Source: Buxus sempervirens (Eukaryota; Streptophyta; Magnoliopsida; Buxales; Buxaceae). Taken from it: a stretch of DNA of 64,000 nucleotides. This document shows positions 1 to 64,000 of this stretch, piece after piece. The stretch spans positions 40,613,439 through 40,677,438 of the forward strand of contig OX387191.1 of the NCBI GenBank assembly GCA_947561395.2, read 5' to 3'. A program made the position numbers and the translations under genes. How positions within the stretch are numbered: the first letter of the stretch is position 1; each line of letters begins with the position of its first letter. Under the pieces are notes generated by a model, which was given only the letters and a program-made list of their open reading frames with translations, searched no databases and had not been told where the DNA came from.

Positions 1-345
1 CCAAATAAGCCTTGGGTAACCCCATTAAGCACTCATTACCCACACAAAAAGGCTAGTCAAATAAGAATTCGGTACCCCCGAAATGAACAATGAAGCACCC
101 CCAAAATAACCTTAGGTACGCCCAGAAATAAACAGCTGTCAAATGAGCCATTACCACCCCTGAACAAGCCTTAGGTACCCACTGAATAAATGTGAGGTTC
201 ACCACAATTAAGCCTTAGGTACACACCATAAGAACTTGTAGGTACCCACCAAAAAACAGCCAATAATGCCCTAGGTACCCCCAATTAATCGTTAGGTATC
301 CCCAAAATAAGGCATAGGTACCCAAGAAATTTTCGTAGGTATCCC
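1..345. repeat. Degenerate GGTACC array, left end
   Basis: Roughly every 20-30 bp the sequence returns to a variant of AAGCCTTAGGTACCCCCAA, all in one orientation. The GGTACC core is itself palindromic. The same motif fills the gaps between all four genes up to 17290. No coding frame is credible here. The array is cut by the window edge, so its full length is unknown. Confidence 0.75.
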
Positions 346-349
346 AAAT

Positions 350-560
350 CGCCTGGCACCGATTAATCCTGGGATTTAATCGTGATGAAACAGAGACTTC
401 ATGTTCTCTGGAAAGTTAATCGGGAAGGTCGCGATTAATCTTGAGATTAATCGCGAGACCTAATCTCGACTGGGCGATTAGTCTTGGATGCTAATCGTGG
501 AAAATCCGTGTCTTAAAATTCTAATCGTGGATCTCACGATTAATCTCTGGGCTAATCGCG
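350..560. promoter_or_regulatory. ATTAATCG-rich core upstream of the transposase
   Basis: About nine variants of GATTAATCG occur in both orientations in 200 bp, making overlapping short inverted repeats. A GATGAAACAGAGAC motif lies at 384-405, some 480 bp before the transposase ATG. Similar cores lie upstream of the genes at 5884 and 16267. A promoter or transposase-binding role is inferred from position. The stretch 561-884 is AT-rich leader with a few GGTACC variants and no other recognisable feature. Confidence 0.45.
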
Positions 561-884
561 CGGATATGTTTTGTCTTTTTTTTGACTTTATTTTTTGCCA
601 GTATATTCTATCTTATTTTAACCAAACCTATGGGAATGAAGAAGGTCCAAAACTTATGTACCACCTTTGTACCCTTGGCGTACCGTAAAAATAATCCGTA
701 GGTACCATGTGTCTAGGTACTAAGAAATTATTCCGACGTACTCAAGTTTTGTAATAAGTCCTCAAAATACACCAACTTGGCACATGGTTGAAGAGAATGG
801 TTACCCTGTGATGTTCATGGGTAGTATATATTGTTATTAGTGTGATATTCTAAGTGGAATTTCTGTTTTATGTTGTAGGGACAA

Positions 885-3621
885 ATGGAGCAAGTCATTT
901 CTACAAGTGGAAGTGAGCAATTAAGTGGAGATGAGGTCAGTGATGATATAGCGGATATAAATACAGTGCCTAGAGTTGTAAGAGCACTAAGGTTCGATGA
1001 CGGCGAAGGGCATACTCAAAATTTTAGGCCATCCGTGGGAATGGAGTTCCCATCTACCGATGAAGCGTATAGATTTTACAATGCTTATGCAGCACAGAAG
1101 GGCTTCAGTATTCGAAAGAGTACGAGATGGAAAAGTCGGAAAGATGGTAAGGAGTTGTGTAGGAAGTTTTGTTGCTATAAAGAAGGGAAGAAGGGAACAG
1201 ACAAACGGGATAAAGATGTGAAGAACCCTAGAAAGGAAACACGTACGGGTTGTTTGGCACACATGAGTGTGAAAGCTCAAGACAATGGCATGTATTTTGT
1301 AGCAAGCTTTGAGGACGAGCATAATCATGAGGTTGTTACCCCAAGTAAGGCCCACATGCTACCTTCACAGAGGAAAGTTACAGAGGTGCAATTAGAAGAA
1401 ATTGTATTAGCAGAAAGCAGTGGCATACGACCAAAGCATGCTTTTGAGTTCATGGGTAGAGAAGCCGGCGGAAGAGAGAATTTGGGCTTCCTACCTATTG
1501 ACCATAAGAACCAGATGCGTGACAGACGGAGAGCAATGAAAGTAGGAGACGGATCAAGGTTATTAATTTATTTTGAAGGACAACTGATTGACGATCCGTC
1601 TTTCTTTTATGCTGTACAAGTTGATGAGAACAATGAAATAACAAACTTTTTCTGGGCTGATCGGAAGATGCAAGAAGACTACAATAATTTTGGAGATGTC
1701 GTTTGTTTTGATACAACTTATAGGACAAATGAAGCTCAAAGGCCATTTGCACCATTGGTTGGAGTCAACCATCACAGACGAATGGTAGTGTTCGGAGCCG
1801 CAATGCTTTATGATGAGACGAAGGCATCCTTTGTTTGGTTGTTTGAAACATTTATAAAGGCAATGAATGGGAAAAGGCCAGTTACCATCTTGACAGACCA
1901 AGATGCAGCTATGTCAGCTGCAATTGCTTTTGTTTTGCCGAACACCTATCATCGGTTATGTGTATGGCATTTGCATCAAAATTCATTGAAGCATCTCGGT
2001 CACGTATTCTAAACGAGAACCTCCTTTTCATCTGATTTCAATCGGTGTATATATGATTACGAGGAAGAGGTTGAGTTCTTGGAAGCGTGGGATGCAATGA
2101 TTCAAAAATACGATCTCCAAGACAATGAGTGGCTGAAGGGCATATTTAAGATAAAGGAGAAATGGGCCCTTGTATATGGAAGAACTACATTTTGTGCTGA
2201 CATGAAGAGCACCCAATTGAGTGAAAGCTTCAACAACCAGTTAAAGAAATACACGAAGTACAACATGGACGTCTCGTGTTTTTTCCAGCATTTTTCAAGG
2301 CTTTTGGATGATATCCATTACAAGGAACAGGAAGACAATTATAATATGAGCCAGCGTATTCCAAGAATGATGGCGGAAATCATCATATTAAAGCATGCAA
2401 GGGAGGTATACACACCGAAGCTGTTTGAGATTTTTCAATCGGAATATGCAAAAGCTCAGAATCTTGTTGTTAATGAGACTTCACATACTGAGACATCCAA
2501 AATCTATAAAGTTAGCTTATTTGATAATCCTCGAGGGCATGTTGTTACAGTTAACACTGAGGATGATATGTTGAAATGCAGTTGCCGTAAGTTTGAATTT
2601 GTTGGGATTTTGTGTAGCCATGCACTCAAAGTACTTGACATGTGAAATATTAAGAGGATCCCAAGTCAATACATATTAAAGCTGTGGACAAAGGATGCAA
2701 AGGGTTGCAGCCCAAGTTATAGTCGTATGTCAGATGAGGAAGTGGCAAAGCTGTCCATGGTTAAATGGTACAGAGAACTTTGCCATAATGCCGTTAAATT
2801 ATCAGCAATTGTTGCCGAAACTTTCGAGGCATATGAATGTGCTGCGAATGGGCTGGCCATTTTAATGACTAAAGTTGGAAATGTGTTGAAGAACAAGCCT
2901 TTGAGCACAGTGGATGGGAATGAAGGAGAGAATTTATCTGAAAATATTCAAATCACCGTTGCTGGACTGAAGAGGAAGCCGGGTCGAGGTCGTAGTGGAC
3001 GTCGACCAAAACATTTTTCAGAAAGGGCTCCGAAGAGGAAGAGGAACCATGACATACCAACTCAAACGGCAAATACAATTCAGAGTCAAACTCCACCACA
3101 AACAAAATATGCAAGTCAAAGCTCTGGATGGAGTGAGATAATGGTATAATACTTATCTCATACTAATGTATTTGTTTTATCATATCATGTTTATGGTTTT
3201 ATGGGGGATTTTCTGATTTTTTATGAATTTTATCTATTCCATAGGCCTCTCATCAGTTTCGAACAGATGGAGTGGTGACGGGAATGCAATCAAGAACATA
3301 TCCTATGGTTGAATATGCAATTTTGTCTCCATTCCAACAACCTGGTACTTACACATAGCTACTGCAGGTATATTTTCTAGAAGATCCTACTCTTCAATAC
3401 TTTGTGAAGAATTTCAATGCTTTGTAATGACATTCCATTAATGACAGGAATCAATGAGTCCAAACATATTCCAAGAATCCAACTCAAGTAATACTGTTGG
3501 CCAGAATCAATTTGGCTCCTGTTCAAACTCTACTGTAGGGAGATCTCCAAGAGTTTATAGTGGAGATGGGAGCTTATATCGTCAAGAAGGAGATTTAGGT
3601 CATTTCCCCAGAGATTTGTGA
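885..3621 (+). pseudogene. FAR1-related MULE transposase, near-intact pseudogene
   Basis: The frame 885-3149 encodes the standard FAR1/FRS layout: an N-terminal FAR1 DNA-binding domain (residues about 62-152, WRKY-GCM1-type Cys/His ligands ending EHNHE), the MULE DDE transposase domain (first Asp at 276 in VVCFDTTYR, second in the TILTDQDAA motif around 338-340), and a C-terminal SWIM zinc finger (CSC...CSHA, around 565-580). Two stops interrupt this one frame: TAA at 2010-2012, between the second and third catalytic blocks, and TGA at 2643-2645, just after SWIM. The reading frame is otherwise open and well conserved on both sides, so these look like recent nonsense changes. Beyond the exon 1 donor (ATG|GTATAA) are two likely small exons, 3245-3344 and 3448-3621; their join as I place it is one base out of phase. 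A host FRS regulator is the alternative, but the surrounding arrays favour a transposon gene. Confidence 0.85.
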
Positions 3622-4588
3622 TTCTTTTGTATATTGGTACGACAAAAAAGGGGGAGTGAATTGTGTATATTGAATGTGATGACAGTGTTAGTCTTGTAAT
3701 TATATTGTTTTTGTAGTGCAATGTAAGTGTTCATTTTTTCTAATTGTACAAAGATGTGTATATACCAAATGTATACTTCCAGTGGAATGAGAATCGTAAT
3801 TTTGAGTTAATTATTTAGTTCCGTTAATTGGTTAATATTTTCAGAGCTTCTTGCTGTTTCTCTTGCAAGTACATCCCAAATCAAAATAAGGTTCCCCCAT
3901 TAATAACACAGGTACATCCAAAATCAACCCTTAGGTACCCCCTATCTACCTTAGGCACCACCCATAATGGCTCCCAAAACCCCCAAATATATATATTTTG
4001 TACACCCCAACTGAAGAGTTAAGGTATCCCCTCAAAAAACAATAAGAACCCACTCATTTGGACCTTAGGTACCATAGATTAAGCTTTAGGTACCCACAAT
4101 CATGCTTTAGGTACCCCACAAATAAGCCCAAGGTACCCTCTGCACAAATAGCATGACGCGCGTACCTGGGATATCAACGCCCGAACGTTTCAGTACGAAT
4201 TGGTGATTGAGATTTCAACGCGCGGACGTTACCAACGCGCGAACGTTGCTTCGTAACGTCCGCGCGTTAGAAGGAAATTCTTCCTACTTCCTAACGTACC
4301 ACTTTGTTCCCTGTAATTATGCCCTTGTCCTCAAGGAATCCCCCCAATGATGACTTAGGTAGCCCCCAAATGAGGCCTACAGTACACCGCCAATCATTTT
4401 TTCAAAGAAGGAACTGATTCAGAGTATATTGATGGACAAAATTTTATCAAATGGAAACAACAGAGGATTATGATGCTGTAATTACGAATACTTTTACTAT
4501 GTGAAATGAGTACATTCTATACATCTGAGTTGCGTTGAGATAAATACATTTATATCCAAAACATAGAAGTACGTCTAAAATAAGCACA
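3622..4588. repeat. Convergent intergenic array with CGCGCGAACGTT core
   Basis: This gap separates the 3' ends of two convergent genes. GGTACC-type repeats in one orientation run at about 3880-4140. They are followed at 4150-4290 by a GC-rich core with several variants of AACGCGCGAACGTT and AACGTCCGCGCGTT, then by more degenerate GGTACC repeats to about 4400. The core differs from the ATTAATCG core found at 5' ends. A shared termination or boundary role is a guess from position. No gene is visible. Confidence 0.55.
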
Positions 4589-5884
4589 CTACGGTGCAAT
4601 GTCATCGTCATCAGACCCGGGAAGTGGTGGGAGGGATGGAGTTTTCTGACTGGAGCAAGTGAATAGATGAGTCACTATCTTCACGGCTTTCTTGACCAGC
4701 TTCTTTAGTCCACCAACTTCATGAGTGATAGATTCCTGAAACATTCCAAAATCACGTCGTAGACTGCCAAAATCCTCTCGAATCTCTCCAACGTCTTGGC
4801 TAAGCCTACGAAAGGCTTCTGACGACGGTTCACGTCGTGAATATGTCTTGAAAGAGCTGGGTTGAGAAGTGGGTGGACGAGGATGTGATGACGAAGGTTG
4901 TGCTGACTCTGCTTCCTCTCTTTGTTGTGGCTGCTGTTGGTGCGCCATTGATTCTCCGGATCTCTGAGCCGCGTGACAGTGGTGGTGCAAAGGTGCAAGT
5001 TGCATTTGATTTAGATTCATCTGTGAAAAATGTCTTGAAATAACCATGGAATCAGGAGGTCCACGTAAACCAAACCTCATCCCAATCCTGGTCATAAGAT
5101 AGGCAAACGGAAGGGCTCTGTGATCAGATGAATGGACAACTTGACATATATGTCTGCAAATGAATGTGGGCAGACAAAGGCGCGTTCGAGTAATGAGACG
5201 GTAGAGAAGGAAGACCATGGCCTTGGTCAGCTCGAACTTATTACCGCACCTAGGATAGACATTGAATGTGAAGATGAGATGGAGTATTCTATACGTAGGG
5301 AAGAGCTGATTAGCTTGAAGCACAGTTTTTTTCCATGGTGCATCAATCCCACACAGACATTGAGTGGCCTCAGCAAGTTCCTCTTGCGTTGGTGGGTTTA
5401 GGAAACGGACCTCTGATCTAGGTATACCCATTAAATCACTTATCAAGTCGGGTGTGACAGTATAGGTAGAGTCTGCCACTTTGATCTCAAATGCAGGCTC
5501 ACGAAAAGGAGGGTTGGACAAGTTACGGGATCCGGCGTAAAGTTGAGCAATAGTCGAGGAGTTGGCAGCATCCCCCCAATCTAGAATGCCGGACCAACCA
5601 ACAGCTTCCAGAATCTGTACAATACCATATGGTGCTAAACATGATTTAACAACCAGTTTCTCAACAATCAAGGGTTGCTGCCGAATTTGCTCGGCTTCAG
5701 AAGGTGCAGACAATGAATTATCAGAAGAATAAGGCTCCCTGTGGATGGTAGACTGAGAGGGATTGGGTTCCTCTGTCTCAGAAGGGCTGTAATGAGAGCC
5801 GGAAGATAATGAGGGACTTGTAGGTGCAGGAGTCCCATCCCTTCTCCTCTTATGGCGCATGTTAGAATTCTTTATTCGAGGCAT
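4589..5884 (-). CDS. Putative plant transposon protein, copy 1 (431 aa, open)
   Basis: The frame is open from ATG at 5884; an in-frame ATG at 5923 would add 13 hydrophobic residues, but the basic start MPRIKNSN resembles the other copy. The layout is a basic Ser/Pro-rich N-terminus (1-70), a globular domain (about 90-275) with the pattern ITPDLISDLMGIPRSE ... RLITRTRLCLPTFICR ... ALPFAYLMTRIG, a Gln/Pro/Ser linker (about 290-345), and a heptad-like C-terminal coiled coil (about 355-410) with an acidic tail. The central domain resembles the family called putative plant transposon protein (PF20167, recalled). Its biochemical role is unknown to me. It faces the dead transposase gene and has the same four-part layout as the gene at 9990. 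No stop or frameshift is seen. Confidence 0.7.
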   Translation of the reverse strand: MPRIKNSNMRHKRRRDGTPAPTSPSLSSGSHYSPSETEEPNPSQSTIHREPYSSDNSLSAPSEAEQIRQQPLIVEKLVVKSCLAPYGIVQILEAVGWSGILDWGDAANSSTIAQLYAGSRNLSNPPFREPAFEIKVADSTYTVTPDLISDLMGIPRSEVRFLNPPTQEELAEATQCLCGIDAPWKKTVLQANQLFPTYRILHLIFTFNVYPRCGNKFELTKAMVFLLYRLITRTRLCLPTFICRHICQVVHSSDHRALPFAYLMTRIGMRFGLRGPPDSMVISRHFSQMNLNQMQLAPLHHHCHAAQRSGESMAHQQQPQQREEAESAQPSSSHPRPPTSQPSSFKTYSRREPSSEAFRRLSQDVGEIREDFGSLRRDFGMFQESITHEVGGLKKLVKKAVKIVTHLFTCSSQKTPSLPPLPGSDDDDIAP

Positions 5885-5989
5885 GATTTTAAAAAATGAC
5901 AGAGAAAAAACAATGTTCGACACAACTCACAGTGGAAACTTGGTGGAGCCAAACCGTAAACCCCGTATATTTGGCCTTGAGTTGGAGAG

Positions 5990-6320
5990 TATATAGACTT
6001 GGAGAACCCTGGAAGAAACAGGAAGTGCGTATAAGATACCGTAGATTAATCGTGATTTGGAGGCGAGAGGCAGCAGGAGAACAGTGGAATAAGGGGACCC
6101 ATGCGTAGGAAACCCTAGATTAATCGTGAGTACGAAGTGGAGCGAAACCCTCTATTTATACACCCAAACATAAACCCTTGCTTGCGCGCATACAAATAAT
6201 ACATACGGCCGCAAGATTAGTCGTAAAAATCAGTAGGTTAATCGCATGCTTAATCGACATGTTCCGATTACGCATGGGACCTAACCCTGATGAAACAGCG
6301 ACTTGCTGTATGAAAATATT
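5990..6320. promoter_or_regulatory. ATTAATCG core upstream of copy 1
   Basis: GATTAATCGTGA variants occur at about 6045, 6118 and 6220-6260, upstream of the minus-strand gene starting at 5884. A GATGAAACAGCGAC motif lies at about 6288-6304, some 400 bp from the ATG, matching the motifs at 384 and 16835. Here it is on the opposite strand to the gene, unlike the other two. The role is inferred from position only. The next stretch, 6321-6459, is AT-rich with no feature. Confidence 0.4.
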
Positions 6321-6459
6321 ATATTATTATGATATAATAATGTGTCTACAAATCATGGGAAAGGGATTGAATGATGTGAGAGTTTATAACATTCATGTCA
6401 CGTTATGAATGTGACTCATGTAAGATATGTGCACGTATTTTTGAAGCTTCAATACATAC

Positions 6460-6801
6460 AAATCTGAGTACCCCCTAAATAAGGCCAAGCTACCCCAGAC
6501 TTAAGCCCAAGGTACTGTGCAAAGTTTTCCAAAACGTGACCCCACGATCCATGCACCAATAGCACAAAGTTGTAGCGAGGTAACCCAAGAAATACGACCA
6601 GGGCACCCCTCAAATAATTCTAAGGTACATCAGAAAATAAGCCAAAGGTGCCCCCAAATGATGCCTTACGATAGCCACAATTATGAATCCAGATACTGTA
6701 TGGGTACCCCACATAACACGTAGGTACCCCATAAATAATATGAAGGTATGCTATACGTAAGGCCAAGGTACCCCATATAAGGAATTACCAAGAAACGAAA
6801 A
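6460..6801. repeat. GGTACC array, left arm of an outer inverted repeat
   Basis: This is another one-orientation GGTACC array. The part at 6596-6801 is matched in reverse complement by 8366-8572, including unique segments such as the stretch around CACAATTATGAA. Identity looks like 80-90 percent by eye. The two arms therefore come from one duplicated and inverted block. Confidence 0.7.
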
Positions 6802-7085
6802 CCCGCGGACATTAAGGCCCAACGCGCGAACGTTTAAGCTATAAAAGAAGATACCGGGCGAGCGTTTAGAAGAACGTCCGCGCGTTGAAGTTCTCTAGGC
6901 AGAGCACGTACTGAGGTACCTTCGGTACAATGCGGTGTACACCAATCTTCCATGGGGAGTACCTGATTTTTACAGGGGGTACCCATATTTGATTTTATGA
7001 CTTATTTTTTTGGGGAGAACTAAAGGCTTGTATGGGGGGTACAATGGGCTGATCTGGGGGATACCCCACCGGCTTACAAGATGGT
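6802..7085. repeat. CGCGCGAACGTT core and reversed GGTACC array
   Basis: The block 6790-6895 has AACGCGCGAACGTT and AACGTCCGCGCGTT variants. After it the GGTACC motif continues in the opposite orientation (GGGGTACC type) to about 7085. This is the array-core-reversed-array pattern seen again at 7290-7640, 8145-8600, 11930-12730 and 16370-17290. Confidence 0.55.
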
Positions 7086-7089
7086 ACCC

Positions 7090-7290
7090 TGCCTTATATA
7101 TACAAATACGTGTTACATAACCCATAAGATGTACATACAACTACGTACGCGTGTGCACATGTAAAGGTACATGTGTGCATGTGTACATGAATAAATATGA
7201 GTACATATGCATGTACATGTGTACACGCGTACATGGCTCAGATACATAGTGTGCGTATGTAACCACACACACACACACAAATGAAAGATT
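7090..7290. repeat. ACATGTGTAC simple-sequence array 1
   Basis: This is alternating purine-pyrimidine sequence built on ACATGT, GTACAT and GTGTAC, ending in an AC run near 7265-7280. It is the shortest of three such arrays in this element. Long open frames over it reflect composition, not coding. Confidence 0.65.
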
Positions 7291-7439
7291 ACGGAACTCC
7301 CAAAAAAATAAAAACTTGTCCAAATAAATGGTAAAGGTACCCCTGTACCGCATGTAGAACATAGGTACCCCACAATAAAACATTCAGGTACACACCCTTA
7401 TATCGAAGGTAGCTCAGGAAACAATTATTAACAAACTTC

Positions 7440-8345
7440 AACGCGCGAACGGTCCTTTTGAAAGTGTGCGCGTCAGTTGTCTTCTTCAGGCGGAACGTTC
7501 GCGTGTTAGAGATCAACGTCCGCGCGTTGACGTCTGTTCGCCTTTCCTTCTATGGGGTACCTTCGCCTTAACAGTGGGGTATCTTCGTATTATATACTGG
7601 GGTACCTTAGTTTTAATTGGGGTACCTGTTGCCTACCCTAATATATGCGTCTGTACATGTACATACATGTGTACACATATATACAAGTAAGCCGGTACAC
7701 ATCAAAAAATGTACTTACATGTGTGCACACAAGTACACACATGTATACGCAGGTATACATGTGTGAGCGTGTGTACATGTACATGTACACAAGTATATGT
7801 TCTTGTACATGTACATGTACACAAATGTGTACACATGTACACACATGTCTACATCTGTTCAAATGCATGTAAATGTACATGTATGTGTACAAATGTACAC
7901 ATATGTACATGTGTGCACATATCGACATGTGTACTTGTGTACACATGTACACACATGTACATGTGTGCACATATACACATGTGTACATGTGTACACAGAT
8001 GACAATGTGCATGTGTACACATGTACACACATGTGTACACATATATACATGTACATGTGTACACACACATGTGCAGATGGAAAGGTTCATGTACTTGTAT
8101 ATATGTGTACACATGGATGTACATGTACAGACGCATATATTAGGGTAGGCAACAGGTACCCCAATTAAAACTAAGGTACCCCAGGATATAATACGAAGAT
8201 ACCCCACTGTTAAGGCGAAGGTACCCCGTAGAAGGAAAGGTGAACAGACGTCAACGCGCAGACGTTGATCTCTAACGCGCGAACGTTCCGCCTGAAGAAG
8301 ACAACTGACGCGCGCGCTTTTATAGCTTTAACGTGCGCGCGTTGA
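7440..8345. repeat. Long inverted repeat with array-filled loop
   Basis: The arm 7440-7687 is matched in reverse complement by 8092-8345 at about 90 percent by eye. Each arm holds a CGCGCGAACGTT core, a GGTACC array and the start of an ACATGT array, in mirror order. The loop (7688-8091) is an ACATGTGTACAC array, itself rich in palindromes. The whole block could extrude or snap back. Confidence 0.75.
7650..8145. repeat. ACATGTGTACAC simple-sequence array 2
   Basis: This is a nearly pure mixture of ACATGTGTACAC-type 10-14 bp words with no fixed period. It lacks stop codons in most frames on both strands, giving many overlapping Cys/Thr/His/Val/Tyr-rich frames that I do not accept as genes. Its right part (about 7960-8092) recurs inverted at about 8632-8765. 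Confidence 0.75.
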
Positions 8346-8365
8346 ACCTTAACGTCCGCGCATTA

Positions 8366-8600
8366 ACGTTTCTTAGTAATTCCTTATATTGGGTACCTTC
8401 GCCTTAAGTATGAGGTACCTTCATATTATTGTTTGGGTACCCACGTGTTATTTGGGGTACCCATACAGTACCTGGTTTCATAATTGTGGCTACCGTAAGT
8501 TATCATTTGGGGGCACCTCTGGCTTATTTGCTGATGTACCTTAGAATTATTTGAGGGGTGCCCTTGGTCTAAATTCTTTGGGTACCTGATCCATGTACAC
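8366..8600. repeat. Reversed GGTACC array, right arm of the outer inverted repeat
   Basis: GGTACC-type repeats in reversed orientation pair with 6596-6801. Upstream of it, 8250-8365 holds CGCGCGAACGTT-type core motifs. The arm ends where the third ACATGT array begins. Confidence 0.7.
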
Positions 8601-9085
8601 GTGTACACATGTACAGGTGCACTAACATGTGTACGTGAACCTTTCCATCTGCACATGTGTGTACATGTGTACATGTGTACACATGCACATTGTCATCTGT
8701 GTACACATGTACACATGTGTATATGTGCACACATGTGTATATGTGTACACATGTATATGTGCACACATGTGTATATGTGCACACATGTACATGTGTATAC
8801 ACTCATGTGCCCATGTGTGTACATGTGTACACATTTACATGTATGTACACAGGTACATGTGCATGTGTACACATGTACATGTATATATGTGTACACAAGT
8901 ACACATGTCGATATGTGTACACAAGTACATGTGTGTACATTTGTACACACACATGGATACATGTGTACACATGTACACACATGGGTACATGTGTACACAT
9001 ATATACATATACATGTGTACACATGTACACACATGTGTACAATCATGTGTACACACATATACAAATGTACATACATGTGTGCACA
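8600..9085. repeat. ACATGTGTACAC simple-sequence array 3
   Basis: This array has the same composition as the one at 7650-8145. Its beginning is the reverse complement of the end of that array, including the non-repeat words CTTTCCATCTGC and TTGTCATCTGT. Array 3 is thus an inverted copy of array 2, since diverged in word order. Confidence 0.75.
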
Positions 9086-9390
9086 ACATAAACCGAAGGT
9101 TCCCTTTAAAAAACCGAAGCGACCCTTTAAAAACCCGTTGGGACCCTTTAAAAAAGTTAAGAGGCCCTAGGTACGACACATATTTAATATCAACGCGCGC
9201 ACGTTCTCGTGAACGCTCGGACGTTCGTTTTGGGCTTGGGTACCCCCGCTTTTTTGCATGAGGTATCCCCACATTTTGCCAGAGGTACCCCAAACATAAA
9301 CCGAAGGTACCCTTTGAAAAATTCCCTATGTTTTTACACATATTTAATATCAACGCGCACACATGTTGGGCGCGTGCGTCCGGGCGTTTG
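9086..9390. repeat. 21-bp triplet repeat and short core motifs
   Basis: Three consecutive 21-bp units starting CCCTTTAAAAA lie at 9102-9122, 9123-9143 and 9144-9164. They are preceded by AAACCGAAGGTTCC, which recurs as AAACCGAAGGTACC at about 9298. Variants of ATATTTAATATCAACGCGC occur twice (about 9180 and 9340). This block lies 600-900 bp upstream of the gene at 9990 in place of the ATTAATCG core found at the other three genes. Confidence 0.55.
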
Positions 9391-9989
9391 CCTATATTTA
9401 CAAAGAAACAGGTCTGGCACGTTATTTCGTCCATGCGAATCAAACCATCCGAAGCGCTTCATCTTCATTTCGATAAAGTCTTCTCAGGGTGGGTACCACT
9501 TCATTCTCTTCTGGAAGAGTTCCAAAGCCTATATTTTTGGTTCGAAGGACGTACGAGATGCTTTACGAACTTTACTGCTTTGATTTTATATGTTACGATT
9601 AGGGTATTAATTTGTTCATTTAGGGTTTCCGAGCTATGTGTTTATTCTAATGTCTTGAAGAGGTACATTTTGCTTTATCTTGGTTGGAATGGTTTATATT
9701 ATCGGTTGCAATCAAGTTACTATTCACTTTTCCTATAAGCCTTTGACAAGTACACATCCCTATTGTTATCTCCCTAACGCGTGAATAGCGCCTGCACTTT
9801 TTCCTCAAGTGTTGGGTTTTTTTTATGTATATAGGGAGTGGGTTTTTTTCCACACAATTATTCATATTATTCACATTCTATATTATTTGCATTCGGTAGC
9901 ACTCATCTTTTCTGTGTCTAACATTATCGTTTGCTCTGTGTTGTTTTGTGCATATTTATTTTTCTTCCTCTCTTCTTCTGAACTCTTAG
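9391..9989. other. 5' flank of copy 2
   Basis: This is AT-rich, pyrimidine-biased sequence without arrays, leading to ATG at 9990. It contains TATA-like words and a GAAACAG at about 9406 that faintly recalls the GATGAAACAGAGAC motif of the other genes. I see no gene in it. Confidence 0.35.
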
Positions 9990-11717
9990 ATGGCCCCTAA
10001 GACCAGAGCCTCATCTTCTAAACCTAAGACATCCTCCAGGAAAGCCAATAAGAAACCCAGGACTGATTCATTTGATAATTCAATCTTCATCAATTGGAAG
10101 GCCAAGAAGATGTACGATAATAATATCAGCCACAGAAAAATCTTGCTTGAAAGAGGGGTTATTCTAGAAGACTTCCCCGAGTCTATTCGTGCAGCATTTA
10201 CCGAGAGAGGATGGGATAACCTCTTCACCAACTTCCTGCTCCCATCCCAACACCTAGTATATGAATTCTATTCAAACATCCACAACATCGCAGACAGTCC
10301 CGCATCCTTCGATACCTCTCTCAGAAGGCAGCCCATCCATGTAGATTCTGATACCATCGCTGGGGCCCTAGGTATTCCGAGAGTTGAAAATCCTGAATTC
10401 CCGTATGTTGATGCTCCCTTACCACATTTGCTCAATGAAGTGGCTGCTTGTTTACTGACCACTGAGAGGGAGGGGGACTATGAGGGCAAAGCTCTGGATT
10501 CCTCCAAGTTTACATTTGACACCTCATTCATATATAAAATCCAATGCTCTAACCTTGCGCCGGTGAGTCACAGATCAACTGTGCCTCCTATGAGAGCACT
10601 CTTGCTTTATGCATTGGTCAAGAGGCATTCAATTGATGTTCCCACCATCATGATTTCGTCTATGCTTGACTGTTTTCTCGATACCAAACATAGGTGTGGA
10701 CTTCCTCTCGGGTGTGCCATTGCAAAGATAGTCAAGATGCATCAAATTGACTTCCCCGAGTATGAGTTACTTGCTCCCCTTCCTCCTATCAGTACTGCAA
10801 CATATAATAAGTCCAAGGGGCAATACAACAAGTCTCATCCTGCTCCTCCACCCCCTCCCCCTGTTCCAGGGGTCCATGCTCCTGCTCCTCCATCTCCTCC
10901 CCCTACTGGTGAAGATGCTCCTGCTCCTTCATCTCCTCCCCCTGCGGGTGAAGATGCTCCTACTCTTCCATATCCTCCCTCCAATGTTTCTATAGGACAT
11001 GAGCATGATCTTCCTCTCTTGGAGTCTGCTACACATGATCAACCTGTGGAACCTGATATTCCATCCTCATCGGCGCTTGCTCCTGCTGCTGCTCCTATAG
11101 ACCAAACAACTTCTTCCCAATTTCCTCATGGACTCGCATCAATCCTTTCACAGGTTATGGGCATGCAATGTGAGTTGATGAATCAAACCAAGCTACTTCT
11201 TGAGAACCAGGAGACGATGAAGCAGCAGATAAAACAATTGTACGATGGTCAGCTTGCATACAAGCATGAAACTGATTGCCACGTTGCTAAGATGGAACAT
11301 CTTCTTCAGAACATAGAAGGTGACACCTACTCTACGAAAAAGGACATACGAGAACTGATTAAGCCGAAGTTTGCACAAATTGACACCAAGTTGAATTGGG
11401 TTAGGACAATAGTATGGAATGCTGATGACACACTAAAAGCAGTGCATGAGAAGCAGACCAGGCTGAACGAGATATATTTGGAGATGCAACAAGACTACAG
11501 CCGGGCCATGAAGCACTTTGAATTGGAAAATCAGGAGCTTCACAGGCTGAATAGGGATAGGAGAGAACAAAGGACAGTTGTCGATACAGCTTCTCAAGGT
11601 GTCGTTGGAGAGCAAATTCCTCCAAGTGATGCGGAGTACATTCGAGATGAACATTTGTTGCTTGAATCCCTTGAGCCTGCACACAAAGTTCCTGATCCAG
11701 CAGGGCCTACCCCATAG
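9990..11717 (+). CDS. Putative plant transposon protein, copy 2 (575 aa, open)
   Basis: This is a single uninterrupted frame. A basic N-terminus (MAPKTRASSS, 1-25) is followed by a globular domain (about 40-255) with LVYEFYSNI, IAGALGIPRVE, PPMRALLLYALVKRHSIDVP and GLPLGCAIAKIV. Then come a proline-rich stretch (about 285-330) with two to three degenerate units of the type APAPSSPPPAGED, and a long C-terminal coiled-coil region (about 385-545). The central domain shares its pattern with the gene at 4589-5884 and with the recalled family PF20167 (putative plant transposon protein). No catalytic motif is evident, and a DNA-binding or structural accessory role is only a guess. It converges on the Ulp1-like gene. 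An open frame of this length beside broken partners suggests recent activity or retained function. Confidence 0.75.
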   Translation: MAPKTRASSSKPKTSSRKANKKPRTDSFDNSIFINWKAKKMYDNNISHRKILLERGVILEDFPESIRAAFTERGWDNLFTNFLLPSQHLVYEFYSNIHNIADSPASFDTSLRRQPIHVDSDTIAGALGIPRVENPEFPYVDAPLPHLLNEVAACLLTTEREGDYEGKALDSSKFTFDTSFIYKIQCSNLAPVSHRSTVPPMRALLLYALVKRHSIDVPTIMISSMLDCFLDTKHRCGLPLGCAIAKIVKMHQIDFPEYELLAPLPPISTATYNKSKGQYNKSHPAPPPPPPVPGVHAPAPPSPPPTGEDAPAPSSPPPAGEDAPTLPYPPSNVSIGHEHDLPLLESATHDQPVEPDIPSSSALAPAAAPIDQTTSSQFPHGLASILSQVMGMQCELMNQTKLLLENQETMKQQIKQLYDGQLAYKHETDCHVAKMEHLLQNIEGDTYSTKKDIRELIKPKFAQIDTKLNWVRTIVWNADDTLKAVHEKQTRLNEIYLEMQQDYSRAMKHFELENQELHRLNRDRREQRTVVDTASQGVVGEQIPPSDAEYIRDEHLLLESLEPAHKVPDPAGPTP

Positions 11718-13042
11718 TCTTGAACCTCTTTTCATGTCTTTTGAGTATCGAATGCATCTAATTTGACCATCTTTTTTTACTTATGTGCCTGTAAAACGTT
11801 GCGATAAGTGCATGCAAAGCAAATATTGTTTGGTCTTAGCTTTCATTTGTCATATTCCTCTATCTCCCCAATACACACACATTGGGTCTAGCATGTCGTA
11901 ATGCGTGTACATGCAAAACAACCAGTCCAAGGTGCCACTTATATTAGCCTATGGTAATGAACTTCCACCTATAAGACTAAGGTATTATACGAAATGATTA
12001 AAATCTGCAACGAAGGCTGTGGGAAGACGGGGAATGCAAAAAAAGTCAGCTTATATTACGTATTAATCTTGAGATACCCTTCCAAACGTGCCTACGTATC
12101 CCCCAAATCAGCCCAGGGTACCCCCTACACGAGCCTTAATTTATCCACAAAAAATTCTCCAAATTAAGGGGAGAGTACCTCCAAGTAACACTTAGGTACC
12201 CCAAAGGTAAATTTAAGGTACCCCACAAGAAACCCGAAGGTACCCACACATACAAAATAGTGGGAGCACATTCAACGCGCGAATGTTTCCTGGTAACGCT
12301 CGCGCGTACTGTGCACTTTAAAACTGCAACGTGCGGGCGTTAATGATTAATGTCCGCGCGTTTTGTTCATTATCAATTCCTACTTGGGGGTACCTCCGGC
12401 TTACTTATGGGTTACCTTAATATTAATTTTGGGGGTACCTGGGTATTACTTAGGGGTACCCTTCCATTATTTCGCATCATACTTTTCGGTACCTCAATGT
12501 TTTATTGGGGGGGGGGGGTACTTTGGCTTATTTGCTGATGTAAATTAGGCTTATTTTGTGGGGGCCTTGGCCTTATTTCGGCGTGTACTCAACTCTTACT
12601 AGGTGACACCTAAGCTTATATGGGGTGGGGGTGGTACATTGTGCTAGTTAGGGGGTTACCTTACCCTTCACACGAACCATACCGTCATTTTGTTTTGGGG
12701 GGAGTACCTAATGTATAGTAACTTGTTTTAAAATTTGGCGTAATTTACGATCAATGAGTTTGACGAATCTGTGGCAGAACTTGAGCAATCAAAATAACCA
12801 AGCTTTTATTCAATGGATACAATGTCCTATGCACACAATACTTTACAAAAATCTGATCGTGAAACATCATAAAAAACTAAACATGCCATAAAAGTAAAAT
12901 CCAAGTGAATGCTTGATTCAGCTACAGCATTCATTACAGGAACATTCTTGTTCTCAAATAAATACATAAAGATTCCCCAAAAATTAAAATTTTAGTTTGA
13001 CGCATGTATAATATAAAAATGTTAATGCATCGAACTCTCCCC
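11718..13042. repeat. Convergent intergenic array with CGCGCG core
   Basis: After about 200 bp of 3' flank, GGTACC repeats run in one orientation (about 11930-12240), then a core at 12270-12365 (variants of AACGCGCGAATGTT and TAATGTCCGCGCGTT), then reversed repeats (about 12380-12730) including a run of ten G near 12508. The rest (12731-13042) is AT-rich 3' flank of the minus-strand gene. The arrangement mirrors the gap at 3622-4588. Confidence 0.6.
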
Positions 13043-16000
13043 CTAGGTAGAACTCTTCTTCACAATATCATCATTCACCGTGTTTTCTTCGTGGAGGATC
13101 ATCTCACTCACAATGCTTCTTCTGAAGCTCGGAATATCATTCTATTCAAAAATAACAAAACTATATTAATAATGTGATCATTTGGAGCTTTTGAAAACAC
13201 AACTGGATAGGTTAGGAGTTGTAGCGTACCTGCGTGAATCGAGGAGAAAGTTCTCCTCTCCAGTAAGCGGCGAAGTTCATGGTGAAGATTCCACAGTCAT
13301 GGCTACAAAAGATGCGATTACAATTTAATGCTATTAATATCATATCGTAGTAAGGATAGAAAAGAAAGTATAGGTGGAAAACGTACGGGTTGCCTTGCCG
13401 AAGAAGCTTAAGAGTCTCTGCTTTCGTCCTTGGAAATTTGCTTACTAAAACTTCCTTTTCCCATTGCCAGGTGCATATAATATCTAATCCTTTTAGCTGA
13501 AATATAAAAATTGATACTTAATAACAACATTAGTGACACAAGAAATTATTAGGCTGATCACTTACCACTCCAGTGAGAACTTCGTGGGTTCTCCACACCT
13601 TCATCGAGTTCAAAAAAAATACTTTCTTCTTATTCATGTCAACAACACATATGTACCAATGTTCTTGCTCCAATATGGGGAAAAACAACTGCATACAAAC
13701 ATATTTATTACCCCTACCCTATTAAAAGATCCCAGCAACAATGGTGAGTTAAGCTTACCATTTTGTAGTTGACCACATTCAGTAGGTACGATGGATCAAA
13801 TTGATCAGTAAGTCTGGCAAGGTCTCGGTTTTCTTCTACCTTGCAAAAAGTTTGAAAAGTTATAATATAAGTTCAACAGGATTATTATAGACATTGTCAA
13901 ATGATTTTGAAGAATGTCGTAGTAATTACCCCAATATCTGACATGAAGAAGTAGCATGGGCCTCCAACCTGCCGTTCTTGGAAATTCAGCATCTGCATGT
14001 AGCAATCCAAGATCTACATAGAAAAAAATAAAATCTAAGAATCCAAATATTTATGCGATCTGACAAGATACTTTGGTTGTTAGACTCCTACCTAGTTGGT
14101 AACCAATTTCTCAGGCTTCAAACACTCGAACTCATTGCGGGCAAAGAAGATATCGAAGAATCTCACCAAAACCTCGCTACATATATATCCCACAAAAGAA
14201 ACAATCAAACCATACGCAACAATTTACAAAGAAACAACGCATAAAACATAAATATGTGAAAGTACGTACTCTGGATTGAGGTCCTCACGGAATGCATAGT
14301 CGCAGACCGCGCATCCAACATCCACCAGAGTCCTACTAGAAGATGCCTCCACTAGTTTGCTTCCCTACAAGTTTATTAAAAATTCCAAAAAATGAATATA
14401 TGTCTGTCAACCTAATTCTAACTGAAAAACATAAAACAATTCCTTTAGAAAAACTGAGAACAAACATACCAATGGTTGTATGGCCGGATCTGCAGTGTTC
14501 AGATGCAGCAACAACCTAGCCTCCGCACGTTGATCATCGCCAGATGGCACCTGAAATATATTTCATGTAGGTCACACGATCATTACATCGACAATTTTGC
14601 TCTTCAATCTACTATAGTAAAGTTTTACATGAATGGTTGACATGCAATTAGACATCCAATTATATACTACTTACCGTTTGCGTTGGCCTCTCGGCATCGA
14701 GCGATTGCTTACTCTTTCTGGCCCTTTTCTTTTTCTCCCCGGTGATGGTTGTAAAAGGACTCCTTTTTGCCCTGCCGGGCACCTTCATTCGTTTCAATCT
14801 CGGAGCTTCAACGGGTTGAAATGGAACGATTGACCCTTCATATTCTCCCGCTATTGGATCCGGGATACATTCCGCCCTAAGTTCAATATCTTCCATCGGC
14901 GACACTGGGCAAGGGCCCTCCGGTGCAGAAGCAACGTTCATTGGAACCTCAAATGGTTCACGTGGACATTCAGGGGCAGAGTAGCTTCGGTAGTCACGAG
15001 CATATCCAACAAGCTCGAGAACCATCTCTCTTAATTCAGCTTGCCCTACTTCAAGATTGCTTATCATCAACTTCAATTTCTCCATCTAAACAAATCAAGC
15101 CACAAACATTTGCATTTCTATAAGATCTGGAACTTATAATGAATAATGACAAAAACCGAATTCCATTACCTCCTCCAAAGCCTTCAATCTCGGGGATTCG
15201 GCTACCTCACGCTGAAGGGCAGAAACTACCTTCGTTAGCTTCTTTATCGCTGCCCTCAATTTATCCTGCTAAAACACACAATCAAGTAAAATTTATGTCC
15301 ATGTACGTATAATGAATATTGATATTGAGTACCCCCTATTCGAAAATATAAATACAATATAATATAATATAATATACCTTCTTCCTCCCCTTTGATTTAT
15401 CGGACTCCGGAACATTTTCATATTCAATATGGTCTGGAGTTTTCATGTCATTTTCCTTTCCTTCTTTCTCCCTCTCCAACACATCCTCATCATTCCACAT
15501 GGTGATGAGAGGAGCTGTTGCATCCAAGCCTATCGCGGTCCTATCCATGCGTAAACATTCATAATAGAATATCTGCGATTGAGTAAACATTTCTTCCATT
15601 ACAATTTAAGCATACCAAATATATGAAATGTGTGTATAACAATAATTTACCTTTAGAAAAACCAAACAACCATTGACATATATTTGGTGCTTCTCCTTGT
15701 ATCGGCGGATTGCGGCAATGAGCCAATCAAGAACCAACTTCGACCAGTTGAGGGTACGGAGTCCCTCCATATCCATTACGAGATTTAAGAACTTTGTGCT
15801 GGCCTCCAGCTTAGCTTGAGGGCATAAAAATGAGCCCAATGCAAGCAATACAAAAAGCCTCAAAAAATCTTTATCCACCGTCTCCTTCTCTTGCAGTCTT
15901 CTCTCCAGCTCTCCTAAAGGTATCTTACCCTTATCATCACAATACATTTTCTTTAATTCTGTGAGGTCGTTTTCCACCTCATCGATTTCTATAGTCTCCC

Positions 16001-16267
16001 CGACAGAGGTCACCCCCAATATCCGCTGAACATTAGGAGGTGATATATCAAACGTCCTTCCACTTCAAGGCAACATTTATCGGGATCAAATGAAGCCAAT
16101 AAGGATGCAATGTTGCCCTTATAACAGTGTTTAATCGTCATATCAAGAAGGCTTCCCAGCCCAATTTCTCTAACAGCTAGCCTCTGGGACTCATTCAACC
16201 TTTCGATAATTTTTAGCAGTCGTTGAGGAGTACATCTATTGCGAACTCCTTCCCCGCTTGGTGTCAT
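13043..16267 (-). pseudogene. Ulp1-like cysteine protease of transposon type, 13 exons
   Basis: Minus-strand exons with GT-AG borders: 16267-15651, 15572-15378, 15268-15170, 15085-14675, 14550-14470, 14364-14270, 14176-14092 (or 14104), 14013-13930, 13839-13759, 13688-13566, 13496-13387, 13302-13230, 13141-13043; all phases fit. Exon 1 has the plant Ulp1-transposon N-terminal domain (LNWSKLVLDWLIAAI, NGCLVFLK). The middle (15268-14675) is coiled coil then Lys/Arg-rich. The C48 core spans the last exons: His in EQEHWYICVVD, Gln in RQGNP, Cys in HDCGIFTMNF. The usual catalytic Asp is Asn (FFLNSM). One base appears lost near 16056 in exon 1, and a TAG precedes the 14092 donor unless the 14104 donor is used. 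Length would be about 715 residues. The family removes SUMO-like tags; activity here is doubtful. Confidence 0.8.
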
Positions 16268-16369
16268 TTATCTACAAATAAATATACAAATTGATAAAAA
16301 AAAACTTTACAATGTGACTATTTACATGTGCCATCTATAAAATCAAAATGTAAATTGAAATACGCCTTA

Positions 16370-17290
16370 CGTACCCCATAAATATGCATTTTGTACCCCA
16401 CAAATAAGAATTGGGTACCCACAAATAGGCCCCCTAAATTGGTTTACCTACACCTACAAATTGGCTTACCAAAACCCAATTAAGCCTTAGGTACCCCCAA
16501 CAAAATAAGGCTTTCGTACCCCACAAATAAGCCTTGGGTATCCCCAAATATCCCCCCCCCCCCCCCCAAAATGTTCTAAGTACACCCCAAAAATGCCTTG
16601 GTACAAACAAGTGAGCCTTAGGTACTAGCCCCATAAGCCTTGGGTAACCCACCAATTATGAATTAATTGGGGAGGGGAGAGGAATCTAAGCCTTACTTCC
16701 CAAGATTTTCATCACGATTAAGTACAGGATTAATCGTGACCTGGCGATTAGGTGCGGCGATTAATTAGACGACTAATCGCGGATTTGCGATTAACTGTAA
16801 GCAGTGAAACATTGTCTCTGTTTCGTAGCGATTAGGTCTTAGGACAAATCGCCGAATCACGATTTCAGGAAGTACCTTAGCCTTATATTGGGGATACCTT
16901 GGGCTTATATTGTGGGTACTGTAGGTTTAGGGGGTACCTTAGGCTAATTTTGGTGAGTGGGTTTGGCTTACCATGGGGTACCTTAGGTTTATATGGGAGC
17001 TACCTTAGGCTTATATGCGGTACCTTGGGCTTAGAGTGGGGTACCTTAATCTGATTTGTGGGGCGTACTTATGGGTTATTTGACTGGGGGTACCTACGCT
17101 TTGTTTGGGGGTGCCTGTGAATTAAATGGGGATGTAGCTAATGCTTATTTGGAGGGTACCATAGGTTTATTTGTTGACTACGAAAATGTTTTTTGGAGAG
17201 CTCTTCGGACGTACCTAAAGCTTAACTCAGCAGGTACCCATCGTTATTTGGAGCAGTACCTTTGGCTTATTTCGCCTAGTACCCATGGCT
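16370..17290. repeat. Right-end array with ATTAATCG core
   Basis: GGTACC repeats in one orientation (16370-16650, with a long C run near 16550), a GATTAATCG core (16700-16860) with the CTCTGTTTCGTAGCGATTA motif (minus-strand form of the left-end motif), then reversed repeats to about 17290. The motif lies some 550 bp upstream of the Ulp1-like ATG and in the same orientation as that gene. Beyond 17290 the repeats stop, which I take as the right limit of the element. Confidence 0.55.
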
Positions 17291-18449
17291 CCTTATGTAT
17301 ACATTTGGTCATTATATTATAAAATTAAATTAGGGCTTACAGTCGTCTTTCAATGAGGCTGGTGGCTGTCGTGGTGGTCCCTCACTTACGAAGTTCTTGT
17401 GATGGTGGTGGTCCCTTTCTTTCGCTAAGTGGGCGCGCACGTTTGTAAGAAAGGGAAACCTCTGTGAAGCAAATGCAGTATGATCTTGTCCTTTTCGTAT
17501 GCGATGAGGATGACGAAGACGAAGAAGGTCCAGAAATGTCGGGTAAGGTGCGGACGTGGAGAGGATCCTAAATTAAATAAAATGTTTCGCACGTCTTCAT
17601 CAAGACGAGGAGATTGCCGAGGACAAAGCCGAGGAGAATTTTAATAGTTTTTTAAGCGTTTCGTTCAAAATTACGCTACTACCCTTCGCTTATTCTGGTC
17701 CGTTGGATTGCGCTTCATAGACGATGCGTTGCTTCACAGAGGATGCGCTTCACAGAGGATCCGAGCGCCACCTTTTCACCTTTGAAATCGCCTTTGATAC
17801 TCACACTCGCCGCTTCTTTCTCAAAACAACCAACAGCTACCATGACAACAAAACTGTGACAGCAAAGAATTGGAATATACGTACCATCACAACAAAACCA
17901 AATAAAAGTCCATTGTACCAGAAAAGAAGTTGATATTTTTCTCTTTTTTTTCCTTTGCGTTTTTTTTGGGTAAATTACAAAAGCTTGCATTTGAATTCGA
18001 TAATACTAGGGGAAGGCATAAATGATGCATATGGCAAAACAATAATGCAATTCTTTTATTCCTCAAAACATTTGAATATGCATTTGAAATTACTTGATTA
18101 GTTAATGGTAGTTATCAAGTTAATTAGATAAGTGTACGCAACTAATTATTAGATAAAAGTGAATAGAAGTAAAAGTGAAGGGCATTTTGTATAATAGTCA
18201 GTAATTACTAAGATAAATAAATGCAAACAACAAATTGGAGATAAAAATGAACATAAGTAAACTGCATTTTGGGCATCAAACGTCAGTTGAGAATCTCAAG
18301 GTTCTCTTCATACAATAGAATGACAAGATGCATTCATTCATATTTCAAAAATAACATCGAGCTCCCATTCACATATGATTGGTTATAATGTTTGCATTCG
18401 CTCTATCAAGTTATGATTAGTTGGCTATACATTAATAAATTTTATTAGT
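17291..18449. other. Non-coding flank right of the Mutator-like complex
   Basis: I see no gene or recognisable element here. The first 350 bp are relatively GC-rich with a GATGACGAAGACGAAGAA acidic-codon-like run near 17508; the rest is AT-rich. The short open frames lack any familiar motif. Confidence 0.5.
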
Positions 18450-18458
18450 TTTATATTA

Positions 18459-18851
18459 GGGATAATTACAGTTACCTCCTTGAGGTTTTAGACAATCCAA
18501 TTTTCCCTTTTGAAATTTTGAAATACCAATTTACCACCTTGAGGTTTTTCTATGTAACAATTTGCCCATTCTAGAGGTTTGATTGGTATGACAGAAAGAG
18601 AAAAAAAAATATACATTTTGCAACTTTGTCCCCTTTCAAATACTGAGATTATCCTTCAGTACATGGGTTAGAATAAAAGGAACAAGTTATTACTATAAAA
18701 TTTTTTTTATCTTGCCACCTCATTGGACAAACCTCAAAAAGCAGGAAACTATCCCACAAAGCAAACTTTAAGGTGGCTAATTGATATTTCAAAATTCTCA
18801 AATGGGAAGTGAGATTGTCTAAACCCTCAAGGGGTAAACTATAATTATCCC
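18459..18851. mobile_element. 393-bp MITE with 9-bp target duplication
   Basis: The ends are inverted repeats of about 75 bp (GGGATAATTACAGTTACC left, complement of AAACTATAATTATCCC right), imperfect but clear. TTTATATTA is repeated exactly at 18450-18458 and 18852-18860. A 9-bp duplication is the size typical of Mutator-like elements. It carries no coding sequence. Its ends do not resemble the GGTACC arrays, so it is probably not driven by the transposase of the left-hand complex. Confidence 0.85.
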
Positions 18852-18860
18852 TTTATATTA

Positions 18861-19932
18861 TTTTACTTGTCCAAAGTTAGTAATTTAGCTAAATGAGACT
18901 TTAACCTTGTTAAAAACATTTTAAGTTTCATATTTAACCTTATGTAAGTTGAATTATTATTTTGCTTTTACACTTATTTTCTTATTAAAGTTAAACTACA
19001 TGGTGTGCACATGTAGAGTGCACTTAGGAGTCGCCACTACTTTATTTGGGTTCAGGTAGACACTTGGATTAATTTAAGGTTGGTCTACATCATGAATCTT
19101 GAGTAAGTAACTTGATTGTCTACTTCGATACAGCTTACGTAATCATTAAATCATCATGTCTTAGATTACATGTGTAGGCCTTGGGTGCATGGTTTACCAG
19201 TCCGATATGGTTTGTACTAGCATCGGACCAGACTAGTCGAGTACCTAGTATCAGTCCATAAAACCATGCTTGGGTGGTTTGGCATACCTTTCATTTTTAT
19301 TCGTTATTAATCCTATAATGTGGTTGGTTTGATGGGCTGTGTTGGAAGGCTCACGGTCGAATTTAACTTTTTGGAGAAGCCCAAGTTTGAAAGCCCGATT
19401 CAGCCCAAGCCTTTTGCTGATTCAATTTCCAGTGCTGTTGAAAATGTTGATTAACGAGTATCTAGGTGCAGCAGTGTGCTAGGAAGCATAAGATTTTTTA
19501 GGGCATTAGCACATCTTAAGATTTTTTAGGGCATTAGCACATTTTAGATGGTGCAAGAGAAGGCAATGGTGTTAGCATCCTCATGGGTTATCTATCAAAT
19601 ATTATTGTCCATTTGTGGGAATTGCCTTTCCAAGATCCTAATTGGAAAGCCAGCTCATGGTTTGCTTGTAATAGGTGATGTAAACCTTTGAGCTTTTATG
19701 ACTAGTGGTAGAAGTCTTGTAACCTTGTACCCTATGTACAAGTGTTTACAGTAGTCTGTGCTCCTTGCTGTTTTTTTCTTCTTCAAGTCCATCTTCTCAT
19801 GGAGTGCATCTTTGATATCTTAATGCATCCTCTCATTATCTATCAAAAAAAAGTTTACTCACATTGAAATACTTTAGGTCCCTGATTTTTCATTTTCTTG
19901 CATCAAATATCAGTGACAAGTTTATGCATATT
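18861..19932. other. Non-coding DNA with a possible LINE tail
   Basis: A short tandem duplication (two units of about 29 bp beginning AAGATTTTTTAGGGC) lies near 19488-19545. Around 19700-19860 the sequence has the look of an L1-type 3' tail (a TTGTACCCTATGTACAAG word and an A run after ATTATCTATC), but I cannot define an element. No gene is seen. Confidence 0.35.
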
Positions 19933-19937
19933 GAAAT

Positions 19938-20571
19938 TGTTGTGGTGAAGACTCATCACTTGTGAACGATTTACCTAAAACTTTGAAGTTCAAACAAGCC
20001 AACAAAGCAATGGTAATACACCAATCACACAAACCAAAGTATAAACAAGCTACTAAATGTGTAAGAAAATGAAGTAAGAGCACAACCACAAGCAAGAGAC
20101 AAGATTTAACGTGGTTTGGCACTAAGGCCTACGTCCACGGGCAATCCGGTAAGATGAAAATCCATTATCAATGGAAAAGATTAAAAAAGAGAGGATTTTA
20201 CAGACTTACCTCTCTATAAGCTTGATACATGAACCATTCACCCAACCCCCACAACTTGCAACCTTCCAAAATGTGTTTGTAACCCCAAACAACTATGAAA
20301 GAACCCCAATACCTTGGAATAAATCTTGCAAGAGATGGAATAGTGAAAAACCCTTGTCTATTCTCTCTCTATTTCTCTCCCCTTCTTTCTTTTAACAAAA
20401 CCCTATATAGTATCTTATAAACCCACATGAGAAAAACCCCTCTTTCATGTACCACACTAATGGTATATAAACTTTATTGTTGCATTTACATGAATACCCT
20501 CATATAAAGTAACAAGTCCAAGAGAAGAAAAGACACAAAGAAGTGATTTTATATCACTTCTCAACAATCTC
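19938..20571 (-). repeat. Copia 3' LTR
   Basis: This pairs with 30834-31481. GAAAT adjoins its outer edge. It is the downstream LTR of a minus-strand element. Confidence 0.9.
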
Positions 20572-20614
20572 CACCTTGATAGAAAATCACCTCGCCTTTG
20601 CCAAATCCACCAAC

Positions 20615-22538
20615 TTACCTTGGCATGATGCTTAGAGAAGCTAAGCTCCACTCCAACTTTTCTAAAGTCACTATTTTAGTCAACATATCCGCTAAGTTCT
20701 CCTTGGTTCCAACCTTTAAGACTTGAATTTTCCCATCTTCAACAAATTCAAGCACATAGTGATATTGAACACTAATGTGCTTAGTTCTTCTATGGTACAT
20801 CAGATTCTTATCCAAACAAATATCACTCATGTTGTCACAAAGCAACTCCATGGGCTTTGAACTTAAACCAATCTCACCCATAAGACCTTGAAGCCACACT
20901 GCTTCTTTGCAAGCCTACGTTAATGCCATATATTCGACTTTGGTGCTAGACAATGCCATCGTTGCTTGAAATTTTGACATCCAATTAATTGGACCATTTC
21001 CCAAGCAAAATACATACCCGGTAGTAGACCTTCCTCTGTCAATGTCATTAGCATAGCTTGCATCAACATATCCATGCACTTGACTTGAATCCTTACCATA
21101 TGTGATGGTATAGTTACTAGTACTTTTCAAATAACGAAGCACCTATTTAGTGGCTTCCCAATGCGTCTTACCCGGATTAGCCATAAATTGACTCAAAACT
21201 CCAACCGCATAGGAAATAAATGATCGTGTACATACCATGGCAAACATTAGACTTCATACAAGACTAGCATAAGGAACTTGGCTCATCTTCTTCTTTTCTT
21301 CTTCGGTCTTTGGACATTGTTCCAAAGATAATTTGAAATGAGATGCTAGTGATGTCTTCACGGGCTTAGACTTGTGCATGCCAAACCTTCCAAGAACCTT
21401 CTCAATAAACCGCTTTTGTAACAGTGACAAAGTCCCATTCTTTCTATCCCCTGTAATTTCTATCCCAAGGATATGTGTAGCCGGCTCGAGATCTTTCATC
21501 TCAAATGCCTCACTCAATTGTAAACACAATGATCATATTGACTTCTTTGATAACCAAGACTCAACATGAAGGAGTCAAACTTCTTGTACTATTGTCTTGA
21601 TGCTTGCTTCAATCTATGCAAAGACTTGCTTCAATGAACCCTTGAGGTTGCTTCATGTAAACCTTCTCCTCAAGATCATCATGCAAAAATGCGGTTTTCA
21701 CATTCATTTGTTCAAGCTCTAAATCAAACATTGCAATTAAAGCAAGAACCAAGCAATCCTTGCCTTTCTTGTATTTGTAGACCCATTTGCACCCAACTGC
21801 TTTTCGCCCCATTGGTGGCTCCACCAACTCCCATGTTTTGTTCTTGTAAAGTGAATTCATCTCTTCACCCATAGCCTACTTCCAACTTGTAGAGTCACTA
21901 CCATTAATGGCCTCTTCAAATGTGCATGGTTCACCATCTTCCGTGATTAAAACCCTCATTATAATAGGATCAACACAATCTTCAAGCCTTGATGGTAAAT
22001 GTCTTTCAAGTTTTGGACGTTCTTGAGATGGTGATGGTTGTGGTTGCTCAAGTTGCCCATCATCTTCTTTAACTTCAACATTTCCATCAACCACTTCTTC
22101 ATTAGTAGTTATTTTTTACGGAATAAAACCACCCAGAATAACTTCAAACTGCTCCACCTCATTTTGACCTTATTCTTTGGTAGGCTCCAAAGTCTTGTTT
22201 AGCATTCTTGATTCATCAAAGTGAACATTATGTCTATGAACTATTTTACAAGAAACTAGATCCCATAAACGGTACCCTTTCACATTCTTCCCATAACCAA
22301 CAAAGATGCACTTTCTAGAATTTGTATTTAACTTATTTCTTTGACAATTAGGAATCAATGTATATGAATCTCATCCAAATATTTTCAAATCAGAATAATC
22401 TCTAGGAGTTCCATGCCATACCTCTTGAGGTGTCTTCTCTTCCAATGCCACTGAAGGTGATCTGTTCACAAGGTAGCAAGTCGTGTTGATAACTTCCGCC
22501 CAAAACTCCTTATCAAAACCCACATTGCTTAACATGCA
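20615..22538 (-). pseudogene. Copia pol remnant: integrase end, reverse transcriptase, RNase H
   Basis: Reading on the minus strand, recognisable parts are the integrase tail (FWAEVINTTCYLVNRSP), the linker that precedes the polymerase (CKWVYKYKKG), polymerase pieces (VYMKQPQGF, HILGIEI), and RNase H (GYVDASYANDIDRGRSTTGY, then DNMSDICLDKN and RTKHISVQYHY). The wording is closest to TNT1-type (Tork) copia polyproteins. It is a fossil with multiple breaks. Confidence 0.85.
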
Positions 22539-25373
22539 TGTAACGCCCCGAATCCGGTTCAACAACCAAACCCAGAGTGTTAGTAAAAATTGGGTCAGAA
22601 CAAACTAAAATTTAAGAGGAATTTAAAACTTTTAATTATATCAGAGTACAATTGGAAGCATAGCAAATTTAATTCAATTTAATCAAATTAATTTACAATA
22701 AGAATCTCTTTATTTTGAATTTATTCTATGTTAATAACCACAATTCTACCTATGAGTACACTACCCCAAACTTGACGATCTCTCCAAGCGTACCTGAAAA
22801 ATAGGGGAAAACCAGAGTGATATAAATCTCAATAAGTAGCATGGTGCATGCAATTAAACAGTCTATTTTAAGAAATAGTAATGAAGTATAATGATAAATC
22901 GAAGTAAAAGCAATAATTCAAGTCCATGTAAACAATTTTAACATAAATGAAAAAATATACACAAAACACCATATGTGACATCACAGGACTCATGAAGCAA
23001 AATAAGTCTTTGAACAGATACTCTTCATTCACTATGCCACCATGCGACTTATGAGCGAAGCTAGTAAAAATCCTCAAACCCGAATCTGAATCTGACGATA
23101 AGAGACCTAGTCATCGACTTATTGTGCACGAAATTCAAGTATTAGCAACTCATATTTGAAATGCGGAGTTCGATGTGTACCACCCAAGCATGCAGCCCCT
23201 GAATCTGAACATGGGGATGGCCGCTAATTCGCCCATACAGGGTACTCACCAGCAACTCAAATCTGAAATGAGACCCTACAGACATGAAGACCCCCAAATG
23301 CAAACTAACTTGCAAAGAAAGCGCGAGCGCAAATTTAGGGTAATCAACCCAAAGTAAATACCCTTCCACTATCTAGCTTAGCCTATGGATCCATATACAG
23401 CTATGCCCACTAGACACAACTCACATATAAAACATTTTAACCTGTTTACAATTTATTTGTCATTCCACATGCATATGTCCATAACCCATGATTACAATTA
23501 TAGTAATTCAAAATCAATTATCATATGTAATTTACAAGTATTATTCATGTTTCAATCTTCTTAACCCGAAATCAATCCCTTTGAGAAAACACAATCAAAA
23601 ATACGATAAAATCTCCAAATCAGATTTCATAAATGTTATTGTACGTGAATCATGATTATTAAGGTTTCGATAAGTTGTATTTCACATTCATAGTTAATAA
23701 TAAGGTTCCTAAGTCTTGATTAAAACTTCTCTAATTAAATTACCTATTAATGCCCAACTTCTGTATTTAACACCTAAGGTATTACAATTTGTAATTTTTG
23801 TTATTCTTCACTTTCAGCAGATCACACAAACCCATATTGAAATTTAAGAGTTGGTTCTACTCCCCAAATTCATGTTTAACTTAATTTAATCCATTATTTC
23901 CACAACCTTGTTCTTTTAAACACCTAATTACATTTATCGTTCCAAATTATTAGTCTTAATTCCAAATTTAATTCCGTCTGTTCCTACACCTTAAATTAAT
24001 CCATATACAGGTGTTACAATAATTAAATTACTGAGAAAATTATTAAATATTAATTTAGACTTAAAAATCCCCAAAGTACAATTTTTGACAGTGGGTACTA
24101 GACATGGTCACTCGAGCGGTCATGTTGAGCACCCATACAATTTCCGGTAGAAATCCCAGATTTTCCAATTTTCTAATTGTTGAGTTAATTCTTTGGTTTT
24201 AATTTTTCTAAATTTATTTCTTATTAACCTAAATCATATCTACAACCTTCTGAACCTATTTGTATCAATTAATTACAAGTTTATGGTCATCTACAAAGAT
24301 CAAACCTACATTTATTAATACTTTCATACTTTTCTTTCAAGAAAATGAAAACTCATCGATGAAAAACAAACGTATCTATGAAACATATTCTCGCCTAATC
24401 AAATTAATCAAAAATAAATCAAAACCACAGAAAACATGCAGTTCCTCCAGTTTTCAAGTGATTGCTACTTACCTTAACACGCAAGAATCCATATTCTATT
24501 GAATCCGAAATTGAATCCAAATTTCTGTTATTTTCGCACCAACCTAGGGTTTTCCAAACAAGATCTCCACTATTCAGATTGTAGCCCTACCAGTCGTGAA
24601 CAAACCCTCCAAATTTGAGGTCGATCTGCCAGTTGAATCTCTCCTAATCTAATTTTGATGGTTGCTGGTCGAAGGTTTCTGCAACAACTCCTTTTTCTTG
24701 TGATCTTTCTATTTTCCTCTTTCTTTTTTTCTATACTTTTCAAACGTGGGAGCTACCTTTTTTCTTCCCTTTTCCTCTATATAACTTGAATAAAAGAAAC
24801 CCTAAACTTGCTTTAATGACTTGCTTAAATAGACTAACCTAATAAAAGTCCAATTAGGATCAAGAAACCTTCTAATTAATTCCTTCTTTCTCTCCTCCTT
24901 CTAATTCTCTTTTTAGTACCTTACCTATTAAATTCCTTACTAAATAAACTCCTACTTTTAATAAATTTTCGTCCATATTTTATATCTATTTCTAAATATT
25001 ATCTAAACACCCTGTTAAGTTACTTTTTCTTCAAATTAATACCTCTAATTAATTATAATTACCCAATTGCCCTTTTTCCATTCTTTTATACTATAATTAT
25101 TATTATTTAACTTCAAACCTAACCCAATAAATTTTAATCTTCTATTATCCAATTCTATTAATTATTTAATGATTTAATTCATCAATTTGCCCTTCTGGAA
25201 TTTACGAAAATACCCTTTTATTCTCCTAGATTGATTTCCTTTGAAAATTCTCTTTTATTTAAAAATTATTATCTATTTAAATTATTAATCCTCTAAATTT
25301 CCACTATATTCAAACCCTATTTTCTTTTATTTATTTATGCCTTAATTATTATTCAAAAATTTGGGGTCTTACA
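22539..25373 (-). mobile_element. Solo chromovirus-type LTR inside the copia element
   Basis: On the minus strand it runs from TGTAAGACCCC to GGGGCGTTACA, the same end pattern as the LTRs at 38941, 46676 and 57062. It is AT-rich, about 2.8 kb and without internal gene parts. ATGCA (22534-22538) and ATACA (25374-25378) flank it, a target duplication with one difference. It arose by insertion followed by LTR-LTR recombination, and postdates the copia element. Confidence 0.8.
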
Positions 25374-25590
25374 ATACACGTTGCACGTTCCACCAAAATT
25401 CTATTCATGCGCTCTGCCACCCCATTTTATTGACGGGTTTTAACAACGGTATTATGCATCATTTATGCCTTAATTATTATCCAAAAATTTGGGGTCTTAC
25501 AATACACGTTGCACGTTCCACCAAAATTCTATTCATGCGCTCTGCCACCCCATTTTATTGACGGGTTTTAACAACGGTATTATGCATAAC
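25335..25590. repeat. 128-bp tandem duplication over an insertion junction
   Basis: Two near-identical units (period 128 bp, e.g. TTGGGGTCTTAC at 25361 and 25489) each contain the last part of the solo LTR and the first part of the adjoining copia sequence. The duplication therefore happened after the LTR had inserted. Confidence 0.9.
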
Positions 25591-27235
25591 AATTCCTTCA
25601 TCTTTGAAAAAATAGAAGAATTTCTTGTTCACAAATTCAAAACCGTTGTCAGTTCTAATCACCTTGCATCTTTCACTTTTTTTCTCTACCTCGGCTTTGA
25701 AATGCTTGAATACAATGAAAGCTTCATCTTTTGTCTTCAAGAATGTCATCCATACTTTCCTTGAATAATCATCAATGAAAAATATGAAATAAGATGCACC
25801 ACCATAAGATTTAATGCAAGATGGGCCCCACAAATCCGAGTGAATATAATCAAGTATGCCTTTGCTAGTATGACTTCTGGCCTTGAACCTTCTCCTATGA
25901 TGCTTGTCATAGACACAATGCTCACAAAATCCTTTATCACCAAAGCAAATCTTAGGAATAAGTTCTCTTTCCATCAAGATGTTCATACTTTTTTCACTCA
26001 TGTGACCCAATCTTCTATGCCAAAGCCGAACCGGAAATTCATCATGGTCAACCGCTATTTGTATACCATCTAAAATTGTACTTCCAAGCAACTTGTACAA
26101 ATTTCCAATCCGAATGCCTGTCATGACAACTAAGGCACCCTTAGAAACTTTAATTACTCTACCTTGCCCGGTGTACTTGTAGCTGCAAGAATCAAGTTCC
26201 GAGAGTGAAATCAAGCTCTTCTTTAAATTCGATACAAGTCTCACATTTTCAAATGTTCTAAAATTACCATCAAACGTCTTGAGTTGTACTACACCAACTC
26301 CTACAATATGACTAGTTGAGTTGTTTCCCATCAAGACATATCCACCATCACATGACTCATATGAACTAAACCATGACTAATGTGGACACGTGATGAGTAG
26401 CAGCGATGTCAAGAACCCAATTTTGATGATAGAGAGGAGAGAGGACTACTACTAATTATAAATACCTCATCTTCAATGGACCCAGATATTGATTCTTCTA
26501 CTTGATTGGCTTCACTTTTTGTTTTGGCTTCACTTTTTGTTTTGGCTTCATTCTTCTCTCTTCCATATTCTTTTGCTTGAGTTAGAATCCTTGCCTTTTT
26601 TAAAGTAACAATCTTTCTTCAAGTGTCCTTTCTTACCACAATTCCAACAAGTACCTTTTTCATACGAGCCTCTTGACTTTGATCGATGACTAGATTCCCC
26701 CCTTAAAATGCTTCTAAATGATCCACCACACTCATTAGGACATCCTCTTATATAAAGAACCTCAATTCCTACCTCAGTGATGCATGTCTTCTAGATTTAT
26801 TGACAAACAAGGCACTAGTCACATCATCAAAAGTGAGCTTATCATCCTTGGAACAACTTAGAGTTGTAACCAAGTTGTCATAACTATTCGGCAAGGTACA
26901 TAGCATAGTCATCGCTTTATCTTGATCCTTCATAGGTGCATCAATGCTTTCAAGTTGACCAAGAATGTCATTAAAAGTACTCAAATGCTCGGAGACCTCA
27001 TTGCCTTCTTTAATTTTCAAAGAATACTTCTTCTTCTTTAGAAGGATTATGTCGAGTAGAGACTTGGTTTGATACAAACTCTCAAGCTTTGCCCATAACC
27101 CGGATGTCGTCTTCTCACCTTTTATGTTAAAGATCACATTATCTACCAAACACAAGCGAGTGGTGGAGACCGCTTTCATATCCATTTTTAACCAATACTC
27201 TTTGCTCATAGTGGATGGTGTAAGCATCTCCTTTT
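25374..27235 (-). pseudogene. Copia gag and integrase-half remnant
   Basis: From right to left: a UBN2-type gag segment (about 27230-26770), a zinc-knuckle region (about 26650-26600), a protease-like stretch (about 26350), the gag-pre-integrase motif (LWHRRLGHMSEKSM) and the integrase core (DLWGPS, FIDDYSRKVW, IRTDNGFEF). The beginning of gag lies separately at about 30745-30620, beyond the later LTR insertion. It is broken. Confidence 0.85.
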
Positions 27236-30200
27236 TGCACCCCTTAGAAAGCCAGAAATGAAAACCCTAAATGACAGGTCAAATCCTAAGGAACAGAAAT
27301 TGACTTTCTAATCAACCTTGAATTGACTGCCATACCCTATCCCTATGGATAGGAAATCCTAACACGATTCCAACGAAACTGAGTTTGCCCAAATCAGAGT
27401 CCAGATGAAGAAGATATGAGCAGAATAATCTTAAGGGCAAAATTGCAAATAAATGTAGAAATTCTATCCATGTGGCAAATGTGCAAGACATATTTGCCAA
27501 GTGGTAAATTAAAGGACAAAAGGACAAAATAATGATAAGAAAAAACACAAAAACAAAATATCCTAATTAAAATAATATTATTTCATAAAATATCTCATTT
27601 TAATTAATTAATAAATAAAAAAATAAAAAAAGTCGGATTATCTCATTTATGATAGAAATCTCAATCATTGCAACCAAATAAGAGAGAGAGAGTGAAAATC
27701 TAAAAAGATTTAAAATATAATGTCAGTTTATAGATTCTTTCCTAGATTTTTGTGTCAGGATACTCTACGCAAACCTCTGACACAAATCATTCTGATTTGA
27801 TGTTAATATGACCGAAATATAATTTCGATCACAGATAATTTTGTGTATAACCGAAATATATATATTTCGGTCACAGATAATTTTGTGTATAACCGAAATA
27901 TACCAAAATTATATTTCGGCTATACACAAAAAATAGCATAACCGAACTGTGTTTTCGGATATGCTATTTTTGCCTATATAAGGCAAAAATCAGCTCATTT
28001 CAGGGGTTCAACAATTTTTACTTTCTCAAACCCGTCTCCCACGTACGCCCCTCTCTCCCAACCTCTCTCTCCGCCCTCTAAGCCCTCCAACGCTAACCAA
28101 ACCACCTCAAACCCCTTCCTATACTCACTCTAACCAATAAGGAGGCCAAGAGCCTCAAGTTGAAGCTAAAAGAGAGTGTTCTTGTTGCTGTTCCAACCTC
28201 AAGGAGCACCCATACACTCCCAAGAAGGCCCTTATCTCCAAGGTGAGCCTCCCCCACATTTTTTATATAACATATGTTGATTTTACGGTAATATGAGCAT
28301 GTTTTAGAAGTGTATGCCATGAGATTCATGCCTCCTTCGTGTTTTCCTCTTCTTCTTCTCATGTTTTACCCTCTCTCCCTTAAGGGAGAGCTCCCATGGT
28401 AAGGCGAAGTGTTCGAACCAAGAGGGAAAGGATGAGAGACCATAGTAAACTTAATCTAAAGTCTCATCTTAAGTAGGTTTTAGTGCTCCTTGGTTTTACT
28501 TTTAAGGGAAGAGCATGTTCTTTCTCACTGCAAATCTAATGAATCCCTTAAATCCCCCATATTCCCTTCTTTTACTTGCTTCCGAGCTATCTCTAAGCTT
28601 GCTTTTGTCATTGTTTCATCATGTAGTGTGGTTGTGTGGATTTGTAGATTTGCATGTGTGCAAGTAGTACACTTCACAAGCATTATCACCATGATTGCAT
28701 GCTTACTTTTCTTCTTTGTTTTGGGTTATTTTGTATGATCTTTTCTTGTACCAAATGCATAGTGCACATGCATAATACACCTAGCAAACAAGCTTAGGTT
28801 TTATTCACTTTTAATTCTTTTTACTGTTCTTCATAATCACTCCATGGTAGCACATGCATGTCACTCACTTCTAGCTAGCATGCATGTTTAGTTTCTTTAT
28901 TATTAAGATTGTCTCCATGTACAAAACACACACTTACACAGCTTTCTAGCATATTAGAAATGTTAAATGCTTTCATTTTCAAGTGATGTGTGCTTGCTTT
29001 GTGTGGGCATGAACATGGTGTGGCCACTTGAAATCATGACATGACCATCCAGGTCCCCACTTCTCCTCTTGATGTGAGGAGGAGTGGTAGTCACTCTCAC
29101 CACAACAAGAGACACACTTGACCTCTTCAAGTTGAAGGGATTCCATCCTAAAGTGGAGTAGAAGGTCCCTAGCCTCATCTCCCTACTTTCTTGATTTAAA
29201 AATTAAGAAATTGCCATAATTAGGTCATAAACCCCAACTTCATATCACTGTGGGCCTGCCCAGGTGCCCACAAAAGCCCTGGTCATCCCAGGAGATCAGA
29301 GAACCCAAACCCTTGCTAAAAATGGCATTTTTGATGTTTTTCATGCTTGACCGAAAACTTAGTTCGGTCAAGTATGTTTCTATATATAAAATTTAATTTC
29401 AGTCATATATAAAATTTAGGTTGACCGAATTGTGTTTTTGGTCAACCAGAATAAATCCCAGAAATGCCTATTTTAGTTTCTTAATTGCTTTTTAATCCCT
29501 TTCCATTAAATTAAATGAATCTAGCAGGGTTTTTGGGTCATCCCATAACCCAAGATGGGCCTTGGGTCCAGTGGGCTCAAATTGGACACCTGTAGGCCTT
29601 CCTACGGGGCCCATTGCTTCCGACCAACTCACTTGATCAATTAAGCAAGATAAAACCCAATTCAAGGCCGTACCACATGAGGCCCAATTAAAACCTCATT
29701 TGAGACATGTTTGGGTAAGGATAGATGGTTTGGCCATGAGTTAGGCTTTGGGCCTACCAGGCCCCATCTCTTTCAAAGATAACCCGCTTATCAAAAAGGG
29801 GAGGGACACACATCCCTTACCCATAAAAGACTTGGGTTTCCCAACCCAAGCCTAGGAGATGGGCCCCAAACCCTTCCCTAGTCCAATTTAATCCAAACCT
29901 TAGCAAAGATAACAAAACTCAAGGAGACTATAATAGGGCACACCAAAGGGGCCCACAAATTATCCAGTATCACTAAAAAGCATAAAGCTTAATTCCTATC
30001 TCTTTCAATTTTAATCTACTAATTAATAAATTAATCAAAATTTGCCAAATCCTAAAGAACGTCTAGGCTTAGACTAAGCCCAAAAAGGACATATGGGTTA
30101 TCCTTTAGCCCATCTCGGATTCTGCGGGTCTTCCAACAGGACCCGCCCAATCAGACTAAGATCACTTAAATAAAAGAGATAAAAATAGATAAGGGGACCT

Positions 30201-30619
30201 ACACCACTAATGTGGTCCCCACATGAAGATCTAATCGATGAGTGCATATCTGTCTAGGATGGGTGAGATAAACTAGTTGACTCGTAACCAGGATGACCTA
30301 TGGGACACATCACCCGACGGGACGGACTGGAGTGTCTACGGACTTCCTCGGATCGTAACTGAGTACTTAGCCAGAATCTCAAGCCGCAGACCACTTAATA
30401 GACAAACCATAGACAACAAGGTGTCTGCCTGCACCCCATCAGGCAGTGACAACTCCCCATTCCCAATTTCCTTTCCCAATCCTGAAAGCACGTGATCTTT
30501 CGTACTTTCACTGGATGTCACGCCGTGAACCAATTAATTCCCCTAAAGGAAGCACGCACTCACGTGCACCTTCCAAGACCAAAAGAGGTGCGACCGCGGA
30601 TCAACGTGCGCACAAATGG
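27236..30619 (+). mobile_element. Solo gypsy LTR, same superfamily as the 59742 element
   Basis: Its opening and closing segments match the LTR at 59742-62428 (for instance GTGTCTGCCTGCACCCC near 30421 and 62350). CTTTT flanks it at 27231-27235 and 30620-30624. A TATA box (TATATAA, 27975-27981) follows a cluster of hairpins built on ACCGAAATATA...TATTTCGGT (27810-27965). No gag or primer-binding site is present. It lies within the gag region of the copia element and is younger than it. Confidence 0.75.
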
Positions 30620-30833
30620 CTTTTTACTTATACAAAGCAAAGCTTCCTCTGACCCATTTTGCACCAAGAAATCATACATTTTAATCTTCCATAGCTCAAA
30701 GTTATTTCTTCCATCAAACTTCTCCACCTCAAATCGATTGCTCCCCATTTTACTACACATTTACTCACTTAGGCAATTTCACAAACACCTTGTTCACACT
30801 TTCTTCACATAATCCGGAAGCTCCGATACAACT

Positions 30834-31481
30834 TGTTTTAGTGAAAACTCACCACTTGTGAATGATTTACCTAATACTTTAAAGTTTAAACAAGCCAACA
30901 ACGCAATGGTAGTACACCAATCACACAAACCAAAGTATAAAAAAACTACTAAGTGTATAAGAAAATGAAGTAAGAGTACAACCACAAGCAAAAGACAAGA
31001 TTTAACGTGGTTTGGCACTAAAGCCTACGTCCACGGGCAATCCGACAAGATGGAAATCAACTACCAATGGAAAAGATTACAACAAGAAAGGATTTTGAAA
31101 ACTTACCTCTCTATAAGCTTGATATATAAACTATTCACCCAAACCCCACAACTTGCAACCTTCCACAATATGTTTGTAACCCCAAACAACTATGAAAGAA
31201 CCCCAAATACCTTGGAACAAATCTTTCAAGAGATGAAATGGTGAAAAACCCTTGTAGAGAAAACCCTTGTTTCTTCTCTCTCTATTTCTCTCCCCTTCTT
31301 CTCTTTTAATAAAACCCCTATCTAGTGTCTTATAAACCCACATGAGAGAAACCCCTTTCTCATGTACCACACTAATGGTATATAAACTTTATTGTTGCAT
31401 TTACATGAATTCCCTCATACAAAGTAACAAGTCCAAAAAAAGAAAAGACACAAAGAAGTGATTTTATAGCACCTCTCAACA
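30834..31481 (-). repeat. Copia 5' LTR
   Basis: This pairs with 19938-20571. GAAAT adjoins its outer edge, and the primer-binding site adjoins its inner edge. Confidence 0.9.
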
Positions 31482-31486
31482 GAAAT

Positions 31487-33300
31487 ATTTTAGTTTTATG
31501 GATTCATATTGATTAAACTCAATATCTCCACAATTCATATTGAACCATTATTTACAAATCATATCAGCTGAACTTAAAAAGAGTTTATATTTTCTAGTTC
31601 CCTAGTTTAAATGAATTTTATATTCCATTTTCTTGCTATTTTTGCCTTATGCATCCACTGGAAATAGGCCAGCTAAATGCACAATGATCATGGCCAAAGT
31701 AAACTAAGAATCAACAGCCTGGTTAGGAGTGAAATGCCCAACACACAAGTCAAGCTTCCTCGAAAAGACCTCTTAGTGATCACAGGTTTTGGGTCATGTT
31801 GAATGCATGTATTAATTTTTTTTTTGGTAAGCAATGCATGCATTAATTGTTGGATGCTCTGTATAAACAATTAATAATTGTGGGGGAAGGAGCTTAAAGC
31901 ACTTGTAATCAGACATTAGTCAAATAACATAGACAGGCTTCGAAACAGTGCTGACATATTGGGAATTATCAGCCAATGCTGATTTAACCAACGCTGTTAA
32001 AAAGTTTTCAAATTTGATAGCCTACGAAACATGTATTGATACTTCTGATTGCTATGGAGATCATTTTGTACATCTTTTTCACAGATAAACTTATTAATAA
32101 AAGAGCTAAGATCAGAACACACATGCTTCTAAACTCCCTAGGCAGTGACAAAGAAGAGACAAATCAGCTGATTCAGTAGCCAGTAAATTGGTGAAGAACC
32201 TTACACAAATGGAGAAGTGAAAAAGAAAAAATGAGGACCAGTACAAGGACAGGAAGAGATCCTCCTGTCTGCTGCATTTTGCCTGCTCGCACTTGGCACC
32301 ATACATATACAGACCATCTTCACAATATTCCCTCGAAAATAGATAGCATGTAGGAAACCTCAGTGATCTAGTTACTTCCATCATTTCTCCTGAACAAATG
32401 CTACACTAATGGGATCGTGGAGGTCTCTATGATTTTAAACAACTTTTAATACTAGTCATTTCATCATAACTTATTCAACATGTTGTGTTTGCCACCTGAA
32501 AGTGGACATTCTAAGGTTCACAGTACTTTGGCCTTTGCGGGGTTATCTACTAGCCCATCTATTTTCTAAGAGATTATGTGATACTCCAAACAGAATGAGG
32601 AACTTATGTGTTGCCCACAGATCAGATACACCAGAGAGATAATTATAGCTATATGTGGAAAATCTGATAAACTAAATTGTTATGTTCTTGCAAACAGTTT
32701 AAATGTTTTAGAACCATCTCCCAAGCAAAGTAAAATTTAGTCTCACAATATCATAATGCCATCTCAGAATATTGAAAGAACATCCTATATTTTGGATTTA
32801 AGATTCACCCAGAAACACAATGAAGCAGCAAGAGGGTTTAAACTGTTGGCATTTGGGAAAAAAATAAGGGCAATACCTAATTTTCACCTGAAGCACTGGT
32901 ACAGTGTTCAACCTGATGGCATTTGGTGAAGATAAGAACAATACTATAATGAAGATCAGAGGATGGAACTTTTGAGAAAATACATGAACCACTTTCTTTG
33001 CCAATGAACAAGTTATCACAACTGAAAAGGGTTTCAGATTCATTTATATCTAAGCTGAGAACTTTGACTAGCAATATTATCAAGAGTTACAAAGATCTGG
33101 ATCACTGTAGCCAAGTATTCTTGAATTTCAGTTAAAATGCAATATATACTGACATTTATATGGTTATATTGGCCAGTGGTTTAAGGCACTCACTAAGACC
33201 TGTAAGCTTAAAATGAGCCAATTATTACTGCATTCACATTTAGAAAGCATCACCCACCTACTATCTAAGCATGAATTTGAGATCAAATTATTCAAATCAA
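31487..33300. other. Non-coding DNA downstream of the beta-cyclase
   Basis: This is AT-rich single-copy-looking sequence with no gene, RNA gene or repeat that I recognise. Open frames are short and featureless. Confidence 0.5.
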
Positions 33301-33312
33301 TTATCATACACA

Positions 33313-33318
33313 TTTATT
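33313..33318 (-). terminator. Possible polyadenylation signal of LCYB
   Basis: AATAAA on the minus strand lies about 290 bases after the LCYB stop codon. Plant signals are loose, so this is only the best-looking candidate. Confidence 0.3.
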
Positions 33319-33607
33319 TCAATTGTACATATCTATACCTATTGGCATTATTATGTCAACAAAATTAAAAAGGTCATATTGGAGGATAATAAATATTGAA
33401 TACATTCAAGTAAAATAAATACAATCTTAAACATCAGCTAGCAAAGGAGTCAAGCCTACAAAGGCACAATGCCTTTTACAGGGACTTAGTCGCATAAGAG
33501 TCTCAGTTGATATAGTTCCATTGACATTTACCGGTGCTAGAAGAGTCAAGTTGAAAATGAACATACATGAAAGCGCTTAACATGGATGAACCAGAGACTA
33601 GCTCTTC

Positions 33608-35098
33608 TTAATCCCTCTCTCGTAATAAGTTCTTGGTCATGTTTAACAAAGGAAGAGTACCCTTAGCCATTATCTCTATCCTAGATGTGTTAGAGGCATG
33701 AGCAAACAGAGAAAGCCCAAAAAGGATAAGCTCAGGAAGAAACAATCTAGACGACAAGAATCCATGCCAGTAACGAGGTTCAAGATCAAAAAATGCATCA
33801 AAGAACCTTCTTGTGCCTAGTAGATCAAGCTTAAGCAAAATATCCATTCCAAAACAGAAGAATTCCCTTTGCCTCCTCCTGTCTATAGGCCACAAATCCT
33901 TCCACACTGCTGCAGATAATTTATTTCCTGAAAGGCCTTGTGCAGAACCCAGGTACTCAACTATCGAGCTTGCGACTGCTGGAGCTGCTGCGAGAGTCCT
34001 TGCCACCATATAACCTGTTGAAGGATGTACCATCCCTGCAGTACCCCCTATCCCTGCAACTCTTTGAGGAAGCACAGGAAGGGGCCCACCCATTGGAATA
34101 AAACAGCGCTCATCCTCTTCGATACTCTTGACTTTTATACCCAAGTGCCTCAATCTTGCTACCATTCTTTCTTGAATATCTTCTATAGGTACTCCAGGTC
34201 GAGCAACTAGAGATGTTTCTTCAAGGAAAATAAACTCAGATGAGAAAGGCATTGCATATAGAAATGTTGGGATCTTACTGTTCCTCTCTTTCATTTCCTT
34301 ATTTTTATTAAAATGTGAATCCCTCCAATCCATGAAAACCATCTTATCCAAGTCAAAGGGATGTCCTTCTACCTCAGCTAAGATACCATAAGCCACTTGG
34401 TAGCCAGGGTTATAGGGCTTATCATACTGTACAAGGCACCTTGAAAAGCCAGTGGCATCAAGGACTAGAGTAGCCTGAATGGTGACTCCATCATTGCAAA
34501 TCAAAACAGACTTGGACTCCTCATGAGTAACCTTAGCGACCTTAGCCTGATGGAACTTTACACCATTAAGTATGCATTTCTGTAACATCTTAGACTTTAG
34601 CTGTTTCCTGTTAACTCTGCCATAAGGTCTACCAAGTTCTTTTTTTGAACGGTCATCAATGAAAACAACTGCACCAGACCAGGTCGTATCAAGACAATCT
34701 AGTAAGTCCATTGCTTCGAATTCATCCACCCAGACACCATAATTGTTGGGCCAAATCAATTTGGGAGACGGGTCGATCAGACAAACAGAAAGGCCAGCCA
34801 AAGAGACCTGCTGGGCAACAGCAAGCCCTGCAGGACCACCGCCAACAACTGCCAGGTCAATGAGAAGCCCCTTTGATGTGTCATACTTAGGGAGCTCAAA
34901 TTCAAGGTTCTCCTTTCTGGTCTCGGGCACAAGCTCCAGAAGGGCAGTGCTACTGGCCTTAACACATGCACTACTGTTCCATTTTCTAGGATACTTGTTT
35001 GGGACTTTAGAAGAGCTTAACAGACTGTTCTTTTCTGCAAATCCGAAAAACGCTTGCTGCAATTGGAACTTATTATGCGTTCTGATTAATGTATCCAT
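33608..35098 (-). CDS. LCYB: Lycopene beta-cyclase, plastid (496 aa)
   Basis: This is an intronless coding frame of 496 residues, the usual length. It converts lycopene to beta-carotene through gamma-carotene in plastids, at the branch toward xanthophylls and ABA. Residues 1-48 are Ser/Lys-rich, a transit peptide. LELVPET opens the mature part. The FAD/NAD(P)-binding motif AVVGGGPAGLAVAQQ is at 83-97, followed by LIWPNNYGVWVDEFEAMDLLDC, the FLEETSLVARP motif tied to catalysis, and the C-terminal GGTAGMVHPSTGYMVARTL. I start at 35098 because MDTLIRTHNK matches known LCYB beginnings; an in-frame ATG at 35170 would add 24 unconserved residues. No break is seen. Capsanthin-capsorubin synthase and chromoplast-type cyclase are relatives, but the wording fits LCYB best. 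It is the only clear host gene in the window. Confidence 0.95.
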   Translation of the reverse strand: MDTLIRTHNKFQLQQAFFGFAEKNSLLSSSKVPNKYPRKWNSSACVKASSTALLELVPETRKENLEFELPKYDTSKGLLIDLAVVGGGPAGLAVAQQVSLAGLSVCLIDPSPKLIWPNNYGVWVDEFEAMDLLDCLDTTWSGAVVFIDDRSKKELGRPYGRVNRKQLKSKMLQKCILNGVKFHQAKVAKVTHEESKSVLICNDGVTIQATLVLDATGFSRCLVQYDKPYNPGYQVAYGILAEVEGHPFDLDKMVFMDWRDSHFNKNKEMKERNSKIPTFLYAMPFSSEFIFLEETSLVARPGVPIEDIQERMVARLRHLGIKVKSIEEDERCFIPMGGPLPVLPQRVAGIGGTAGMVHPSTGYMVARTLAAAPAVASSIVEYLGSAQGLSGNKLSAAVWKDLWPIDRRRQREFFCFGMDILLKLDLLGTRRFFDAFFDLEPRYWHGFLSSRLFLPELILFGLSLFAHASNTSRIEIMAKGTLPLLNMTKNLLRERD

Positions 35099-35259
35099 GA
35101 AAGGAAAGATTAGATGACTTTTTAGGTAATCCCAGAAATCCCAAGTAGGTCTCAAAAAGTTATCAGTCACAGACTGGATCGGAAGGAATTCTAGGCTTCT
35201 TTACTGAAACTTATATTTCAAGCGCATATATTCATAACCAGAGCCCAAAATCTACCTAG

Positions 35260-35407
35260 CTGCAATCAGAATAATAACAGAAGCAACGATTTATTAAGAA
35301 TCGGAAATGGAACCGGCGATGCTATCAAAAATTTCCGAAATTCAAGAGGACGAATTAAAACTAATGCCTTTAAAAGGATTGATAATATTTGGAAGTTATG
35401 AACTTAC
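35260..35407 (-). other. Probable intron in the LCYB 5' leader
   Basis: A donor CGG|GTAAGTT (35407) and an acceptor after a T-rich stretch, TTCTGATTGCAG|CTAGG (35260), define a 148-bp AT-rich intron about 160 bases upstream of the ATG. The upstream leader exon would end at 35408. The call rests on splice consensus only. Confidence 0.6.
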
Positions 35408-36200
35408 CCGAGATTGGATAGTAACAGAGTCGGGAGAGAGGCGACGAGTCTAATACAGAAATTTACGACCTCCCGTAGATAGAGGTGAAGCCTATGAAGG
35501 CTCTCGACCACAGATTGAAGTGTCTATGAATGCTCTGATGAAACAGTCTAACAGATGAGGACGGAAATGAACGTCATCTGTTCCGTCTAGCGTAATTTGG
35601 GATAGCTTTTTGGGATATTTGTATTTTTGTTTTTATTTGATTTTTAATGTTTTAAAAGACAATTTTAAACTTTTTCAAATATTTATTTCCTTTTTATTTT
35701 AACCTTTCTCCTAGTTTGGTCTTCCACATGGCAAATCTGGATTGTTATATGGTAGACCAAACTGCAAAAATTTATATAAACACCCTTAAGACTGTTTTAG
35801 TCATAACTTTGTTGTCTAGTGCCCGATTCGTGCAAACTCATTCCCAATGATGCAAAAATGAATGATAAACTCAGTCTATGGTAACATCTGAGTTTCTAAC
35901 TCTTAATTTCAACTTGTTTTAGGGTTTTCAATGTTTTTAACACTCTTCTCTTTGGAGAAAAATTTGGCTGCTTACACTGGTAATATCAAGTCAAAATCTA
36001 TGTAGCCATTAGAGAGGTAGACTTAGGGAAGAGTCTATTTTATGAAGTCAAATGAGGAAGATGATTCTTCTGTAATGGAAGTTATTCTTTACTGCTTTCT
36101 TATGCAGCTATGCTTGCCCATAATTTGTTTATTTCTTGGGCTTCTCAGTCATTTATAGTTCGTTTCTTTGCATTATACTTGGGCCCGTTTATGAAACATT
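35408..36200. promoter_or_regulatory. LCYB leader exon and upstream region
   Basis: The first 100-150 bp, relatively GC-rich, suit a transcribed leader and core promoter on the minus strand. I see no clear TATA box. Beyond about 35600 the sequence is AT-rich and featureless up to the gypsy scrap at 36270. Confidence 0.4.
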
Positions 36201-36269
36201 GCTTGTGTCTAACTATGGGAAGCTAGAAACCTATAGTAAAGGTTTGTAGGAAGTGAGAAATTATAAAAG

Positions 36270-36715
36270 AAGCTCATGTCTTGCCATTAGACCTGTTGGT
36301 ATTAGATATGAGGTAGTTTGATATATTTTGGGCATGGATTGGTTATCTACCTACCATACAAGATTGAATCACCATCACAGGGTTATCAAGTGTAACTTAC
36401 TTGCTGGTATATCAATGGTATTTGACATTGAGCTTGATGATGCGTTATAGAAATTATTTTTGTGCAATATTGGACAAAAATATCTGGAAAATTGAGCAGG
36501 TACCAATGGTTTTGTGAATACCTGGACTTATTTTTGGATATTCCTATATTACCTCCTAGGAGGGAGGTAGATTTTTGTATAGATTTTTTGCTTGGGACAC
36601 AGCTTATATCCTTAGCTATTTATTGAATGGCTCCTATTGAACTAAAAGAATTAAAGGTGCAATTAGATAAGTTGTTGTCTTTGTGATTTATTAGATGCAT
36701 CACTTCCCCATGGGT
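36270..36715 (+). mobile_element. Ty3/gypsy chromovirus pol scrap
   Basis: Plus-strand remnants of the protease-polymerase junction are readable: a MDWLSTYHTR-like start, a VPMVLEYLDLF-like stretch, and MAPIELKELKVQLDKLL before a SPWG-like end. The order fits chromovirus pol. It is a heavily decayed old fragment with many breaks and no LTRs of its own in view. Confidence 0.75.
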
Positions 36716-37278
36716 TAGGGCTGTAAATGGGTCAAATTTGGGACTAGGGCTATAAATGGGCTAAATTCGGTACAAATATGCCAAGATCTAAATTCGATTC
36801 GACAAGGAATATCGATTATCTAAATTGAAATCTAATGGATCTTTGACATCTAAATTCGAATTTGATTCAAATTCAAATTCGACCAGTTATCTGATATCTG
36901 AATCCGATTTTATGATATTTGAAAAAAATTAAAATACTATAGACCCAAGTTAGTAGATGAAATAGGGGATGTATTAATTCAAATCTATCTCATATTATGA
37001 CCTTAAATCAATAAATAATATATGGAATCTTCATTCCTTCTATACTAATATGTAAAAAGACTTACAAGGCCTAAAAAATATAACATACATATAAAATAAA
37101 CGGTCGGATCTTTATCGGGGTTGAATATGTATGATTTCATATTCGAATCTAAATATAATCAGATCAGAGTAATCAGATCCGTATTCGGGTAATAAGATCT
37201 CAACTAAGATCCATATTTGGATAATCAGTTTGGCGTCGGGTCAAATTCGGATTTTTATCTAATCCCTTGACAACTCTA
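36716..37278. mobile_element. hAT-like non-autonomous element
   Basis: It starts TAGGGCTGTAAATGGG and ends TTGACAACTCTA, roughly inverted ends of the TAGGGNTGTCAA kind common in plant hAT MITEs. The interior is AT-rich with many ATTCGAATTTGA-like words. I could not find a matching 8-bp target duplication; the flanks belong to two different older elements. Confidence 0.4.
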
Positions 37279-37284
37279 GTTGGG

Positions 37285-38426
37285 ACTTTATGGGTGATCC
37301 AACTAGAATGTGGAATGAAATGGCCAATTGCATCACAAGACTTGGAAAATAAGTATTAGGCGAATCGTGAAGTAATATTCCAGCTCATAGGGAAACTTGG
37401 GGGAGTGATGTAGTCCAAGAAGCTATCAAAGAGAAAATACCTCACTTTAAAACTTGGTAAAAGAGTTAAACCCAGGAAATCTTAGAAAGATATAAAAATG
37501 TTAAAAAAATCAAGAAAAATATTATTAAAGCTAAAAACCATGCCTATGACAACTTATATGATAAGTTAGGTACTAATTAAAGAAGGTGAAAACTTTATTT
37601 ATAAATTAACAAGATTTATAGAAAGGAAAACAGGAACTTAGATCATATTGTATGTAGTAAAAGTGAAAATTCAAGAGTTTTGGTAAAAGATGAGAAGATT
37701 AAAGAAATGTGGAAATAATATTTATGAAATTATTAAATGGGGATGGTACACAGAGATCTGGATTTTGTATAGATGATAGCAGTAATGGAACTAGAGATCA
37801 AAAATATTTTCCTAGGGTTTTGAGTTATAAATGTTAATGATGCTTTAATCAAAATGAAAATAGGAAAAGCCTTGGGCTTAGATGGCATCCCTATAGAGTT
37901 GTGGAAGTGCATAGGAGATATTGCTATATTTAGGTTGAACAAATTATTTAATAAAATTTTAAGGACCTAGAAAATGCCAAATGCCTAGAGGATTAGCACA
38001 ATAATACCAATGTATAAGAATAAGATGTACAGGATTATGTAAATTAACATGGCCTTAAAACTTATGAGTCACACTATGATTTTGTGGGAAATAATGATTG
38101 AACATAGATTAAGGCCAATAACTACAGTGATAAAAAACCAATTTGGATTTAGACCTAGAAGATCTATTACCAAAGTTATATTTTTACTTATATAGCAAAT
38201 AGAAAAGTCTAGAGAAAAGAAAAAAGATTTTCACATGGTTTCTATTGACTTATAAAAATCATATGATAGGGTCCTAAGAGAATTAACTTAGTGAACTTTG
38301 TATAAAAAAAGGTGTACTATGCAATGAAGGATATGTATGAGGAAACCTTAACTAAAGTGAAAACTATTGGCGGTAAGACAAATGATTTCTCAATTAAGAG
38401 GGGTTTGCATCAAGGAGCAGCTATTA
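37285..38426 (+). mobile_element. RTE-type LINE reverse-transcriptase fragment
   Basis: Plus-strand pieces follow the RTE order: an endonuclease-polymerase linker, the ALIKMKIGKALGLDGIPIELWKC block, KMPNA...TIIPMYKNK, LMSHTMILWE, NQFGFRPRRSIT, KKDFHMVSIDL and GLHQGAA. The plant RTE consensus has KAxGPDxIPIEVWKxLG and GLHQGSALSP at these places. Many stops and several frame changes are present, so it is long dead. It ends exactly where the LTR at 38427 begins, just before the region of the catalytic YADD. Confidence 0.8.
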
Positions 38427-39441
38427 TGTAGCACCCTGAAGCTAGATATATTCCTCATGAATAATCCAAACCTGAAGTGCTAGCTCTGTGGGCCCAAAGC
38501 AACTAATTTCTAGACAAAATTTAATCAATAATAAATAAATGAACATTGGAGTACGCTATCAAATTCAAATTTCATTAATATTTTTCAATAAATGCGGAAA
38601 CATGACCAACTAATCCATAATCAAATGATATTAAGTTTGGATAACAAGGAATGTCAACTAACTCTTAACTCACTAGACAGACCTCAAATCAAATAATATT
38701 CTATCAATAATAAATGAAATATAATCCTACTACAATCCATCTACTCAAAATAAATCCCTACATAAGATCAAAGAAATCGTCCTGATGATCGTGGCTCTAC
38801 CCTGTCAGTATCGTCCTCGCCAATATGATCTGAAAACAAAACATTAAAAACATGGGGTGAGGTAAATTCCCAGTAAGTAGCAACATGCATGAATAAAACA
38901 GTCCCATGTTGCTATTAAAATACTTTTCATGAGGTATAACTGTAACGCCCCAGTTCTGGGTTAATTTCCCCAGACCCGAGGAGTTATGGAAAGTAACAAA
39001 AGCAACTAAAATCCAAATCAAATTAAAACCTTTATTATCTCATCAGAGTTATATGCGGAAACATTAAATAATATTCACTAACAATTAATCTTTAACCTTT
39101 ACGATTAAACTGGCTACCCCTTTTAAAATACTAGCCCAATGCTTGTCGTCCTCGCTAAGATTACCTGAAAAATAGAGAAAACAAGAGTGAGATAAAAATC
39201 TTAGCAAGTAACAATAGGCATGCATTAAAACAGTCCATGTTTATATAAAATAAGTCATGAGGTATGCGATTAAACTAAAACAACAATAATAGAGATGATA
39301 ATAAATAAATCACGGCAAACAGCAAACCACATTTGTGACATCACAAGACTAACAAAATTTGTAAACAGAGTTTTCTACAGACATGTGCCAATATGCTACC
39401 TAACCGAATTACAAGTGGACCAGCCACATTTGCTGACTAGC

Positions 39442-41345
39442 TGTAAGCACCCAAATTTTGTTCAAACCAAAAAGTGTTAAACACAGCAAAACCCTAAGCA
39501 CGTCGAAACAAGGAACTAAAAATTTGTTATTTTGTTAGAATTTGATTTGGCCAGTAACCCTTGAACCATTGAAAATTAGGCTTCGATACGATTCCAATGC
39601 AACTAAATTTGCGTGAATCGGAGTTCGAACAATGAAGTTATGGCAAAAACAGTTTGAAGGGTATTTTCGTAAATTTTTAAGATTTGGTTTGCCATGTGGC
39701 AAACCTGTATGTCACAAGTTTGTCATTGGGCAGCAATATGTAAAAAGAAAAAAAGAAAAAAAGAAAAGAGAATCGATTAATAAAAAAGAAATAAAAATTA
39801 AATAAGGAAGGGGTGAATTGGCCCCTCCTTCTTTAGTTGTGATAGGAGAGAAAAGAGGTGACCCACGTGGGTCTGCCTCTCCCTCTCCCATCTGCCTTCT
39901 CCCTTCTTTGTTAAAATTTAAAAGAGAAGGGAGGATCTCAGAGAACGGGTGGGTGGGGAACACAGCAAAGAAAAGGGGTGGTGGTAAAAAAAACGGGAGA
40001 GCTCACTATCTTGGTTTCTATTCTCTTAGGCCACAAAAAAAAAAAAAAAAAACCTGAAACTTGAAAGCAAAATTGTCAAGAAGGAGAGAGGGTACTGCTC
40101 ACGATCAAGGAGGCTCCAAGCCACGGTTTACTTTTCCATAGGTAATGTTATGTCTTCCTCTTGATTACAGTCATATGAATTGCAAGTCTCAGTTCAGTTG
40201 CCTTCCTTAAGGCTTCAAAATAACACTCAAATCAGCATTCTTAAGGTGTAGAATCAACTTGTCCAATACCTGCAAAGCAAAAACAATAAAAAAAAGTGAA
40301 AGAAAAAAAAAAGTATGAAGAACAGGTTCGGCTGTTAGCTGAAACAGCCGAACCTGACTTCATGAAGTGGACAAACAGCCACAAAACAACTGTTCTTCGG
40401 TTTCCCTTTCATTCAAATAAAAAATGGTGGGTAGGAGACTTGGCTCAAATTCTAGATTGAAACAAAGTGATTTCCAGAAATTTTCAGACATTTTAAAATC
40501 ACAAAAGACAATGGAAATCCTCCCCATTTTAAAGCAATTGTTACTTAAGGAGACCAAGGATTTGTTCTGTTATTTTTTCAGATTTTTTGGTTGCTAAAAC
40601 AGTAACCAAAGTCAAAGCTGGAGCTTGCAACAATTGTACATGGCTTGGGGCATTTAGTTTGTAAATGTGATGAATAGTGGTGCCATTTTTGCTATTTCGA
40701 AACATTCAAGGTTAAAATAAATTTTCAAATTTTAATTTAACCCATGCTATTTAAGCTTTCATTTCAAATGATCCCCTACTTATATTTTTTACTCCATTTC
40801 CTCATTTTAGTAGCTTTTTGAGTGCAACTTTTTATGGTGTTTATCATTTTGAGTCCTCTATAATGTAAATTATTTGCTTTTGTTAAATCTTAGCTACAAA
40901 TTTACCATTTTGCCCTTGAAAATAAATCGGTCCTTTAGATGGGCCTGTAAGATAACAAACTCTTGTGGGCTTCCTGATGAGCCTAGAAAAATCCAAAAAA
41001 AAGACCCGTTGTTTTGATTTCATGCTATTAGAGTTTTTTTATTGCTATGTGCCTAAACCGGTCCAATCTTAGGGAAACACGCATACAAGCTAATTGGGTC
41101 AACTCGCCTAAATTCCGACTCATGGGAACCCGCTATCTAGCGGGGTAACTCAAGGTGTCTACAGACTTCCTTGGGTTACAATCGAACCACTTATCCAAAG
41201 TCTCTGGGTAGACCATGCACATAAATCAAAAATCGAAGATTGGGTGACTGTTCACACCCTGAACAATGAACAGTGGCAACTCCCTAAAACCAACGAAAAA
41301 ACCCACGGAAATCCAGGCACCGACTTCGTGCACCCCACGTGCGCA
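39442..41345 (+). repeat. 5' LTR of the gag-only element
   Basis: This pairs with 51835-53578. It contains a perfect hairpin at 40324-40355 with 13-base arms AGGTTCGGCTGTT and AACAGCCGAACCT around a 6-base loop. Confidence 0.9.
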
Positions 41346-41456
41346 TAGCTTGGCGACTCCACTGGGGACTGTTTCAACCCAATTGGAGTTTAGACTGAGT
41401 TGACTCATTAGGATGCACATGTGCAAACACGCACATTCACCTACACCTACACTCTT

Positions 41457-42120
41457 ACATGTGCACACATGCACATACTTGTACACATGTGCACACATGC
41501 ACATACTTGTACACATGTGCACACACGCACATACACTTATACATGTGCACACATGCACACACTTGTAAACATGTGCACACACACACACCCTTGTACACAT
41601 GTGCACACACACACATGCACTTATACATGCGCACACACGCACATGCACTCATACATGTACACACACGCACATACTTGTACACATGTGCACACATGCACAC
41701 CCTTGTACACATGTTCACACACGCACAAGCACTTATACATGTGCACACGCGCACATACTTGTACAAATGTGCACACACGCACATACTTGTACACATGTGC
41801 ACACATGCACACCCTTGTACACATGTGCACACACGCACATGCACTTATACATGCGCACACATGCACACACTTGTAAACATGTGCACACACGCACACCCTT
41901 GTACACATGTGCACACACACACATGCACTTCTACATGTGCACACACGCACATGCACTCATACATGTACACACATGCACATATTTGTACACATGTGCACAC
42001 ACGCACATGCACTTATACATATGCACACATGCACATATTGGTACACATGTGCGCGCATGCACATATAAATGTGCACACATGCACATACACTCCCATGTAC
42101 ACATGCACTTGTATATACAC
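41457..42120 (+). repeat. 28-bp tandem array in the leader
   Basis: Twenty-one units of exactly 28 bp (41457-42044), consensus about ACATGTGCACACACGCACAT followed by ACTTGTAC, then a degenerate tail. The word lacks stop codons, so several frames stay open on both strands; I do not call them genes. The second copy of this family (62538 onward) has only two to three units at the same place. Confidence 0.95.
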
Positions 42121-42129
42121 ATGCAGCAT

Positions 42130-45100
42130 GTCTTGTTTTTCAGTTATCTATTTGTTTATTCTATTGCTTTTTCATTATATATGTGTGGGGTGACACGCGT
42201 GAGGAAGCCCGCGTGGGTGATCCAATTTAATGGCACATGTGATTCATCTTCTCAACCTAGCCCTAGACCTTTCTAGCAGCTACCCTTCTTTACCGTTTAA
42301 ACAACTTTTGGGATGATATTAGCCTAACGCGCCTCTGGCTTGCCGGGGAAAGCGAAGGTAAAACATCCCCCCAGGTTTTTGGATCCCTATAGCACCACTG
42401 GTTTCTTGCTGTGGTACACGAGGGATCTTGGACCTGGCACAGATCCTTGTAGGCGGTTGTCTCGGGCTGTGCATCCTTTTTCCCACCCAACGTTCTGATG
42501 CACCTTTGTGATGAATGTGATTGTGAAATGATGATACAAGAGCAATAAAATCAATCTAAAACCCAAGAGTCCATCAGGGGTAGCAACCCCTACCCTTTTT
42601 GCATCAAATTTAGTGGACCCTAGACTCAGGGCTATCTCAGCCTTAAATTAGGAAGCCTACCTACTTTTGATCAGGGGAACCACCCTAGATCCATTCATTG
42701 AGTCCAGAGAGCCGTGGGCCTTGACCCATTTGAGTCCGCTGGAGGCACACCAAGTCCGAATTAGTCTTCAAACAGACGAAAGCCGGCCAGATCAAAAAAG
42801 CAGATGAAAGCAAGCCAGATCAGAGCAGGGGTAGTGAAACCCTAGATCTAGGACTTTTTAGCCTACCCCTTTTAAATCAATTGTATCCTATCCTAGGGTT
42901 CCCGACAACCCTGGGATCGAACACTTTTCCAGCTTTTTAAGCTTCAAGTGATTTCGCCCTTGCTGGCAAGTTGTAAGCATTCCTTCAATCAGGCAGCAGA
43001 GAATCTTCGAAACAGATGGAAGACAAAGATTGATCAGGACTTAGATGTGCTTCGTCACACAAGTACGTCTAGGAGTCGTGCCTTCACTGGCACCAACCCT
43101 CATAGGACTGCACACACATTTCAATTTCGTTTGTGTGTTTTTGCTTGACACTATGTCAAAGTATGGTAAGCCTCGTTACATTTGCCCTTACCTGCCTACA
43201 CGTGCATAAACCAATTGCACATCAAAGTGCACCCATTTCAAAATCAAAACCACACTAACAATTTTGGTCAAAACTGCTTTGAAAAGATTGCACAAAAAGA
43301 ATTTTTAAAGTCAAATCGCCTCCGGGCGTACATCAAAGGGCCTCAGGGCATACATCAAATCGCCTCCGGACGTACATCAAGCCGCCTTCCGAGGTGCACA
43401 TTGCTTTTCCAAAGCACAGATTAAAGTGGCCCCCGGGCCTACATCAAAATCGTCTTTCATGACGTACATTTGCAGAAATCTCCTATAACTCACGGTAAAC
43501 CATTTCCCATGGTTATATTGAGCTATCATCCAAGAGAAACATCAAATTGCCCTTTTGTGGCATACATTCTGTTTAACTGAAGCAATGCCATCCACAACAT
43601 TATTTTTTGGAGCTAAAACCAATGGTTTCCCAAATTTGCTATTTCATAGCATTAGTTGCAAAACTTGCCAGTCACGGCATGATTTCGGATTTCACTATCC
43701 ATGGCAAAACCTTTAAAAAGATTCCAAAAAAAAAAATGTTTTAAACTGATCTTTCAAAATCCTTGTGCCATCCATGGCACAATCTTTTGTCTTCCAAAAA
43801 CCACTGTGCCATCCACAACACACCCACAAAATTTCAAAAGAATCATTGTGCCATGCACGGCACAATCCTAAAGTTTTCAAGTTCACTGTGCCATTCATGG
43901 CACCAAAACCAAGATTTCAAAATTCATTGTGCTATCCACGGCACGAAAACCAAGATTTCAAAAGTCACCGTGTCATTCACGACACCATCAAAAGCCTCAA
44001 AATGCATCTTGCCATCCACGGCACCTGCACCATACACGGTGTATCCTCCTTTGCTATTCATCACTCGCACCATTCGCGATGCCTTTTCCTAAGGGCTCGC
44101 CATGCACGGCGTCCACATGTCATCCGCGACATAAGCCTAAGGATTTGCTATATACATTTGTTGCACTGTCCATAGTGCTTATCCTTGAGACTAGCCAACC
44201 ACGGCGTCCTGCACACAGAATATCACAATCTTGCAAGAAGGCCATCCACGGCACCACCACTATCCACAGTGTGAAACACTCTTTGCCAGTCACGGTATCC
44301 ACCCTTGAGCTACCCTTCTCATTCACAGGATAACACAGCTCACCCTCCGAGCTACCCGTCCCATACACGGGATAGCACAGCTCACAATAAGCTATACACA
44401 GCATTCCCTTTTCGAGCTACCCTTCCCATTCACGGGATAGCACAGCTCACCCTCCGAGCTACCCTTCTCATCCACGGGATAGGACAGCTCACCTTCGAGC
44501 TACCCTTCCTATACACAGGATAGCACAGCTAACAAAGCACCCTTGGGCTACCCTTCACATACACGGGATAGCATAGCTTTCAAGAAGGCTAAACACGGCA
44601 TCCACCCTTGGGCTACCCTTCCCATACACGGGATAGCACAGCTTTCAAGAAGGCCATTCACGGCTGTTGCCTTCCACGGCTGCATCACTGCTCTCAGTGT
44701 GAAGATTCTTTTTTCATGCATAGTCATTCACGGCGGTTGCCTTCCATGGCTGCAGCACTGTTCTCAGTGTCAAGATTCTTTTTTTCATGCATAGCCATTC
44801 ACGGCGATTGCCTTCCACGGCTGCAACACTGCTCTCAGTGTCAAGATTCTTTTTCATGCATAGCCATTCATGGCGGTTGCCTTCCATGGCTGCAGCACTA
44901 TCCACAGTGCGAAGATTCTTTTTGCCATACACGGCTGCAACACTATCCACAGTGTTAAGTTTCTTTCTTACCATTTACAGCACCAGCACAATGCACAACG
45001 CGAAATTTATGTTTGCTACACGCCAGCCACGGCACTCATTCTATCTCTACCACACACGGCACTCTAAAACACGGCTACCCTCGCACAGGAGCAGACCATT

Positions 45101-45223
45101 TTCAGAAGAAACTAACATGTCTTTTGTTTTGTTTTTCCTCTTTGTTTTATTTTATTTTATCAAGGTTAAAAGCGTTGCGGCCATAGCTCACCGAAGTCTA
45201 TATCTGTTAAGATCCTGCACGAA
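42130..45223 (+). repeat. Leader with successive families of short repeats
   Basis: After about 1.1 kb of unique leader there follow: a CATCAAATCGCCTCCGGGCG family (about 43315-43450), a TGTGCCATCCACGGCAC family of 35-45 bp units (about 43760-44060), a GAGCTACCCTTCCCATACAC family of about 60 bp (44300-44650), and a 70-80 bp family with CACGGC and TTGCCTTCCACGGCTGCA (44650-44960). Nearly all revolve around the word CCA(T/C)(C/A)CACGG. No coding function is evident. Confidence 0.8.
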
Positions 45224-46675
45224 GATGAACCCAGAAGAGCCACCTGTGCCTCAACCACCAGCACCACAGCCTCCTGCACCACATCAACCTTTGCCACCTC
45301 GCAGAATTGAGGATGAGCTGGCAATCATGCACTTAAACCATCAAGTGGGGCATATCATTGAGCTGCTCCAAAACCTCATCAGACAAATGCCACAGCCGGT
45401 GATCCCACAACCATGAGGAGAACCGCAAGCATTGCCGCAAGGATTGCAAGGGCCGCCACAAGCTCTGCCACCGGCTTATCTAATGCCTCCACCAGTCCTC
45501 CCTCGTCAAGTACCGGCTCCTGTTGTTCCACAAGTCCAGCAACCGCAACAAGTACCCCTTGACGACGTGCTACATCTCCCACATATTCCAGAGGTAAACC
45601 ATGAAGAGGAAGAGGAGTGGTACAAACAGAGAGCTGAAGCAAGATGTATCTCGCCTGAAGTCAGTGCTGTGATTAATGACCTCAGAGCAGAAGTGCAAGA
45701 ACTGAAAAGGGGATCAGTACCAAGAGAGATGACAGTCAATAATTTCTGCTTCTTCCCTGATATACAACTTCCAGCGAAGTTCAGGTGTCCTGACTTCGAG
45801 AAATTTGACGGGATCGGCTGCCCAACTGCGCATCTCCGATCATACTGTGGAGCCATGGTGGGATACAACAGGGATGAGTAGTTAATGATACAGTTGTTCC
45901 AGAGGTCTCTGACAGGGCAAGAACACTGATGGTTTTCCACCTTGAACTCCGCGCAGATCCGCACTTGGCCAGATCTGGTGCACCTTTTCACTGAACAATT
46001 TAGGTTTAACTCTGAGGTGGTACCCATAAGGATGGAACTGATGAGGATGAGCAAGAAGACTGGAGAGATAGTCAAAGACTACGCCCAAAGGTGGCGTGAA
46101 CATGCAATGATGGTACGCCCACCATTGATGGAGGAAGAGATGGCTAGCCTATTCATCTCAACCCTAGGACAACCCTACTATTCCCACTTGATCGGCCAGC
46201 AAGCAACAAGTTTTAGCGCCCTGGTCCAGATCGCCAACAGGGTTGAATGCAGCATCAAGGCAGGATTGATAGAGGTAGGATCACCTGGGGTAATGTCAAG
46301 AAGACTAGCAAATGGAGGCAAGATGCCTGAAGGCCAAAGGGAAGTGGCAAGTGTTGACTCTGCACAGGGGCAACAACCTCTCCACTAGCAAAGAGGTACT
46401 CACCCACACGGCACAAGGCCCACGGGATTGGCACCACTACAGGGTGCACAAAGGGAAGGTAGAAGCCAAAGGGTATTCACACCACTTCCCTACACGCCTG
46501 CCGAGCTCCTTTCAATGTTGCTAAAGGGAGGCTACTTGAGGATGATTTCTCCCAACCCAAATGCAGCATTGGGTAGGAACTACGACCCCAAAGCAATCTG
46601 CGAATATCACATGGGGGCACCAGGGCACACCACCAATCAGTGTTGGGCCCTTCAGCATGCGATCCAGGATTTAAT
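45224..46675 (+). pseudogene. Gypsy gag remnant (Tat/Ogre-like wording)
   Basis: It begins with a proline-rich N-terminus (MNPEEPPVPQPPAPQPPAP), then ISPEVSAVINDLRAEVQELK and the retrotransposon gag core (FCFFPDIQLPAKFRCPDFEKF ... LVHLFTEQFRFN ... GEIVKDYAQRWREHA). A zinc-knuckle-like CEYHMGAPGHTTNQC follows near 46600. It stops at the solo LTR insertion and continues for a short distance after 48946. It is broken, with a few breaks. Confidence 0.8.
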
Positions 46676-48941
46676 TGTAAAACCCCGATATTTTCTACAT
46701 GATTTTTATTATTTATTTGGACGAATAAACTTAATGAGCTGTGTATATGTAGGGAACTTCGGTGGGAGAGCATGTACGGAATCATAGGTTTTCAAAATTC
46801 GTCGAGCGGCAATATAAGTATGGTAAGTATAAATACTTAAGGAAAATAGATTCATAGGGTTCGCAATACTCGTATACTTGTGTTGAAGGCGATTGCTGCT
46901 ATTGATCTAGGTTTTTGGGAGAGAAGAAGATTGTGAGTTTTTCCTGTCGATCGGAGTGTTCAAAATCAAGGTTTTCAGAAGAGTTTTCCTCTTGCGAACA
47001 GAGGAGCAAGTGGGCGACGATTTCAAGCAGACGAGCGACTGGGCGGCGTTCGACTGTGAGCTTTACGGATTCGAGTAGTTGTTGTTGCAGGGATTTAAGC
47101 GTGCAAGAGGTGAGTAGCATCGTTTTAAAACTGGGTTTTGGCTTTGATCCGTGAGTTTAGTCGTGTTGCATATGATTCTAGAAAATACAATTCCGAACGT
47201 GAGTTTGTGGAAGGATTTTTAGAGATAAATTTTAATGTGTTTAGAATAATTTTGAAACTTGTTTAAACGTCTCTTGGGGATAGTAGAAGGTTATAAAAAT
47301 TGTTACAGAGAGCAAAAATTCAGTCAGTCATGGAGTTTTTGCATTAACAGAGAGTTGAAATTCGTAGGGGGTATCTGCCGGGTTGGCGCCTACCTAGCGC
47401 CAACTAGTTTCAGTCGGCGCGAGACTGATTCTCCTTATCTCCAAGCTCGCGCCCATCTCACGTCGAGCGGTTTAGACAAGCGCGAGACCTATCTTTCTTA
47501 TCGCCAAGCTCGCGCCTAGCTCTCGCCCAGTTTAATTTGAGTCAGAGTGACGTGTATTTTCTAGTACTGAGTTATCGCCGACCTCGCGCCAAGTGCCAGA
47601 GGTCAGTGAAAACCCTAATACTTAGCCGAAAGGTAGTTTTGACCAAATCAAGCTAGATTATGATATGTTGAGGGTTCAATCACTTAGCTATTGACTTGTT
47701 TAGGACCTTAGAAATATTATTACCTGTTCAAACACTCTAAGATTATTAAGTGGAATTATTGGAAATCCTTAGGAGTTTCCAAAGTGAATTTTAAGGGCTA
47801 TTGATAGGTGATGGTATTTGTTCCAAAACACTAGGAGTTCATGATTTATTTCCCTTTTGTTATACATTTGTTTCTTGAATGAGAATTGTTTAATCTGGCT
47901 TTTACTTGATTTAAAGTTCTGAACTACATTTGTAAAGTTACTCTTGGTGTGAGTAAATGGGTTATTACAACTGGTCTGGTGTTATGAGATTTGAGTAAAT
48001 ACTAAAAGTACATGAGGTACTGTTCTGGTCCAGAGGGACATGTTGAGCTGTATTGTGTTGTGCATGATGATGAGTATTGTTGAGTTTATACGATAGTTTG
48101 CTGTTTTGGTTTAGCTTGTCCTAGATCCATGCTTAAGCTTAGTAATGTAATGATATTGTTAGTTGTTGTAATTTCATGGCCTTGTGTGTTGCCACGACCG
48201 GTGTAGAGCAGCCAGAAACCCTGAGTAGACCTGGTTGTCAATGCCAAAACCCGGGGAGTAGGCCGGCATTGGATGACGAAACACTGAGTAGGCCATCATT
48301 TTAGAGTTTCCGAAACCCTGAGTAGGCCAGAACTGTGTACATGGAGGTGTGGAGTGTCTACTTGGCATGTTAATTTATCAACTTAACAATAGTCATGACA
48401 TTGACCATTTCGATGTGTTGTCGGTATTGATTTGAAATATGATTGGGAACTATTGTTGGTATTTGGATTTAAACTTGGAAATTGTATTGGTTGCTTTAAT
48501 CGTACTGGTTATTTATCGATGCATAATTTGAACTGTGTTAACTATTTTATGCATGCATATGCTACTCGCTGAGATATTCGTATCTCACCCTTTTGTTTTT
48601 GTTTTGTTTTCAGATACTCGAGGTGAGGCGACTACTGGGGTAAATCCGATTGAGACATATAGGGAGGAAGATTACTATTACATTCCTTAGACCTGTAGGT
48701 TACTTTTGATTTGAACTTTTGAATTGATTAAATTTTGGAAGTGAAACAAAGTAGTTCGAGGTTGAACCATTTGATTTTAATTAAGTTGAATATTGAATTC
48801 TTAGATAAAAATATGATTGTGCAGTCTGATATGTTTTAGTTTAGATGATTATCCAGCTATCAAAATTCTTTAAGATCCTTACCTAACACTCCGTGAGACG
48901 TGTTATACCTTTATTGAACAACACGGATCCGGAGCGTTACA
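46676..48941 (+). mobile_element. Solo chromovirus-type LTR in gag
   Basis: The ends are TGTAAAACCCC and GGAGCGTTACA; TTAAT flanks it exactly at 46671-46675 and 48942-48946. At 2266 bp without internal gene parts it is a solo LTR. A GC-rich cluster of GCGCGAGA and CTCGCGCC words lies at 47375-47600, and an irregular ACCCTGAGTAGGCC repeat at about 48215-48325. It is the youngest layer of this nest. Confidence 0.9.
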
Positions 48942-48946
48942 TTAAT

Positions 48947-51834
48947 TGACTCCAAAAGACTTACTGTGGATCCTCCAACCTCTATAACTACAACCAACAC
49001 ACCGGCCACAGGTGTTATGCAAAACCCTCTTCTAGACCACAAGGGGGCATCTTCCAGTGGGACTAGTTGAAGGGAATCAGGCAAGGTTGCAAGGCGCAAC
49101 CCACTCCCACAAATCCAAAATCTTCCTTGGACGCAGTTCTGTGTTGAGTCCACCATTTCCAGGCTAAGTTGAAGTTTACTTTTTGTGTCAACCATCCTGG
49201 TCGTTTTGTAAGCATTATGCATGCTTTTACTTTTTTGCAAACTTTTGTTATAAAAAAAAAACTTTTGAAAAAAAATAGCAATCACTGGGTCGATGATGAC
49301 ATCATTCTGAGACCGCACCTTTTTTGGTACGACCATGATCATGTGAAAAATGCCGAGTTGCTCAAAGGTGTCTTCAGCCGGGTGCAACATACTGCTCCTA
49401 TGAGAACCTTGACTGAGCCAAAGGCAATCTTTCCTGATCCATGCCTTGATTTTCCTTCCAAACCTATCTTTACATTGGGGCAGAGCAATCCTTGAGAGAA
49501 AAGAAAGGAAAAGAAAAAAAGAGAGAGTGTTTAAACCAATTGAGGGCCAAGGCCGGCTTTAACATCATGTATTTAAGAAAGGATGAGAGGCCATCCTTCA
49601 TGCATCCTGAATTTTAAGAACTGCTAGTCAAAACACTTTGGGCTTGATCGTATCATTCAAATACCCGTGTTGTGTCTAGCCACCCCACACTGGGGCAAAG
49701 CTGAAAAAGAAAATAAAAAGGATGAATAGATTCTTGAATAAATTTGCATGAACATTTCAACTGAGTTGTCACAACTTCTGCAAAAGGATGAAAGGCCATC
49801 CTTGCTTTATTTTCCCAGTTTTCGAAGTCATATCTCTAGTCAAACCATTTGGGCCTAAATTACTTCTTTCTAACCCATTGAGTCATGAGTGCTAAATACG
49901 TGCCTAGCAAGGAAGAAAAGACATGGATGAGCAAAGACAAAGAAAACGAAAAGGAAGCAGAAAACACATTGGGGCATGCAAATCAAAGAAAAAAAGCCAA
50001 GATTACCCTAGATTAAAGGAAAGGAAAAGGAAAAATGCTAGAGGAAAAAAACAAAAGTCGCAAAAGGCCTCAAAAAGAAAAAAAATGAATGAAAGAAAGT
50101 GGAAAGGTATTGGCAAAGCCCAAGTAGTCAAGAAAAGGGTAGAAAATTACTTGACCCCTTCACAAAAAGACTTTGAGCCATATTCCCTTTTTTCATAAAC
50201 CAAAAAAAAACCTTAGCCTCTATTTCGTTCCATCAGAAATTCCTTTCTGATTGCAGAGGATGTGACAATTGAATTCATGCAGATCAATGATGAAGGAATC
50301 TAAAAAGAAGAACAAGCTTTGGCAAGACACAAGGTAAAACCTGAAAATGAAGAGATAAAAAAAAAACTTGAGCCTTATATCCCATCATTTCTCAGACTTA
50401 AAACTAAGCCAATTTTTTCGTCCTAATGTGAAGAACTCTCTGATCTAGGGGACATGATGAACAAAAGACGGCCAAACACCCTAAAACTGGCGCAGGCACT
50501 AACCCCAAGGGAAAAGACAAAGGGAAAACTATTAATTGCTAAATCCTGAAACCACCCTAAATGGTTGGGTGAAGGTGAGAGAAACCAAAACTAGGAAAGG
50601 GAGAACACTTCTTGAGATGCTCTTTATCTTCTAAACCTTTGCAAAACCTTTGAGAGTTAATGTCAGCACAAGTCAAGAATCTCATGGGAATATGTGTCGA
50701 GCGCACCGTCCCAGAACACTTCAAACTAACAAGGCAATTCACCATGGTTGCTGGTCCTACCTTTTCCTTTTAGTCACTTTGTACAAAATTTCTGAAAAAA
50801 GCTTTTGAAAAAATATTTCATTTCAAGCATGTGCACTCACACACACAATAAAACCAAGTAAGCGATAAGCGCTTTCAACTTGAATTTCAGGTACCTCACT
50901 ACTCTGTGAGAATTTTGCAGGCCTGGGTGAGGCAGAAAAATCAGAAGATATCAAGAAGCATCCTTAAGCCGGAAGAAAAGAAAAGAAAAAAGAAAAGCAA
51001 AGCAAAGCGGAGGAAACCATCCAAAGCACGCCAAGAGAGAATTACAGAGAGCTCACTTGTCCATTGCGGGTTCCTTCCCAAATAAAAAATCCATGCATCC
51101 TCAGTGGAGAACCATCCAGAACAAAGCTCGAGGAAGCTCAAGAAAAGGAAAAGAAAAGGCGTATTTGGAAGGGATAAAGGGTAGAGAAGGCCCTCATGTA
51201 ATTTTTGTTTACCCACTTTTGTAATGTAGGCTAGGACTTGGTCTTGGAGCTCCTTGATGTGCATAACAGCAGCAGTCCTTCAAAACTTTCCAAAAAAAAA
51301 GAAAAAGAAACAACAAAACAAAAGAAAAGCAAAAACAAAAAAAACCAACAACAACAAAAAGCAAAAAAAAAAAAAAGGAAAAAACAAACAAACAAAAATA
51401 ATAACAAAATTCAAAAAGAGCTTAGAAAAACCATTAGGGTAATCACACCCCTGGAAACACTTGAAAAATCCAAATTTGACAAAAAGTAAGAAAGAACCAA
51501 GAATTGCATCCTCATTGAAATCTGAGAAATTGAATCAACTTGAAAACTCAAAACCAGTGTACCGACATTAAATTAATGCACGGGCACCCCAAAACCTGAA
51601 AGATGTGCAAAGTGTCACTTCTTTCTGAAACCTGGAAAAGGTGCAAAGCGTCACCTATTTCCAAAAACCAGAATCGGGAAAAGTACCACGCACCTAAAAA
51701 GCTCGCGCTATGTGCTTTATCCCACAAACAAGAAATCAACTCAAAGCTCTCAGATGGACATGAGGAATGCAAAATTTGGGCTCCTTTTTTACCTTTGTCG
51801 TTTGTCAACGAGTAACTCCGACAAAGGGGGCAGT
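48947..51834 (+). other. 3' part of the gag-only element
   Basis: The first 120 bp continue the gag-like sequence. A reading frame at about 49169-49495 contains a run (DDDIILRPHLFWYDHDHVKN) that looks protein-like, but I do not recognise it. From about 49500 the strand is very rich in A and G (AAGAAAAGG words, A-runs near 51290-51400), giving lysine-rich frames by composition. The stretch ends in the purine tract before the 3' LTR. No pol domain is seen. Confidence 0.55.
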
Positions 51835-53578
51835 TGTAAGCACCCAAATTTTGTTCAAACCAAAAAGTGTTAAACACAGCAAAACCCTAAGCACGTCGAA
51901 ACGAGGAACTAAAAATTTGTCATTTTGTTAGAAGCTAATTTGGCCAGTAACCCTTGCACCATTGAAAAGTAGGCTTCGATACGATTCCAACACAACTAAA
52001 TTTGCGTGAATCAGAGTTCGAACAATGAAGTTATGGCAAAAACAGTTTGAAGGGTATTTAATTGTGATAGGAGAGAAAAGAGGTGACCCACGTGGGCCCA
52101 CGTGGGTCTGCCTCTCCCTCTCCCATTTGCCTTCTCCATTCTCTGTTAAAACTTAAAAGAGAAGGGAGGATCTCAGAGAACAAGGGGGGACAAACATAGC
52201 AAAGAAAAGGGGTGGTGGTAAAAAAAAACGGGAGAGCTCACTATCTCGGTTTCTATTCTCTTAGGCCACAAAAAAAAACCCGAAACTTGAAAGCAAAATT
52301 GGCAAGAAGGAGAGAGGGTACTGCTCACGATCAAGGACGCTCCAAGCCACGGTTTACTCTTCCGTAGGTAATGTTATGTCTTCCTCTTGATTACAGTCAT
52401 ATGAAATGTAAGTCTCAGTTCAGTTGCCTTCCTTAAGGCTTCAAAATAACACTCAAATCAGCATTCTTAAGGTGTAGAATCAACTTGTCCAATACCTGCA
52501 AAGCAAAAACAATAAAAAAAAGTGAAAGAAAAAAAAAGTATGAAGAACAGGTTCGGCTGTTGGCTGAAACAGCCAAACCTGACTTCATGAAGTGGACAAA
52601 CAGCCACAAAACGGCTGTTCTTCGGTTTCCCTTTCATTCAAATAAAAAATGGTGGGTAGGAGACTTGGTTCAAATTCTAGATTGAAACAAAGTGATTTCC
52701 AGAAATTTTCAGACATCTGAAAATCACAAAAGACATTGGAAATCCTCCCCATTTCAAAGCAATTGTTACTTAAGGAGACCAAGGATCTGTTTTGTTATTT
52801 TTTTTTCGGATTTTTTGGTTGCTAAAACAGTAACTAAAGTCAAAGCTGGAGCTTGCAACAATCGTACATGGCTTGGGGCATTTAGTTTGTAAATGTGATG
52901 AATAGTGGGGCCAGTTTTGCTATTTTGAAACATTCAAGGTTAAAATAAAATTTCAAATTTTAATTTAACCCATGCTATTCAAGCTTTCATTTCAAATGAT
53001 CCCCTACTTATATTTTTTACTCCATTTCCACATTTTAGTAGCTTTTTGAGTGCAACTTTTTATGGTGTTTATCATTTTGAGTCCTCTATAATGTAAATTA
53101 GTGGCTTTTGTTAAATCTCAGCTACAAATTTACCATTTTGCCCTTGAAAATAAATCGCGCTTTTAGATGGGCCTGTAAGATAACAAACTTTTGTGGGCTT
53201 CCTGATGAGCCTAGAAAAATCCAAAAAAAAAAGACCCGTCGTTTTGATTTCATGCTATTAGAGTTTTTTTTATTGCTATGTGCCTAAACCGGTCCAATCT
53301 TAGGGAAACACGCAAAGAAGCTAATTGGGTCAACTCGCCTAAATTCCGACTCATGGGAACCCGCTATCTAGCAGGGTAACTCAAGGTGTCTACGGACTTC
53401 CTTGGATTACAACTGAACCACTTATCCAAAGTCTCTGAGTAGACCATGCACATAAATCAAAAATCGAAGATTGGGTGATTGTTCACACCCTGAACAATGA
53501 ACAGTGGCGACTCCTTAAAACCAATGAAAAAACCGACGGAAAGTCGGGCACCGACTTCGTGCGCCCCACGTGCACACA
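51835..53578 (+). repeat. 3' LTR of the gag-only element
   Basis: This pairs with 39442-41345 and is somewhat shorter. The same hairpin position (52549-52580) is present with one changed base in an arm. Confidence 0.9.
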
Positions 53579-56500
53579 TTGGTTATTCAACACCAACGTA
53601 AGAACCCAACCGACACCCGGAATGAGTTAGCATGTACGACCCAACCTATCCAGGAGTGGGTAACGTAGCGACCGACCTATCCAGGAGCAGTACCATCCTT
53701 GAGATGTTGGAATGCCTATGACACAGAATAAGAAACTCCAGAAAACAATTTCATTTACTAGCTACTCTATGGATCCATGTAAGCGCTAAGCCTGCCAGAC
53801 ACAACTCATAATCAAACTCTAAATAACTTAATAACATATCAATTAATAATGTAGTTGCTGAACCCACTCAACGGTGGAAAACCAAACCAGGGATTGGACA
53901 TATTTCCCAATAACACCCGCACACGCGGAGACACAACTGTGTCAATAACAAACCTGCAATGGCGGAATAACAAACTAGGCAACTGCCCATGAAAATAACA
54001 CGCTTTCCACCGAGTACACGGACTGAGGATAGAAAGGCAACAGCGACAAAATAACATGCTTCCCATCAAGTACATGGATTAAGGAAGTATCCCGCCGAGT
54101 ACACGGACTGAGGATAAAACAATGAAATAGTAAAACTAAACCGCAAACGAAGGGAGAATAAATCAAGACAATAAATAAACCCAAGGCCAAGTTCTTTTAG
54201 GAAAACATCCCAAAAACCATGAATAAATCCTTTAATCAACTGTTACAATTTTTTCTGTGCAAAAGTCATTATTATTTAGGTTTTTGTCAAGTTTTAGTTC
54301 ACATTTATAAGCAAGAACAATGTTCCTAACTCTTGATTAAAACTTCTCTATTTCTACTATCTCTTAATATCCAACTTTCACTCATTTAGAACCTAAAGTG
54401 TCAAAACTTATTAACTCTATTATTTAGTACATCCAGAAGGTAGCTTAAGTCTGTATTGAAGTTTAAGAATAGATTAGGTTACCCAAAATCAGATCTAAAT
54501 AGTTTGTGACCTCTTTCTACTTAAAATATCTCCAAAAATTTCATCTTTACAATCATCGTCCCAAATTACTATTCTTTAATTCAAATTTAATTCCGCCACT
54601 TCCTACATCTCAAATTACCCTAATTACAGGTGTTACAACTTTAAAATTCCAAGAAAATCATTAAAAATTAGATCTCAGCTCAAATTCCAAAATTTGGAAA
54701 TTCTGACAGAGGTCGCTTGAGTGGGCACTCAAGCGGCCTATTGGACGTTCATTTCTGGGCAAAACTCTACTTAGCCGCTCATGACGGCGTTCAAGCAGTA
54801 ACTCGGGCGTTCAGATTTCAGGTTCTGTTTCAAAATGCACAAGCAGGGCGCTTGAACTGGCGCTCGAGCGATGACTCGAGCCCTTGGCCAATTCTTCTGT
54901 TTTCTTGGTTTTTCCTAATTTCCGAGATTTTACGTATCACCATGGTTTTAAATTGTATCTACCCCTTCAATATCATTCTAAATCATTTCTGCAACAAACC
55001 TAAACTACTTCCATTAATTATAGGTTGATCTAGAATTTTGTATCTAATTGAATCTCTAAAATCTCAACACTTTTCTAGGTTTCTAAGAAGAGTATACCAG
55101 CAAAATCAAATCTATATCTTCCCAATATTTCAAACCCAAATCAGAATCAAACAAACCACAATTCAGCAACTAAAACATTCGAGAAAAACATGCAGATCCT
55201 TTAGTTTCCAAAGGGGTTTGCTACTTGCCTCATTATGTGAATTCTTTCTTCCAAAAATCTGATCGTACCCCGATTTTCTGAGCTTGATCGCATCCTTTTA
55301 AACTCCTCCAAATCCAATCTCCACTGTTCAAATTGAAGTTCCTCGAGTGAAGATCAAAACCTCAAAATTTCAGTTCATTCCAACGGTTGGATTTCTCTAG
55401 AGCTCCGTTCGAAGTTTGCTGGTTGGACCTCTGCAGCATTGCTTTTCTTCATAAAATCCCCTCTTTTCTTTTCTCTCTTCTTTCCCCTACTTTTCTCTAG
55501 GCCCAAACACGAATTCCCCTCTCTTTTTCCTCTCTTTTTGGTTTATTTAGAAACCCTAGACCCTCTCTATACTTCCCTTTTTATAGGCTCAATAAGGTGC
55601 AACTCTAATTAGATCATCCTCACCTTAAACTCTACAACTATTTCCTCCTTTACCCCTCTTCCTAGTTATTTCCCTTAATTTTTCTTTTAATGAATTTTCT
55701 AAATACATTTTTGTGCTAAATCTTATTCTAAAATTTAAATTATAACTAAACATTTAATATTCTACTATATTACTTAAATTAAGGACCCTAAATAGTATAA
55801 TTACCATCAAGTCATTATTTCTTTCTTTTAAACCTTAAATTCCTTATTTTAAATTTAACTAAAATAAATTTGGCATGATTAAGTTATTGACTTAATAATT
55901 AATTATTTTATTCTTTTTATGGATTTGACTAATTAGAAATGACCAGAATACCCTTTTCTTTTATTTCCTTACCAAATCTTTAAATTTCTTCACAATTCCT
56001 CAAATATTATTCTTCTTATTATTTCTCTTCATAATTTGAGGTTTTGAAACTTAATTATTAGTTCTTCAAATTCTCTTTTATAATATAAATTAGATTCTTA
56101 TACTTGGTTCCTATTTTTCCTTTCTAATTTATCTTCACTTCTAAATCTTTCTAATTTATTCATTAATTATTTATTTATTGATTTATTTTATTTTCAGAAA
56201 ATCCAGGGTTTTACAATAACAATTCAACAATAAATCCGAATCACAAACCAAAGCAATAAGCATATAAAATTTATTTTCAAAATGAAACCAACAAGAAATA
56301 TCCTCATGAGAATCAAAACAAATACAGGTGTATGTGATTTCACAGGAGTCGTGAAATATGACCATTTTGAAAGGTCAAGGCATAGTCCAACAAATCCAGT
56401 CTAAGAATAAACTGCAACATATCTGGTCATATCATTACTATCATGGTGGAATATAAGAGACCTCACCCTCATGTTGCAGCTCATTCTTCATGAAAGGCCT

Positions 56501-57061
56501 CTCCATCATGGAGGAAATGTATAAATGAACTAATCTTAATCCAAATAAAGATAGACAGACTTCACTACTATCTAAACTATGGATCCATAACAAGCTAAGT
56601 CCGCTAATTGCCACAAATAAAATCAAAACAAGTAGTCCTCACGACCAACATAGGTGTAATGCCCTCATGGCAAAATAATTAGATTTCACGGCCCTCATGG
56701 CAAAATATCAATAAACATGATCTTCATGGTCAAATCAATTCAATAGTGCCCTCTTGGCAAAATCACTCCCTCATGGAGATAAATTCATGTCTACTACCCT
56801 CATGGTAAAGATACATTCCTTCATGGAGAAAATTAATACGTAGAAAACATCTCCCTCATGGAGAAAGCCAATGTTCATTAAAACCGTCAAATCCAAGAAA
56901 TAGGCTCAATCTACCCAAAACTGTAGGAAAACATTTTCTTATTGTTCCATAACTTAAAACATCTTTAAAACATACTACTACAAGTGTTGAAACCAACCAA
57001 TTCTCAAACAAATTAAATTTAAAGTCAAATTTATTCTTGGAACCAAAACAAAAGCTATTTC

Positions 57062-59741
57062 TGTAACGACTCGGAACCAAGCCTGCCCCTCCAAGGCACC
57101 AACCCGTCCCAGACCGTCACAAGTGGGTCTTTCGACCCGATGAAGTGCAGAATATTTAAAACTTTCTATCTACAAGTGCAAGTGATAAGCAATTTATACT
57201 ATGCATATCAAAAGTGTGTTTATATATCAAAGAAATATAGCAAGGCTGGAAAGTTGATTATAAAATGATGGGAGACTAATCACTCCTCTCAGAATATAGG
57301 TTTTTCAATCCAAAAGAAACTATACATGTATGACAGAATAAAATCCTAAGGCCTATAATAGTCTTCCTCTCTATACCCAATGGCCTTGTCCTTGCCACTA
57401 TCCCCGTCCGGTCATTCACACCAAACGACGATGGATCTGAAAAATAAGAGGTAAAACAATTGTGAGACGAGTGTCTCAGTAAACAATACATGCATGATCG
57501 GTGAAAACACACTTGATGCAAATATCCTTCGATAAAACCATGGCATGCGGAGAGTTCTAATACTACAAAATCCACAGCATCTTAGTGTCATACAAATAAT
57601 GCAAGCATGTGCCTCGGTGTACAGGTAATCCATTTAATAACAATCCTCCATTCAAGCCTTCTCACTTGTTATCTAGGTTGTTTAGTACATACTACACATG
57701 GCCCCATCTAGCTTCACCGATTCCACATGGTGGTTAGGCATCTACGCTAATTCCCCTTGATGTAGGCATCTACAAGCCGATTCCCCTTGACTTATAAGAA
57801 TCCATTGCTGATTCTATGTAGCAAATGGGCATCAGCCACCGATGTTACTGGTGCCAGGATGATCACAGTAGAGCATGATAACAGTAACAACAACACTTGG
57901 GCATGGCACATATTCAAACAATCCTATTTAAGTTTATGGATCCATAACTTAAGGGTTCATTATGTTAATGTGTTCATTCATCAATCAAATTTCACAATAA
58001 TACAACATGCACACTTGCATGGAAAGTACTTAAGGGTAGCCCACGGCCTTACCTGAGTCAATCTTGGGCCAAGCCCTCTTTCATTTCTCATGGAATCTGA
58101 GCCACTGCCCTTTCATCCCATATTAACAAGTAATGGGCCAATGCCCTTAATATCATGAAATTAAAATGGGCCAATGCCCTTCATCTTATATGCTAAATGT
58201 GGGGCCGAAGCCCTTCATATCATGTATTGTGTGCTCATAATGAAAGTCAATGATAAATGATAGGTTTTCCAGAAATTTCTACATTTCATGACTCATTTGG
58301 GCAACATATGCCTCAACTCTTTTGATACTTGTACAACTTGGTTTTGGTTCTTGATTTCTACTTCTAAGGGTTATTTGGAAGGTGTTTGAAGTGACGGAAT
58401 CAAATTATCCCACTTCTAGAGAAATCTGGGACAGAAACTCTCTACAAGACCTTCTTTGGCAAAACATACCCAAAATCCTTGTTATTTGGAATTTTGAGAT
58501 ACTTCCAGTTAGAACACTTCCTAGACACCTAACTCTCACTTATATATGGGTTGGATTTGAATAAAAACAGTTGATAGTTTGATCTAGGCTAAAAATCTGA
58601 AAATTTGGAAATCTGTAAAGGGTTCTCAATAGGTCGCTCAAGCTGCTTCGAGTGGCTGGAAAATAGCTCGAGCGGCCATGCCTTGGGTCTTTACCTAAAA
58701 TGATTGCTCAATACCGCGCTCGAGTGGCTGTTCAGGCGACTAGTTTTCTCAGTAATTCGCGAAATCCGAACTTTTGGGATTTGGGGTTTTTCTCAAATCT
58801 CACTTGTTTTTGGTGTTTTTGGGCTCTAAATTTCTCCTAGCATGTGGGGAAAACTATTTCCTACAAAACCCCCAAGAAAAATCCCTCCTATTGGCAAGAA
58901 TAAACAAATTTGTATTCAAACCCTAATTTCCACATTCCACATACGATTTCGGCCTAAAATTGAAATAAGGGTTGGGGTGGTGTTACTTACCTCTTGCAAT
59001 CACTCAAGCAATGATCTTTTTTCAAAGGGGAATGTGATGGAGAGAAAATGAGGAGAAGAAGATGAAGAATAAGAGAGTGGGAGAAGAGAATATGAAGAGG
59101 GAAAGGGTATGGAAAGGGTTTTGGTCATGTATGGCTTTCCCCTTGGTGTTCTTTCACTTAAGCAACTCCCACAAACAAATTTTACAAGTTTGACACTCCT
59201 CGTATATTGCACACAACACCAACACTTATCTATTTTTTTCTCACTTGCTATCCAACCTTATTCAACAAACTAAAGATTGCTCACCTTCATAAGCCACTGT
59301 CGAGCCGAGGCTTGGCCACTTTAACTGGCTTAAAGCTTGGGCTTCTCCAGCTTCACCTACACAACACACTCACTGATTAGGGTGTGCTAAGGATATTGGA
59401 ACTGGGGTTTCACATTCTACCCTTCTAAAAAGAAAATTTCATCCTCGAAATTTACCTTGTAATTCGCCAAAGAGTATAGGATACTTCTTTCTCATTTCGG
59501 CTTCATTCTCTCATGTATCTTCTTCTACATTGTGGTGTTGCCAAAGACTTTCACCAATGGAACAGTCTTGGTGTTGAGAACTTGCTCCTTTCTATCAAGG
59601 ATTTGGAGAGGACGCCCTTCAACTATCATATCCTTATGAACCTCCAGTGGCTCAAGATCAATGATATAGCTAGGATCCGGTACGTAATGATGAAGCATGG
59701 ATACATGGAATACGTCATGTACACGGGCAAGATGAGGTGGT
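57062..59741 (-). mobile_element. Chromovirus 3' end: LTR plus pol tail
   Basis: On the minus strand the LTR runs from TGTGAAACCCC (59414) to CGAGTCGTTACA (57062). It is preceded by a purine tract (AGAAGGGTAGAA) and, at about 59741-59460, by the end of pol (HLARVHDVFHVSMLHH, DPSYIIDLEPLEVHKDM, RPLQILDRKEQ), the wording of Tekay/Del-type chromoviruses. The rest of the element lies beyond the window, because another gypsy element interrupts it at 59742. It is broken. Confidence 0.85.
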
Positions 59742-60032
59742 TGTAAGCACCCAAATTTTGATCAAACCAAAAAAATGTGCTAAAGAACAGCAAAACAGGT
59801 AAAAACCCTAAGGAGCAAAAGGTGACTTTCTCTCTGAGCCCAAATTGATTGTTATACCATATCCCAAAGGGTAGGGCATCCCGACACAGTTCCAACGCAA
59901 TTAAGTTTGTAGGAATCGGAGCCCGGATGGAGAAGATATGAACAAAACAATCCTAGGGGTAAATCAGTTAAAGTTAAAATATCTTAATTAAACTAATTAA
60001 GATAAATGGGAAATAATAAAAATTGGGGAAGT

Positions 60033-60647
60033 CTAATTCGTCCAAGTGGGCGACTAAGTCACCTCAGCCGTCAACTCAACCAAAAAAGATAGTGAAAAAG
60101 TTCACAACCGCATATGGTGTGCGGTTGATTTTTTCGGACACTACTCGCGCAAGCCAATTAGCGCAAGCGGTGGACGAAAAGCAACCGCACTATAAGAGTG
60201 GCTCGCTTTTCGTCAGACTGTACCTGCGCGAGTTTATCCCCTAATCATTGCTGAAAAGATGTGGCTGAACCGCATATAGCATGCGGTTCAAACCAAACCG
60301 TGTTATAACCGCACTGTATGTGCGGTTTTCGTCCGAGTGGGTGGCTGAGTCACCTCAGCCGTCAACTCAACCAAAAAAGATAGTGAAAAAGTTCACAACC
60401 GCATATGGTGTACGGTTGATTTTTTCGGCCACCGCTCGCGCGAGCTAATTAGCACAAGCGGTGGATGAAAAGCAACCGCACTTATAGAGTGGTTCGCTTT
60501 TCGTTAGACTGTACCTACGTGAGTTTGTCCCATAATCATTGCTTAAAAGACGTGGCTGAACCGCACATAGCATGCGGTTCAAACCAAACCGCATATACTG
60601 TGCGGTTCAAACCAAACTGCGTTCTAACCGCACTGTATGTGCGGTTT
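60033..60647 (+). repeat. Tandem 300-bp duplication with AACCGCA hairpins before the TATA box
   Basis: Two units of about 300 bp (beginning near 60033 and 60331) are roughly 93 percent alike by eye. Each has several hairpins of the form AACCGCATATAGCATGCGGTT. The second unit contains an extra hairpin. The block ends just before TATAAATA. Confidence 0.85.
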
Positions 60648-60660
60648 TGCCTCTGTGTTC

Positions 60661-60668
60661 TATAAATA
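60661..60668 (+). promoter_or_regulatory. LTR TATA box
   Basis: TATAAATA lies immediately after the duplicated hairpin block, in the position of an LTR promoter. Transcription would start about 30 bp downstream. Confidence 0.6.
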
Positions 60669-62537
60669 GGAAATCCGAACAGTAGGCAAGGGCTGGTTTT
60701 TCCACTGTTCCTTCTCCTTCTCCCCTGCTCATTAAACATCCGAACCCCCTCTTTTCTACCCCTCTTGCCTCCACCACCTCCCCACATCACCCTAAGTTGT
60801 TTCCACCCTTTCCTTTCCTTCTTCCTCTTCATCTTCACCCCACCAAAAGGAGAGGTACCTGCTGCTGTTGTCAAAAGGATGAGGTTCTTGCTGCTGTCCA
60901 GTCTCAAGGAGGTGTTCCCACCTTGCACAAGAGTTAAAGAACTACTAGGTATTGTCTCTTGCCAACTTTTATCATACATATATGAAAATGGGAGTATTTC
61001 AAGCATGTTATTGAGTTGGGTTTTCACCCTGCTGTGAGTTTGTTCAAGTGTCTATATTGCATGTACTTGCTCCCCATTTCACCACATGAAGATCTCCAAA
61101 GTAAGACGAGCATTATGTTAGGCTCCATGGGAGAATGAGAGGTGGTCTATCACCTTTTTTTTTTTAGTCATTTTAGCTACTGTTTTGAGTCTTTTTATTG
61201 TTATTTGAGGGGAGTATGTTCCCCTATTCTTGTACCTCCATTGTACCCCTAATCCCCCAAATCCCTTCTTTGTAAATTCTTCTTTTTAGGTTCCTGATAT
61301 GCAAGTCGGTGCTATTCCTCCTCATTAAGTATGCTGGTATACATGGATTTAAGGTTGTGAGCATGTATTTTGCATGCTCCCTACTCCAGTGTTGCTGCCC
61401 TCTATGATTTGCTACTGTCTTGCATCACATAGCATGTTTTTGTTTTCGTTTATCTTATCTCCATACACCTGTCATGTTCACACACCCACAAGCAGCATCT
61501 AGGAATCATGCCTAGGGTTCATTTTGTGGTCCCTTTCTACCATCACAAGCATCAGTAGACAACCTTCCGCATAGCACATTTTCACCCACTGTTCGCATTG
61601 TTTTATGTATACCATGATCACCTTGCGAAGCATGCTAAACCCCCTTAGGGCTCCCTCACTTATCCACTGTTGTCACACGGTTTAGACCACTGTTTTTGTA
61701 CATGATTTGTTGCTGATGATCTACTTTACATGTGGAGTTTTATTTGACTTAGAAGGAACCAAAGCAGTGTGGGATCAACACAGTGACCCCACAGCAACTC
61801 TTACACCATCAGGGGAGAAACTATCCCTGACCCCTTCGTGAATCTTTGAATTCTGGGCTCTCTGGGCCAAAACCGCATACATAGAGCGGTTCAAAACCAC
61901 ACCAGTTCTGCAGTTAGGCCCAGTAAACCCACTAATTTTGTGTAATTAATCAACCCCCAAACCAAATTACCAATCCAATAAACGAGGTTATCCAACGTAA
62001 CCCTAAATGGGACTTGGGCTTTCACTAAAGCCCAAATTGGTATCTTGTGGGCCTTTCAACAAGGTCCACATCAGACCAACATCACCTAGATAAAAAGATA
62101 AAATCAAATAAAAATAAAAGGGGACACACACCACCTTGGTGGCCCCCACTTGGACCAATAAAATGTGCATGCTGGCATAGAAGTAGGGTGAATTTAGAAT
62201 TCAGTTGACTTGCAAACCAGGAAACCCAAGGGACCCATCAAACCGACGAGGCGGACCGGGGTGTCTACGGACTTCCCCGGGCCGTAATCGAGCCCTTTCT
62301 CAGAATCTCAAGCCGCAGATCAAAATAGACATCCTTAAGGGATCCAGGTGTCTGCCTGCACCCCATCAGGCAGTGGCGAGTCCTAATCCCCCTCTCCCCT
62401 CGCTTTCGTGTGCCCCCATGTGCACACAGCTTGGCGACTCCACTGGGGACAGGCTCAACCCAATTGGAGATTATACTGAGTCAACTCATTAGGATGCACA
62501 TGTGCAAACACACACATTCACATGCACCTACACTCTT

Positions 62538-62705
62538 ACATGTGCACACACGCACATACACCTACATATGTGCACAAACGCACATATTGGTACACATGTG
62601 CGTGCATGCACATATACATGTGCGCATACGCACACACTTTCGCACATATGCACACATGCACATACACTCCCATGTACACATGCACTTGTATATACACATG
62701 CAAAA
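62538..62705 (+). repeat. Short form of the 28-bp leader array
   Basis: Two to three ACATGTGCACAC-type 28-bp units and a degenerate tail lie between the same flanks as the 21-unit array at 41457. Confidence 0.8.
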
Positions 62706-64000
62706 TGTCTTGTTTTTCAGTTATCTATCTATTCATTCTATTGCTTCTCATTATATATGCATGGGGTGACACACGCAAGGGAGCCCGCATGGGTGATCCG
62801 ATTGAATGGCACATGTGATCCATCTTCTCAACCAAACCCTAGACCTCTCTCGCAACCACCCTTCTTTACCGTTTAAACAACTTTTGGGATGATATTAGCC
62901 TAACGCGCCTCTGGCTTGCTGGGGAAAGCGAAGGTAAAACATCCCCCCAGGTTTCTAGATCCCTATAGCACCGTTGGTTTCCTGCCATGGTACGCGAGGG
63001 ATCTTGGACCTGGCTCAGACCCTTGTAGGCATTTGTCTCGAGCTGGGTACCCTTTTTCCACCTAACGTTCTAATACACCTTTTGTGATGAATGTGATCGT
63101 GAATGATAATACAAGAGGAGTAAAATCAATCTAAAACTCAAGAGCCCATTAGGGGCAGCAACCCCTGACTCCTTTTGCATCAAATTGAGTGGACCTTAGA
63201 CTCAGGGCTATCTCAGCCCTAAATTAGGAGGCCTACCTACTTTTGATCAGGGGAACCACTCCAGATCCATGCATTGAGTCCAGAAAGCCGTGGGCCTTGA
63301 CCAATTGAGTCCGTTGGAAGCACACCGAAGTCCGGGTCAGTCTTCAAGCAGACGAAAGCCGGCCAGATTAGAAAAAGCAGATGAAAGCAAGCCAAATCAG
63401 AAAAGGGATAGTGAAATCCTAGATCTAGGACTTTTCAGCCTACCCTCTTGAAATCAAATGTATCCTGTCCTAGGGTTCCCGACAACCCTGGGATCGAACA
63501 CTTTTCCAGCTTTTTAAGCTTCAAGTAATTTCGCCCTTGCTGACAAGTTGTAAGCATTCCTTCAATCAGACAACAGAGAATCTTCAGAACAGATGAAAGA
63601 CAAAGACTGATCAGGACTTAGATGTACTTCCTCACACAAGTACGTCTAGGAGTCGTGCCTTCACTGGCACCAACCCTTATAGGACTGCACACACATTTCA
63701 ATTTTGTGTGTTTTTTCTTGACACTATGTCAGAGGATGGTAGGCCCCGCAACACTTGCTCTTACCTTCCTACACATGCATAAACCATTTGCACATCAAAA
63801 TGCACTCACTTCAAAATCAAAAGCCACACCAACACTTTTGGTCAAAATTGCTTTGAAAAAATGCACCATAAAGAATTTTAAAAATCCAATCGCCTCCAGC
63901 CTCAGGGCATACATCAAAGTGCCTTCGGGCCTCAGGGCGTACATCAAAGTGCCTCAAGGCATACATCAAATCACCTCCGGGTGAACATCAAGCCGCCTTC

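Follow-up and report, generated by a model that had tools for sequence, protein, structure and literature searches.

The window, the whole 64,000-nucleotide stretch of Buxus sempervirens DNA that was analysed, contains one old, decayed copy of a large Mutator-like element (MULE) bearing terminal inverted repeats (TIRs). Its four genes almost certainly move together as one single element, and all five of its non-coding blocks, between and outside the genes, carry GGTACC sites about 22 nt apart. These arrays are probably bound by some protein that the element encodes. The features, in window coordinates, are as follows:

1 to 17768, plus strand: portion of the Mutator-like element that lies within the window; the left TIR starts at window -820, outside the window, and the right end is at 17768
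1 to 345, no strand: left non-coding motif array, forward units (part), continuing upstream beyond the window start
879 to 3149, plus strand: gene 1, FAR1, MULE and SWIM transposase, with stops at 2010-2012 and 2643-2645
3864 to 4386, no strand: between genes 1 and 2, a motif array whose centre has CG-rich motifs of the AACGCGCG type
4589 to 5884, minus strand: gene 2, PF20167 (Transposase_32) protein, open frame, profile match 1.7e-12
6463 to 9400, no strand: between the divergent genes 2 and 3, motif arrays in both directions together with palindromes of the AACGCGCG type and repeats rich in GTACATGTGTAC
9990 to 11717, plus strand: gene 3, encoding a further PF20167 protein of 575 aa, profile match 2.9e-21
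12091 to 12720, no strand: between genes 3 and 4, a forward array, a AACGCGCG-type centre and a reverse array
about 13020 to 16270, minus strand: gene 4, multi-exon, its N-terminal part resembling DUF1985/PMD and its C-terminal part Ulp1/C48; the window copy has a frameshift in exon 1
16353 to 17290, no strand: forward array, ATTAATCG-type centre and reverse array, about 480 bp inside the true right end
17552 to 17768, minus strand: right TIR, about 217 bp long and matching the left TIR at 81% identity

With its orientation set by the transposase, the whole element extends from about window -820 to 17768 (18,589 bp, 18.6 kb). The sequence-only reading had placed the ends at 1 and 17290 and had taken the motifs there as end marks. 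Both claims have to be corrected: the TIRs end further out, and the motifs are arrays that recur in every non-coding block. The expectation of TIRs and a target duplication beyond these two positions was borne out for the TIRs, whereas no duplication is visible in the flanks of the window copy. Perfect 9-bp target duplications (ACCATAAAG, ATTATTTGG, CAGAAACTT and GCAAGCATA, one per copy) enclose all four genes in four of the five other copies that were read at both ends; in the fifth, C8, none is visible. Copy C21 measures 20.6 kb and has TIRs that are 97.9% identical across 142 bp. A MULE-type transposase domain, TIRs and target duplications of about 9 bp (the latter in those four copies) are features of the MULE superfamily.

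The four genes lie on strands plus, minus, plus and minus, and profile matches on each confirm the mirror-symmetric layout that had been read from the letters. In order to compare this layout across the genome, the best 40 of the 135-336 candidates per gene were clustered within 25 kb, yielding 91 clusters, 56 of which hold two or more genes. Among these best matches, the order 1-2-3-4 and a consistent strand pattern are kept in 56 of 56 multi-gene clusters, as expected from the proposed four-gene unit. Copies with the genes in separate elements, or with duplications bounding one gene each, were looked for and not found among the copies read. That two or more neighbouring or nested elements lie side by side by chance is extremely improbable: many clusters among the matches listed do hold two genes only (22 as genes 1-2, 13 as genes 3-4), and two copies are without a visible duplication, but the lists comprise only the best 40 matches per gene, one apparent 1-2 copy (C10) holds genes 3 and 4 on direct reading, and separate elements predict no shared outer duplication, while four copies share one. 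We reject nested or adjacent elements because of these outer duplications and because no further copies of the terminal sequences were found inside the window element.

Gene 1 has the domain order of the Jittery/FAR1-type MULE group, with an N-terminal FAR1 (PF03101, 1.8e-26), a MULE (PF10551, 7.1e-28) and a C-terminal SWIM domain (PF04434, 9.8e-8). The window copy is dead, with two in-frame stops in this gene and a frameshift in exon 1 of gene 4; the 756-aa transposase is open in 14 of 19 other copies. Genes 2 and 3 score 48.1 and 76.6 bits against PF20167 (curated cut-off 45), and a proline-rich repeat in gene 3 differs in length among copies. PF20167 was rejected as a marker of the element because a first look gave 2050 candidates genome-wide, which are probably mostly Athila-type retrotransposons. 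Gene 4, spliced by eye and mostly from copy C21, matches Peptidase_C48 at 1.5e-9 (38.5 bits, cut-off 20.7), while its DUF1985 (2.3e-4, 21.6 bits against a Pfam cut-off of 35.1) and PMD (1.1e-5) matches are below cut-off. As in the KIU form, the C48 domain lies in the same gene as the DUF1985-like part. At what we take to be the position of the usual catalytic aspartate, the family of the window element (family 1) reads asparagine, so that the protease may be inactive. Sequence comparison with solved structures gave no meaningful match for gene 3, for the DUF1985 part of gene 4 or for the N-terminal 377 aa of gene 1.

Comparison of the window copy with another copy gave dN/dS values of 0.70, 0.75 and 1.25 for genes 1, 2 and 3. 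These within-family values are not low and do not demonstrate recent purifying selection. The gene 3 value comes from the comparison with C21, in which 55 changes are nonsynonymous and 13 synonymous; against C10 the window copy gave 1.54, and C21 against C10 gave 0.76. We make no claim of positive selection on gene 3, given this last value and the location of the window copy in a dead element. In gene 1, C21 and C1 differ by nine nonsynonymous and no synonymous changes.

The GGTACC sites are confined to non-coding DNA, with 54 in the 10.0 kb of non-coding and none in the 8.5 kb of coding element DNA; when the non-coding bases were shuffled 200 times, the count averaged 1.4 and never exceeded 5. 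The block between genes 2 and 3 (5882-9989), which has another length in C21, holds 23 of them. Successive sites are 20-23 nt apart in 38 cases, compared with 6.3 on average (at most 15) when the sites are jittered by ±15 nt, and this spacing is kept while the letters between family-1 sites are degenerate. Genome-wide, the family-1 motif pattern has 193 matches and its reversed control none. Near a listed gene match (best 40 per gene) lie 17 of the 64 listed motif loci.

Related families carry arrays with other units. A neighbouring, full-length element of 12.5 kb has the same gene types, with a single PF20167 gene seen rather than a pair (86.7 bits, cut-off 45) and with DUF1985 (7.4e-5) and PMD (1.1e-7) matches below cut-off. 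Its array has a period of 22 and 20 copies of a unit that differs from that of the window element and has 920 matches (control 0). A third unit has 1803 matches (control 0). Among the 33 loci drawn from 100 listed matches of this third unit, 22 have an Ulp1 match within 5 kb (random mean 0.05), and in all 22 the match and the unit are on opposite strands. Arrays beside Ulp1 genes number from about 4.6 to 42 copies, and their orientation relative to the gene is fixed in 27 of 27 loci having one. In every family read the period is about 22 nt, while the letters of the unit change between families. Clear TIRs are also present in related elements, and each of the long TIRs of a non-autonomous Pack-MULE, in which no element gene was seen, contains about 35-41 units.

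VANC proteins are reported to carry DUF1985 and to bind motif arrays in non-coding DNA (PMC5735166). By analogy, we posit that the element may itself encode a sequence-specific DNA-binding protein that docks along the arrays; as in VANC/KIU, the DUF1985/Ulp1 protein is the most likely candidate. Once bound, it would shield promoters and ends from host methylation and keep them open, and the transposase could then be expressed and act. A step of 22 nt is about two turns of the helix, so that neighbouring protein copies would lie on the same side of the DNA, and with units that change between families each protein would read the unit of its own family only. The PF20167 proteins would be accessory factors. 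We consider it an even question whether the arrays are such a VANC/KIU-like anti-silencing target platform in FAR1-type, TIR-bearing MULEs, where both binding and anti-silencing are inferred. Weighing against this reading are the DUF1985 match below cut-off, the clear TIRs, the small share of listed family-1 motif loci that lie near a listed gene match, the asparagine in the C48 part and the dN/dS values.

The arrays might instead be binding sites of the transposase, with the FAR1 domain of gene 1 docking on the units to build a transposition complex and the other three genes as passengers or helpers. Relatives A and U differ in array unit and, in step, in the transposase (53% aa identity in the FAR1 region); they are more alike in the PF20167 protein (91%) and in the DUF1985 part (79%). 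Furthermore, a listed U-type transposase lies within 8 kb of none of 33 unit A loci and of 4 of 15 unit B loci. Transposase binding fits these two observations at least equally well. The arrays within the TIRs of the Pack-MULE, which needs sites in cis only, point in the same direction, as do the subterminal tandem repeats of 9-15 bp described for 10 of 12 long-TIR mosquito MULE families (PMC5225508). Against it, the 20-copy array of the neighbouring element is about 6 kb from either end, and the window element has arrays even between genes, where docking would be unneeded. On balance we regard transposase docking as less likely than the platform. Functionless tandem repeats, spread through non-coding DNA by slippage and unequal exchange, are less probable still. 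Tandem repeats do turn over fast, and 81.6 kb of control DNA held three background arrays of period 22-23 with 3.2-4.2 copies, but neutral spread does not sit well with a period that holds at 22 through changes of unit, with the copy numbers and fixed orientation beside Ulp1 genes, with family-1 spacing that outlasts the letters between sites, or with coding DNA free of GGTACC.

The platform reading draws on VANDAL/VANC and the Ulp1-bearing KIU of Arabidopsis and other eudicots, described as MULEs that carry several genes, among them a transposase and a DUF1985-type protein (which in KIU also has Ulp1), along with short, family-specific motif arrays in non-coding regions (PMC5735166, PMC10398659, PMC13317346). 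Unlike VANDAL, the element described here has a FAR1-type transposase, two PF20167 genes and clear TIRs, and the array period is about 22 nt in every family read. VANDAL elements are without good TIRs, and some VANDAL-group relatives are reported to possess them (PMC6446971). Jittery/FAR1-type MULEs are described with the domain order of gene 1 and with TIRs, and ULP sequences are reported in some grapevine Jittery-like families (PMC2528002). For the plant Jittery group, a single ORF and TIRs of 39-292 bp are described (PMC6446971), in contrast to four genes, 18.6-20.6 kb and long arrays here. Abermu of barley is likewise large (8.2 kb, three ORFs, TIRs of 138-145 bp, 9-bp duplications), but is reported to have a MURA-type transposase and other ORFs of no known type; the words tandem, Ulp and FAR1 are absent from the main text of that paper (PMC9168764). 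Muta1 and other mosquito MULEs also have tandem repeats in the terminal region, reportedly retained by non-autonomous derivatives, yet these are short repeats in short elements (Muta1, 3.2 kb), whereas arrays of about 22 nt lie between genes here (PMC5225508).

PF20167, the domain of genes 2 and 3, is reported to be related to ORF1 of Athila LTR retrotransposons (PF03078/PF20167; PMC11728184). Unlike in Athila, the carrier here is a DNA transposon that also encodes a transposase and Ulp1. Since the gene set includes this family, elements of class I and of class II would draw on one accessory module. In its widest form, which we put forward tentatively and at somewhat less than even odds, our proposal is that VANC-kind target arrays with a step of about 22 nt occur in FAR1-type TIR-bearing MULEs with a shared gene set and family-specific units, that the arrays in Pack-MULE TIRs exploit the binding protein in trans, and that the accessory module serves both classes. 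Should a protein encoded by the element read the arrays, the source genome would contain several matched protein-site pairs with young copies. Protein recognition and change of target could then be tested directly outside Arabidopsis and in another transposase lineage, and the fixed spacing, beyond the motif alone, would belong to the code. The PF20167 link, if true, would join accessory proteins of Athila with those of DNA transposons.

In the non-coding DNA of the window element, CACGCGC, which we take to be a FAR1/FHY3-type site, was not enriched (one match, shuffle mean 0.4). The shorter core ACGCGC occurs there 20 times, compared with a shuffle mean of 2.3.

The sequence-only reading took the four genes at the left end of the window for a single Mutator-like element, which other copies in the genome should repeat in the same order between terminal inverted repeats (TIRs) and target duplications. 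According to our analysis this reading stands, and the finding is real. In the source genome (676.5 Mb; window at G000:C14:40613439-40677438), the window copy carries the following genes, in window positions:

Gene 1, 879-3149, plus strand, with FAR1, MULE and SWIM domains
Gene 2, 4589-5884, minus strand, a PF20167 protein
Gene 3, 9990-11717, plus strand, a PF20167 protein
Gene 4, about 13020-16268, minus strand, multi-exon

The genome was searched with each gene, and the best 40 of 336, 135, 136 and 185 candidates (genes 1 to 4) were scored, with identities mostly of 93-98%. Joined within 25 kb, these best 40 matches per gene formed 91 clusters, 56 of them with at least two genes, and in all 56 the order was 1-2-3-4 with consistent strands. 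Because only the best 40 matches per gene entered, a gene absent from a cluster means little; for the C10 copy (copies are named by contig), genes 1 and 2 alone are among the matches listed, and direct reading shows genes 3 and 4 too. At 15 of 20 gene-1 loci we located the left terminus, which mostly reads GCGCGCGGATCC or GCGCTCGGATCC and then TCTGTGAAGC; one of the remaining five is the window copy cut short (stretch L009). Both ends were examined in five other copies (C21, C14, C4, C12 and C8), four of which are bounded by perfect 9-bp target duplications:

C21 copy, ACCATAAAG, perfect 9 bp
C14 copy, ATTATTTGG, perfect 9 bp
C4 copy, CAGAAACTT, perfect 9 bp
C12 copy, GCAAGCATA, perfect 9 bp

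No target duplication was found at the C8 copy or at the window copy. The C21 copy is 20,594 bp long with a TIR stretch of 142 bp (97.9% identity); the window copy measures 18,589 bp, and its TIR, about 217 bp long, has 81% identity. About 40 kb lie between the target duplications of the C4 copy, which therefore presumably contains inserts. A second terminal sequence was looked for inside the window element and not found.

The window copy itself is dead, since gene 1 has two in-frame stops and the first exon of gene 4 a frameshift. The 756-aa transposase frame is open in 14 of 19 other copies, and one more has 750 aa. The gene 4 product, spliced by eye mostly on the C21 copy, matches Peptidase_C48 (1.5e-9) as well as PMD (1.1e-5) and DUF1985 (2.3e-4), the latter two both under the cut-off. 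Within its C48 part (window positions about 13560-13690), both the window copy and the C21 copy read FLNS, and the neighbouring family has VLDS, with Asp, at the matching position; we take the Asn of FLNS to occupy the place of the usual catalytic Asp.

The inverted motifs once read as element ends proved to be arrays internal to the element, and these arrays, which the sequence-only reading saw only as end motifs, are a more interesting point than the four-gene unit. GGTACC occurs in all five non-coding blocks (9, 5, 23, 8 and 9 times), giving 54 in 10.0 kb of non-coding against 0 in 8.5 kb of coding element DNA; 200 base shuffles averaged 1.4 and never exceeded 5, and the 46 kb of window outside the element hold 6. 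Among the 103 GTAC-like sites in non-coding element DNA (7 more are coding), 38 successive spacings measure 20-23 nt; the corresponding figure is 3.4 (maximum 12) for randomly placed sites and 6.3 (maximum 15) when every site is jittered by as much as 15 nt. A 19-nt unit form has 193 genome matches at no more than one mismatch; with the pattern reversed there are 0. Of these, 100 are listed, and 18 of the 100 are at most 25 kb from a gene match on the lists; counted by motif locus the figure is 17 of 64 (random mean 0.5, maximum 3), so that many motif loci have no assigned gene, partly through the restriction to the best 40 matches per gene. The centres of the inner arrays (window 4150-12365) hold CG-rich AACGCGCG-type palindromes, ATTAATCG motifs (361-560 and 16670-16860) stand at the outer arrays, and ACGCGC occurs 20 times in non-coding DNA (shuffle mean 2.3). 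Between genes 2 and 3, window 7640-9080 holds GTACATGTGTACAC-rich repeats; the C21 copy is nearly 3 kb longer there between matching flanking parts. At C12:18841800-18845300 (L045), oppositely oriented GGTACC-type arrays stand about 1.7 kb apart; their similarity to the window element at its right end is 68%, and this is perhaps a diverged non-autonomous relative.

Arrays also occur in a related neighbour:

Element U, C14:40593439-40612617 (L043 and L029), reverse orientation, about 12.5 kb, directly upstream of the window

It carries a FAR1 transposase in two frames, one PF20167 gene and a DUF1985/Ulp1 gene, has TIRs of 113 bp (83% identity), and is flanked by the 10-bp repeat CTTCTAAGGC (by eye). 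A unit of period 22, GACTTGTACCTAGGCATGGTTT, is present in 20 copies between its PF20167 and Ulp1 genes. An Ulp1 match lies within 15 kb of the U-type transposase at 33 of 40 scored copies, always downstream, on the opposite strand and 4.7-10.7 kb away. A period-22 array was present at 7 of 11 Ulp1 loci examined, with units of two forms (A and B) and mixtures; since these seven look by eye like close relatives, they are not seven independent cases. The first form (B) has 920 genome matches and the second (A) 1803, with 0 for each control. With 100 matches listed per form, an Ulp1 match lies within 5 kb at 22 of 33 form A loci (random mean 0.05) and 5 of 15 form B loci (0.04), and the Ulp1 gene is on the strand opposite to the unit at all 22 and all 5. 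Short period-22 arrays do occur by chance, as 81.6 kb of control DNA (including a few hundred bases of element ends) held three of period 22-23 with 3.2-4.2 copies.

Six array loci without a nearby Ulp1 match are inverted pairs, two of form A and four of form B (100 matches listed per form), of which one was examined:

Non-autonomous Pack-MULE, C3:20566623-20570763 (L046, L044 and L047), 4.1 kb, 1.5-kb TIRs at 95% identity

Its outer ends match the U TIR at 74-79% over 111-137 bp, the inner TIR parts hold about 35-41 array units per side, and the flanks have 8 of 9 bp in common (by eye). Between the arms lies an apparent captured host gene fragment, which from the translation, by eye, we take to be C2-domain. 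Because the array here travels with the ends and the genes are gone, a cis function of the array is suggested.

As to which protein might read the array, U was compared with a relative, A (C3:17.53 Mb; transposase frame open, 847 aa). The PF20167 proteins are 91% identical, the DUF1985 part 79% and the next exon 78%; for the transposases the figures are 62% in one part, 43% in another and 53% in the FAR1 region. Of the 22 positions in the array consensus, 6 are different between the two, none of them in the common GACTTGTA part. A U-type transposase from the list (best 40 copies) is no more than 8 kb away at 0 of 33 form A loci and at 4 of 15 form B loci. Given these identities and locus counts, the array varies more in step with the transposase than with the PF20167 or DUF1985 proteins. 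We nevertheless put the DUF1985/Ulp1 protein first as candidate reader, with about an even chance of being right, because the array has a central position in U, because arrays fill every spacer between genes of the window element, and because DUF1985 proteins are known VANDAL readers (PMC5735166). VANC, the DUF1985 protein that VANDAL elements carry, is described as binding arrays of short motifs in non-coding DNA and taking methylation away (PMC5735166, PMC10398659). Further sources name the Ulp1 domain of some VANDAL elements KIU (PMC13317346), report ULP in grapevine Jittery-like MULEs (PMC2528002), give one ORF for the plant Jittery group in a survey (PMC6446971) and make PF20167 kin to Athila ORF1 (PMC11728184). 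The literature search brought to light no FAR1-type MULE that combines PF20167 genes with arrays of this kind, which is weak evidence of absence with subscription papers mostly out of reach.

Elsewhere in the window, a tandem array of period 28 nt (41347-42177) stands beside a segment that recurs at 62414-63671 (84-93% identity), and 39439-41333 and 51832-53564 form a direct-orientation repeat (93-97%). Direct repeats at 19934-20566 and 30830-31481 (87-91%, about 10.9 kb apart) enclose a polyprotein-like frame (25558-26376, minus strand, by eye), and 19934-31481 looks like an old LTR retrotransposon.
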